The notes beneath the pieces are model-generated. The model ran no database searches, was not told the DNA's origin, and was given only the letters and a program-made list of their open reading frames with translations. Source: Coptis chinensis (taxonomy: Eukaryota; Streptophyta; Magnoliopsida; Ranunculales; Ranunculaceae). Taken from it: DNA of 64,000 nucleotides. Location of the stretch: positions 34,904,501 through 34,968,500 of the forward strand of contig CM027383.1 in assembly GCA_015680905.1 (NCBI GenBank), read 5' to 3'. Made by a program: the position numbers and the translations under genes. Shown piece by piece: positions 1 through 64,000 of the stretch (positions are counted from its first letter, which is position 1; each line of letters begins with the position of its first letter).

Positions 1-1015
1 TCTAGCTTTGAATCGGATTTTTGGCGTTCTATTCTATATATATTTTTTCTGCGAGATCCGAAAGGTGAGTAGATACTGTTATCTTTCACTGAAATTATCG
101 ACATTCACATTACTACATATGTTAGAACTACGTATGTTAGTCTATTTAAAATTTGCTTATTCTGTCCATACATAAGTTTCTATATAAGTTACGATTTCTG
201 TCGAAACCATGAGGTTCTGTTTTTATTCACGAGTAATAGTTGAAACAAACCTTTATTGGGGGGTTTAAATGTTTGAATGGGTTGATTTTTATTTGATTGA
301 TTTTATTGGATTGTGTTGTGTGAATTGTCCGATTTGAATTCCTTGAAACTGCTGGTTTGTTTGGGATGTGAAATCTGATCGGTTGGTTGTGGTTGGATGT
401 GATACGTGGGTTAATATTTAGGGGATGTTGTTGAAGCTCCGAAGGGGTGTCAATGGCGTCGATGGAGAGTTTTGGGAAAATTTTGTTTGGTTGTTTTTGG
501 TTTAATTAAAGTGGTAGGGGTTTTTTATTTTGATTAAAATTGATGGGTTTATGGTGGCTGATCGGTGGAAGCTTTGGGCAGGGCAATAATGGAGTCGAAC
601 TCGGTTTTGGGATGTGAGGGGAATCGAGTTTTGGTTATGTCTAGAGGTTGGGTTTTTGTTGGGGTTCAAAATCAAACTATTTCGGTGGTGGTGAGTGGGA
701 GTTGTGGTGGCTGATTCGGTGGTGGTGTGAGCTATTGAGGAAGAAGAAGGAGACTACGATCTAGTGCTCTAGGGCTTCTATTTCTTTTAGTTAGGCTTAG
801 GCCGAAATAGAACTGGTGGGCTTGAGTTTGTTTTTAAGTTATAAGACTTTTGGGCTTAAGTTTTGTTTGAGTTGGGTTTGGGCCGAAATATAAACATGTG
901 GGCTTAAGTTTTGTTACGATGGGCTTTGGGTGAGAGTTTGTTTTTGGCCTGAATCTGTGCCTGGTTTGGAATCGAGTTTTCACATAGTTAGGGTCAGATT
1001 CAAACTCTTTCCAAA

Positions 1016-1590
1016 ACATGACAAAGTGAGTTTTCTGAGTCGTCTTTCCAACTCAATTGGTCTCGTCTCATTCTGAGGTCTATGGAGGTAGATATGGCGT
1101 CTGCAAGTTTGGTTAACAGAAAATAGTGCGTCAAAAATTAGTTTCTGCGCACTGTGTTCAAGTTCAGTTTTAATTTAGTTAGAGTTTGAACTAAATTTTT
1201 ATGAAAACATGAAAAAATAAGATTTGGAAGTCTGCTTTCTGTTCCAATTGGCCTCATTGCATTCCGAGGCCTGTGCAATTAATTATGGTATATGGAAGTT
1301 TGACTGGTAGAAAATAGTGCATCAAAAATCAGTTTCTGCGCACTGTGTTCGAGCCTAGTTTTCAAATATTTAGAATGAGATTGAGTATTTTTGTAAAACA
1401 TAAGAAAGTAAGTTCTATGTGTTAGATTTTCAATGCAAAAAGCCTCGATGCATTTGGACACCTGTGGAAAGCGTTGTGTCATTCAGAAGATAGTCCGTCA
1501 GAAATCTAGTTTGCTAAAAATTAGGATGTTTACCAAGTTTGAACTATTTTTACTCCGAGATAGAATGACATTGGGACTTCGAGTTCTACA
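1016..1590. repeat. Three 191-bp tandem units inside the LTR
   Basis: Units begin near 1016, 1207 and 1398. Units one and two share 'TTTCTGCGCACTGTGTTC' spaced 191 bp apart (around 1141 and 1332) and the flanking 'GAAAATAGTGC' phrase. The third unit is more diverged. It looks like an old internal expansion of the LTR. Confidence 0.7.
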
Positions 1591-2963
1591 TGAAAAATTA
1601 AGTATACCTATCCTAGTTTTCAAATAATCAAGTGGTGTATCATTTGGATGGCTATAGGAAACGCTATTATTTTGGCAAGTTACCTAGATAATCTACCATG
1701 TTTTCTTTTTAGGGGAGCTCTAGTTAACTTTTCTTATTGTAATGAGATAAATGATTTTACTTAGACATACGAGTGTCTTGAATCTTGATTGCTTAATTTC
1801 ACATTTGTATTATATTCCAAGTACAGTTGTTGCATATACACTAAATGTTAGTATAGATTTATGTTATATCACGTGACATGTTATATTAAAGTTTGTGTTT
1901 AATATATATATAATTGAGGAATGAAAGGGAAATGAAGTGTACAACCTTAAAACATAAATTCTTATTGTTCTTTGACTTTGACTATATGTCTGATAAGAAC
2001 AATGAATGCTTGATTCCAATCTTGAAAGATTTGGATACGTAGGCAGCTTTGAGCAAAAGTGCAGCCACTATATTATATAATATATATTAGTTATTAATTA
2101 GTTATTGTGATAACTATATGTGTACAACGTTAGTACTTAATTGTGTACGTGATTGTGGTTCTTTAAAATGTATTCACGAGACATTTAACTAATGCGTTAT
2201 TCCTGATTGAACCTTTTGATATCTATGATTTATATAATTGATAATGAGGTGAGTTGATTAGTTATTGTGTTTGGAATCTTTAGTAATGATTCTATTGTTT
2301 GAGACGATGTTTGTTTTGTAATGAAAATATTATAATAAATGAGAACTCTTGAGTGTTAAAATTCGGTGTAAAAGTGTACGGTAAAAATTTAATGTATCGC
2401 CCACATCTTTAGATCTCTCCACGCCTCTTTGATGAAAAGAAATGAAAGGAAATATTTATGACTAATGACATGTGAAAAGCCGCCTTAGAGAAGAACTAAG
2501 GCATTCGCCTTGCGAGTGGGCTGTATTCCTTGAGTGTACGAAAATGTAGGTTTGAATTCCTTTAATGTGGTGGGAATGACCTAAGATATTGATTGAATGT
2601 GCCATGATTGACTTGTTAATGTTATGATGGGTATTCTTTGAATGTGGCGAGAATGACCCAAGGTATTCATTGAATGTGTCATGAATGACCTGATATTTTG
2701 TTATGCTCAAAAGAGACTTTGTGTATGTGTATGGAAAGCTGAGAGATGGATTTGGCTCACAAGTTACGAGTTTATAGGATGAAAATATGTTTCCTGTAGG
2801 CAATATCCCCGCTTGGGACATATGTCTTGTAGTGGTACTTGGTGTGAGTGAGACACACGGATATGTGTGATTTGGCAAATGTGTGAAGTACAAATCATGG
2901 AGTAGGAACTAAAGGTTGGGTTGTGTCTTTTAATAAATGAGTCAACAAGATAATTAATAGGCA

Positions 2964-3420
2964 AAGTAAAATATTTATTTTACATGTGATAGAGTTATTG
3001 CATATGAATATTTATATATTATGATGTATATGATTTCTTATGAGAAATGTTTATGTGGTTTGTATGAGTGGATACTCACGAGGGATGAATGTACTATCTG
3101 GTTGTGACTTTTTCCTCGTTCTCATAAGTAGACGAGTGATATTAAAGTAAAATATTGATTTTACGTGTGACTGAGTTATTGCATATGAATATTTATGTAT
3201 TATGATGTACATGATTTCTTATGAGAAATATATACGTGGTTTGTGTGAATTGATACTCACAAGGGATGAATGTACTCCCTGGTTGTGATATTTTCCTCGT
3301 TCTCATAAGTAGACGAGTAGTTTTTAAGAAAAAATATTGGCTTTAAGTATGAACGAGTTGTTGGATATGATTGGTGATATATTATGATATAATGCATATA
3401 ATTTCTTACGAAGGAATGCG
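2964..3420. repeat. About 181-bp tandem units inside the LTR
   Basis: 'GAGTTATTGCATATGAATA' occurs at 2992 and 3173, and 'CTCGTTCTCATAAGTAGACG' at about 3116 and 3297, giving a period of about 181 bp. A third, diverged unit begins near 3310. Confidence 0.75.
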
Positions 3421-3429
3421 AATATGGTT

Positions 3430-3605
3430 AGCGTGATATGATGGATATGGTGGTGTGATATGAATGTTAGTTAATATTGGTGATATATTATGATATGATG
3501 GATATGGTGGTGTGATATGAATTTTAGTTAATATTTGTGATATATTATGATATAATGGATATGGTGGTGTGACATGAATGTTAATATTGACGATATATTA
3601 TGTCA
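3430..3605. repeat. Three 57-bp AT-rich tandem units
   Basis: 'ATGGATATGGTGGTGTGA' starts at 3441, 3498 and 3555, an exact 57-bp period. This third, shorter array follows the 181-bp array directly. Confidence 0.8.
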
Positions 3606-4557
3606 GATTATATATACTCATGATGGTTGCAGTGAGAGTGAAATAAATGTGTTTGGCAAATCTAACTTTGTTTTGCAGGAGGGTAGGACTTATTAACTTT
3701 TTATGCAGAGATGTTGTCCTACCCTAAGAGCACGTGCTGGCTTAAAGGTAAAGTGTATCAAACTCATATTTAAATAAGTTATCATATGTGTATGTAATAA
3801 GTGGAATGTAAGTGGTAATTATATTGTGAGTTATTTTGGAAAGTGAGAATGATGAATACTGTTATATGCATGAGATTTCTTGGAAATGTATATTGGGGGT
3901 TGAAATCTTACTTGGGAAGAAATTGCATGCCGTTTTGAGAATACGGAACTAAATTGTCTTTCAAGTTGAAATGATTGTAATAGTATATTTCTTGATTTGA
4001 AAGATTGAACATACTGCTATACTATTTTATATTTTTAGTCTTACTCATACCAGCAAATTCAATTTGCTGACTCATGTTTACTTTGTTTTGCAACGTGGGT
4101 GTGTTTTTGGAAACATAGATGGTGGAGTGCAGTGCATGATAACACGTGATTTAGATTTGCTCTTGGAGTCTTATGGTTTAAGTTTTTCTGAAGTGTATGA
4201 TTTTGTTTTGAGACAAATGAAATAGAGTTGGTTAGTTTTTTTGTAGTTTAATAATGTGATTGAAGGATTGTCCCTTTTGGTTTTAAATTTGATCTCATAT
4301 TTTAATATCGTGGTTGATAATATGTTATTAAGGTTTCGTTTCATCCTAGGTTTTCAGATGATTGAATAGGGTGATGATTGAGATAATTATATCTTGGATA
4401 ATTCCCTATTTTAAATTTTTTGAAAATTTGGGGTGTGACACTTGCTTAATCGAAGAAATGATCGTGAATCTCTTATATAAATCTATTTATTAGGTTGATT
4501 GTATTTCAGTAAACAACAGTATAAACTCCTAGCAAAAGTTGTCTTCTTATAGCACAA

Positions 4558-6132
4558 TGATAAGCACCCAAAACTGTAGTTTAAACCCCTTAATATCTAG
4601 TATTTTATTTAGGCAAATTGTGTTTATACTAATGTGAATTTATCTTTGTTTACTTGTTTTTGTGTATTTCAGGTCTTGGAGCTGAAGAAGTGAATAGGGT
4701 AGCTAACTACCTTGCCGGATTGAACCATAACCATGAGCTGTCTACTGTACATTTTGCTAGTCCTCTAGATTTTGCTTTACAAACCATTATAAACGAGGAC
4801 GCAAACGGAAAAATCTATATAAAGAAGCATTGATTAATACAAGTGGGGGTCTGCCTAACCCTAGCTTATTTAAAAAAAACATCACTTTTATGTGGAAAAA
4901 GAGTTAAGATGATTGTTTAAGAAGTTATATGGTTAAATGTCAAGTTTCAAGAAGAAAAAACCTTTAAAAGCCTAGTTAATTAAAGCTAAAAAGTCAAAGT
5001 CAACTCAGGCAGAAAAAAGACAGAAAGTCAACAGAACTTCAAATGGTCGTACCTTTGGGCTCATAACTCAAAATTGTGCCTATTTTATATCAAAATGACC
5101 AGCTCAAAGAGGCTTTCTAATGATCTAAGCCTCGACCCAATCAAGAGTAGCAAAAGTGGACAAAAAAGGTAGTGTAGTAAATTCCAACATTTTGGATTTA
5201 ATCCTTTGGGGTTTGGACTTGATTTAGTGGCCCAAAACTCAGCTCCCACGCCTATGCATGAAAATTGTAATCTAAACCTCTAGCATATAAAGAGGATTAA
5301 GGCAAAACCCTAAACATCTTCTCCCCCAATAGTTTAGTTTTAATTAGGGTTTATATTGTTGCCTCCACTCCATTAAAATACCTTCAAGTTATTATTCTAA
5401 TTGAATTTTTATTGCTATTATGTCTTCTTATTATTTTATTGTTTATGATAGTCCAAATAATCAAAGCTAAACTCCGATTAGAGGGAGTTTGAATGAAGCT
5501 TTAAGAAAACTTGATTTGTTAGTATAGAATTGTTAGTTAGAACTTCAAGTTTAATTAGGTTTTTCTTGACTTAGAGATAAGGAGAGTTTAACTTAAACTA
5601 GAGAATTGTGAGTTTTGTTATGAGAATGGAAAACAAACTTTATCTCATGCTAATTAGTTTATGACTAAATATAGTATAAAGTAATTAGGGTCATTAAAAG
5701 TCTAGGATTTATATTTGAGCCTTGTGTGAGAATATAAAGACTAGGTTTTTCTCAACAATTTATGCTAACATGTTAAGGAAGTGAAAAGTAGATTTCAATC
5801 TCTCTAACTTTCTCTATATTTGATTCGCATAATTCTATTGTTTAGTTTAAGTTTAGTATAAGTTTAAATTCATAGTATAATTCGTAGTATCATCACAATA
5901 GTTAAATTCTTATTCAAACATTACTGTCACTGTACCATTGTTTTTCTTGATTTAATTAGTTGAATTCTATTTAGTCTTAATAGTTTAAGAGTGGATTTGA
6001 ACCTTTATTAGATCTATATTACGTGATAGTATAGACAGAGAGTAGAGTATTGATCTAAACACATGTTTGCTAGATTAGGTATTAGTGTTTTATATATTAA
6101 TAATATTGTGTTTAGCAAATTAGTGTTTATCA
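4558..6132 (+). mobile_element. Solo LTR, Gypsy (Tat/Athila-like), perfect TSD
   Basis: The 1575-bp unit begins TGATAAGCACCC and ends GTTTATCA. It is flanked by CACAA at 4553-4557 and again at 6133-6137, a perfect 5-bp target-site duplication. No coding region or second LTR is present, so it is a solo LTR left by recombination. A block near 5005 ('AAGTCAAAGTCAACTCAGG') matches the LTRs of the element at 11557-21061, so the two belong to one family and this copy looks older. Confidence 0.85.
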
Positions 6133-6174
6133 CACAACTTCTCACAAACTTATTTAAACGTAGAGACGATGCTT

Positions 6175-6959
6175 TGATAATAACAATTAACTAGTCAAGA
6201 CATGGGATCATGCAAGATATAATTAATGAAAGTAATCCTATTAATATCAGAGAAATCAATCAATTATATATTATATTGTAAAACCAAGTTAGAGAACAAA
6301 AAACCAATTCAACTACAAAAAAACCTACGCAAGTATAGGGCTTCTTCTAATCCCTAGCTTGTTATTTAGCTAGGCATGGTAAAAGGAATAACAAATAGTA
6401 GAAGAGAATCAGCTATTAACAAAACTGTAGTCCAGAGTGGGTGTCTTCTTCTCCAACTCGTATGTTCCAGCTCCAACAGTTGTGCTCCAAGGATCCTCCT
6501 GTTTTAATGCAAGTTGAGGCTCCTCTACTCTTGATCCCTCTTCGGTATATATAAGAGTTTGGTATAATGTATGCAAGAGTTGGAACTGATGTGGGAACGT
6601 TTCGTTCGGTGTTTGAATAGAATTGGGAGTTTTCCAATCTGCGAGAGAATCGGGGAAAAAACACTATTTTTGTGCATACTGAGAAGGAGGGGCGGGCGCC
6701 CTCTGACTTTGACTGTGGAAATCCAAACTTTCACAAAAGCTTCAAAATGTCTTATACATGCCATTTTCAACCTTGTATCGAGTATCCTCTCTGTAATCAA
6801 ACCATGAGGATTTTACAATCCTGTAAAGTCTCCAATATCAGCCCGTTTTGTCGCATTCATGTCGATTTCTATAAAACCAATGAAACAAACTAATTAAAGG
6901 AGAATATATAAATTAACTGGACAACTTAATATAAATGTGTAACATTTATGTGCTTATCA
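6175..6959 (-). mobile_element. Second TGATAAG-type LTR, minus orientation
   Basis: Read on the minus strand the unit starts TGATAAGCACATAAATG at 6959 and ends in TTATCA at 6175, the terminus style of the Tat/Athila Gypsy lineages. The flanks (TGCTT and GCTAC) do not match, so no target-site duplication is visible. Short open frames between 6416 and 6893 overlap on both strands and resemble nothing I know. Confidence 0.5.
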
Positions 6960-7753
6960 GCTACTCTCCAGAACAGCAACAACTCTCTCTGGCGGCTAGA
7001 GGAAGAAAAGAAAGAAAAGGTTTTGGGTTTCTAAATCATTCACTTTGGTTGAAGACTACAATCCTTTATATAAAGGTTCAATGTCACTCACCAATTAAGA
7101 GCTAACCTCTAAAGCACGGACGCACCAACCAAAAGGTTGTGCTCTTGTCGGATGCGGATGCGGACACGGCATGGTCGTGCGTCCGACGCGGTCAACTAAA
7201 CTGGACACGAGTTAAGACGCAATTAGGATGCGATCAATATGGTCAGGATGCAGATTTTGACTTTAAAAAATATAAAATAAATCAAAATAATGCAAAAAAA
7301 CTCAATTTTCCGGTTTTTATTTTGTTAAGACTTATGACATGTTTTTAAAGTTTGATTAGGAAATATTAAACTTAATCTTGTGACTATTTATCTTGAGTTT
7401 TAAATTTATGAATGTTGATACATTTAATTTAGTTTTTAATGTTCAATTTATATAAAACAAAATTATAAGTATTAATTAGTTTCCGCATCCTTTGTTGCGT
7501 CCACGCGTCCTACTTTTTTTAGATATAACCTTGTCGTCGCGTCTGTGTCTGCATCCGCGTTCGTGCAACATAAGAACTAACTAACCAATGTGTGACAAAA
7601 ACAATAATATGGAGTGTAAAACTGACTTCCAAGAGTTTTCCAACCAATGTGGGACTATCACACAAAAATACAAAGAGAGAAAGACCACACTTGTTCATCT
7701 TCTCAACCAAGCTCACATAAGTAATTTGAAATACCAAAAGGAGAATTCCAACA
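6960..7753. mobile_element. Truncated Copia-like LTR relic
   Basis: This stretch resembles the solo LTR at 56451-57086. Both share 'CTCTCTCTGGCGGCT' near the left and an 'ATTCCAACA' right terminus (here at 7753), with an 'AACCAATGTG' block before it. The left terminus is missing. A small terminal-inverted-repeat element interrupts it near 7133-7573. Confidence 0.55.
7133..7573. mobile_element. Small TIR element (MITE) in the LTR relic
   Basis: The left end carries 'GGATGCGGATGCGGACACGG'. The right end carries the imperfect inverse, 'GTCTGTGTCTGCATCCGCG'. The middle is AT-rich and noncoding. It interrupts similarity between the surrounding LTR relic and the solo LTR at 56451-57086. I could not fix the exact ends or a target duplication, so no superfamily is given. 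Confidence 0.5.
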
Positions 7754-8549
7754 CATTATACATGGGCACATAACTTGGCAGGATGAGCAAATATGTCAGG
7801 CCACTTTCTTTTTTATGTTCCGCTTGACTTTCAAAGTTCGAGCAAATAAACAAAACATAATGGCCTCTTGTATACTGGACTTATTTAACTATACACATAA
7901 GAATGTCGTCTGATTAATTGGACGACATGTCTAAATTGAAACTTTTTGAAAGTTCGTTGTTTTTTTAGACCTGCACCCCCATTTGAAAAAAGAATTAGAC
8001 TGCACAAAATGCCACGGAATTTCTCGATTTATCGCGATATCTGCCGCTTTTTTAGCAATTCGTCATCGAAATACTACGAAATGTGCCTTGGTATGGGGAA
8101 CTCACTGTATCGGACAAATATCGGCAGATGCCACGATAAATTACTATTTTGTAACAATTTCTATTGGTAGATTTACCATTCAAGCATGGAAACAAACCTT
8201 ATAATCGAATTGCTAGGGGAAATGGTCAGAGAAAAAATGAACTAGAAAAGAGAGAGTGAGAGCTAGTTGAGATGGAAAATACATGACAATTTAAAAACTC
8301 AAAATACTTGAGAACGCTTCAATCTGTTTTATCTGCTCTTTCAAATCTAGTTTGTTCGCTCTCTGCTTGGATTGGACTTTGTTAAAGATTATGTGAATGG
8401 GAAAGAACAATAGGGTAGTGATTTCATGCTCTTAGGTTAAGAAATAACTACATTAAAAGTGGGAGTACTAGATCATTTCCTTTGGGCAACTTGGAAATTA
8501 AAAACTTATAAATGTGTTGAAACCACCCCTTACCTCCTATATATTCGGT
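7754..8549. other. No gene seen; contains a fold-back at 8022-8150
   Basis: No coding region is supportable. A fold-back lies at about 8022-8150: 'CGATTTATCGCGATATCTGC' on the left is the imperfect inverse of the stretch around 8125-8148 ('CGGCAGATGCCACGATAAAT'). The overlapping short frames there are consistent with a noncoding inverted repeat. Confidence 0.5.
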
Positions 8550-9681
8550 TAGAGGTGTCAATGGGTCGATTTTGGGTCTGGTTTTAGCGGTTTCGGTTTG
8601 GGTTTTACTATATATTTGCGGTTCTATTGGTTTCGATTCTCAACTGTTTTAGTATGAGAATTATATAACTCAACCCAAAACCATCAAAACCCACGGTTTT
8701 TTATCAGTTTTGGTTCTAATTCGGGTCTTTATTATTTATTATAATTATTAAACAATTTCAATTATTTAAACACTAAAACTTGTTTTTATTTTTATTTTTA
8801 TTTTTTCTTTTCCTACGTGATAATATTTTATGTATAATTAGTGATGTATCAATAATCATATTTACATCAATCTATGAACATATATCAATCATGCACGTTA
8901 AAACATTTACCATTCATGTGATAATTTCAAGCTTTGATATAGAAATGAAAATAATCAAATAATCAAATAATCAAATTTGATTTTTTTTACGTGCATACAT
9001 ATATATTTGTTTCTTTGTATTAACTCGATCGTGTACACGTGCAATCACATATATTTGTTACCTTGATATATTTTACGTGCATACACATATATTTGTACAT
9101 GTATATTAACTCGCATTTTAAATCGAACATGCGAGTATATACATGCGTCTTACAATTACGTCTCATCACTAATTTTTAACATAAACACTACATATTGGTT
9201 TATAATAAGTGCGTGTACCACAATATATCAAACATGTGTATCCTATTTAAATATACACGTGCATAAGTTAATAAATATAAAATGTATTAGTTAATTCATA
9301 ATATATATACACGTTGACATTATTATTAACATCTATGATACACTTGTTTAACGTATTGTTATAAAATATATATTTAACAACACACATTCACTATTATGCT
9401 ATATATATTTAATAGACTTTTACACGTAAAAAACATATTTTATATTATAATGTATGAGTTTGATTATCTTAAATGTAATATAATACTAAATTTTATATAT
9501 CAAAATCATAATAATTGGTTCTGGTTTGGGTACCCATAGGTTTTTTACTATTCGGTTCTACGGTTTCGATTCTTTATCGGTTCGGTTCTTACTGACCCGT
9601 TTTAAATGGGTCTAACTTTTTAAGACCCAGAACCGGAACATTCAATTTCGATTCCGGGTAATGTACCCATTGGCACCCCTA
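8550..9681. mobile_element. AT-rich TIR transposon, probably hAT-like, non-autonomous
   Basis: The left end reads TAGAGGTGTCAATGGGT. The right end is the inverse, ACCCATTGGCACCCCTA. Flanks are ATTCGGT on the left and ATTCTGT on the right, an imperfect 7-8 bp duplication. Sub-terminal regions are rich in 'GGTTCGGTT' type repeats in both directions. The core is very AT-rich and has no recognisable transposase. Confidence 0.65.
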
Positions 9682-10355
9682 ATTCTGTAATATCGATTGT
9701 AATTTCTGAAATTCCGAAAATATCAATTTTCCAAACCTCATTTTATCAGTTCACTACCTGATATATTTACCCTAATTTCAGTTTTTGAAGATTCTGATAT
9801 ATTGCTCTGGCACGAAATTTTGTTCTATGCTTGAGTTGCACTCCAGACTAACTCGCCGTCTCAGGTAACACATCTTGACCATTATCTCTGTAGTCAAGGA
9901 AGTGAAATGTCTTGAATACACTTGTCGTTGTAAACTACCAAAATAACCCTTCACTTCCCAATTCAAGACCCATTTTCATGTTTGAGAAAGAAAGAGACAT
10001 GTGTCGACATCTCATCTTATCTAATCTAACAGTCACAAATTAACACTTAATAATATATATTATTGGACACGTGTCGACAAGAGGGGTATTGGTAGCAAGA
10101 AAAAACAATTAGAAAATAAATCTTAAGCTAGAAATTACACACACACACACACCCCCCCCCCCCCCTCTTAAATCTCTTGAACACCCACCATCATTTTTAC
10201 CCATATTAAAGTGTTACTTTTAATGATTCCTGCCGCCCCTAAATCTCTTGAACACCCACCATCATTTTACCCATATTAAAGTGTTACTTTTAATGATTTC
10301 AAACAAACAAGAAATAAGCCAAAAAACCCCACTTTCCAATTTTAATCATAGTCTA
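9682..10355. repeat. Intergenic with microsatellite and 71-bp duplication
   Basis: No gene is seen. There is an (AC)n tract running into a C homopolymer at 10136-10166. Directly after it a 71-bp block is duplicated in tandem (starts at 10169 and 10240, both opening TAAATCTCTTGAACACCC). Confidence 0.7.
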
Positions 10356-11556
10356 TACTACTAAAAAAAAAAGGCTAGTGTGTCACTTTTTAAGTAACAA
10401 AAATGACACAACAAGTCTGATGTGTCGGGTTTTTTAGATTTACAAAGCGACACAAGTAGTGGTGACACAACAGGTTTTTGTCAAATCGACACAATATATA
10501 TAGTACTTGTGTCGGTTTTTAAATATAAACTGACACAACAAGTATACTACTTATGTCGGTTTTAGCATTTCACAACTGTAAATTTGATATGGGGAAAACA
10601 CAAACTGACACAGGAAATAGAACTGTTGTGTCGGTTCTTCTTTAAACCTCACAAAATTAGATCCCTTATTGTGTCAGTTTTAGTAGATCACTTGTTTCGA
10701 AAAAAAAAGAAACGTAGAACAACAATTGACCTGTATAAAAACATTGTCATCCACATCAATATAACACAACTAACGATCTCAAAAACAATTTCATTTCATT
10801 ACTAAATAATTCCATTATCCAACATCAGTATACAACCAACCAACTAACTATCCAAAATACAAAATACAAGATGTTCACAAAACCCACAAAATAAAACCTA
10901 ATCAGCCTAGTCTAACACCATGCGAGAAAATGATTTCACGTCTAGCTTTTATCCATCCATCTAGCCCTCATAGCCGCGTTCTATTAAGTTCAATCTACAA
11001 AAAAAGGGAAAAAAAAAACCAAAACAAAAGAAGTAGTTAGGTTCAATATATCGTAAATCAACAAAATTCATTATAGTATAAAATGCAAATACGTTACATA
11101 TTCACATGGCATAACCTCAAATATGTGTTTTTTAAGTCAGGGTAAGCAAAAAACAATTAAAACCAACAAAATCTAAAAAACACACCATCCATTGATGAGT
11201 ACGTACAAGTGATCTAAAGCTCATATTCCTTCACCTTCAACCCACTTTCCAATAGCTGCATAGCCTTTGTCACCTCTAACAATAACATAACAAGCACTAC
11301 TAGTTTGGTCATCTGGTATATACCACTGTTCCCCTAATAATAGTGGCTTATAGTCATTTACCATGGTACAAAACTCTTTTCTAGTTTTAGAACAAGAAAA
11401 TATGTAACACCCCAAAACTCAAACAATTGCAAACCTATATGACACGTGGTTTTTATAGTAAAATTTCGACAACATCTCCTCTATATTTTCGACATTTCAT
11501 AAATATAAACTTGTCATTACCTGAAAATCACAATCATATATTTCTCATTGGTTTAC

Positions 11557-12708
11557 TGATAAAAGTGATTTTACGTATTCTAACTATCTATGCGTAAACA
11601 CAAATAATCAATTTACGTAAATACGTGTTTATATCAATATTCCTACTCTCAATAATGAAGTAATATAAGAGAGTCAGGATTCGTTCCACTCTTAAACCCT
11701 CAAGACTTAATAGAATTCAACTACTCGACACAAGGAACAATGGTGAACAATGAGAGTAGTGTGTAATTTCTAATGTTATTATACTATCATTTCTATATGA
11801 ATTTGAATACAACATAATCTAAATATTCTAACTTTATGAAATTTAACTAAACAATAATCCAACCCAACATCAATAACTACGAAATGACTAACAACCAAGA
11901 AATGAAATTAGATCTAAGCAATAGATAAATGACAAAATCGAATTTGATCAATAATAAACTACTTTATTTATCTAATGAAGCAATAACAATATTTTAATAC
12001 TTTAAATAAAAACAAGGGAAATGAAAACTAATTAAAATGAAGATTTAATTCTAGATCTAAAAATTATTCTAACCCTAAACTCCATTAACATTAGCTTCCT
12101 AACCTAACTACTTTTTCTACCTAACCTAATTGCCCTTAACAAAGAGTCAAACTTTTGTTTTTATACTTTCAGATCTAAAAATCATGCATGGGCTTGGAGC
12201 CATATTTTGGGCCGGGAAATCGGGCCCAAAACCCAATTTCTTTAGTCCAAAATGGGCTCTTCAGCTGCAGTTGGCTTCGACAGATGTTTTGTCTACTTTT
12301 TCTCCTCTGATTGGTTCAAGGCTTAGACCATTGGAAAGCTCTTTCTGAGCCGGTCGTTTTGACATAAGATACTCCCAATTCTGAGGTCTGAGTCCAAAGA
12401 TACGACCCTTCGAAGTTCTGCTGACTTTGTGTACTATTTCTGCCCGCGTTGACTTTGACTTTTCAGCTTTTGACCGGGCTTTACAAAGGCTTTGTCTCTT
12501 TGAATCTTGGCCTTTATCACAGAACTTCTTAGCAACCAACCCTTGCTCCTTTATCTCGCCAAAGTGGCACATTTCTGCACATAATTGACTTTACTGCCTG
12601 AAATACATAAAAACACGTAATCAGTATTAACTCTTATTTATTACTCACATAATTAGTCTAAAAGTATGATTGTTAAGGGGTTAAAACTACAGTTTTGGGC
12701 TCTTATCA
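11557..12708 (-). repeat. 3' LTR of the 11.6-21.1 kb Gypsy element
   Basis: Bounded by TGATAAAAG at 11557 and CTTATCA at 12708. It is nearly identical to 19907-21061 over its length; I counted roughly 26-34 differences by eye. Confidence 0.85.
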
Positions 12709-14759
12709 ACCACCCCCAAACAGCATTTTGCTTGTCCTCAAGCAAATATGAGAAATTAGCATAAGTGACCAAAAATGGAGTTCTATCTACTCGTTTATTT
12801 GTAGCGATTGCATTGACCATATGCAACAAGGCCTTAAACCACTAGGAATTCCCTAGTGAACGAGTTATAGCCTCGTGAGAGTTTTCCAGTAAAGGTACTC
12901 ACAAACTTTATCTATACTACAATGACTAAGAAATAAAACTATTGTTTCCTCATTCATGTCTCAACTATCTATACATCTCACTAGCAAATGAATAAGAATA
13001 ACCAAGTCAAAAACCTAAGCTAATATATGCATAATAATCAATCATCTATGATACAAGTATATATACTATGAGTAATACTATGAAATGCCTAGCAGGTTCG
13101 TTTCTGAAAACTCGGAATAGCGTCCTTAAGTAGGTCCTCACATAAATGTCAAGACAAAAACCACTCGATTTTTTTCCGCTCAAGTTTATTTACTCGATGT
13201 AATGCGGTGGGCACACTTTACCCTACAATCTCAATGACAAACAAGGAAGCCGGAGTCGATCAAACACATCTGCCACTTACTATCACACTAACCTATTCCT
13301 AATTGAGCTAGAGGTCTTTATTAGGTGTTGCGAGGTTTAGGAGATGGTTTAAGAAGGAAGGAAATGGATATTCAGCAGGACAAGTCTGAGATAATAGAGT
13401 CTTCATATTATGTAACTTAGAGAAAACCTTGTTATTTTCTTTTGCTTCTATACTTTGTTTCCATCCTTAGCCATATTTTTCTTTTTCTTTTCTTTGGCTT
13501 TTGACTCCCTTTTATTCTATTTTTGGAGTTTTTATTTATTTCTATTTTTCTTTTTCTTTTCCTTGGATGGACAATTCTTTTCTTTTTCTGAAGCAACTAA
13601 CTAATTTTTGTTTACACAGGTTTTTCTCTTCTTCTTTCTTCACTCATTCTATTCTCAGACTTATTCTAGATTGGGTAAGTTGAATTTTTTATTTTGTTTT
13701 GTTTTTGTAACAGGGTAAAGGAATTGTGGTTTATGGAAGGGCTAATGAAAGGCTCAGTGGGGCGACTAGCTGAAAATATACTTAGGTCAGAATTTCTAGC
13801 TATATCGATCCAAAAAAGGCCTAAATTCTCTCTTAGGACATGGTATAGTGGTCAAGCAAGTGGATGTGTGATTTCTCTATTCTGAATATACTTCTCCCTT
13901 GTGTCATTTCTCAAATGTTTCACTCATATAAGGCTTTAGGCTATATTCTCACAGGATTTGTAGAATAAGTACTCTAGCCTAGATTTCAGAAACTTACTGC
14001 CAAACAATCATAGATACTCATGTAATATATTTATAGATAGATGCAAAGATTATTACCTACATATTAACCTAAGTTTCTAAAAACTATTCTAATGCAAAAG
14101 CTATGTGAGACTTCTAGATTATTAAGAGCATAGAGAAATAAACAATACCAATATTCCTAAGTGTATAGCATAAACTTTTTATTTATATTTTTGAATTTTA
14201 TAATTTTTAACAAGAAAACAAGTGCATATTATACATATCTATATCCTAACAGATGCCTTAATTACACGTGTTTCTATGCCCACCCCCAAACAAGAAACAT
14301 GCTTTGTCATCAAAGTATTTAAATAGAGAGGGTAGGAAAAATACCATGGAAACGTGTGAAATTCTGGAACATCTGCAAAACAAGGTTATAACATACTAAT
14401 ATAGAAAAGAAAACTGACGCAACTCTATATGAGTTCCATCCATTATGGGGTTAACAAGAAATAAATTGCTTGGGACATAAGCAGACACTAACTGGAATTA
14501 AAAAAACTTACCTCCACTCCAGCGTTTACTCGTCATCCTCCTCTTCTATAAAGAAGTGAGGTTCCTTCGCGTCCATTAAAGATTGCCATCCTGCTTGTAT
14601 GATTACTTCGCGAAACCAAGCACCATAGGTGTCACTTTGGAACAAGTCTTCGAAAGACTGTTCCGGTATGATACGCGGGGATGTCATCACAAAACTACTC
14701 TCTGGAACAGCTGCAACAATCCTGAACAACCCACGCAAAAAAAATCGGAAATTTTCTGG

Positions 14760-14880
14760 TCTACGGAAGTTAGGGCGCAGGTGCGCTCAACTTGGGCGCA
14801 GGTGCACTCAGTGCAAATTTTCAGAAAATGATTAGGGCGTAGGTGCGCTCCACTGGGGCGCAGGTGCGCTCCGAGGTGCT
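14760..14880. repeat. Reiterated GGGCGCAGGTGCGCTC motif
   Basis: The phrase GGGCGCAGGTGCGCTC and close variants occur about four times here and again at 18985-19070. Similar GC-rich phrases appear in the Copia-like LTR relics at 61810-61860 and 63180-63310. The function is unknown. Confidence 0.6.
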
Positions 14881-15636
14881 GATTGTTGAAAATTGAGACG
14901 AACAACGGGAAACGTGGGAGTGAAAGGTGAGAGATGAATGTGAGATGTAGTGTGGGTTGTGAGTGTAGAATGAATGAAATTTTTATAGGTTTTGAATTGT
15001 TAAAACGAATTGGGAAGTTGCCAAAAAGCTTTAAGGCAATTTCCGGAAACAATAAAATTTCCGAACCCGAAAACGGAAACAACTCATATTCTTGATTCTA
15101 AAACAACCCTAATATCTTTTTGGGTGAATTTAGGATAGAAACTGCCTAACTCATCGATATTTCATCCTACCACAATATCTATTAATCGATATGCCCATAT
15201 CGATAATATTCTCAACCCTCACTCCAGAACAACTTCTAGACTGGAGGATCCTACCACAAATCATGCTAGAGTAAATAATACCACCCCCAAACAATTTGGG
15301 AAGGTGGGATTAAAGATAAAAATAGCGCACAATTTGAAAAGAACAACATTATATTAAAATTAAAATTCAAACAACATTTAACTACCAAATCAAAGTTAAC
15401 TACGGAATTTAACAACGTAACATCCAATCTACTAAAAATAATAAAAAACAACATCAAAATAACAAACAAGGAGAAATCTAGCTACTCCTAAAGGGAGCGA
15501 GGTGGGGATAAGAATAGGAAGTTTAGTGATCAAGCATGGAAAAACCAAACACCCCACCCCCAAACAAATTTTTGAAAATAGGTTTTTGAAAATTTGTTTT
15601 AAAACGTGGGTCTTTTAAAGTCAGATTCCCCTAGAC

Positions 15637-18600
15637 TTAATGTGATATATATGTATTAACATGCAGTTTCTCATATATCAATAATCTAAACAATTGTGGA
15701 TCTTTCCATAAATAGTTAACACGGAATGCACCATCAAACAGAATTAAGAACCAAGATTTCCTATGACATAGCTTAGTGGAATGAGAGCAAAGCCTGATAG
15801 ATCTAAAACCTAATCGAGCATACAGTTTCTTCTTTAACCTCCTACGAAAGGGATGCCAAGTAAATGAACGTGAGAAAATTGATGGTTGTGGAAGATACGT
15901 GGGATGTGGATAATTTTGAGAAGGAAGAAATGGAAAAAATGAAAAAGTGTCAGGTGGCTTGTCCTTGGGTGTTACTTCTTCACCAGATGGTTTTAGATAG
16001 TTATGAAGCATAGGAGAAACAAGAAGGTCAAGTACAAACTCAATGGTTCTTTGAAAAGGTAGAGGGTGAGGAACATTCGTGATGGAAGGTGAATGAGTTA
16101 CATGAGAGTGTGAGGTGGGTGAATGGTGTTCAACTAGTGTTCTTAGTTCTATATCATCAGAGGCCTTGAGATATGCAAGACATTCCTCAATAGGTGGGTA
16201 AGAAGAATCACTGGGATAGAGGGTAAAAAATTCTTCTTCCGTCATCGCGTTAAGAGATGAGTGGATGTCAATAGGAGGGGACTCGCGAGGTGGCAAAAAA
16301 GGGTTGCAAATGAGTCGAAGGAAATCTTCCTCGATGTTATCTACGTCTAGGGAGTAGAAATTGTGATCCTTGCTTTCTTCCATAAGAGGGGTATCTACTA
16401 GTGTGGGGACTAAAGCGTCAGCCGCACTAATGTGAGGTACAAAACTCTCAATGGACTTCACTTCTCCTTCTATAGGCAAACCTAGTTGTCCCTGTTTTTG
16501 TCTAAACATGTTAACTTCTACAGAAAGATTTCCAAAAGAAAGAGTCATTGAGCCATCCCGACAATTGATTTGGGCATTGGCGGTTGCCAAGAAAGGGCGC
16601 CCTAAGATGATGGGAATAGAATCATGAGCAACTTCTGTGTCAAGAATAACAAAGTCGGCTGGATAGTAAAAATCCTGCACTTTAACGAGAATGTTTTCAA
16701 CCACACCCTTAGGATACTTAATAGAACAATCGGCTAACTGCAAAGTCATTTTGGTTGGTTGAAGTTTTGTTAGATCCAGTTGTTTATATAAATAAAAAGG
16801 GAGTAAGTTAACACTCGCTCCCAGGTCTAATAAAGCAGTTGTTATAAAGGTATCACCTAAGGTGTATTATCTTAGGGATCGACCGGGTCCTTGTACTTAA
16901 CAATTCTGTTATGTTCGGATAAAGAGGATATTGTTCGTTAAGAAGGCTTCGCGGGGTATGTTGGTTTTCCTCTTCTTGGTGCACAACTCTTTTAAAACTT
17001 AAGCGTGTCCAGTAGACTTTTATAGCATCTAGAAAAGGTAGGTTGATAGTTAAATTTTTAAACATTTCCCTAATCTCATCAAAATTCTCGTCCTTTTTAG
17101 ACACAATTAGTCTCTCGGGATACGGTGGTTTATCTTTATACCTAATATGAGGGGGAACATATTTGTTAACCGTTGCTTTATCTTTTATCACTTTCGAACT
17201 AGGTTTCCATATTGGAACCTCTACAGGTGTAGGGTCTTCACTTTCTATTATTGGGTCTTGTAATGTTTTCCCTTTTGGTTATGGTTTAACTGGTACTTCT
17301 ACAGTTGTAGGGTCTTCAGCTTCTATTATAGTATTTGGTATGGTATCATTTTTAGTTTGCGGGTAATCTTTAGGCATAGTCACTTGGTTATCAACTATTC
17401 GCCCTGAACGAAGGGTAGTAACTATCTGTAGGTTCCCTTGGTTTATATTACCATTACACTGAATACTTTTTATTTCGAAGGCGGTGTTTTTTGACTTAGG
17501 ATTAGGCACTGCTTGACCTGGAAACACGCCTGTTTGGTTATTATTTTGGTTAGAAGACATGTCAATAACCTTTTGGCACAAAGACTGCATCATTTGCATC
17601 GTTTGTTTCATCATAGTAGAGTTTTGATCATGTTGATCTTTCATAAAGTTGGAGTTTTATTGCATAATTTGATTTTGTTTTTCCAACAAGGTCACTACTA
17701 CTGTGTCTGTAGATGGTTGAACTAGAATTAAAGCTTGTTGAGCGTTCATGTCTTGATGTTGATAGTTCTGGGTCATGGGCCATATACCTCTATTCTGGTC
17801 ACCTAAGTTCCCTTGTCCTTGATGTTGAGTTAACTGGTTGAAGTGTGATGGTTGTGGTGGTATTTGTGCATAGACAAGAGGACAATAGAAGTCGGAATGC
17901 TCAAGACTACAACAGACATTACAACGAGTAGAGTTAATGTTCATGACCGGAGTGGGTTGTTGTTGAACGAGATGGCATCTACCTTTTAGTAAGGGCATCG
18001 ATAAGAGTTTTAAGCTCGGGATCATGTTTAACCTCAAGAGAAGAAGGAGAGGAGCTGGAGGAATTGTTACCTCCCCAATTGTTGTTCTTCTTAGATTGAT
18101 CTTCTAAGAATTTATAAGCCTCCAAGGCTCCTTTACTAAGAAAACTACCCCAGTCATGATATCTAGAACCTCCTTATGATAATGTGAAAGCCCCTTGAAG
18201 AAAGCACGAACAAAGCGTGTCTTTCGCAAGATTATGATCGCGGGCATTCAATGAGAAGATCGCTGAAACGATTCCGTGCCTCCGAAAAGGATTCATGAGG
18301 ATTCTCGGCTGAAGAAATGAATCTTGTGAAGCATTTCATCCGTCTTCGATGGTGGGTAAAACTGTTCCATGAACAATTGAACAAGTTGAGCCCATGAGTC
18401 CACGAAGAGTTTGGCATTTGGGCAGTTAACCAAGATGCCGCCTTGTCGGGCTAGGGTGAAAGGAAACACCCTAAGTTTAACTTGATCCGACTTTACGCTA
18501 GGATGATGGAATGTAGTGAGAACTTGGTCTATCCTACGCGTGTGCTGGAAAGGCTTCTCGTGGTCTAAACCATGAAAACCGGTAACAAGTTAAATATATT

Positions 18601-18709
18601 AGGGGGATTCAAAATCCCCCACTAGGTCTGCAAGAACGATGCACGACTTAGGGCCATCGTTTAGGGCTTTATAAAAATCAGAGAGAGGAGTCTCTTGTTC
18701 TTTAGCCAT
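15637..18709 (-). pseudogene. Gag and aspartic protease remnants of the Gypsy element
   Basis: The minus strand opens near 18709 with MAKEQETPLSDFYKALNDG, then shows gag-like sequence, a CCHC zinc knuckle (CNVCCSLEHSDFYC, about 17890-17935), and a retropepsin domain with the DLGAS catalytic motif near 16830 and ILGRPFLATA near 16590. The region after the protease (to 15637) is low in recognisable motifs. These are the usual gag-protease parts of Tat/Athila-type elements. The frame is broken in several places, so this is a fossil. Confidence 0.75.
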
Positions 18710-19906
18710 TGATGCAAGTGTAGTGTGTGAAATTTTAGATAGGCGTGTTGTATTTATTTCTATGAAAAACAAGCCTGATTATACTAGAATTAAAACTCCT
18801 CTGACAGAAGAGGCGAGGAGTGGAAGAAGGAGTACATGAATGCCTCCTTGCTACGCGTTTGAATAGCGTCTTGTATACGCGATCTCAGTGTATTTAACAA
18901 GTTTGAAACACTGAATAACTTGAAGAAATAAAAATTTGAACTAACCTGTGAAAATCGGGCTGTTCATGATGAATTTTCCTTGTAGGGCGCAGGTGCCCTC
19001 TCCTTGGGCGTGGGTCACACTCAGTGTAAGTTCAAGTTACTGTGTTTGGGCGCGGGTCGCGCTCAGGTCAATGTTTGAGTTTTAGGCCTTTTATCGTACT
19101 CCAAAAACTTTGACATTTTTACAATAATTTGCTAAGACTTTTATCAAGTAGCCTGTAAAATTTCAGATCAATCGGAACTATGAAAGTCCCTCTACTGCCC
19201 TGCAAAGTTTGCAAAACAGTTTTCGGACACAATACAAAACAACCGAATGGTTAACCCATCAAAACAAAGCTAAAAATTTCCAAATTTTTACTGGAGACTC
19301 CTGACAGATCCTACTTGTTCCTGTAAAAATTTGAGAGCAATTGGAGTTCTACAACCTCTCCTTATCGGCTGGTGTTCCAGATATTAAGTGTTTGCAACAC
19401 TGTAGAAACACACTGGAAACACTCCACTATTTAGGAGGTCAAAACAAATCAAAAACTCGTCAAAGTTTTACTGCAAACTCCTGACTTAGGATAGATACTC
19501 CTGTAAAAATTATAGAATTTTTAGAACTCCCTAAGTAACCTTACTCGTCTGTTTTTCAAGAACATACGGTGTGAAAACTGAAATGCAGCACTATAAAGAT
19601 CGTATTTTTTTTTCACAAGGTAAACCAAATTTGAAAAATCTGAAAATATTCCAGTAAATCAACAACACATTAAATATTATGTCTGAAAATATTTAGAATT
19701 TTCGAAAATTTAGAAATACCTTCACCGCAGTGTTTTTCTCTATGAATCCATGAGCCCTATGCCTAAAACAAAGAAACAGTTCGAAAATTCAAGAAATAAG
19801 AATGAAAAATTAAAAGGGTGGGTGGGTAGAGAATGGGGGATTGCCCCTTGGATTCAAGCAATTGAATTCTTGTCTTGAACGAGATTAAGATGGTAGCGGC
19901 GCCATT

Positions 19907-21061
19907 TGATAAAATGTAAATTTATGTATAAATTAACTATCTATGCGTAAACACAAATAATCAATTTACGTAAATACGTGTTTATATCAATATTCCTACT
20001 CTCAATAATGAAGTAATATAAGAGAGTCAGGATTCGTTCCACTCTTAAACCCTCAAGACTTAATAGAATTCAACTACTCGACACAAAGAACAATGGTAAA
20101 CAATGAGAGTAGTGTGTAATTTCTAATATTATTATACTATCATTTCTATATGAATTTGAATACAACATAATCTAAAGATTCTAACTTTATGAAATTTAAC
20201 TAAACAATAATCCAACCCAACATCAATAACTACAAAATGACTAACAACCAAGAAATGAAATTAGATCTAAGCAATAGATAAATGACAAAATCGAATTTGA
20301 TCAATAATAAACTACTTTATTTATCTAATGAAGCAATAACAATATTTTAATACTTTAAATTAAAACAAGGGAAATGAAAACTAATTAAAATGAAGATTTA
20401 ATTCTAGATCTAAAAATTATTCTAACCCTAAACTCCATTAATATTAGCTTCCTAACCTAACTACTTTTTCTACCTAACCTAATTGCCCTTAACAAAGAGT
20501 CAAACTTTTGTTTTTATACTTTCAGATCTAAAAATCATGCATGGGCTTGGAGCCATGTTTTGGGCCGGGAAATCGGGCCCAAAACCCAATTTCTTTAGTC
20601 CAAAATGGGCTCTTCAGCTGTAGTTGGCTTCGACAGATGTTTTGTCCACTTTTGCTCCTCTGATTGGGTCAAGGCTTGGACCATTGGAAAGCTCTTTCCG
20701 AGCCAATCGTTTTGACATAAGATACTCCCAATTTCGAGGTCTGAGTCCAAAGATACGGCCTTCGAAAGTTCTGCTGACTTTGTGTGCTGTTTCTGCCCGC
20801 GTTGACTTTGACTTTTCAGCTTTTGACCGGGCTTTACAAAGGCTTTGTCTCTTTGAATCTTGGCCTTTATCACAGAACTTCTTAGCAACCAACCCTTGCT
20901 CCTTTATCTCGCCAAAGTGGCACATTTCTGTACATAATTGACTTTACTGCCTGAAATACATAAAAACACGTAATCAGTATTAACTCTTATTTATTACTCA
21001 CATAATTGGTCTAAAAGTATGATTGTTAAGGGGTTAAAACTACAGTTTTGAGCTCTTATCA
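19907..21061 (-). repeat. 5' LTR of the 11.6-21.1 kb Gypsy element
   Basis: Bounded by TGATAAAATG at 19907 and CTTATCA at 21061, directly followed (minus strand) by the TGGCGCC primer-binding site. Confidence 0.85.
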
Positions 21062-21700
21062 TTAACCCAGTTACTTAACTGTCTCGACCGATGCCAGAGC
21101 ATTCAAATAACTGGCTTACACAAATGAGATCACTTCAACATTAGGACTTAGTACGCCAAAGTACTTTAATGTCTCGACCGATGCCAGATCATCCAAGCAC
21201 CTCATACAAAGTCATTACCGAAAACACAAGTAAAATACATACATCCGAGTCCCATAGCTATCGAAAGGTTTACACCCTTAACAAATGATATTTACTATAA
21301 AACTTTATAAAAGAGAAACAAAAGAGGTACAAAGACAATACTTATAGACCTTAGTCGCCTTTTAGTACTTTGGCGACTAAATTTAGTGTACTCTAATTTA
21401 GTATCACATCTTCCACACCAATTTAGTCTACTTTACTTTAGCCACATTCTTAGATCTTAAAACCTCTGTTGTTTCTTTTGTAGCCTAGTCTAGATTATAT
21501 TGGAATCATTGTTGTTTCCCATAATTGTCATGGGGTAGCAGCGCGAGCCTGTGGTCTCGTGAATTTAGAACCCATGAGGGTAAGTTTATCTCACTCATGG
21601 AAAGGCATGGAAAGAGGTTAGTTTCAGATTAAACGATCGAGTTGCTACTCTGTCACTAGATGAAACTGAGCTTTAATGAAATGAAAGCAAGGAAGAAGAC
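21062..21700. other. No gene seen; short direct repeat
   Basis: Two copies of 'TGTCTCGACCGATGCCAGA' lie near 21080 and 21170. Together with 11404-11556 across the Gypsy insertion this could be a truncated LTR that starts TGTAACACCCC at 11406. The matching right end was not found, so I do not call it. Confidence 0.3.
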
Positions 21701-21706
21701 TCTAAA

Positions 21707-21910
21707 GTGGTAGGATCTCATTTGGTTTGGTTTGGTATTGGTGTTGTTATTGCTTCTAGAATCTTTGCTCTTACTGGTCAGGAAGCAAAGGGGACTGTTG
21801 GCCCTGTAGTTGTTCTATCCTATGCAATTTTTGGTATCTATGCCATGTTCTCTGTGTTCTTTTACACCGAATTCGCAATTGAAATCCCTACTGCAGATAC
21901 ATTTCTAATA
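21707..21910 (+). pseudogene. Cationic amino acid transporter fragment
   Basis: One frame reads WFGIGVVIASRIFALTGQEA, then GPVVVLSYAIFGIYAM and FFYTEFAIEIP. This matches, as I remember it, the first membrane segments of plant CAT-family transporters, which move lysine and arginine across the plasma or vacuolar membrane. Only about 65 of some 600 residues are present, with no start or downstream exons. The conserved GAGIF/GSGIF motif reads ASRIF. It lies inside the presumed CACTA element, so capture by the transposon is likely. It is certainly non-functional as a transporter. Confidence 0.7.
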
Positions 21911-22289
21911 GAACACACAATGTATACATACTATATTTCCTAAAGTTTCCGTTGATTATAAATTCAATGTTTTCTTTCTTGTTGAGTTGGTAATGACTAA
22001 TTTTATATCCATACTTAAAATGAAATCCATTCCGACGCCTAGATCCAAATTCAGAACGAGTTCATCTTGTACTCTTCTCATTTCTCCTAATACCAAAAGA
22101 TTGAGCAATATACCTAACTATTGAAAAAACTGAAGATTAACAACTAAATTGTTCTAACGTACACCTTAACGACTACTTGGACTCCTTAACAAGAAAGCTA
22201 GCTAGCTAGCTACTCCATGGGTAGCTCAAAAAATAAATTAGAAAATAGTTCTAATTAATATAAGCCAATAGAGCCCAGATAATACCTTA

Positions 22290-22990
22290 CACAAATAGTC
22301 GTGATGATCTATGTGATATATTGGTCGATTAAGTCAATGAAGTCCTGACAAAGTACATCTATTTCCCTAGTCGTGTACTTGTCCTTGCTAGCCAACTCCA
22401 TCACCTAAGTAAGTCAAGAAAAAAGTTGATGGATCATGAATTTTTTTCGATAACATACTTTTTTCGATATCATATTTTTTTGTTTATGTTGATGTGATAT
22501 ATTAAAGAACATGATAACTCTATTCACCTTCTTTTTTATTGGTAGACCAGGATCCTCGATCAACTGCAGCATAAAGAGCATCACATAATAACCACATAAG
22601 ATAACCCCCTTTTGTTGTGGGCACTTCACAAAAAAGTATATAAAACAATCAATTATATATATGCAACCAATAACAAAGATACACATTGCACTTTTAGCAG
22701 AAAATAGTAGTTTACCTTCACGTAGTTCCAATTTGGATTTGGATTGTTCTTTCTCTTTCCTTGAGATAAGTTAACTGTTTTGATTGCACTAACAATTGCA
22801 AGATTTTTGCAATAAGAACGAAAAAAAAAATAGTCAGCCCTGCTTGTAACTTATTTAAACTCATAATCAACCAAACGTTCGAACCGAATGATTTATTCAT
22901 AAAGGAAACGAATGCAATTCAAGGCACTATTACTAAAGACCATATCCAAATAGCTAGGGTCCAGTCAAAGAAATTGAAAAGGGTACTCAT
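22290..22990 (-). pseudogene. Ulp1-like (C48) cysteine protease relic
   Basis: On the minus strand, exon-like blocks give DWTLAIWIW (position of the HWTL catalytic-His motif), NVWLIMSLNK (position of the 'V-x-LDSL' motif), NPNPNWNYVK and VKCPQQKGVILCGYYVM. The last contains the CPQQ...CGYY signature with the catalytic cysteine. A tail block reads MELASKDKYTTREIDVLC. Ulp1-type desumoylating protease genes are commonly carried by plant CACTA and Mutator-like elements. Here the His and Asp positions are altered and frames are interrupted, so the gene is dead. This is the best evidence that 10356-24534 was a protein-coding transposon. Confidence 0.65.
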
Positions 22991-24464
22991 GTGTTTATCT
23001 CTAATTTCAAATCTGGATTTGGGTCACTTCCAAGAGAATTAAACCAGTACACTTCCATCGATGGTATGTCAATACGTATTAAAACCCAATGCCCGCTACG
23101 ACAAATCAAGTATAATTGAATTAAATAAATTCTTACAAAAATAAAAATAAAAAATTATTTCATAACAATTCACTAGATCGAACTCGAATTTTAAGCTCCA
23201 ATATATGACTAACCCACTCAAGAATTCTTACAACAACAAAGTTTTTTCTTCCCCTACTACCACTCTAGCAACCAATTTTTCTTTTTCTTTTTAATTAGAT
23301 GGGTCAAGCTAGGTGATGACCAGATGGATACGTGTGTTAATATGTAGGCAAAACTAAAGTGTGACCAGCTCCTACTTACTCCAAGTAGGAGGTGACAACT
23401 CCATGTTCAAAGTAACCACACAATGTAATGGGGTCTCATGCATGCAACGAAATGGGCCAACGCCTAGTAGCTAGTCTTATTCTTGTATCTAATCTATCCT
23501 TAAATAAATAGATAGTAACACAAAAGAGCAATTGTTTAACTCAAAGAACCAATGATTGAGGTTCACTAAACAACAGGACACATGGTGCTACTATAAGTCG
23601 GATATGCAATATGCACTATGGCTATTTTTTGCATGCGCAATTCAGCTTATCATTAATTTACAAGGAGTTTCTTTATGCAACAGACCATACATTTACTACC
23701 AAATTTTTTGCATCAGCTTCTTATCTCTCTTTACAACGAGCAATAAGCTAAGCTATAAAAAATAGACTAGAATACTGTTAGGCAATCATTGTCGAATTGA
23801 AGAGAAGCTAGAGAGGAGGAAAATAAAGGGAAGGAGGAGAGAGTGGGGAAGAGATCAAAAAAGGGAAATCTATATATTATGCCTAAAATTAAATCTCATT
23901 AACACTAAACACCTAAAATTGAATCGAAATTCAAAAGAGAAAAAACATAATGCTACGGTTCAAAATTTCTTATCTACCTCATACACTATATACTCACAAT
24001 AGTCGCAAGTTAATATCATTTACCAAAATCAGCAACTTAAACATGCATACAAATCATACATAACAAAACAAAACCCTCACCTCGAGCACATCAATGCAAT
24101 GCGAAACCCTCATTTTCCTCACCCGTCTCATAACATCATCTTCTAACATCAACTCAATAGTCTCACGAAACACATTCAATTCTCAACTTTAGCAACTTCA
24201 ATAATCCCACAAAAACTCAACACCCCAACACCATTTTTCTTCCTACAATCCACTACCAAGTTGCCAAAAATGGAACTATTCGCACTTAACACACCCGAAT
24301 GTCTAGATTAATGGGTAAAACAACAATGTTGGCTACTACAATTCTCAAAAAAAAAATGAATGAGAAACAAACGGAAGAATCGAAGAGAGGAGAGAGAAAG
24401 AGAAATCAATATCATAAAGTAATGAAGGGAAGGGAGTAGGGGAGGAGGGAAGAGACTTTGTTGT
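22991..24464. other. No gene recognised
   Basis: AT-rich stretch with only short frames. It lies inside the presumed CACTA element. A purine-rich run (GAGAGGAGAGAGAAAGAG) near 24385 resembles a leader region, but nothing supports a transcript. Confidence 0.4.
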
Positions 24465-24677
24465 GTCACTTTTAGGTAGAATCATCACAATCAGTTTTTA
24501 AGAACCGACACAACAAGCCTTGTTTTTGGTAGTTGACAGTTGGGTTTTGAAACCATTGATAATGACATGTTTTGGCTTATAACTACTAAAACAAAATCAG
24601 ATTTCAAGTTTTAATTATTAATAAGGACAGACTTGACTTTATTATTTTTCACTCTTTCTAATTTTACCCTTCTATGC

Positions 24678-24707
24678 TTGGTATGCACAGACGTCTGTGC
24701 ATACCAA
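24678..24707. repeat. Perfect 30-bp palindrome with related copies
   Basis: The half-site TTGGTATGCACAGAC is followed directly by its exact inverse. Related half-sites (CTTGTGCATACC) recur near 24723-24738 and 24838-24850, and a diverged one near 24760. This forms a small palindrome cluster within 24660-24860 of unknown role. Confidence 0.8.
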
Positions 24708-25236
24708 AGGACCTGCACTGACACTTGTGCATACCATTTTATACCAAAGGTGGTACGCATTAACGTTTGTACATACCTAAAGTGGCATGATTTAATATAT
24801 TTGTCAGTTCATCAAAAAAAAATAGTATGCACCGACACTTGTGCATACCGTGGTACTATTGTCTTTTTCAAATAAGAGTCAACTATTGTCCTTGACAACG
24901 TTTTTGAAATATGGGTGGTTTTTTGGGTTCATTATTTCGAATTTTTTTCTTTATCAATTTTGTCCCCTCAAACAAAATTGGTGCTTAATTAGTTGGGGAA
25001 GATGAACTCAAGGTTTAGGGCATAATTATCAATGAGTGGTGTGGGCCGTTGGATGTGAGTAATTTGATATTGACACGTGTTATGTACATTCTCTAGTTTA
25101 AATTGGATATTGCAAAACTAATATTTCATTTTGATAATTTTTCAACGAAAAGGGTATTCAAGACATTTCAATTGCCCTGGCCATGAGATAACGGTCAAAA
25201 TGTGTTGACTGAGACAGTGAGTGAGTCTTTGGGGGG

Positions 25237-26768
25237 TGATAAGTGCTCAAAAAGTGCAATTCAACCTTCGATTATGCCTCTTGTTTAGCCATCTTAGTGG
25301 ACTAATAGTGTTTGTAAGTTATGTTTTAAGATTCTATAGGTGAAAAAGAGAGTTTTGTAGAATACTAGAGAAAAATGGGTAAAATAGAGCAATTCGGAGC
25401 ATTAAGGATCACATGGGAAGCCCGAGAACAATCATGGAGAAGGCCAAGGAATTGAAGCTATTAAAGATGCGACTTGGACCTATTTTAAAGCCTATTTGGA
25501 AGCCCAAGGCCAAAGGATTCGTTGCTTGGACCAAAGCCCACAAAAGAGGATAAAAGGATAGAGCAGAAGAGACAAAATAGGCTTACGCGTCTGGGATGCA
25601 TGGATCGAGCGTCCAGACGCATTGATCAAGTCTGGGACACATGAATAGTGCATCCAGATGCATGAATCGACATTGTAGCTAATTCCTTCTCAGTTTTAAA
25701 GACGAAGTTGGACTCTGGAAGAAGTCTATTTGTATTAGGAAACAAATGACGGTTTGGAATGCTTCTAGAGCTCGTTGTAACCCCTATAAATAGAGGACAT
25801 AAGTGCCTCATGTAATTTGCCAATTCACTTATAATCTTGTCTCCAAAACTTGAGGCAGAGAGAGATTAATAATAAAAGATCGGTTTTAACTAGCTGAGTC
25901 TTAATAAATTAGTCTTTCTAGTCTTATGTTCTTCGACTCTTCTTCTTCTCGTTCTTCGTGTTCTTCCTTCTATATGGAAGGCAAATCTTCTCCTTCAAGG
26001 GAGGAGATGAAGCCGGTGCTTAAGGTTTAATGATTCTTCTGGTTCATGGTGTTCTTCAACCAGGTTAGTTCTTTATGTTTTTAGTTATTAGTTTCATTGC
26101 CCAGACTAGGGGATGGAATTATAGATTAAGGTTTTTATTTATTGCAATTGAATATAATGCTAGAATAGAGTTTTATTTATTGTAATTGAATATTATACTA
26201 TTATTCTCTACTTTTCTTCTAGTTGTGTAGTGTTTTAGAGTAAGGGAAGTATTCCTTGTTTTGCCTTAGAGGGTGATTCATTGAATAGTTGCCCAAGCTC
26301 ACATAAAAGGAAAGAAGATACTAGTAACATGATCATAGGAATAACCTAAAGTTGAGTTAATTGTTTAACGATGTTTCACCCAAAGAGGGCATCGGCACTC
26401 GCTCGATTGCCCGATTGTAGTCTACTTGGAGAACAACATGAAGCAAAAGGTCATTGAATCAAAAGCATTGGTGGATTTGAATCTCTTGAATCTATCTCTC
26501 TTATATTCTCTCCCCATTTCCAATTCTTAGCTTTAGTATAAGTTTACTTAGTTTAGTTTAGTTTAGCATTAGAATCTACTATATCTATAATCATAGTTTT
26601 TAATCCCTCAAACCCCCTTTCCAGTCCTGTCCTTCATATAAACATACACTTAAAAGTGGAACGATACCCTACTCATCCTTTACTTATTGAGGGATAATTA
26701 GGTTTTGATACACTTCTATTTGTTCAACGACAATCATCCATCTACACACACAAAAGGAGTGAGTGTCA
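25237..26768 (+). repeat. 5' LTR of the 25.2-34.0 kb Gypsy element
   Basis: Starts TGATAAGTGCTC and ends GAGTGTCA. A TATA-like CCTATAAATAGAGG lies near 25783, as expected of an LTR promoter. Confidence 0.85.
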
Positions 26769-27311
26769 ACTGGCGCCGCTGCCGGTTTAAGTTGTTTATG
26801 TTTAATGTTTTCTTTCAAGATTAGAACTTTGGATTTTGAGGTAATTTTAGCCGTATCATCCATCCTTTTAAGAAAGAAAGAAGCTTGAAGGACATCTTGA
26901 AGACAAGATCTACCATCCAGGTTAGTCGAATCTTCATTCTTTTTATTTCATTCTTAGTATAGTTGTATAATAGTTTAGTTTTATTGCTTTCTAGTATAAT
27001 TGCATTTAGGATCTTTTCAACAATTGAAGTTGTAAGCCAACACAGCGAAACATCAAACTCTAGTGTTTCTTGTCTGAATCTTGACAAACGGACTATCGTC
27101 TGTGAGCCGTGGTACTTAAGCAATCCAAGTGATTCACCATAATCCTAGAAGAGACAGCTTTAGACAACGGGCGAGATACTAGCTGCAAAGCCCAACCAAG
27201 TTGAAGAAAAGTAGTTTTGCATATTAGTATAATTTAGAATAGTTGTATATTAGTTTAATTGCATTCAAGCATAGTAGGATAGTTTTTCGTCATTTTTGCA
27301 TTTTCTAGTGT

Positions 27312-28454
27312 ATGCCCCGTCGTCCATATCATCGTCCGGTAAGAACACAACAGTGGACAAGGTTTAACAACCAACTCACAAGAATACTAGACGAGATTAA
27401 AACAATGGCCGCAAGCAATGATGGAGGTGTTATGAACCTGAATAATCCTAAAGCTATCCCACCCATGCAAGCACAATAGAGGAAGAAGCTGAGCGATTTC
27501 TATTCGCCAATCATTGGAGACCCACCCAAAGATATTATTTTTTTCTAGAGAGGCGCGAAGCTAACCAGGTTTGAACTTAGAGCATCGGTAATCTCTATGT
27601 TTCCAAAGTTCAATGGTTTAGATAATGTTCAGCCTTATGTTCACATGAACAAATTTCTATCAGTCCTCAAAACATTCAAGAACCGTAATATCGGGGATGA
27701 AAGTATCAAGTTAATTCTTTTCCACTCTCACTCGAAGGTAGAGCATCCGAATGGTTAACCTTAACCGCATACCGATCAATTCAATAAACAACCGGAGAAG
27801 TTGAGAACAAAGTTTATGAACAAGTTCTACCCACCCCGTAGAGGCGGATGCCATGCAGAAGCCATCAACAATTTCAAAGGGAAGGTGGCTGAAGAATATC
27901 ATCAAAGCTGAGAGAAATTCAATAATCTGCTAGTCTCATGTCCACATCATGGTTATGATAAGAGCACACTTGCTCATTTTTTCTATCGAGGACTCTCGAT
28001 GATGAACAAGAAGATGATACAATCAATGCACAAAGGCAAGTTTACATCGATGGATGGAGAGGAAGCTTACAACTATCTCGAGAATTTAGCTGAAGAAACA
28101 CAACAATGGACTACTAGCAACGAAGATGTCGCTAGCATGGAGGGGGAGCCAAAGTAATTTGGCTACCAAGCACATGAACAAGCAGATCAAGAACTGAAGT
28201 CTACATTGGCCAACCTGGCCACCAGCATTGAAGCTCTAAGTAAGAAATTCAACCAGTTCTCCATGAATCCCACCAAGATCAACAAGTCTCAAGCTAAATC
28301 TCTCCTAGTCATGCAAGCTAGCCAATACTGCGAAGTCTGTTCGGACACTTCTCATGCAACTCTAGAATGTCCTAGTTACTATCAACATGCATCAGTTGGA
28401 GAGTACAATATTAACTCATTTCAGAGGCCCAACCAAGGTAGTAATAACTTTTAA
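27312..28454 (+). pseudogene. Gag region of the second Gypsy element
   Basis: Begins MPRRPYHRPVRTQQW at 27312, continues through a retrotransposon-gag domain, and contains a CCHC knuckle CEVCSDTSHATLEC near 28330. Gag forms the virus-like particle in such elements. The region is broken in a few places. Confidence 0.7.
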
Positions 28455-28535
28455 GGCAATTATTGGAGACAGAACGTTGGACCCCCAGGTTTTCAAGATC
28501 AAAGTTATATTCCACAGACAAGTCAAGCTTCACAG

Positions 28536-29918
28536 TTGGTTCCTCAACAACAATTATACTCTCAGCAGAATTCCAATACAAGTGGAGAGTTAGTGCCTGA
28601 TCCTAGGAGAAATTATGCCGCACCTGTCAACCTGGAGAATGCTATTACTTTGCTATCACAGAAAAATCAGAAGTTTGAAAGTGTTCTAGAGATTCTTGCA
28701 CAGTCTCAGCTCAATCTCCAACAATCTCAGGCAAGTCACTGTTCTAGAATGGAGTCTCTAGAGGCTAAGGTTGACCAACTCACTACTATTTTGTCTATAA
28801 AGAGACAAGCCACTCAACCTAGCTTATTGGAACCAATATTGAGGAGTGAAGATGTATGCCACATTGGGACAACTTCTAGTACTGATCACCTCCATGATCA
28901 TGTCAGCTCAGTTACTACTTTCAGATCAGGATTGAAGATAGACAACAAGGTTGACTCATCTGCTCATGATGACATTGCTACAGAGCAATCAGTCAAGATT
29001 TCAAATGAAGTTCAAAAGGAAGTGGGAGAAATCCTTTCAACTCCTATTTATCAAGATAACCAAGACAAGATATGCAAAAATGCCAAAGAGGAAGAAGAGC
29101 AGACACATGTTGATGTATTTGTACCGAAGGAACCTTTTCCTATGTTTTTTGCTCAAAGCAAAAAAGACAAGCAATTTTTAGAGATGAAGGAGGCATTTGA
29201 GAAAGATAACATCAATATCCCCTTTCTCAAAGCGATCAAGCAGTTGCCATCATATGCCAAATTCTTGAAGGATCCATGCAACATAAAAGAAAGTACTCAT
29301 GTTCCAAAGCGAGCATTTCTAGTTTGGACAAACAACATCCGTTATCCATCGCCAAGCTCGGTCAAGCTCAAAGATCCGGGAAGTCCTACAATATCATGCA
29401 AGATAGGAGAAAAATTCACAGGTAATGCTCTTTTAGACCTTGGTGCTAGTGTTAATCTCTTGCCATATCATGTGTACCAAGCGTTGGGCCTGGAGAACCT
29501 AAAGCCTACAAAAGTCAAATTGAAGTTGGCTGACCGTTCTACAAAGATTCCCAGAGGCATAGTTCAGGATGTTCTTGTTCAAGTAGCCGATTTCTACTAT
29601 CCAGTGGATTTCATTGTGATAGACACCCAGGAGACCTTTGATAAAATTCCAATCATTCTAGGCCGACCTTTCCTCGCTACCGCAAAAGCTTTGATAAATT
29701 GTCACAATGGTGAAATGAAGATCAACTTTGGTAAGATGTCCATGGACATAAATATCTTTCACCTGTTGCATAAGGATTGTGATGACGCTGAAGGTGAAGA
29801 GGTGTACTTCCTTGATAGCATGATACAAGAATCCTTCCATTCGAAGATACAATTGAGAGTGCTCAATCTACAGAAAACTGTGATGAACCTGAGAACCCCA
29901 CCACGGAGGCCCTGCTAG
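28536..29918 (+). CDS. Gypsy aspartic protease region, open frame
   Basis: A 460-residue frame holds a glutamine-rich linker, a coiled-coil-prone stretch, then a retropepsin fold with DLGASVNLLP (about residues 302-311; active-site aspartate), ADFYYPVDFIVID and IIGRPF-like ILGRPFLATA (about residues 376-385). It would cleave gag in the particle. A retroelement protease frame this long without any following reverse transcriptase is typical of gag-protease-only derivatives. It belongs to a fossil element; activity is unknown. Confidence 0.75.
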   Translation: MVPQQQLYSQQNSNTSGELVPDPRRNYAAPVNLENAITLLSQKNQKFESVLEILAQSQLNLQQSQASHCSRMESLEAKVDQLTTILSIKRQATQPSLLEPILRSEDVCHIGTTSSTDHLHDHVSSVTTFRSGLKIDNKVDSSAHDDIATEQSVKISNEVQKEVGEILSTPIYQDNQDKICKNAKEEEEQTHVDVFVPKEPFPMFFAQSKKDKQFLEMKEAFEKDNINIPFLKAIKQLPSYAKFLKDPCNIKESTHVPKRAFLVWTNNIRYPSPSSVKLKDPGSPTISCKIGEKFTGNALLDLGASVNLLPYHVYQALGLENLKPTKVKLKLADRSTKIPRGIVQDVLVQVADFYYPVDFIVIDTQETFDKIPIILGRPFLATAKALINCHNGEMKINFGKMSMDINIFHLLHKDCDDAEGEEVYFLDSMIQESFHSKIQLRVLNLQKTVMNLRTPPRRPC

Positions 29919-29920
29919 CC

Positions 29921-30523
29921 ATGTTCTTGGAATCTCGGCAGAAAATTCAGAATTTAAGTGAGCAGAATGGAAAATTGACAGAGAGAGTATCATATCTTGA
30001 TAAGATGAACTCTACATTTAAGGATGAACAACAGACTTCTACCCAGAAAAATCAGTTGCTAGAGAATCAGCTTAAAGAAGTTTTGGAAAAACAACAAAAT
30101 CTAGAAACTAAAATGAGTCTTCTGAAGCAGAAAGTGAACCATATTGATAAGAAGAATTGCACTGCTGAAGCTTCTTCTACACCATCATTGTCTGAACGAG
30201 AGAAGTATGTGAATCAGTCTACCGCCCACCTTAAGCGCAGTCAGCCAGTCATCCATTATCATTACTGTGGTGGTAAATGGCACATCAGATACTATTATCC
30301 TGTTAGAAAGAAAGATTTTTGTCAATCTTCTACACAGAGGAACCACAAGGCCTATCACACAATCATCAGACCTGAAATAGTTCAAGGTAGAGAAGCAACT
30401 TCACCAGCAATCTTTCCAGCATATCAAGGAGTATTTTTGACAACCCACAAGGTGAGACCTCCTCGTCCTCCAAACATTCGTCAGATTTGGGTAAGAAAAT
30501 CTGATCTCCTCACTCCAAATTGA
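29921..30523 (+). CDS. Extra coiled-coil frame behind the protease
   Basis: A 200-residue frame begins two bases after the protease stop. Residues 5-95 are heptad-rich (KNQLLENQLKEVLEKQQNL), predicting a long coiled coil. About residues 105-130 hold HYHYCGGKWHIRYYYP, which resembles a degenerate 'CHYCGxxGHIRPYC' zinc knuckle. The tail PPRPPNIRQIWVRKSDL resembles linker peptides in plant retroelements. Its role is unknown; it may derive from a second gag-like source. The short spacing suggests it was translated with, or after, the protease frame. Confidence 0.5.
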   Translation: MFLESRQKIQNLSEQNGKLTERVSYLDKMNSTFKDEQQTSTQKNQLLENQLKEVLEKQQNLETKMSLLKQKVNHIDKKNCTAEASSTPSLSEREKYVNQSTAHLKRSQPVIHYHYCGGKWHIRYYYPVRKKDFCQSSTQRNHKAYHTIIRPEIVQGREATSPAIFPAYQGVFLTTHKVRPPRPPNIRQIWVRKSDLLTPN

Positions 30524-31504
30524 TAATACATTACATCTTGGGGATCTAACGTAAAAAGACCTAAAAATTCGGCATCAATGGTAATATCCTACCTTTTTCT
30601 CATCCATTTCATTTACTTCTTTATACATTGAGGTCAATGCATGCATAATTAAGGGGAGGGTGTACTTGAGAAATGAATTTTGAAAATTAGTTTTCAAAAA
30701 CTAAAATATTTTTTTTTCTATATCAGCAGCATGAGAAAAATGAATTTTAATGATGAGTCTGGGATATAGATTATATACTGCTTAGTGTTGAGTTTGATAG
30801 ATAGTTGATATTATTGATTTCATTACCGCTTAGACTATTTATTATGCTCGGACATAGTTTTTGTTAATAGAATTCTTTATCAAGGCACCACCATAGTACT
30901 TGGTCAGTTTTGTATACTTTTGCTAGAAGAGAGATTTAAACCCTTAGTAAACTGGAAGTAGAATTTTTAGACTTAACCCGTAAGACTTGAGCTTTATACC
31001 CATTCTTTGGAGAGTTCTTACAAAAAATCCGAATCTTAGTGACTCAACATCTTTCAGTTCTTTATGTCGTTGTAATATAGTCTCATTATTTGTTGATTTG
31101 GTTAATCACGAAGTGACATCAACTGGGGAGATAGCCATTAGGTCTTGTAGTCTATTCAAAACAGAGTATCATACTGATAAGTCAAGTAGTGAACCCATTC
31201 AGCCTTTATCCCACCTAGTAGGACCATCATATTAAACCCTTTTGAGCCTTACAATAAGTCATTTTCTTCCAAAACCCTTTATCCTTTACCCAACTCCAGA
31301 CAAGGAGTACAGCCAAAATCTTTATCAACCATACCCATATGTTTCTGAGAATATGAGGGGCACAAGGAGGAAGAAAGACCACAAAAGGAAGATTACAAGG
31401 AAATGTCAGAGAGATACAATGAAGACCATCATTATGTTCAAAGTGAAAGAAGCTAGTGGAAAACAAGCATATCTAGTACTAATCAAGGATATACCACTAC
31501 TCTT

Positions 31505-31505
<1 letters not shown>

Positions 31506-31542
<37 letters not shown>
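31506..31542. repeat. A homopolymer of about 37 bp
   Basis: Uninterrupted A-run within the interior of the second Gypsy element, possibly the tail of a retroposed segment. No flanking duplication was checked. Confidence 0.8.
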
Positions 31543-31546
<4 letters not shown>

Positions 31547-32428
31547 ATAGAATGGATGGAAAAGCTAAGACAAAGGAAGAATTTTCTCTGCAATACAGAA
31601 TTTGAAGAAATCTTCCAAAGAAAGAAGCAAAACCCTTAGTGTTTTTCAGAAACAACCTTATAATCCTTTTTACCTTTTCTTCATAAACCAATACCCAAGC
31701 CAAGTTACAACCCATGACTTATCACTACAATATGGTACGAAGTCTAGAATAGGTGAGAGGATGCTAAAGTGAAGGACCCGACACTTCATATGTGATTGAC
31801 ATTCTTTCCATGAGACTACTTTCATTCAGAAGTCTGTTTTTCAAGGTAGTATGTGGGATGTTCGTATGCATTATTCTTTTCCCCACATACATGAGGTAAA
31901 ATAATATACCATCTTCTGAGAAATTCTTTGTTGAGAGTATGACCGGTGAGGATTGAAAGTCGAGATTATCTATCTAAAGGTAAACTAGGGATTCCGTTTC
32001 TTGGATAGGAGAGTATAAGAGATTGACTAAGTACAAACATAAGCCTTGATTGAGAATTTTGTCAATTTTTACTATCTCCCATCATAATCTATGAGTCTTT
32101 GCAGCAATGCAGTTAGCAATGAATACCGTTTGTTGGAGTAAGCACTAAGTGGGTAAGGAATTTCTCTCTCTGAAAAATACTATCATTCTTGAACATGCTA
32201 TTGATTGATTTTGTGGGTATATCACCTGAAAACCCTCACGAGACTATAACTCGTCTTTTTTGGGGAACTTAAAGGTTTAAAGCCTTGTTACATATGGTAA
32301 ATGCAATCGCGATGCCTGCGAAAGTGAGTTAGGATTTTATTTTTGTTATTAGGATGTTATTTTGATCACTTATCTATTTTTTTTTATCTTATTTGCTAAT
32401 AGACTAGCAAAAGGCTAGTTGGGAGTTG

Positions 32429-33960
32429 TGATAAGTGCTCAAAAAGTGCAATTCAACCCTCGATTATGCCTCTTGTTTAGTCATCTTAGTGGACTAATAG
32501 TGTTTGTAGGTTATGTTTTAAGATTCTACAGGTGAAAAAAAGAGTTTTGTAGAATATTAGAGAAAAATGGGTAAAATAGAGCAATTCGGAGCATTAAGGA
32601 TCACATGGGAAGCCCGAGAACAATCATGGAGAAGGCCAAGGAATTGAAGCTATTAAAGATGCGACTTGGACCTATTTTAAAGCCTATTTGGAAGCCCTAG
32701 GCCAAAGGATTCGTTGCTTGGACCAAATCCCACAAAAGAGGATAAAAAGATAGAGCAGAAGAGACAAAATAGGCTTACACGTCTGGGACGCATGGATCGA
32801 GCGTCCAGACACATTAATCAAGTCTGGGATGCATGAATAGTGCATCCAGATGCATGAATCGACACTATAGCCAATTCCTTCTCAGTTTTAAAGACAAAGT
32901 TGGACTCTGGAAGAAGTCTATTTGTATTAGGAAACAAATGACGGTTTGGAATGCTTCTAGAGCTTATTGTAACCCCTATAAATAGAGGACCTAAGTGCCT
33001 CATGTAATTTGCCAATTCACTTATAATCTTGTCTCCAAAACTTGAGGCAGAGAGAGATTAATAATAAAAGATCGGTTTTAACTAGTTGAGTCTTAATAAA
33101 TTAGTCTTTCTAGTCTTATGTTCTTCGACTCTTTTTCTTCTCGTTCTTCGTGTTCTTCCTTCTATATGGAAGGCTAATCTTCTCCTTCAAGGGAGGAGAT
33201 GAAGCCGGTGCTTAAGGTTTAATGATTCTTCTGGTTCATGGTGTTCTTCAATCAGGTTAGTTCTTTATGTTTTTAGTTATTAGTTCTATTGCCCAGACCA
33301 GGGGATGGAAGTATAGATTAAGGTTTTTATTTATTGCAATTGAATATAATGCTAGAATAGAGTTTTATTTATTGTAATTGAATATTATACTATTATTCTC
33401 TACTTTTCTTCTAGTTGTGTAGTGTTTTAGAGTAAGGGAAGTATTCCTTGTGTTTGCCTTAGAGGGTGATTCATTGAATAGCTGCCCAAGCTCACATAAA
33501 AGGAAAGAAGATACTAGTAACATGATCATAGGAACAACCTGAAGTAGAGTTAATTGTTTAACGATGTTTCACCCAAAGAGGGCATCGGCACTCACTCGAT
33601 TGCCCGATTGTAATCTACTTGGAGAACAACATGAAGCAAAAGATCATTAAATCAAAAGCATTGGTGGATTTGAATCTCTTGAATCTATCTCTCTTATATT
33701 CTCTCCCTATTTCCAATTCTTAGCTTTAGTATAAGTTTACTTAGTTTAGTTTAGTTTAGCATTAGAATCTACTATATCTATAATCATAGTTTTTAATCCC
33801 TCAAACCCCCTTTCCAGTCATGTCCTTCATATAAACATACACTTAAAAGTGGAACGATACCCTACTCATCCTTTACTTATTGAGGGATAATTAGGTTTTG
33901 ATACGTTTCTATTTGTTCAATGACAATCATCCATCTACACACACAAAAGGAGTAAGTGTC
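32429..33960 (+). repeat. 3' LTR of the 25.2-34.0 kb Gypsy element
   Basis: Same length and start as the 5' LTR. The terminal ~50 bp is repeated once more at 33966-34014. Confidence 0.85.
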
Positions 33961-34014
33961 GTGGGCTTCAATGACAATCATCCATCTACACACACAAAAA
34001 AGGAGTAAGTGTCA

Positions 34015-34760
34015 GAGAGAAAGGAATTAAGATTCAGAAACTAGTCCTCAACATATATGTTGGTCAATCTGGTGATCACTAGAGCCGTTAGGGTAACTCT
34101 ATAAACCCACTTTTACACACTACTAATTTCATATCTTCACATCTTCATTGAACCTAACCCCATTTTATTTTTTTTTGGGTGTTAAACAATTGATAGTTTT
34201 GGTTTTGATGATTGTTTTGTGATAGGTATCTAGTTTTAAGAAATGGGTATTGACTTTTTTTTTTTTTTTTTTGGTATTGTCTATATCTCTACTGGTTATT
34301 GTTTTGCTTAAAAAATGGGTTTGTATTAAGCTTTTGCTGTCTTCCGAACTCTATAGCTTTATTAGTGTTTCTGCTATGTTCTAAAGACAAATTCGCTTCA
34401 TTTACCTTATTCCTCCCCTTTCCAAATCACTTTATTGTTTTTTGGTTCACACTGAATTCAGTGATTTTTCATATTCTTACATTTTCTTTTGTGTCGTATT
34501 CATGTTCCACTATTTCGACATTGTAATGTAGGGTTTGAGGCAATGTATTTGCACTAATTATTTCCATATCTTATTGATTGATTAACAAGGACAAGCTAGC
34601 AACTCATAGTTTAATGATTTGTGTGCCTATGAGGAAATAAGATAAAAAATAACACCATCTGTCGGGACTGATAGGATTTAAATCCATGTTGATTTTTTTG
34701 CAATTCTGAGGCACTTGTAATGAAATTAAACTAGTATTTGCCTTTTTTTAGTTATGTAAT
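34015..34760. other. No gene recognised
   Basis: T-rich, low-complexity DNA. It was continuous with 39127 onward before the solo LTR at 34761-39126 inserted. It holds one copy of a ~95-bp repeat (34613-34710). Confidence 0.5.
34613..34710 (+). repeat. Diverged ~95-bp repeat; partners at 39233 and 39494
   Basis: All three copies share 'GTGCC(T/C)ATGA(G/A)GA', then 'AACACCATCT', then 'GGGACTGAT' or 'AGGACTGAT', then 'CAATTCT/TCGAGGC'. Partners are 39233-39328 and 39494-39583. With the solo LTR (4366 bp plus duplication) subtracted the spacing is about 250 and 261 bp, so this was a loose tandem array of about 255-bp period. Confidence 0.6.
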
Positions 34761-35994
34761 TGATCGAGTGCAAATGATTGGTTAATGCCAATATCGTTGT
34801 AAATGGCACTTAAAATCAATAATTTCATTTCATACTTAATATTTAATAAATATTATAGTGCTAAGTAGGGTCGTATCCCCAGAGACTACTTTAATTTCTA
34901 CTCTATTTAAAATGACTTATCAACTAGAACAATAAATTAATATTTCTTTGTAGTAAAATTTCTAATTAATGAAAACAAACTATAAAAATAATTGAGACTT
35001 AAACAATTATAACTAAAGACAAGGATTTCAAGGTTTCATCTATATAATTTATGCACAATTTTCTCGATTTAATTTATTTTATATAACTCAAATTAAACTA
35101 TGGCTAGATGCATTTAATTCGGAAAATCTATATTTAGAAATAAATATTAATGTAAAATGTAAACTTTAATTCTTCACCTTTTTAACATTCATTAAATTTA
35201 ATTTAACTATTGCATGGCAAAATAAATACCACTACTAAAAAAAAGACTTGTAATGACGGCTAAAAGCTGTCATGAAACAGGTTTAATGACATTTTTACGT
35301 TAAAGAAGCAACCGTCATTATAGAGCCCGTCATAAAAGTTTACAAAAACCGTCATTAAACTTATGATGGTTTTCGTAAAGCCGTTATGCACTTCAAAGAT
35401 TTTATGTCAAAAATATGGCTAAAACCGTCATAATAGACAAAAATAATATTGACTTTTACATGGTACCCGTCATTAATTTTAGTACAACCGTCATGATTTT
35501 CAGTAAAAACTTTCAAGAACCCTATTAATTTGTGATGGTTTTGGAAAAACCGTCATAAAAATATACATTTTCAGGAAAAAAAAATATTTCAAAAAAAATT
35601 ATACCCATAAAATTGCATAAATCATTTAGCATGTATACAATCAAACTCCACTGCAAAGTGCAAACAACATAACATAATCACACACAAACTAGCCATTTCT
35701 TGATCTAGTTTATAATCCATTCACAAAACATAGTCCATTACATTTAACCATTTCAAAAATTTACATACATTTAACCAAAAATACCCACAAAATGTCTCTA
35801 ACAAGAACGGTTTGCATGATTTGACTTTCTTTCATCCATCCTTGTTCAAACTTAACCTGCAAAAAATTGAAGTTGAAAAAAATAAGAAGAGCCTATCATT
35901 CATAGAAAACGACGAAAGGAAAAAAACATGACTTCTGACGAGACGAAATAAGTGATAACACTAACTCAAAAGGATTACAGAAAAAAGTGTACTT

Positions 35995-36150
35995 GCAAAC
36001 ATTCAAAATAGCTGAGAAGGTGACAACATTAGGTTTTATATTAAGTTCAGGCATTTTGTGGACAAATCCCCAGATCCACAATAGCTCCAGAGATTCTCCT
36101 TTTGCTTCTTCCTTCAAAGGATGCGCTTTTTCAGAGACTAACTGGTCAAA
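35995..36150 (-). pseudogene. Captured pentatricopeptide-repeat fragment
   Basis: The minus strand reads KMPELNIKPNVVTFSAILNVC, a classic PPR half-repeat; such helical repeats bind RNA in organelles. From memory, the phrase IKPNVVTFSAILN is close to a C-terminal repeat of GUN1-type proteins, but many PPR proteins share it. It is followed by a GTAC donor-like site. Only about 50 residues are present, so it is a gene fragment carried by the CACTA element. Confidence 0.6.
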
Positions 36151-36913
36151 CACATAACCCTGTCGCCATTGCTCTCCTTTCCTTCATTAGCAACTTGGAG
36201 AGCCATACAAACAGATGATTCATTCATTTTCATTCATTTAATAGTGAATTATCTTAACGGTACCTACCATAGTATTTAACTCTTGAACCATTAAACACAA
36301 ATAGAGAATCAAATTAACCTTGAAAACTACGGGAAAGTCAAAATTTTATAGCAAAACTAACTCAAAACTTGAATAAGAATGTCATACAAATAAAAATTTA
36401 CAGCAAGATAATAAATAAAATTGAGTACTTAAGAACTATATAACTAAAATTGAGTGGCTTAAGCACCTTACGAAACCCACTTTCACAACAAGATACATAA
36501 ACAACAGTACACAACACACTGTTTCCTATTAATGATTCTAATCTAGATATAAACTCACACATAATAATAAAGAGAATCAGAATACAAACACAGCCGCCAC
36601 CTTGCCCAGTGATTGACATATTCACTATTGTCATGACTAAGCCAACTGAGTTTGCCCTTACCCATTTATTACACCCTCAAAGTCTCAAACCCTAATAATT
36701 TGTAACACATCAATCAAACTATTGCTCACATTCGACAAACATTTTATTATATAATAACCACATTCCAAAAATTATAATGAATTTGAAATCCCCATTCAAG
36801 CAAAGATGTAGTTCATATCCAAAAACTATTAAGTTAACCAAAATGTACACAAATAAACGACCAACATCTACATAAAACAGTAGAACAGGAAAGAAATGAC
36901 ATTTACCACTGAC

Positions 36914-37145
36914 CTCTAGAAACAAATAACCAGCTTGAAGTTTGGCCATGTTGGCATTTCGAGGAACACCTGTCTTGAAAGCTTTCCAACACAAACAACA
37001 CCCAAAAAGCCAAACTTGAATATTTTAACACAAAATCTCGTATAGGGAAATAAAAGGTGTGTGAAACTGTACCGGCCGGTCTTCTGGATTGGCGACACAT
37101 TTGCAGATAGAACTGCTTGGTGAACGAATTGAAACTTTTGAAGCT
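36914..37145 (-). pseudogene. Captured exons of LL-diaminopimelate aminotransferase
   Basis: Minus-strand block 37145-37073 reads ASKVSIRSPSSSICKCVANP then EDRP. Block 36981-36914 reads AFKTGVPRNANMAKLQ then AGYLFLE. A GT...AG intron joins them in frame (donor G|GTACAG, acceptor GAAAG|CT), and the second block ends at a GAG|GTCAGT donor. The sequence parallels the plastid transit/N-terminal region of plant DapL/AGD2 (CKCVA...; ...NMSKLQAGYLFPE), the lysine-pathway enzyme that makes LL-diaminopimelate. The catalytic domain is absent. Capture by the CACTA with intron retained points to DNA-level acquisition. Confidence 0.75.
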
Positions 37146-38851
37146 CTGAAACAACAGAAGAAAACATATAAGAGATAAAATTAGTTAGGGTTTGGAGAAT
37201 GGCGGATGATGAAAAATGGTTTGGAGAATGGCGGATGGATGGGAGATGAAACTGTTAGGGCGGCGCACCAAGAATGACGTGAATTCGGTTTGAAATTTAA
37301 AGAGGATAAGGGAGAGGTTGGGTGTTCGACATTTCGAAATTTCATTGGTTTTCTTACGATATATATTCGTCATTTTGCATAAATGAACGAGGAGTTGCCA
37401 CTTTTTCAGTTTTTGACGCTTCAGTTAGCCAAGTGCCAATATTTACTTTTGAGTCTGGACGGTTCACTTATTCTGGACGGTTTTTTTTTTTTTTTTTTTT
37501 AAGTCTTGACGGTTCAATTGAGGTCAACAACTTGTGCTAAAAATTGTGAAAGGTGTTGACCGGTTTATTATTATTTTAACTTGACTAGTTTAGGAAATCT
37601 GTCACAAAATTATTATATTTTCTTGACGCTTGTATTATACACGATATAATGTTACAACAGCCGTCATAAAATCATCATATTTTCTTGACGCTTGTGTTAT
37701 ATATGACATAATGTTACAACAGCCGTCATAAAACCATCATATTTTCTTGACGTTTGTGTTATACACGACATAATGTTGCAACAGCCGTCATAATTTTTTT
37801 TCCAAAATACCTATCTTGACGGTTTTCAATAAAGCCGTCAATATATATGAAAAACATGCGTCATAATATGTCTTTTTTTTAGTAGTGTACACACTATCAA
37901 AAGAGTAATCCTAAGTATAATATGTCAAACTATGTACACATAATGAAATATATTAATTAAGTATTTAAAACTAAAGGTGTACTCCCGTAATTGGAACTAA
38001 AATTATTTGACATGCAAAACAATAATGAATGAAGCTAAGAAAAATTGTGCAATCCTTATATTGACTACGTACATCTTGAAATCCTAGAAAAGAAATTAAG
38101 TTAAAAGACATGTAGAATAAAAAAAAGTTATATAAATTTTATTTATAATGAAATAACTTACGTAAACTTCTTCTTCTACAATGAACTACTTTATTAATCT
38201 AAAACTTTGATCTCTACTAATAAATCTAAGAAAATGAATCTAAGAATGAACTAAAGAATTCATTGCCTCATGCACTCCTCTCCAAATTAAAGACCTTTAT
38301 TTATATGCTTACAATGTGATCACAATAAGAAAATTTCCCTCTTAAAACAAATTGAAATGGTAACAAAATATATACTTAGATACCAAGCAAAATATTCTCT
38401 TGCATAAAATATTGTAGAAACTTTCTAATCCCGACTTGTCCTTGATCTTCAATTTGAATTGTTTCCTCCATTAAATATTTTCTCCAATAATATCATGGTG
38501 TTTATGGAATGGGGAATATTGAGAATTAATAATAATGGAAAGGAAAGAAAATATTTAGGTGGGGAAGATTTTTGCATGAAAATGGAAGGAAAAATATGTA
38601 TGGTTTGCGGCTAAGATTTGCATGATTTGGTGGTAATGATTGATAGGAAACAAGGAAAGTTAACTTGGGAAATAATATAAAGCTAGATATGATTTTGTGA
38701 ATAGGAATTGGTGTCAATTAAAGATACCAAGAATATTTTCAAACAATATCTGATCCAATATTCTTGATCACAACCGCACTAAGTCACTTAATAATTTGGG
38801 TCGTCCATTCTAATGTTTGGACTTGGGCCTACAATTCCAAATAAACTTAAT

Positions 38852-38854
<3 letters not shown>

Positions 38855-38926
<72 letters not shown>
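38855..38926. repeat. (TA)n microsatellite
   Basis: About 36 uninterrupted TA units inside the solo LTR. Expected to be length-variable. Confidence 0.95.
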
Positions 38927-38928
<2 letters not shown>

Positions 38929-39126
38929 ATGTCACATTAGCTAGAGTGACACAATAAATTGCACACAAAACATGCAAATATATTGTTGGACTCATGAAAA
39001 CGAGTAATTCACAATGAAATAATAAAAAAGCATTATTTTACGTGAATATGGGGAAATTAGAAATAGAAGAAGATTGATAAGGCCTCGAAATAATATATAA
39101 AAATAGGCATATTTGGGCACTTATCA

Positions 39127-40234
39127 GTAATGTTTGTGTTTATGTACTTCTATGTGCTATATGAATCTGATTGTGGCTATGTTGGTTTCAAATTAAGTTA
39201 TTTCTTTAGCAATTCACTATGTTGAAGTGCATGTTTGAGTGCCTATGAGGATATCAGATATAAAGAACACCATCTTTTAGGACTGATTGGCTGTAATGCC
39301 TTGCTGATATTCTACAATTCTAAGGCTGTATACCAGTAAAAATAATTGGGTTTCTTAAGTTGAGGTTTATTTTAGTTTATACTCTGAGGCTTTATAATTT
39401 AATTTTTTTCCTTTATATTGAGAGGATTTATAGGCTTCATTTAATTAGTCATGTGCCATTCTTGTTATGCTTTTGCATTATAGAACTCAGCTCAAGTGCC
39501 CATGAAGAAATCTTATGTAAAAACACCATCTTTCGGGACTGATTATTGGTTATATGTCTTATCAATATTCTACAATTTCGAGGCTTATATTTAAAAAGAT
39601 ATTGTTTGAGTTGAGTTCTCTAGATTCCAAACATCTTCTTTGCCATTAGTATATTTCTTTTGGGGTCAATTGATTAGTTTTGTGATAGGAGGATTTCATG
39701 GACTTGTCAATGTCGGTGTGACGATTGGTCGTATTGTTCTTGTGCACAATGTACAACTCCTTGTCCCTACCTGTATACTGTGGAAAAGCTGCAAAGAAGC
39801 TTCTTGTTTGGATCTAGATATATCATTTTCATTTCAAGCAATGATATCATTTTAAACCTTGCAATATTTAGTCCATTATCACTCACCTAATTCTGATAAG
39901 CTAATTTTTTAGGCCCTTTGAATCTGGTATATTTCATGTTATTTTTTCTCGACTTGTATAGGTTTTAGTGCTTTTGAGTTGATGAATACAATTTAATGGA
40001 ATCGAGAAAGCAAACTCACCCTGTCCTTAAACCGATTGCAAATGTTAAGTTTGTGTTGGATGTCTTGTTTTACATGGTAGACATGCTTATTAGATTTGAA
40101 TGTGTTTCTTTGGTTCTCAGCTTTCAAATGGTAAGGGAAGCTATTTTGTATTCCTTGTCATTTGAGATGGTTGCAAAAGCTATGGAGTGATTTTCTTCTT
40201 ACGCGTTTTCTTCGTTATGTGTATTATTTGTTTC
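39127..40234. other. No gene recognised upstream of the reductase relic
   Basis: Holds two copies of the ~95-bp repeat. The first exons expected for a reductase (NAD(P)-binding GxxGxxG motif) were looked for here and in 34015-34760 and not found. Confidence 0.45.
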
Positions 40235-40484
40235 CATGGTACAAGCTGAACTGATTGAACCTGCGGTGAAGGGAACACTTAATGTTCTTAGTTCTGCTTG
40301 TGCAAAAACACGTTCTGTTAAGAGGGTGATTGTGACATCTTCCCTATGGCTTCAGTATAGTGCAACAAAAAACCTAAAACTCTATAAGTTACATTTGATG
40401 AAACGTGGTTTTCTGATCAAGAGTTCTATAAGGAGTCAAAGGTACATTTTTCATTTGCATGTTCCTGTTTATCATGACATATAT

Positions 40485-40601
<117 letters not shown>

Positions 40602-40998
40602 GGCCCGATCTTAGAAGTACATACTTATTTTAAGTTAAAATAAGTACGTAAGTAAAACTTCACTTAGAAAATGAATTCAAATCTAATTTTTTGTGGATAT
40701 CATCCACTCACCATAAACATCATCTCTACAAAATTTCAACTCATTTGGAAATCTCTAATCTAGACAAAAGATGATTGCAAAAATACTATTTTCTAGACCG
40801 TTAGATTTCTTTTTAAAGATGACAACAATTTTTAGCTAGGTTAGAGGTTTCCAAATGAGCTCACATTTTGTAGAGATGATATTTATGGTATGTAGGTAAT
40901 ACCCACAAAAAGCTAGAGTTGAATTCATTTTCTAGGTGATGTTTTACTTACGTATTTATTTTAACTTTAAAATAAGTATGTACTTCTAAGATCTAGCC
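40602..40998. mobile_element. Fold-back MITE with ~80-bp TIRs
   Basis: The left end GGCCCGATCTTAGAAGTAC is mirrored by GTACTTCTAAGATCTAGCC at the right. Similarity continues about 80 bp inward, so the 397-bp unit can fold almost fully. It sits between TATATATA tracts on both sides, which hides any duplication. Superfamily not assigned. Confidence 0.85.
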
Positions 40999-42093
40999 TA
41001 TATATATATATATTTTATTTTATTTTTAAATTTACAACTTGCTAGTTGTGTAAACTTACCACAATACTTCTTTATCACTTTGAACGTGTGATAAAGAACA
41101 AGCCACTACAAAATGCTTTGGGGGCATCAATGATACGGTAATTTGTCCATAACTGTCACCAAATTCTGTTTCAAGTAAATATTGACATAATACAGGGTCA
41201 GTGAAGAGCAAAGAAAATACTAATCCCTATTAATTTTACTAAGCAGTTTTGGTACACGTTCTCGAAGACTTTAGCTGAAGAGGCTGCCTGGAAATTTGCA
41301 AAAAAACATGGCATTGACATGGTTACCATACATCCATCAGTGATGATTGGTTCTCTTTTACAGCCAACACTTAATCAAAGCACTTCGATGATTCTAAACT
41401 TGATAAATGGTATGGTTAATATTTTTTGCAGCCGTGGTTAGTTTTTTTTATCTTTCTATCAAAAAACATTTTACTGTCTGAATCTGAGAAATTAAAGAAG
41501 GGTTTCTCATGACCAGTGAGTTTTTTATATTCAATATTGGGTTCTTTAATAGTTCAATATTCAATGCATGCAAAGAAACATATGATCCCAACTTGACTTT
41601 TGGATGGGTTAATGTTAGAGATGTTGTCAATTCACATATTCTTGCATTTGAGGTTCCTTCAGCACATGGAAGGTACTGTGTAGTTGACAAAGTTGCTCAC
41701 TATTCAGAGATTGTGAAGATTCTACAAGCTAGAGTTTTACTCTTTTATTCAACTTCTTGAAAAGTAAGTCTCTATTTCCTAAAGAAAGTGTGTTTGCATT
41801 TCTTAGTACAGTTGGAACTGAACTGAAATATGCTGCGATTTTATCAACCCGGCCGTTTCACAGATGCTATGCATTGAACAAAATTATTTACTATATTCAT
41901 GGTTTTAAATCCTCTATCTCATAAATTTCTCAAGTGTGTTGATAGCAAGCCTTTTGAACCAACCTATATTGTCTCCAAAGAAAAGACAAAGAGCTTGGGA
42001 ATTGTCTTTACTCCTTTAGAAGTCACTCTCAAAGACATTGTTGAAAGTTTAAAAGAGAAGATGAGGCTATCAAATCACAAATGTTCCAAATAA

Positions 42094-42979
42094 GTAGTCT
42101 ATTGCTACAGAGCTACGGAATTAGATAACTGCCAAAACCATGTTCCCTCCCTTGTCTAATTCAAGTGTTTTTAGGTTTACTTTGTTGTTTCAACTTGAAA
42201 TAATGAAATTTTGCTTTCACAAAGTGTTTATTATCGGTGATCGATTTCATTTATCGGTATAATATGTCATGAACTATATGTTTATGTAATACTATTTTTG
42301 TATCACTTTGATCATTGAGAAAATTATTTGCCATATTGCATTAGAGAGAAGTGATTCATCCATGGTTCACCCTCGAGCCAATTAAGCACTGCATCTATGA
42401 TTACCATTTACAAAAAGTTTATGCAGCTGACATGCAAAAGAAGACAGTGCATACCAGACTTGTCATGCAAAGTAGTCAGTCAATATTAGGCTTGTTATTC
42501 GATCCTAGTTAATAGTTATAGAGTTGAAGCTTCACTATGCTCAGGCTTGGCTCGCTACTAACAAGCATGAAAATATGTTAAGGCTAGACTCTTACACTAT
42601 GTGAACAATATATCCCCGACAAAGCCATGAAGGTGTGAATTGAAGCTCTAAGCCCCGAGTAGCTCAATCATTTTACACTGCCAAAAAATTACCAAGCCGG
42701 ACAAGCTGAGCTTAGGTTTATTTAAGCTAGGTTTGTTTTATTATTGATTTTTAAAATATGTTCAAGTTTGGCTCGTTTGCTAAATGAGTGAGCTTGAGGC
42801 CTTGAGAAATGCCTAGTGGTCGGGCAACACTGTGTGGTAGGACACACCACGTCAGGAAAAAAAATTAAAAATAAATAGAATTGAGCTAAGTAATAAAAGG
42901 AGTCAAGCTAGCTCGGCTCAAATCACACTCATAGTTAAATGCCTGAATAAATTCATTTTTATTCAATCTATTTCTTCAA
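42094..42979. other. No gene recognised
   Basis: Follows the reductase relic. Repeated GGCTTGGCTCG / TTTGGCTCGTTTG phrases between 42540 and 42780 suggest an old repeat, but no ends could be placed. Confidence 0.4.
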
Positions 42980-42989
42980 CTAGTTTGGG

Positions 42990-45900
42990 CCGTCCGGTTC
43001 TTAAGCAGACTATCCGCTTACGGACATGAGAGAGAAACGAGCCAGATCAGTAATTTTTTTATGCTTTGTAGGTCCCTCCAAGTCAAACACAAATAAGGAA
43101 AAAAGATAAAAAGAAAAAAAAAATAACGGAACAACAAAATCTAGTTAATAAAAAATGGGATTTACAATCTTTTCCAACACACTTCAACAAGTCATCCCCA
43201 ACTTTTTTGCCCAAACGGTTTTTCCCAAAAAAAAAATTTTGCTTTCATTTTGAACGAGCACTTGTCTCCCTTTGGTGCAATCTCTACTGGCAGACTTAAT
43301 ATCTCAAATGGAAAAGGAAGAATTCGAATTACAGAGTGAAAGTATTGGTGGAGAAAATATTGAGGTTTATATTCCTCAAGTATCATGTAGTGTCAAGCCG
43401 AAAAAAAGGTCAAGTTTTTGAGACACTAGTTGATTCTAAATGTTTTTACAATACTTACGTGAAAGAAGCTGGATTTAGTGTTCGGAGTTGGTTGGAGAGG
43501 AAGAAAGATGACGAGATCATAAGAAAGGAGTACGTATGTTACAAACAAGGAAAATGTTCACTAATAGTAGACATTTACACGAAAAGGCATCGAGGCAACT
43601 CAAAAGAAGATTGTAGAGCAAAAATCGCACTACGAAAGTTAGCGTCTGGTGCTTTCATGGTTAGTGTTTTCGTTGAAGGGCATAGCCACTCATTGGCAAC
43701 CACGAAGAGTTCACCTTCTACGATCTCATCGTGGAGTTTCTGATGCCCAAAGATGCTTAAGTCAACAGCTTAGCATGGTAAATATTCTGCCACATCAACA
43801 GTTCAGTCTTCTTGGAGTGCAGTCAGGGGGAACTGAGCATATTAGTTTTATAGAAAGAGACTTAAATAACCTTCGTAGGGATGAGCGTAATGAGATGAAG
43901 GGGCAAGATGGAGACATGTTTCACGAGTACTTAAAACTTGAACAAGGTAAAAATCCTTCATTCACTTTTAAGATGGAGTAAGATGATGAAAAAAGAATTA
44001 CACATTGCTTTTGGGCCGACGCGGCGTCTAGACGAGCTTACAAGTTTTATGGTGATGTAGTCATCTTTGACACTACGTACAACACCAATTGATACGGATT
44101 AATTCTGGCACCTTTATTTGGAGTTAACAATCAATGTATACATATCAATGTATGAAATCCGGTCAGGATGGGTGCCCGCGCACATGTGAACCATATTTTC
44201 TCAGCTGGTATGTCAAGTAGCCAACGAGCAGAAAGTGCCCACGCATTCTTCAAGAGGTATGTTAACAAAGAGAATTCATTGGTAAATTTTATGATTCAAT
44301 ATGGTAGGGGACTTGTGCACCAGCGTAATAAAGAGTTGATGATTGATCACAAAGATATGATTGAGAAACATAAAATGAAAATGTTGCACCATTTCTTGGT
44401 ACACATGGTTGGAGTTTATACATTTGAGTTGTTTTTTATATTTCAAGAAGAGTTGTGTATGAGCTTCAACTACAAATTTGAGCTTATTGGTGAAAATGAC
44501 GACTGTCATCTTTATAAAGTTCAAAATAAAATGGTGGAGAAGTCTAGAGTTCGGGAAATTCTTTATCAGAAAAGTTTAGATTTGGCTTCATGCATTTGCA
44601 AAAAAATTGAGAGTTTGGGGATCCCTTGTAGACATATTTTGGCTTATTTGAATAAGATGCATGACTTTAATAAATTGTCGGATCAGTATATTTTAAAGCG
44701 ATGGTGTAAAACTGCAAAATCAAGGATAGTTATAGATGATGGTGGAATGGAGATCACAGATGATAAATCATATCTAATGAAGCGGAGTGAATTGATTCAA
44801 ATGTATGCACTTGTAGTTAGCAGGGCCCTTGGAAGTAAAGAAGCAACAAAAGTGTATACCGATGCTTTGGAGAGTGCACTTGTAGAAATTAATAAGTTGG
44901 TGATTGGTTGTGGTACGAGTAGTCAAACGAGTAGTCAAATGTTTGGTTGTGGTACAAGTGTAGGAGGTTCGAGAAAAAAGGGTTCTAATATGGAAAATAG
45001 TTTTTATGAACCGAATCATGTGAGGCCAAAAGGATGTGGAAAAAGGCTTAAGGGATTAAAGGAAAAAGCACTCAGAAAGGTGCAAAAATATCATGGCAGA
45101 AAATATAGTGGATGTGGTCAGGTTGGACAACATGATAAAAGAATTTGTCCAAAACTTATAAATCTGTAAGAAATTCTCTTTTATCATTCCATTTTTATAT
45201 TCCTGATAAAAAATTCAAATATTCATTGTTATGTTAATTTTGTTGCAGTGAACAACCTTTCATGCACGATGACGACACAACTCAAAATTGTAGCACAGAT
45301 GACGAAAGTTATTCTTCTTTAGGTAGAATCTCTCTCTCTCTCTCTCTCTCATTTCACATCTGTTATTTTTCTATTTGCAGGTAATGGCAATCGACTTGGC
45401 TATGGCTCTACATCATATAATGCTAATACAAAATATGAATTAGCATCTCAATGGAGCACTCCAAGTGTTGGTGGCAGCGTGGCTGTTGGTAGTCGTGGCT
45501 ATGGTGGTTATAGTGGAATTGATGGCTCTTATGCCTGCCCTAGGAGCTATGGTGTTGTAGGAGAGCAAGATGTTAGTACTCGTAATAGTAACAGTATTGG
45601 TGAGGGTGGAGAGCAACATGGGTCAAGTGTTGGTCACATGGGAAACGACTATGATGCTAACTATGGCTATAGAAATACATATAATTAGCTGTTTAGTCCA
45701 TAATCTCACGCTCGATATGCGTTTTGGACAAGATTATAGCAGAGTTATGATGGGTTAAATTGCTTTTGGATGCCATTTAATTTTTTTGGTAGTTTATATA
45801 ATTCTATCAATTTTAAATTTGGGGTTGATTTTGAGCTTTTGAATTAATTCTAACTACATTTGGATTCTACGGTTGAGTTCTCAACTTTTACATTTTAACC

Positions 45901-46180
45901 TGTGCTATTTGAGAGTAAAATAAAGATAGAGAGTAAAATCCTTTGTATATATAGAGAGTAAAATCTTTTAGAGTCGAAACCATTTTGAGGTTTCGAACCT
46001 CCTGTTACTATTGGTGAAGAGTGGTAGACGAATTGACCAAACTTGTTAGTTTCCTTTTTATCTTTTTCTTTATTTTTGGTGTTGACCTGGAGACCTACCA
46101 AGCATAAAGAATTATTCACGAAACTGATCTGGTTCGTTTCTCTCTCATGTCCGCTTCCAGTCCGCTTAAGAACCGGACAG
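42990..46180 (+). mobile_element. Mutator-like element (MULE) with 10-bp TSD and FAR1-type transposase
   Basis: The left terminus CCGTCCGGTTCTTAAGC and the right terminus (inverse CTGTCCGGTTCTTAAGC) begin inverted repeats of about 60 bp that continue to CCAGATCAG. CTAGTTTGGG lies at 42980-42989 and at 46181-46190, a perfect 10-bp duplication in the MULE size range. The 3.19-kb interior carries a broken FAR1-related transposase. This is an element-borne copy, not a settled host FAR1/FRS gene. Confidence 0.95.
43308..45687 (+). pseudogene. FAR1-type MULE transposase, broken
   Basis: Starts MEKEEFELQSESIGGENIEV at 43308. An A-run near 43400 shifts the frame into the FAR1 DNA-binding domain (FYNTYVKEAGFSVR; GHSHSL). 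The transposase core begins at CFWADAASRRAYKFYGDVV and FDTTYNTN (about 44010-44090), then the middle of the catalytic domain is lost, and the frame resumes near 44168 (SSSQRAESAHAFFKRYV). A SWIM zinc finger follows (CKKIESLGIPCRHILAYL, about 44600), then a knuckle CGQVGQHDKRIC and two short exons (45249-45322, 45381-45687) encoding a Gly/Tyr/Ser-rich tail. FAR1-type proteins bind DNA; this copy cannot catalyse transposition. Confidence 0.85.
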
Positions 46181-46344
46181 CTAGTTTGGGTAATGAAATC
46201 AAGTAATTATGTGTCTGACTACGCTTAACTTGTAATCTCGCAGAGCTTCGGTGTGTTTGAAAGCTTTATATAACAAGGTTGAATCTGCCAAAAGTGAGCA
46301 AAAGCGTGGATCAATGCGTTTAAAAAAAATAAAAATAAAAATTG

Positions 46345-46416
46345 GGGGCATTCCGAGAATTGAACTCGGGACCTCTTGCACCCTAAGCAAGAATCATACC
46401 ACTAGACCAAATGCCC
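46345..46416 (-). tRNA. tRNA-Pro (AGG)
   Basis: The 72-nt minus-strand sequence folds as a cloverleaf. The acceptor stem is GGGCATT/AATGCCC. The A box is TGGTCTAGTGG. The anticodon arm is CTTGC-TTAGGGT-GCAAG with anticodon AGG. The T arm is CCGAG-TTCAATT-CTCGG. No CCA is encoded and no intron is present. A T-rich run follows the 3' end (46322-46341 on the plus strand), a good Pol III terminator. All stems pair, so it looks functional. Confidence 0.95.
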
Positions 46417-46561
46417 AATTCTGTCTACCTGTCGCACTAGTAGATTTAACAATACGTACATGTGTGTCGAGAAGTGATACACCCTCACCCAACTCCAAAG
46501 TCCAAACACAAAAAACGGAACAGTAAATAATATTCCGAACTTTACATTCCCAATTTTCGTG

Positions 46562-46847
46562 ATGTCCCGGCTGCGTAATGCTGTTCTTGCCACTGGTTTA
46601 GTAGCCTTCGCATCTGCTGGCATGGCTTTTCCTTTCTTCATGGCGTAAGTATATCTTTGTTGGTTTTCCTAATACGTTACTTGTTTTGTCTCACTTTTAA
46701 ACATCATGGCTCTGCAGGACAGCAAATAATAAGCCTGTTATTGACTCCACGAAGCCGTTGCCACCCCAGGCAACTTTCAGGGGGCCTTACATAAATACTG
46801 GTTCACGTGATATTGGACCGGACCATGGTACTCACCCGAAGTTGTAA
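46562..46847 (+). CDS. Conserved 70-aa small membrane protein, two exons
   Basis: Exon 1 is 46562-46644, ending at a GC|GTAAGT donor; exon 2 is 46718-46847 after a CTCTGCAG acceptor. The joined frame is 213 nt and intact: MSRLRNAVLATGLVAFASAG, MAFPFFMATANNKPVIDST, KPLPPQATFRGPYINTGSR, DIGPDHGTHPKL. Residues 7-28 form one hydrophobic segment with a short basic N-terminus, so a single-pass membrane protein is likely. The tail RGPYINTGSRDIGPD resembles a small uncharacterised protein I recall as widespread in land plants; its function is not known to me. Correct splice signals and an open frame in a sea of relics suggest selection. The neighbouring tRNA points away from it. Confidence 0.8.
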
Positions 46848-48279
46848 TTTATCGTCTTTTGAAATCTGTTTAGTATGCTTTTTTAAGATATCGATTTACT
46901 TATTAAGATTGCAGTCTTCCATAAGATAACAAATTATAATTTTTATTATAAAACTTTTTGACATTATGTTAATATTTCTACTGAATTTTACGATATTAAG
47001 AATGATGGCCTCATAATTTGAAGGATTGTTCAGATAACATAGTATAGATATTGTGCCAGTGAAATGCCCAATTCCCAAAAGGTTTACCTTGTTTGATCAC
47101 CTATATAAATGGATAAGTTGATGCTTCCAATCGTAGCCCAAGTTCTGTTAAGGTCTGAGAAGAACATAGAGAACAGATTGTGGATTTGAAAATATCCATC
47201 TCAAGCATACAGTCTCGTCAATTGCAGCTTTCTTACCTCTCTCCGCCTAGCTTGGAATTTTCCTTCTGCACAGGGCAACCTGACCAATACACCACATTTT
47301 TTGTATAGCATTTCTGTGTTGGCTAACACACCCAATCACGGTTGTTCCAACTATTCACCACCACACCTTATGACATCAGTTTACCTCCTCTTATCTGGTT
47401 GCAGATGTCATCCAGGTTGGGGGAAGCAACAAAAGTTCCTGGTAGTTTGGTTTTGTTGTTTGTATTGACTCTGGCATGCCTGGTATTTTAGAATTCTCTG
47501 AAAATGAGGTGCCACTTTTTTTTCGTGAGCGTTTGAGTGCGTTGTGTTATCAGAGGACAATATGCAGAAACAACACATCCTTTGAATGAAAGCTTTCGAA
47601 TTCTGAACTTGACGGTGGCTGTTTTTGTAGGACGTGCTCTATTGGTAGATGCAGCATATTAGCTGCTAAGTGGAATTCCTTTACCAATTGTTATGAGGGT
47701 GCACTATCATCGTTCTCACATCCTTTTGGAAGACGACTTTGTATGCATGGAGAGTGGAATTTGAGAAGCTAAATCGACTCTACAGCCCTAGCCAATAACA
47801 GTGTAGAACCTGCAGGCATTGACAGGTGCAGTAACTGTGGTACTGAATCTTCTTCCGAAAAGGTCTAGCACTCTCTAGTCATGTATACCATTGGAGGATA
47901 TGACCTTGGACCATTAGAGGAATGGATACAAAGTGAATGTTCTTATGTCCTGAAGGCATATATAGCAGATTAGCAATTGGGGTTGGTAGATTAGTCAGCG
48001 AACTTGGAGAGTGGATGAGTTTGGAATTGTAAACATGTAGTGTTTGCTGTTCAGAGATCGTATGAAAGAAGAATTGGTGAACTTGACGTGGATGACTTGC
48101 TAAGAACGTTTTCTTGTCTGAATTGGATGGTTATAGGCTCACATTTGACAACACTCCTCTTCCATGGCTGTTCTTGCGATCTCTCCACATTCTCTTGCTT
48201 TTGTCCCCACTTTTCCCTGATTCATTAGTTTGTTTGTAGTTTCTTCATTGTCTTCCTTCTACGGAACTCCAACTACAAA
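46848..48279. other. No gene recognised
   Basis: Intergenic. It holds only short open frames and lacks recognisable motifs. The 3' untranslated region of the small gene probably lies in its first few hundred bases. Confidence 0.4.
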
Positions 48280-48450
48280 AACTCTTTCGGTTCTTTCCTT
48301 TGTTCCCTCTTCAGATAACCATTTCCCTAGTGCTGAATATATCTGGTCACCTTTGATCCCCAAAAGCTTTCAGTCCCAAACCAATCTCCATCACTGAGCA
48401 GGTAGTAACCGACATAGGCTACCTTGAAAAACATACGTGACTGAGTTTGT
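48280..48450 (-). pseudogene. UDP-glycosyltransferase relic (fragment 1)
   Basis: The plus strand carries TCAGATAACCA near 48315, then CCAATCTCCATCACTGAGCA and CGACATAGGCTACC (about 48383-48425). These line up in order and spacing with the part of the glycosyltransferases at 54280-56420 and 59579-61078 that encodes the segment before the UDP-sugar motif. It is strongly diverged and not open. Confidence 0.55.
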
Positions 48451-48757
48451 TTTTCTTGATCAAGTTACTTTGTACATTAATTGGTTCTTGTCTCCCATAA
48501 CTGTGAAACTTATGCTCTTTGATAGAGAACCTTGTGGCATTGATGAACGATGAATGGTTTATCAGGCATTGTGTTAGTAACAATCAACCGTCTGAAAATG
48601 GTTATATTTGTTAAGAAAACCATGATAAATGATCCAGCCTAGGCATTCAAGATCCTAGGTTGAGGGGATTTGGCATGCGTCATCATACTGATTGGATACT
48701 GTGTTACTGTTTTCATCTAGATTAGATCTGGCTGCTTCAGAAGACAGCTTTGTATGA

Positions 48758-49205
<448 letters not shown>

Positions 49206-50271
49206 CTAACACAGCTAAGTTAAGAGATAATTGAGCATGCCATGACGTTGTTAGGATCTCATATAGGCCCTTATGACCCTGGCCAGTAAATGGACCTTTA
49301 TGAGCCTCTAAAATATCTTTCAGGCCATGACCAATGCCCCAATTGGTCCTATACATGCGACCGGCTATCAGAAAAATAATTGCAATAGCTAAATGATGGT
49401 GTGCAACATCGGTCAACCATAGACCCACTGTTACTGGATCTAATCCTCCACGAAAAGTAAGAAATTCCGCATATTTTGACCAATTCAAGGTGAAAAATGG
49501 GGTTGCTCCCTCGGCAAAACTGAGATAAAGTTGAGCCAAAAGATCCCGATTCAAGATAAATTCATGAGGAAGTGGGATCTCTTTAGGATCTACTCCAAAT
49601 ACGTCTAGAAATTGGTTAATCGGTAAAGATACATGTACTTGGTGCCCCGCCCAAGAAAGAGGCCCAAGTCCTAGCAACCCCGCTAAGTGGTGATTCAATA
49701 TAGATTCTACATCTTGGAACCAAGCCAATTTTGGAGCAGCTTTTGTGATAATGGAACCAACCGGCAAAAGCATTAATGCAAAAACCAATGCACCAATTGC
49801 GATGCGATAGAGCTGTAATTCACTAGTTATTCTATATGCTCACCAAATCTGAAAAAGTCGGAGGTTATTTGTATTCCTCGAAACCCACCCACATCACCAT
49901 TCAATATTTCTTGGCCCACTATTGGCCAAACCACCGGAACCTTGGGTCCAATGTGAGTAGGATCACTTAGCCATGCTTCATAATTGGAAAACCGGCACGC
50001 GGGAAATACATGCCACTCACCAAAAGAAATATAATGGAGAGTTGACCGAAATGGGCACTAAATACTTTTCGAGAAATCTCTTCCAAGTCACTGGTATGAC
50101 TATCGAAATCGTGAGCATCAACATGTAGGTTCCAGATCCAAGTGGTAGTATCCGGGCCTTAGCTATTGTTCTTGAGAAATGACCTGGTCTGGCCCATTCT
50201 TCGAAAGAAGTTTTTACGGGATCCCTATCCACCAAAATTTTAACTTCTGATTCCGGGGAATGAATAATCAT
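49206..50271 (-). pseudogene. psaA: Plastid psaA N-terminal half in nuclear DNA (NUPT)
   Basis: From the minus-strand ATG at 50271: [20 protein letters not shown], then [16 protein letters not shown]. Later come [37 protein letters not shown] and [13 protein letters not shown]-like [20 protein letters not shown], ending at [14 protein letters not shown]. This covers about residues 1-360 of photosystem I PsaA. The plastid leader (GGAAAGAGGAGGA before the ATG) came along. Several frame breaks and substitutions mark it as a decayed transfer. Confidence 0.9.
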
Positions 50272-50354
50272 TTAGTCCTCCTCTTTCCGGACAACATACA
50301 AAGAGACCCACCAACAATCAAGTAATTAGTAAATATTTGAGAGATATTTATAAT

Positions 50355-50573
<219 letters not shown>

Positions 50574-51767
50574 ACTATATTTTATCTAAGTGGAAGAATA
50601 GAGTAATTTTTCCTACAGATTAGTATAACTCTAGGAGTTAGTTTTGATTGATTTATGATCCAAAAAGGAAAAAGAATCAAATAACCATTCTATGATAAAA
50701 ATAGAATAACCATCAATTTTGTGCGCATACCGTGTATACACTAATAATTGAAATATAAAAATACCTGCTATGATTCCTGAATTTGTAATAGATCCACAGG
50801 ATAGGGAGTTGTTGTTGAGAAATCTGAAACGGGAAGGTTACTTTTTAATTCCTACGTAACCATAATATAAATATAATCTTGGTCTAAATGTAGTATAAAA
50901 TATGGATACAATCGTTCTAATTTATTGGTTTAATCCGGTATAAATATCAGAAAAAGACTACTTCTTGACAAAATAAACAAAAGATATATCTATTCATGTC
51001 AGGTTTGTTTTTAATGGTTTTTCACAAGATAAATAGATATTTTTATCCCCCGGAGAAAGATCTTTCTTTGATGAAAAGTTTTCTATTTTCTTTATTAATC
51101 GGCCATACCTATACTGAAATAATATAGGTTCTGAAGTCATAGATACCACCCATGTCAACTTGGGATCGCTCCCTCATGAGGTCTTTCTCATAAGCTTTCA
51201 CCCATTATAGGACCAAATAGGGCTTGAGAAGCGTAACTAACAGAACTACCTCTAACTGCGGAAGCAAACGGTTGGGGCTTGGTGATTGGGGCTTGGTGAA
51301 TCATGCTGTTTAAGTAAATGAGCTATTGAAGAAGCACGAGTGATTGTGGAAACAATTATAAGAAACAGACAGGATTTAGTGTCCAGGTAGACCGTAAGTG
51401 TATGTTATAGACGGCAGTCTTCAATTGGAGGTCATGCTCTCGTTCTACAGAAGCATAGAGCTCATTAACATCACGTCCGAAACAGTTTGAGAAACTGCAG
51501 AAATTTGTAGCAGGTCGGAGCTCAAACAACCCTTCTTTCAAGTGGTAGACCTTTGTTGTAATAATATATTCTCATGATGAAGGAAGGAGAAACAACAAAG
51601 AATTGTATTTTGTGCTCAAACTACGACATTGTTTTCCTAGAAAGAAATGATTTTTTCATCTAACATACTCTTGCAACACCACACTTGAATTCGTCTGTCT
51701 TTCCGCGGTTCTTCTACGTGTCTAGACTCCGACCAATAGAAATTTATTACTACAGCGCTACCTTTTT
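50574..51767. other. No gene recognised; perhaps more plastid-like DNA
   Basis: AT-rich DNA next to the psaA piece. One minus-strand frame (FASAVRGSSVSYASQALFGP, about 51190-51240) looks protein-like but I cannot match it to a plastid gene. A 61-codon frame at 51356-51541 (minus) is also unmatched. Confidence 0.35.
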
Positions 51768-53880
51768 TTGATAATAAAACTTCATTCCTATTAAATTAAA
51801 ACATGCATTATGTGTTCTGCTTGATACAAACAAAAGCTCCTGAGGCCATGAAGAACCACCCAGTTAGCCAAATTAATTGCCCAAGAGTTGGCAGATACGT
51901 GGCATAACATAAACATAGAGAATTTAAAAGATTCAAATGCAACAATTAAGCTATCAACTATTGGTCTCTAACTCCACTTATAGCTCACATCTGGGTTGTT
52001 GATTATGTTGATCACTCCTTTTGCATGTCCTTCAAAGATAACATAGAGAAACTGTTGTTGTCTAGCCACCTCAACCGCAAACTCAGCAGCGACTAGGTTG
52101 GCTTCCTCCTTTGTGTTGATATATTCTCTCCTCGTAGCAGCACATACTCTCCATTCGGGTCCCTGAGAATCACAGCAGATAAACACAGTTTCTTAGAAGT
52201 GATATAGGCATTAGCAAAGTTACATTTATACCAACTAGGAGGTGGGGCAACCCACTCCTCCTCCAGAGTAGCAACATCAACAATAGGTGCCGATAGAGTA
52301 CTGTGAGTTTCAGCCGCCAACACCCATTCTTTCTAGGCTGCCTCGGCCTTAGCAAGGACCAAAATCATATTAGGAGCAACATGTTTGAACCTACATTCAT
52401 TCCTGTGCCACCACAAGTGATACATCAAAGAGTAAGCATAGAGTGACATGTTTTCGCACCTGTTTCATCTTACTATAACCCATTTTAGTCTCCACCAAGA
52501 AGATAACATCCGGATTTAAACGTCTCACTAAACCTTTCAAATTTTGGATTGCTTTGGGAGACCTCATTCCTTGACAGTTCCAGCTTATAATCATCGAGGG
52601 GAAGGCTTCTGTATAAGGCCAGAAGCCACAGAACCGTTTTCAGTAATGGTAGCATGTGCAGACCCAAAATCAACACCTCCCATGTTATTCGGATATGTAA
52701 CAGTCTCAGTCACCATCGGAATCGTAGACCCCGACACAACAACAGTCATCGTCCCTCCAAAATCAGAACCAATAAACACATCCCCATATTCAGAGAAAAA
52801 AGCGTCACACATAGCACAACCTCTCTCAATGACCCTCCATTTTCGACGACTGGATCAGTAGGTAGCCCAGAAATTTCAACATTATGAGACCCCATCAGGC
52901 GGCTCTTGTAAAACCTTCTGGCCATTTTCACCTATGACACCCAAAGAAACATTTCCCGTAACTTTCTTGATTGCCCTCAAGACTTCTGAAAATAGGCTCA
53001 GCATAATTATTTTCCATATTAACCGCGTTCTCACTAGTAATCAGCTGCTCACATGTAATCAACTGCTTAGATAAACCAAACCCAGTAGCACCCATGGTTA
53101 TAGCATCTCCATTTCTTTCAAGTGATACATGGTGGTCACTAGAAACTATATTCAGTGTGATACTATCTCTCTCTGCATCCATATAAGTGTTGACATATAT
53201 GAGACTCTAATATATTAATAGAATTGACCATTCACATAAGTTCGAGCTTATGGAGAAATTGACAATTTAACATGGTATCAGAGCTATTGGTTTCTGAGAG
53301 GTCTTGGGTTCAACTCCTACCAGGTGAAGATGTCCAGTCCTTCAACCTATGTATTTCCAGCGTATCCCGCTGAGGGAGAGTGTTGACATATATGAGACTC
53401 TAATATATTAATAGAATTGACCATTCACATAAGTTCGAGCTTATGGAGAAATTGGCAATTTAACATGGTATCGAAGCACATCCTCGAACTTCACATAAGT
53501 TCGAGCTTATGGAGAAATTGACAATTTAACATGGTATCGGAGCTCCGATACCATGTCGCTCCGATACCATGTGCTCTGATACCATATTAAATTGCAAATT
53601 TCTCCATAAGCTCGAACTTATGTGAAAGGTCAATTCTATTAATATATTAGAGTCTCATATATGTCAACAATAAACACTATAGAAAATCCTCGAACTTTGC
53701 GTTATCCTTCTCTGTATCTTTGCATTGACCCTCATTTGAAACTTTAACATGAGCCCTCTTATCAGTTAGAGGAGAGATATTCTCACCACCAATGTATACT
53801 CCCACAGCCAGTCATCGTAGTCATCTATATTCATCTTAAAAAAGGATTTACCTACAGTAAGTTTAGCCTCTTATTTGATT
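51768..53880 (-). mobile_element. L1-type LINE relic
   Basis: On the minus strand, in order: an ORF1-like region (KRAHVKVSNEGQCKD near 53730; NVEISGLPTDPVVENGG near 52890), the start of an endonuclease (MIISWNCQGMRSPKAIQ at 52594, then NPDVIFLVETKM), a short reverse-transcriptase C-terminal trace (LWWHRNECRFKH near 52400), then an RNase H-like domain (WVAPPPSWYKCNF; VILRDPNGEYV; 52300-52150). A short poly-A (T-run on plus at 51768) marks the 3' end. The reverse transcriptase core is missing through an internal deletion between about 52430 and 52400. Dead element. Confidence 0.8.
53188..53669 (+). mobile_element. Miniature LTR element (TRIM) with extra inverted LTR
   Basis: Two direct 85-bp LTRs (53188-53272 and 53381-53465; TGTTGACATATATGAG ... 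CAATTTAACA) bracket 108 bp. TGGTATCAGAGC follows the first LTR, a primer-binding site for initiator tRNA-Met. CTGAGGGAGAG before the second is a polypurine tract. A partial third repeat and then a full inverted LTR follow (53584-53669). The whole block is flanked by ATAAG and ATAAA. It lies in the LINE relic, so it is younger than that. It has no coding capacity. Confidence 0.85.
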
Positions 53881-54279
53881 GAAGAATATTTGCCTTTGTT
53901 ATTTCAATCTGCCAAGACTGAAGGGGTAAGAGTCTGTAAAGCAACATTTTCCATGGAAGATGAGCCGGAGTGTAAATGAACTTAGAAGTGGTGTCATTCT
54001 TCCACCGAAATTACTTAATTCATCGGAATTGATACAGCTTCTCTTAGTGTAAGAAAGCCAGGGGAAGAGTGATAACACATTGAATGACCATACCTTAATA
54101 TTCCGGTGAGTTAGGCTACATATACCGCAAATCACAAAGTTTTAACTCCTTTTTGGGCTTATGATTATTTCTCCTCTAGTCACGGTATGTTGCTTTGATG
54201 CTTTCGATTAATTTTAAAGATTTATATGTTTATAAACCTTACTCAACAACATTTGAGAAATCTGTGTAAAACTTTAAAA
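53881..54279. other. No gene recognised
   Basis: Lies downstream of the interrupted glycosyltransferase and includes its probable 3' untranslated region near 54240-54279 (CAACATTTGAGAAATCTG), which is shared with 59530-59550 of the intact copy. Confidence 0.4.
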
Positions 54280-55176
54280 TTAGTTGCCTTTCTTGTCCTC
54301 ATTGTTAAGTGTTTGTTCGGACTCTCGCTTGCTTGCTTGGTCCTTGATATCTTCGATCAAGAGTGTCAAACTCAAGTGAGAAGATCCACCTTCTTCCATT
54401 GCTTTACTTGCCATCTCTGCCAACTCTCTTGCTCTTTTTCTTCTCCCTTCTCCTTCATTGTTTTCATCCATTAGTCGGTTTACAGCTCTCTGAACCTGTT
54501 GCTTTGTCACCAATATTCCACCCTTGTCCTCCTCTCCCCAGGGAACAGGATCACTGACTTCAACTGGTACCCCTATGCTCAAAACTTGTACAATTAGCTT
54601 CTCATTAATGAATTGGTCTGCAAACATAGGCCAAGTTAGCATCGGAACACCTGCACACACTCCTTCCAAGGTAGAATTCCAACCACAGTGTGTTAAGAAT
54701 CCACCAATGGCTTGGTGTGATAAAATTAGTACTTGTGGTGCCCAACCTTTGATTACTAAACCTCTGTTTTTGGTCCTCTCCTCAAATTTTTCATCAGATA
54801 ACCACTTCTCTAACTCTTTATATCTCTCGCCACTTTTGATCACCCAAATGAATGAACATTGCGATGCTTCTAGGCCTAAGCCAATCTCCATAAACTGCGC
54901 AGGCACAAGACGACATAGGCTACCAAGACAAACATAAACAACGGAGTTAGGATTCCTCGAATCCAGCCACCTCAAGCAATGGTTTGCATTAACTGTGGCC
55001 TTATCACCCCTCTCAACTTTGTCTACAACCTCCTTGTTGTATAGAGAAACAGGACCGACATGCCAAACTTTATTTTTTTTTACCTTCTGGTACTCCTTGA
55101 TATACATAGGCTCTAAATCACAGAAACTATTGATCACTACTCCATATGCAGTTAATTCAGCCTTATTCATCTGGTC

Positions 55177-55794
55177 CAGGGGCGGACCTAGGAGAGGGCT
55201 GGACCAGGCTTCAGCCCGGGGTCCTTTTGCTTACAAAAAAAAAATACTATACTACCTACACTACTTAAAGCCCAACTGTCCAAGGCAAAAAAGTCTGTCC
55301 ACATACTTAGAGCATCTCTAGGTGGTAGTATCACCTCCAAAATTGCTTCCAAAACTCGGAATTTTGCAAAAAACCAATTCTAGGTGGTATCACCTATCTA
55401 GCTGCATTCCTGGATGCAAATTTTCGATTCCAAATGTGGATGCAGCGCTATCACCTAGCTACAGTGGTAATGTCGCGTGGGTTTTTTTTTATAAACTTTT
55501 TCAATTTAGCACGACATTCCCGTGACTGGGAATGTCGCGGTTTTTTTTTTTTAAATTTGGGGTGACATTGGGAGTGTCGCGCGACAGTACCAATAACGAG
55601 CGGGGTGAAATTTGCTGCCACCTAGAGTTGGTCAGATTTTAAGAAAAGTTTTGTCAAATTTCGGAGGCAAATCTGCAGGTGATACTACCACCACCTAGAG
55701 ATTAGAACTTGGGCTTGAAAGATTACACAATGGCATGGCTATAATCTTTTAGGCTTTTAGCCCGGAGAGAGTTGAAGTCCTGGGTCCGCCCCTG
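55177..55794. mobile_element. hAT-type MITE in the glycosyltransferase, perfect 8-bp TSD
   Basis: Left end CAGGGGCGGACCTAGGAGAG; right end (inverse) CTGGGTCCGCCCCTG. ATCTGGTC at 55169-55176 is repeated at 55795-55802. Terminal CAGGGGCGGA plus an 8-bp duplication is the hAT pattern. It is 618 bp, noncoding, and itself holds another MITE. Confidence 0.95.
55314..55702. mobile_element. MITE nested in the hAT MITE
   Basis: ATCTCTAGGTGGTAGTATCA at the left is mirrored at the right (TGATACTACCACCACCTAGA). About 389 bp, noncoding, with further internal inverted blocks (GGAATGTCGCG / CGCGACA near 55440-55590). The duplication is unclear (flanks TTAGAGC and TAGAACT), so no superfamily is given. Confidence 0.8.
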
Positions 55795-56450
55795 ATCTGG
55801 TCATGCACCTCGTAGTAGTTATTTGGGGAATTTTTAAGGTGGCTCATTATACGCGACTTTGTTATCTCAATACGATCAGGCAAGCCTGGAATAACGAAGG
55901 GCTCTGACTCTGAGTTGATATTCTCAATCCCCTTCAAATGAATTATATTATGGGAGCAGAAAAGAGAGAAGCAACACATGCCATGGAAGACCAGTCTTGG
56001 TATACTAAATTTGCGAGCAATCTCTGACGTCCACGGTAAGCAAAAATCAGATATTATACAACTCGGCAGCAGTTCCATCTCTTCAATTGATTGTTCTAGT
56101 TGTTGTTGTAGCATAGCGGTTGCAGTGAATAAGTTCTTGGCCAAGTCTCGCGAAGGGAGAGTATCGAAATTTTCACATCCGTCTGGTAGTCCTACTTCTA
56201 CACCTGGGAAATGGAGTTGGAGAAGTCGAATTGGGAGTTTTGATTGCATTGCACGATCAATGGTAGTCTTGAAACGTAAAAAGTTGAGGGGTGTTGTGAC
56301 TATGGTGACAAGCACGCCACGCTGAGCTATCAGTCTAGCTATGTCTACCATGGGAATCATATGGCCTTGGGCCAAGAAGGGGAATAAAAGGAAGTGAAGC
56401 TGATGGCCTTGTTGAGCCATGATTTTAGTGGTTTGTTGTAATGTTGGATA

Positions 56451-57086
56451 TGTTAGAATAGTTGTATCAACACAGCAACTAGAGTAGAACAGAAGGAACA
56501 GTAGACAAGGACAGAATTAACATGTAATAACCAAGGCGCGGATTAGGCTGTCTTTAAGGAAAGATTTAAGCCCTTCCAATGCGAGAAAAGGCAACAAGCG
56601 ATGCGTCTTCCTCCACGAGGATTCAATGGTTAACAAGAGCGACTTTGCACTAGAAACAGACTACCCTCTAGAACAGCAATATAACTCTCTCTGGCGGCTG
56701 ACAGGAAGAAGAGAAGAAGAAAAAGACTGGTTTGAATTTTCTGTTTCTCTGAGTTGAGTTTCTGATCAAGTCTATACCCTCTATAGACTCACAGCCCTAT
56801 TTATAAAGGTTAGGTTGGTCTCCTAAACAGATAAGGAAGAGATACCAACTCCTAATAAAACACCGAAACTTGTTGCTCAAGAAAAAAGCAAAACAAGTTT
56901 AGGCTATTGGTCAAACCACTACCCACAACAGTAAGCCCAAGTCCAAGCCCGAACCCTACCCGATGTGGTGGATAACCAATGTGAGACTATCTACTATGCA
57001 CTAAAGTGGAGAGAACACATATGGTTCATCTCCTCCACTTTGCACACACTCACAAGTATTTCGAAATACACTTAGAGATTCCAACA
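56451..57086. mobile_element. Copia-type solo LTR in the promoter, perfect TSD
   Basis: Starts TGTTAGAATAG and ends GAGATTCCAACA. GGATA lies at 56446-56450 and at 57087-57091. The 636-bp unit has no coding region. It interrupts sequence that is continuous upstream of the intact glycosyltransferase (61085-61150). A truncated relative is at 6960-7753. Confidence 0.9.
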
Positions 57087-57091
57087 GGATA

Positions 57092-57270
57092 TGTGATGCA
57101 TTCACTTATGAGTGCGTTTATATTAGAGAAATTATACAGAGGAATGGACGAAGGTTGTCTTGGGGCTTTCTTCCAACGCTATCAACGTAAGCTGGTATGT
57201 CAGCATATAGAATTTATTTGGTTAAGAAATTTAGTGTATTGTTCTGGCCTGGTTGATTTACATGGTATTT
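57092..57270 (-). promoter_or_regulatory. Displaced promoter of the interrupted glycosyltransferase
   Basis: Closely matches 61109-61255, the upstream region of the intact copy (both read ATGATGCATTCACTTATG-like sequence, then the minus-strand TATAAA at 57117-57122, then AAATTATACAGAGGAATGG). In the intact copy that box is about 63 bp before the ATG; here the solo LTR places it about 697 bp away. Confidence 0.55.
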
Positions 57271-57647
57271 AATTTTCCACATAGAACTGCTAACATACTA
57301 TACAATTTAATATGCTTTTTCTTCTTGTTTTGTTTTCTTTTATTTTTCACGTGCCTTTTGATCCAAAGAAACAATTGATTTTAATTTTATAGTTTTGTCT
57401 CTTGATCTTTGTATTTATGTTGGTGTACTTAGTGCGTGAATACTTGAGACAGTGAGTTTTTCTCGCAATTCACAACTGCCTCCAGTGGGACACTGGCCGT
57501 GATGGTTTTCAAATTGTGAACCCCCATGATAAAGGCGCGCAAGAATAAAAGAAGAAAACGTAGTTTATGCTGGGAAAAAAAACACAGTAGTCTAATAGAG
57601 TATATTTAGCAAGATAATTCTTAATATTGACATGTAAAGGATTAACC
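57271..57647. other. No gene seen
   Basis: Upstream flank still partly shared with 61260-61430 (for example GGCCGTGATGG versus GGCCATGATGG). No coding signal. Confidence 0.45.
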
Positions 57648-57853
57648 AACAGTACAGTCGTGCATGTCTACTTTTTCTGCAAACATAAGATAAGTTGTCA
57701 TTGGAACCCCTGCACTGCTGTACACACCAACAGTACAGCCGTGCATATCTTCTTTTTCTGCAAACATAAGATAAGTTGTCATTGAACCCCTGTACTGCTG
57801 TACACACCCCTTCTAGCTAGCGTCAAATTCCAATCGCCATTGTGTTAAGAATC
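57648..57853 (-). pseudogene. UDP-glycosyltransferase relic (fragment 2), split by a transposon
   Basis: CTGCAAACATAAGATAAGTT, CCAATCGCCATTGTGTTAAG and neighbours match the UDP-sugar-motif region of the two longer copies. The match resumes at 59502 with GAATCCACCGATGG after the 57854-59501 element and stops at about 59525. Part of the relic (about 80 bp) is duplicated in tandem (57648-57727 and 57728-57807). Confidence 0.75.
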
Positions 57854-59501
57854 TGTTAAGGATACACATATGAAATAATACGTATATCCAATGCTATATT
57901 TTGTGATATATTCTCTGTGATTTATTTTGGATTTATTAGTGAAAACCTCCCATTTTATGACATGCTTTTGTGTTTACTCCAAATTTTGAATCATCACAAA
58001 AGTCCCCCAACTCCGTCCCAACCCCGTTCATAAATCATCCATATTTACTCTATTGCATAAAATACTTTTGGGGGTACACACAAATGTATGTCACCAAACT
58101 CTCACGTTGATCGAATTATTCATCCCAAGGCCGATATTGTTTCAGAGTTCTGTTGTAGGTAATGGTTGTTCATAGCTCATGTTAAGGTTCATACTCCAAA
58201 TAAATATAAACAATCATTGTTCATACTCCAATAGATGTTCTTACTGATCATATATTATATTGAAGCATGAATATTAATTGTTCATAACCCAAATAGATAT
58301 GAACAATGAGTGTTCATTGCTCATGTTGAAATATGAATAGTGATTGTTCATACCCAAATAGATATGAACAATGATTATTCATACTTCAATAAGTGTTCAT
58401 ACTGTTCATACATCACATAATGTATGATATCAGTAAGAACAATGATTGTTCATATGAACCAGTGTTATCAAACTCAGCCTGGTTCGGCGGTTTGACCCGA
58501 TAAACCGGTGACCCGATCACTAAACCGGATTAGGTCATATAGTAGATCGGTTAGGCAATTGACCCAATAGTAACCCAGTTAACTTGTCCAGTTAACTTGT
58601 CCAGTTTATGAAAACCGCTTCAACCCAGACGGAACTGCTGGGTCATTAATAGTGTCTGAAGTAAGAAAATTCAAATTTGTTTGATGAAGACTCGAACCGT
58701 GGGCGCCTAAAAAACTGAACAGTAACTCAACCAGTACACCAAAACAAGCTGCTTTGTTAATTTGTGTACAATATTGTAGATATAAACAACATTTAATAAG
58801 AAAATGTCACTTTAATTCTAAAGTATTGCAGGATTGAACCTTGGGCATTTGGAAGTGAGTTGACCCTCCAAGACCACTCAGATACTTAGTAAACTTGTGA
58901 AATAAATGTACAAATTATATATATATAATATAATAGCCTAACCCACTGGTTGAATCAGTGACCCACTAGTAGAACTGGTGACCCAGTCCTTTTGCCGGGT
59001 CAGTGTTCAGGCTGGGTCTGATAACACTGATATGAACAATGAGTGTTCATAACTAATATTGAGATATGAACAATGATTGTTCATACCCCAAATAGATATG
59101 AACATTGATTGTTCATACCCCAAATAGGTAGGTATGAACAGTGATTAAGCAATGATTGTTCATACACTAAATATGTATGAACAATAATTGTTCATACTAT
59201 ATACACTGGGTCGTTTCGGTTGGGCCAGGCCACTTATTATTTCGTATTAGGGGTATATTTGACATTTCATCTACCCGAGCCGTTTTTAATTTTGCGTCAA
59301 GAGTATACTTGACCTTTCATCTACTCGGTCCTTGTGAATAATTAAAAAAAAAAATGTCCTTACGTAAGTTACTTTCTCCCCGGAGAGTTTCTCCCCGTAT
59401 AAACAAATCATGTAATCATAAAAGAAAATAAATCACAAAGAATATATCACAAAATACAACATTAGATACACATATATTGTTCCATATGTGTATTCTTAAC
59501 A
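57854..59501. mobile_element. Long-TIR element in the relic, TSD GAATC
   Basis: The two ends are inverted copies of each other for about 80 bp: TGTTAAGGATACACATATG on the left, and the inverse of TGTTAAGAATACACATATG on the right. Both then reach TATTTTGTGATATATTCT. GAATC flanks both sides (57849-57853; 59502-59506). TG...CA ends plus a 5-bp duplication look LTR-like, but long inverted ends do not. The interior is full of ATGAACAATGATTGTTCAT palindromes and holds a nested hAT MITE. No protein is encoded. Confidence 0.75.
58460..59029. mobile_element. hAT-type MITE, perfect 8-bp TSD
   Basis: Ends CAGTGTTATCAAACTCAGCC and, in inverse, CAGTGTTATCAGACCCAGCC. ATATGAAC lies at 58452-58459 and 59030-59037. 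It is 570 bp, noncoding. CAG ends with an 8-bp duplication are the hAT pattern. Confidence 0.95.
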
Positions 59502-59578
59502 GAATCCACCGATGGTTTTGTGTTAACAACATTTAAGAAATCTGCTTAAAACTTTGGGATAAGTCGCCTTTCTTGTGC

Positions 59579-61078
59579 TCATTGCTCAATGTTTGTTTGA
59601 GTGGAAGCTCTTTTGTTTGCTTCGTGCTTGATATCTTCGATCAAAAGTGTCAAACTCAAGTAAGAAGATCCACCTTCTTCCATTGCTTTACTTGCCAACT
59701 CCGCCAGTTCTCTTGCTTTTCTTCTTCTCCCTTCTCCTTCATCGTTTTCATCCATTAGTCTGTTTACAGCACTCTCAACCTTTTCTTTTGTCACTAATAC
59801 TCCAACCTTGTCCTCCTCCCCCCAGGGAATAGGATCACCGACTTCAACTGAGACTCCTATGCTCAAAACTTGTACAATTAGCTTCTCATTAATGAATTGG
59901 TCTTGAAACATAGGCCAGGTTAGCATCGGGACACCTGCACACACTGCTTCCAAGGTAGAATTCCAACCACAGTGTGTTAAGAATCCACCAATGGCTTGGT
60001 GTGATAAAATTAGTACTTGTGGTGCCCAACCTTCGATTACTAAACCTCTATCCTTGGTCCTCTCCTCAAAGTTTTCATCAGATAACCACTTCTCCAACTC
60101 TTTATATCTCTCGCCACTTTTGATCACCCAAATGAATGAACATTGCGATGTTTCTAGGCCTAAGCCAATCTCCATAAACTGTGCAGGCGCAAGACGACTT
60201 AGGCTACCTAGACAAACATAAACAACGGAGTTGGGCTTCCTCGAATCAAGCCACCTCAAGCAATGGCTTGCATCAACTGTGGCCTTGTTACCCCTCTCAA
60301 CTTTGTCTACAACCTCCTTGTTGTATAGAGAAACAGGACCAACATGCCAAACTTTATTTCCTTTGGCCTTCTGGTATCCCTTGATATACATAGGCTCTAA
60401 ATCATGGAAACTATTGATCACTACACCGTATGCAGTTAATTCAGCCTTATTGATTTGGTCGAGCACCTTGTTGTAATTATTTAAGGAAATTTTTAGGTTG
60501 TCCATTATACGCGACTTTGTTATCTCAATGCGATCAGGCAAACCTGGAATAACGAAAGGCTCTGACTCTGAGTTGACATTCTCAATCGCTTTTAAATGAA
60601 TTATATTATGGGCGCAAAAAAGAGTGAAGCAACACATGCCGTTGAAGACCAGTCTTGGTATATTGAATTTGCGAGCAGTCTCTGATGTCCACGGTAAGCA
60701 GAAATCAGATATTATACAACTCGGCAGGAGTTCCATCTCTTCAATTGATTGCTCTAGTGGTTGTTGTAGCATAGCGGTAGCAGTGAATAAGTTCCTGATC
60801 AGGTCTTGCGAAGGGACAGTATCAAAATTCTCACATCCCTCTGGTAGTCCCGCTTCTACACCTGGGAAATGGAGTTGGAGAATTCGAATTGGGAGTTTCA
60901 ATTGTATTGCACGATCAATGGTAGTCTTGAAACGTAAGAAGTTGGAGGGTGTAGTGACTATGGTGACAAGCACGCCTCGCTGAGCTATCAGTCTGGCTAT
61001 GTCTAGCATGGGAATCATATGGCCTTGGGCTAAGAAGGGAAACAAAAGGAAGTGAAGCTGATGACCTTGTTGAGCCAT
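59579..61078 (-). CDS. UDP-glycosyltransferase, UGT73-like, intact
   Basis: A single-exon frame of 499 residues, the normal length for plant family-1 glycosyltransferases, starting MAQQGHQLHFLLFPFLAQGH. Catalytic His20 and its partner Asp125 (SDFCLPW) are present. The UDP-sugar motif runs from Trp351 to Gln394 (WAPQVLILSHQAIGG ... HCGWNSTLEAVCAGVP ... WPMFQDQ); a final Gln usually means UDP-glucose. The sequence style (LAQGHMIPMLDIARLIAQRG) is that of the UGT73 group, which glucosylates triterpenoids, brassinosteroids, flavonoids and other acceptors in the cytosol; the acceptor here cannot be told. The ATG is the first in frame and aligns with the neighbour copy. A TATAAA lies about 63 bp upstream. 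Confidence 0.95.
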   Translation of the reverse strand: MAQQGHQLHFLLFPFLAQGHMIPMLDIARLIAQRGVLVTIVTTPSNFLRFKTTIDRAIQLKLPIRILQLHFPGVEAGLPEGCENFDTVPSQDLIRNLFTATAMLQQPLEQSIEEMELLPSCIISDFCLPWTSETARKFNIPRLVFNGMCCFTLFCAHNIIHLKAIENVNSESEPFVIPGLPDRIEITKSRIMDNLKISLNNYNKVLDQINKAELTAYGVVINSFHDLEPMYIKGYQKAKGNKVWHVGPVSLYNKEVVDKVERGNKATVDASHCLRWLDSRKPNSVVYVCLGSLSRLAPAQFMEIGLGLETSQCSFIWVIKSGERYKELEKWLSDENFEERTKDRGLVIEGWAPQVLILSHQAIGGFLTHCGWNSTLEAVCAGVPMLTWPMFQDQFINEKLIVQVLSIGVSVEVGDPIPWGEEDKVGVLVTKEKVESAVNRLMDENDEGEGRRRKARELAELASKAMEEGGSSYLSLTLLIEDIKHEANKRASTQTNIEQ

Positions 61079-61140
61079 GATTTTAGTGGTTTGTTGTAGT
61101 CTTGGGTATATGATGCATTCACTTATGACTTATGAATGCG

Positions 61141-61146
61141 TTTATA
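61141..61146 (-). promoter_or_regulatory. TATA-like box of the intact glycosyltransferase
   Basis: TTTATA on the plus strand gives TATAAA on the coding strand, about 63 bp before the ATG at 61078. That would leave a leader of about 35 nt. The same box exists, displaced, upstream of the interrupted copy. Confidence 0.45.
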
Positions 61147-61259
61147 TTAGGGAAATTATACAGAGGAATGGACGAAGGTTATCTTGAGGGTTTCTTCCAA
61201 AGCTACCAACTACATGTAGATTTTATTTTGTTAAAAGATTAGGTGACCTGGTTGATTTG

Positions 61260-61719
61260 AATGGTAGAACTGCAAACATATTCTACAATTTAATTTGTTT
61301 TTTCTTAGTTTAGTCTCTTGATCGATCGTTGCTGTATTTATATTGACATTGGCCAATGGCCATGATGGCTTTTCAAATTGTCAACCCCATGAGAAGGGCA
61401 AGAATAAAACAAGAAAATGTAATTTAAATTATTAGTTCTACATTTAAATACAACTCTTCCTTTCCTCTTCTTGTGCCTTTTTCTCTTGATTCCTCGTGGC
61501 TGCGATAGCAAGCTACTGAAAGCTTCTGGGCGACTCCTATTTAGCCATATATTATGTTACTCAAATAATTAACGCTTGCTTAACGTCAATACACCTATAT
61601 GGCTATATATAACATAAAAAAGTGATAAAACTGAAAGAATAGTACATAATCAAAAGCCTTAGAATACATTAGATTGCAGGTCAGGGAACATTCCAGGTCA
61701 AGAAACCAACTACTTAAAG
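61260..61719. other. No gene seen
   Basis: Upstream flank of the intact glycosyltransferase, partly shared with 57271-57600. No coding signal. Confidence 0.45.
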
Positions 61720-62160
61720 CGAGAAAAGAAAAGAAAAAAGTTTTTTTTACTTAGTCAAATTTTTGGGTCGAGCGAGAAAAAGGTACTGGACTTTTCTCAC
61801 CAAAATTTTGTCAGGCGCGCACGCGCTCAAACAAGCCTAATGCTCAGCGTGCCCGCGCTCCACCGTACTCACAGCGACTTCAGTCGTTTTCGGAAACAGT
61901 ACAAAACATAAGTTTTTTTGTTGGAAAAACTTAACCTAACCAAAAGAAAGAAAGAGAGAAATTGTAAGAGAGAAATTCTTAGTGAGTTGAGTGTTCATTC
62001 TTTGTGAGTGAATTGAGAGCTCTTGTAATCTGTTACTCTGGACATCTAGTAAAACTTGGAACTCGCAGTATAGACGTAGACAAATTATCGAACCACAATA
62101 TATCTGTATCTTGTGATTTGTTCTTCTTTTACATTATATGTTTGTTTAATTTACATTGAG
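61720..62160 (+). mobile_element. Copia-like LTR relic
   Basis: Holds a GC-rich 'GCGCGCACGCGCTC' block, then 'TCGTTTTCGGAAACAGTAC', then 'GTGAGTTGAGTGTTCATTC' and 'GACAAATTATCGAACCACA'. From memory the last two look like the right half of Copia LTRs (the '...GACCGAACCACGT...' phrase). Ends were not found. Confidence 0.45.
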
Positions 62161-62900
62161 AAGTGTTGGGACAGTACTTGGAGGGTGTTGAAGTCTTGTC
62201 TAGTGAGAAATATCAATCTTTGTGTAAGATTGATCTATTTGTAATAGATAACGTTGTTTCCGCATTAATTTATTCACAACAAAAATATTTATTACAACGT
62301 ACTGTTCTTCTAAAAAAATATTTTAGACGTACACTTTGTGAAATAATTTGTTCTTTACACGGATTACAACAATCGAAACTAAAGGACACCAAAGCCATGA
62401 TCATGCCAGAACTCTATCGTACTCTAGGTGCTTAATCAGGCTAACCTGAAAAATGGTGAAGAAATGGGCGTAAATCAACGCGCCCAACAAATAATCTCTA
62501 CAAGCACTATTCCTAATCTAACCAAAGAATTACCAAGGCACTTATATATGTGCCTACATAGCATGTGAGACATAAAATCAAATCATCAGAAGAAGCTATT
62601 AAGGAAAGCAAGCAAGATCGAAAGAAAATCATATATACAATACTATGAAGTAAAACAAGCAAGATCAAGTGTTTACACAAATTCTCTACCGGTAAAATTA
62701 GTAGCTTATTAATTTCTTTCTTAATTAAGTTTGCGGGAAAATAACATTTACACCCCTGTACATATGGTATGGTAATTGTGGTCTTTCCACCAATTTCAAA
62801 TCCCATATTCCCCTTGTCAAATAGTACGGCGGACTTTTTCCCAAGTTGCATTGTCATTTTATATATACTCTTTAAATTCCAATGTCGAGTTCCTTAGCTT
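62161..62900. other. No gene recognised
   Basis: A 90-codon frame at 62163-62435 shows no known motif and probably continues the Copia-like relic. The rest is AT-rich and noncoding. Confidence 0.4.
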
Positions 62901-62914
62901 CTAGCTTATTAAGG

Positions 62915-63150
62915 AATATTGTTCTGCGAACACAGGCCAAGTTATCATAGGAACACCTGTAGATACTCCTTCCAACATCGAGTTCCAAACACAGTGTGTA
63001 ATGAATCCGCCGATTGCATGGTGTGACAAGATTAGTACTTGAACTCAACCCCTAATTATTAGACCTCTATCTTTGGTCCTCATCTCAAATCCTTCTTCTG
63101 ATAACCACTTCTATAACTCTTTATACCTCTCACCACCTTTTATACTGTTT
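62915..63150 (-). pseudogene. UDP-glycosyltransferase relic (fragment 3)
   Basis: TCTGCGAACACAGGCCAAGTT (first 20 bases shared), CAAACACAGTGTGTAATGAA, GCATGGTGTGACAAGATTAG, CTCTATCTTTGGTCCTC and CTGATAACCACTTCTATAAC match, in order, the intact copy around 59905-60110. It covers about 80 residues around the UDP-sugar motif. It ends where Copia-like sequence begins (about 63150), so an insertion truncated it. Confidence 0.85.
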
Positions 63151-63353
63151 CCGAAAACAGTCAAGTCATGCTGAAATACGGTGAGACGCGGGTGCACCCT
63201 TGGGCAAAAGTCGAACGCGTGCACACCTAACAACCTGATCGTTTGCGAAGAAAGGAGCGCGGGCGCGCCCTTTTCCAGGCATACATAAGCGCAGGCGCGC
63301 CTTACACGAGAGAAAGAAAAAAAAAATACCTTTTTTCTCTACAACTAACAACA
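63151..63353 (-). mobile_element. Copia-like LTR relic, inverted
   Basis: In inverse this matches 61800-61910 in order: a GC-rich block, ACTGTTTTCGGAAACAGTA and its surroundings. It therefore is a second piece of the same LTR family, opposite in direction, next to the glycosyltransferase relic. Confidence 0.5.
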
Positions 63354-63652
63354 AAAATCAATGCATGGGAGTCCATGTTTTGGGGATCAAATGATGCTCC
63401 CATTATTTCTTAAGATTTTAAACTTCATATGTCTAAATAAGTGGTAGAATCTCAGCTCTTTACCTTGCTAAATAGGCATGACTGCTTATTAACATACAAA
63501 ATCTTTGTTGCTTTCTTGACATTCAAACTGCCAAGAAATACCGCGTAGACATTCAAACTACAAAAGAAATACTAACTAGAACGTAAATGACACTTACTTG
63601 TTATCCTATTACATTCTAGTTAGTGTTATGATATATGTGGAATAATTAGTTT

Positions 63653-64000
63653 TTTTTTTTTGCAGGCAAAATATGAATATTATATATAATAATAATAAGG
63701 TTACAATAGGGGTTAAGCACCACCCGGGCTGGATTAAGTTCCCACTATGCGTGACATCCCGAGTTTGCACAAGGGCTTTGATAAACTAAGTGGTTACCTC
63801 ATTAGGCATTGCCCAACTAGTTGACATTTACTTGCTATAATATTATTACATCTGAAAGCTACAAAGCCAAAATCACTGAATGAAAATTGTACCTGAAAAA
63901 CATGTTGAACTCTAGGAATCTTGCATAAATCAACATCATCACAGAAGTCTGTTGTAAACGTCTTCGGCCTTAATGTTGCATGTCCCTCACATTGTTCTGT
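63653..64000 (-). mobile_element. Probable LINE 3' end, continuing past the window
   Basis: A T-run at about 63651-63661 reads as a poly-A tail on the minus strand. It is preceded (minus) by a short (ATT)n tract and by 'GTGCTTAACCCCTATTGTAA' sequence. A frame cannot be followed to the window end, so the class is a guess. Confidence 0.35.

Follow-up and report, generated by a model that had tools for sequence, protein, structure and literature searches.

The best counterpart of the locus analysed here is Tgm-Express1 of soybean, a 5.7 kb CACTA element with fragments of five host genes; it is located within the intron of an expressed gene, and its chimeric transcripts have been cloned (Zabala and Vodkin 2007, PMC1947982). 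More generally, Pack-CACTA and other Pack-TYPE elements are non-autonomous, are bounded by terminal inverted repeats (TIRs), have an interior of host DNA, and form families in which a given cargo is present in some copies and absent from others (Gisby and Catoni 2022, PMC8903248). CACTA elements of Chenopodium likewise contain host fragments within TIRs, along with subterminal repeats and 3-bp duplications, the fragments lying upstream of transposase domains (PMC8978399). As far as the available text of these reports describes the three systems, the element from Coptis chinensis examined here is an ordinary Pack-CACTA. It shares with Tgm-Express1 the CACTA ends, several unrelated host fragments, and exons accompanied by introns and GT/AG sites, but measures 2.66 kb, resides in a dispersed repeat, and has broken frames, being known from the DNA sequence alone. 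Compared with the Pack-TYPE elements, the Coptis family has two unrelated cargoes, with retained exons that vary among copies, and the distribution of both can be read in one genome, and the joints of this element may be later deletions; in contrast to Chenopodium, no transposase was detected in the 12 peptides tested.

The window, that is, the whole stretch of DNA analysed, comprises 64,000 nt of the C. chinensis genome (GCA_015680905.1, CM027383.1, 34,904,501-34,968,500, forward strand). The element spans window positions 35230-37887 (2,658 bp), and CACTACTAAAAAAAAGAC is present at each end: the left TIR (35230..35247, plus strand) and the right TIR (37870..37887, minus strand) are perfect and identical at 18/18 positions, and are flanked by matching TAC target-site duplications (35227..35229 and 37888..37890), exactly as given in the initial annotation, which had called the element complete at its ends. 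Among the 74 CACTA and 70 TAGTG sites of the window, five pairs spaced 0.3-15 kb apart have a perfect TIR of at least 9 bp; in four of these, the TIR is exactly 9 bp and there is no duplication, and only the pair that delimits this element combines 18 bp with a matching duplication. The subterminal motif CCGTCA/TGACGG occurs 14 times in the element, with eight copies in the left 400 bp, six in the right 500 bp and none in the middle, against a mean of 0.46 and a maximum of 4 in 1000 shuffles; the remaining 61,342 bases of the window contain five. The left arm (35230..35967, plus strand) and the right arm (37186..37887, plus strand; three repeats 62 bp apart) thus both carry subterminal arrays which, together with the CACTA-starting TIRs and the 3-bp duplication, identify a CACTA (CMC/EnSpm) element. 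Pfam detected no transposase in the 12 peptides tested, which are a subset of all frames; the transposase domain PF02992 is abundant in the genome (150 scored places of 2715 candidates), none of these being linked to the TIR family of the element. A first candidate for an autonomous partner is on C1, with a TIR at 76277617 and the domain at 76282204. The element would have moved by cut-and-paste, with a CACTA transposase acting in trans.

The element lies within another dispersed repeat, and this host repeat is continuous across the insertion point in 28 of the 32 paired paralogous flanks. Landing inside the repeat would have produced the TAC duplication. These empty sites refute the reading in which the gene pieces are old pseudogenes of the locus, with CACTA ends that are there by coincidence or through nesting, a reading which we regard as virtually impossible: nothing except the age of the gene pieces speaks in its favour, the pieces are located between the TIRs, and element positions 1-1222 are also present at another locus, L022.

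The extended TIR pattern, with at most two mismatches, identifies 588 ends in the genome (none with the reversed control). The left arm matches 35 listed places, among the best 40 of 1093 candidates scored, from element positions 1-10 to 651-740 at 80-83% identity. Of 11 loci selected for their arm matches, seven are complete elements flanked by matching 3-bp duplications, six of them 3.4-3.6 kb long (L038, L039, L040, L045, L047 and L048) and one 4.9 kb long (L042). The right arm matches L041 at 80% (element 1941-2658) and L042 at 83% (2005-2564) and 91% (2372-2658). A recognisable right TIR was not found in the sister copy L022, nor a recognisable left TIR in L029. Pieces of a PPR gene are present in seven of the 14 family loci compared and pieces of the gene for LL-diaminopimelate aminotransferase (DapL) in three of the 14, and the family also includes copies without either cargo. 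The absence of transposase from the scanned peptides, the interior derived from host genes with identifiable source loci, and the cargo-bearing relatives elsewhere are the features of a Pack-CACTA.

The initial annotation had proposed that the element holds sequence from two host genes unrelated to each other, with both blocks in minus orientation, and had suggested searching the same genome for the sources. Both source genes were found, on C8 and C4, and the proposal is borne out. The PPR source on C8 contains PPR repeats in a frame of 647 codons, followed downstream by a weak Smr match (E 0.00039, below the cut-off), and we take it to be a GUN1-type gene. It can be described as resembling a chloroplast-signalling gene, DapL being a lysine-making enzyme; three words of the subterminal type occur at the PPR source locus. 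The PPR block is genuine and represents the 3' end of a first exon plus the start of intron 1 (35968..36228, minus strand; 89.8% identity to positions 4427-4691 of the C8 gene locus, L021). Its exonic part (35993..36227, minus strand) is 235 bp long, compared with 239 bp in the gene, and is identical at 215/235 positions with one 4-bp gap, and the piece extends 25 bp into intron 1. If pN of 0.08 is combined with a rate that we presume to be ~7e-9, the PPR piece would be ~10 million years old, an estimate on which we do not rely. A scan of viral contigs for relatives of the piece gave 18 pattern matches, none of which was confirmed, and three PPR peptide strings had no match in literature text.

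The DapL source on C4 is an intact gene, the hand-joined exons of which match 2z1z (E 2e-227). The captured block (36856..37185, minus strand; element 1627-1956) consists of part of intron 1, exon 2, intron 2, exon 3 and the start of intron 3, at 79.5% identity to the gene, and matches one other genomic place. Exon 2 (37073..37145, minus strand) is 73 bp long compared with 77 bp in the gene, with an 8-bp deletion and a 4-bp insertion (58/69 aligned bases identical, two gap runs); exon 3 (36914..36981, minus strand; 68 bp) is identical at 63/68 positions. Exon 3 alone matches residues of the Arabidopsis LL-DAP aminotransferase (E 1e-7); for exon 2 alone, the Arabidopsis enzyme was not seen among the matches listed, and both exons align to the host gene. 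A 37-residue DapL peptide, via residues 15-37, matches only the C4 gene and the element. A distal piece of intron 3 (36691..36742, minus strand; element 1462-1513) is 87.3% identical to the gene and is separated from the main block by 113 bp without a counterpart in the present DapL gene (36743..36855), flanked by two copies of a ~12-bp word; the two BLAST pieces around this stretch overlap at gene positions 9051-9062. Within it, 36798-36844 is also found in L022, and this match (element 1569-1615) is accordingly rejected as a scrap of DapL intron.

The stretch between the captured pieces (36229..36690, minus strand) is a mosaic. Positions 36238-36297 are family sequence (element 1009-1068 in L038 and L039; 1031-1068 in L040), 36298-36451 is matched only in L022, and no source was found for 36452-36690, although a short part of it (36486-36537) has a weak match in L022. 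The possibility that a third host gene had been captured was rejected: for ten peptides from the interior and arms, Pfam gave a single weak match (AAT, E 0.032, below the cut-off). The peptide adjoining the left-arm acceptor, encoded in a stretch of family arm, had no match in the PDB set.

The introns in the cargo imply that DNA was copied, which excludes a retrocopy of mRNA as its origin. Taken as a whole, the evidence is explained best, and in our view with high confidence, by a non-autonomous Pack-CACTA that captured parts of a GUN1-type PPR gene and of DapL, underwent later internal deletions and was mobilised in trans. Under this scenario, an ancestor of the family would have taken a stretch of the PPR gene as DNA, covering at least the 3' part of exon 1 through exon 2, and the family would then have spread, with copies retaining differing parts. 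Apart from the C8 gene, PPR exon 2 is found in 33 other listed places, and it lies inside 16 of the 35 listed left arms, 152-222 bp in (at 152-163 bp in 13 of the 16), in identical orientation in all 16. L044 contains gene parts 4125-4402, 4476-4523 and 6228-6797, and L045, L046 and L048 contain exon 2 ending at gene positions 6790-6797. The 5' joint of the PPR piece is common to the element, L022 and L029.

A single ancestral PPR capture is what we infer from this pattern. Copies outside the family nevertheless exist, given that no listed arm adjoins 17 of these 33 exon-2 places or 13 other partial copies of PPR exon 1 (80-86% identity), and there may have been more than one capture. The PPR piece might have entered the lineage of this element separately, from the gene or from a dispersed partial copy, apart from the capture of exon 2 by the family. 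Such an entry would fit the existence of the 13 dispersed copies, the start of five of six compared copies within ~10 bp of the gene position where the element's piece starts, and the mere 48 bp of gene sequence common to the element and L044, the sole relative with both exons. We nevertheless consider it unlikely: the element resembles the gene (90%) more closely than it resembles the 13 copies; a 14-row tree groups the element, L022 and L029 with moderate support (93/87 and 84/82), apart from the dispersed group (eight rows from seven places, 100/100); the six dispersed loci compared lack the sequence that the element has outside the PPR block; and the piece agrees in orientation and left-arm position with exon 2 in the family.

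In the favoured scenario of a family-wide PPR capture, the lineage of the element would also have captured the 5' part of the DapL gene, probably later. The PPR capture likely came first because PPR pieces are found in more of the compared loci than DapL pieces. L029 does not show the order: it carries DapL exon 1 directly beside the PPR joint (55 columns, 80%, E 2e-7), which excludes it as a PPR-only copy. Through internal deletions, the present copy would have been reduced to the end of PPR exon 1 and to DapL exons 2-3.

As for the mechanism of capture, two neighbouring CACTA insertions could have fused with the intervening host DNA, a route put forward for Pack-TYPE elements, Pack-CACTA included, in the available text of PMC8903248 and PMC13317346, rather than host DNA having been copied into a gap. 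The right arm matches L041 and L042 further inward than copies of the L038 type, as fusion would allow. However, with two mismatches allowed at most, the interior of the element contains no additional TIR-like site, nor is there, by exact pattern, a CACTACTA end in the sequence around the two genes (9.5 kb and 19 kb), and short words shared at two joints (6 bp and ~5 bp) suit gap repair; one of these, ATTAGT at 37180..37185, lies where the DapL block joins the right arm and occurs both in DapL intron 1 and in the right arm of L041. We hold fusion to be a possible but somewhat doubtful route, and neither mechanism is settled because the joints with shared words may be joints of later deletions.

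The initial annotation had also stressed that correct splice sites remain in two spliceable DapL exons, and had suggested that a chimeric transcript could be made, seeing in the element a good case of exon shuffling. Five inherited splice dinucleotides are indeed kept (AG of DapL intron 1, GT and AG of intron 2, GT of intron 3, and GT of PPR intron 1), and the DapL identity and GT/AG positions stand, but the two exons are the second and third of the gene and are mutually out of frame, and the PPR piece has its donor, near 35992, but lacks its native acceptor. Owing to the 8-bp deletion and the 4-bp insertion, the splice from 37073 to 36981 shifts the DapL frame, with a stop at the end of exon 3; the other two frames of the joined exons are open but do not encode DapL. 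The ATG-bearing exon 1 of DapL is absent from the element, the PPR piece has the 4-bp deletion, and pN/pS against the two source genes is 0.94 and 0.90 (based on 19 and 4 changes, respectively), with no sign of coding constraint. The DapL and PPR frames are thus not kept in the spliced pieces, and the element finds no support as a strong candidate for a functional chimera. A living product of exon shuffling, with a translated chimeric mRNA that splicing assembles from the DapL exons and the PPR block, accordingly appears highly improbable, despite the persistence of the five dinucleotides and the like splicing of the Tgm-Express1 fragments reported in the available text of PMC1947982.

Judging from their sequences, both captured pieces look unused, which makes this locus a clear but ordinary case of gene shuffling by a CACTA element, and the most likely role of the cargo would be none, with neutral drift. 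The element leaves knowledge of Pack-TYPE elements unchanged. Its ends, the empty sites, both sources, cargo-free copies, other PPR parts and two relatives with DapL remains are all found in one genome, and the system is therefore useful for testing models of capture and the survival time of captured pieces. It is conceivable, if far-fetched, that the same-orientation GUN1-type pieces of the family give rise to small RNAs, or to non-coding chimeric RNAs, by which the source gene and, via this element, DapL would be tuned. The GUN1-type gene and DapL both presumably encode plastid-directed proteins.

The CACTA element at positions 35230-37887 of the window (2,658 bp), which lies in plant nuclear DNA (C7:34904501-34968500; assembly, 936 Mb), is bounded, as the initial annotation had it, by perfect 18-bp TIRs starting with CACTA, with TAC on both sides. 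Five CACTA/TAGTG pairs in the window have a perfect TIR of at least 9 bp, and only the element combines more than 9 bp with a matching duplication. The motif CCGTCA/TGACGG is present in 14 copies in the arms of the element and in none in its middle (1000 shuffles: mean, 0.46; maximum, 4). The 430 bp to the left and right of the element are parts of one dispersed repeat, with matches at 38 and 42 places in the genome. After removal of self rows, pairing of the left and right flank matches by contig and strand yields 32 pairs, 28 of which are empty sites, with the repeat contiguous across the insertion point; in the other four, there is a 2-base overlap (two pairs), 7 bases between the flanks (one) or 953 (one).

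Both captured pieces have host sources in the same genome, in agreement with the original claim of DapL and PPR cargo. The stretch at 36870-37170 has one other genomic match, C4:29916746-29917047, in a gene that, with exons joined by hand, matches LL-diaminopimelate aminotransferase 2z1z (E 2e-227); a 37-residue peptide of Arabidopsis DapL has only two matches, this gene at E 3.6e-5 and the element at E 0.016, in both cases through residues 15-37. The captured DapL block runs from within intron 1 through exons 2 and 3, with intron 2 between them, into intron 3, and the presence of introns shows that DNA was copied. Compared with the C4 gene, identity is 58/69 in exon 2 (with two gap runs), 63/68 in exon 3 and 68/91 in intron 2. 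A 113-bp stretch within the captured intron 3 sequence (36743-36855), flanked by two copies of a ~12-bp word, has no counterpart in the present DapL intron 3; it might be an old insertion or else reflect a deletion in the DapL gene.

The PPR block (35968-36228) aligns at 89.8% to positions 4427-4691 of the C8 locus L021 and consists of the final 235 bases of exon 1, of which 215 are identical, with a single 4-bp gap, together with 25 bases of intron 1. The source gene, which we take to be GUN1-type, has a 647-codon frame filled with PPR repeats and, downstream, a weak Smr match below the cut-off (E 0.00039). The exon-1 piece also has 13 other partial copies, dispersed in the genome (80-86%; L012-L020 and L023-L028); by eye, none adjoins a listed arm. 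In the tree of these pieces (14 rows, 13 of them different, L018 and L028 being one place), the element groups with L022 and L029 with moderate support (93/87, 84/82), a dispersed group of 8 rows is recovered at 100/100, and L023, L024 and the C8 gene fall between the two. L025, L027 and L028 have 1.3 to 5 kb in common with L026. Of two short open frames tested near these copies, neither matches a Pfam family.

Donor and acceptor sites do remain in part, with five inherited splice dinucleotides still in place, but the working DapL-PPR chimera that these had suggested is unlikely, judging from the sequence. In exon 2, 8 bp have been lost and 4 gained, and as a result the splice from 37073 to 36981 would run the DapL frame into a stop; the two remaining frames are open, but neither is that of DapL. 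The PPR piece lacks the native acceptor and has a 4-bp deletion, which L022 has as well but L029 does not. The pN/pS values against the respective genes are 0.94 for the PPR piece (15 nonsynonymous, 4 synonymous) and 0.90 for DapL exon 3 (3 nonsynonymous, 1 synonymous), and the three amino acid changes in the latter are assigned to the element because at these sites the gene has the same residues as Arabidopsis DapL. Such values and changes are those expected from unconstrained drift.

The element belongs to a large family. With up to 2 mismatches allowed, a pattern of the TIR and its neighbours finds 588 ends in the genome, against 0 for the reversed control, and the left arm recurs in at least 35 places at 80-83% (best 40 of 1093 candidates scored). 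Among 11 loci fetched around arm matches, 7 (L038, L039, L040, L042, L045, L047 and L048) contain full elements with matching 3-bp duplications; a clean end pair with a duplication was not seen in L041, L043, L044 and L046. In the 4.9-kb relative at L042 2207-7068 (C9, 42.17 Mb), which has a TGT duplication, open frames match armadillo repeats below the cut-off and are perhaps another captured gene.

PPR exon 2 occurs in at least 33 other places, 16 of which (C2:112244296, C8:32393127 and C9:18682433 among them) sit 152-222 bp inside one of the 35 listed left arms, 13 of these at 152-163 bp; relative to the arm, the orientation is identical in all 16. By these positions, a fragment of the PPR gene has been spread by one transposon family. 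None of the remaining 17 places is beside an arm among the matches listed. Six exon-2 copies, not beside a listed arm, form a local cluster within 280 kb (C3:16900908-17178363), and in five of the six the same 255 bp show 89-91% identity to the PPR gene.

Across 14 family loci (the element, L022, L029 and the 11 arm-match loci), PPR-gene pieces are found in 7 and not in L038-L043 and L047. L044 holds PPR gene parts 4125-4402, 4476-4523 and 6228-6797, and L045, L046 and L048 hold exon-2 pieces ending at 6790-6797; the four pieces are 87-90% identical to the gene. DapL pieces are found in 3 of the 14, all of which also carry the end of PPR exon 1. L029 (C2, 13.99 Mb) has the same PPR 5' joint as the element, adjoined by DapL exon 1 including the start codon (55 columns, 80%, E 2e-7). 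L022 (C7, 78.41 Mb) has element positions 1-1222 in common and contains two 20-bp DapL matches, in exon 2 and intron 3 (E 0.001 each), a 44-bp match to exon 2 and intron 1 of the element's DapL, and part of the 113-bp stretch. The other 11 loci have no DapL match at E 1e-4; weak matches in L038 and L046 (E 0.001-0.005) were treated as chance. Capture of PPR likely preceded that of DapL.

The DapL/right-arm joint has ATTAGT common to both sides, the PPR 5' edge shares ~5 bp (one base different in L029), and the left-arm joint shares at most 1-2 bases. In L044, L045, L046 and L048, the left arm continues beyond the point where the element switches to PPR intron 1, so that joint 35967/35968 looks like a deletion joint. 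More generally, the joints may derive from deletions because relatives hold more of both genes, and the shared words therefore decide neither for gap repair nor for fusion of neighbouring insertions, a published capture model (PMC8903248, section 9; PMC13317346).

That the element carries pieces of two host genes is confirmed, and it belongs to a known kind. Soybean Tgm-Express1 is a CACTA element with five host fragments whose chimeric transcripts have been cloned (PMC1947982); captured fragments are likewise present in CACTA elements of Chenopodium (PMC8978399). Neither of the two gene names appears in CACTA, capture or pseudogene literature among the matches listed, which is not proof of absence.

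Elsewhere in the window, two LTR-retrotransposon-like units (11557-21061 and 25236-33960) have direct repeats of ~1.16 and ~1.53 kb, ~97% identical within each pair, and the second unit contains an aspartyl protease domain. A photosystem I PsaA/PsaB open frame on the minus strand (49105-49839) is probably plastid DNA in the nucleus. Tandem UDP-glycosyltransferase genes (54245-56516 and 59525-61129) are ~90% alike. The first is broken near 55180-55792 by a stretch of ~0.6 kb that resembles hAT elements in its CAGGGGCGGACC ends and its apparent duplication of 8 bp (ATCTGGTC). A FAR1 DNA-binding domain followed by a SWIM zinc finger frame (43300-45169) marks a FAR1-type gene or remnant.
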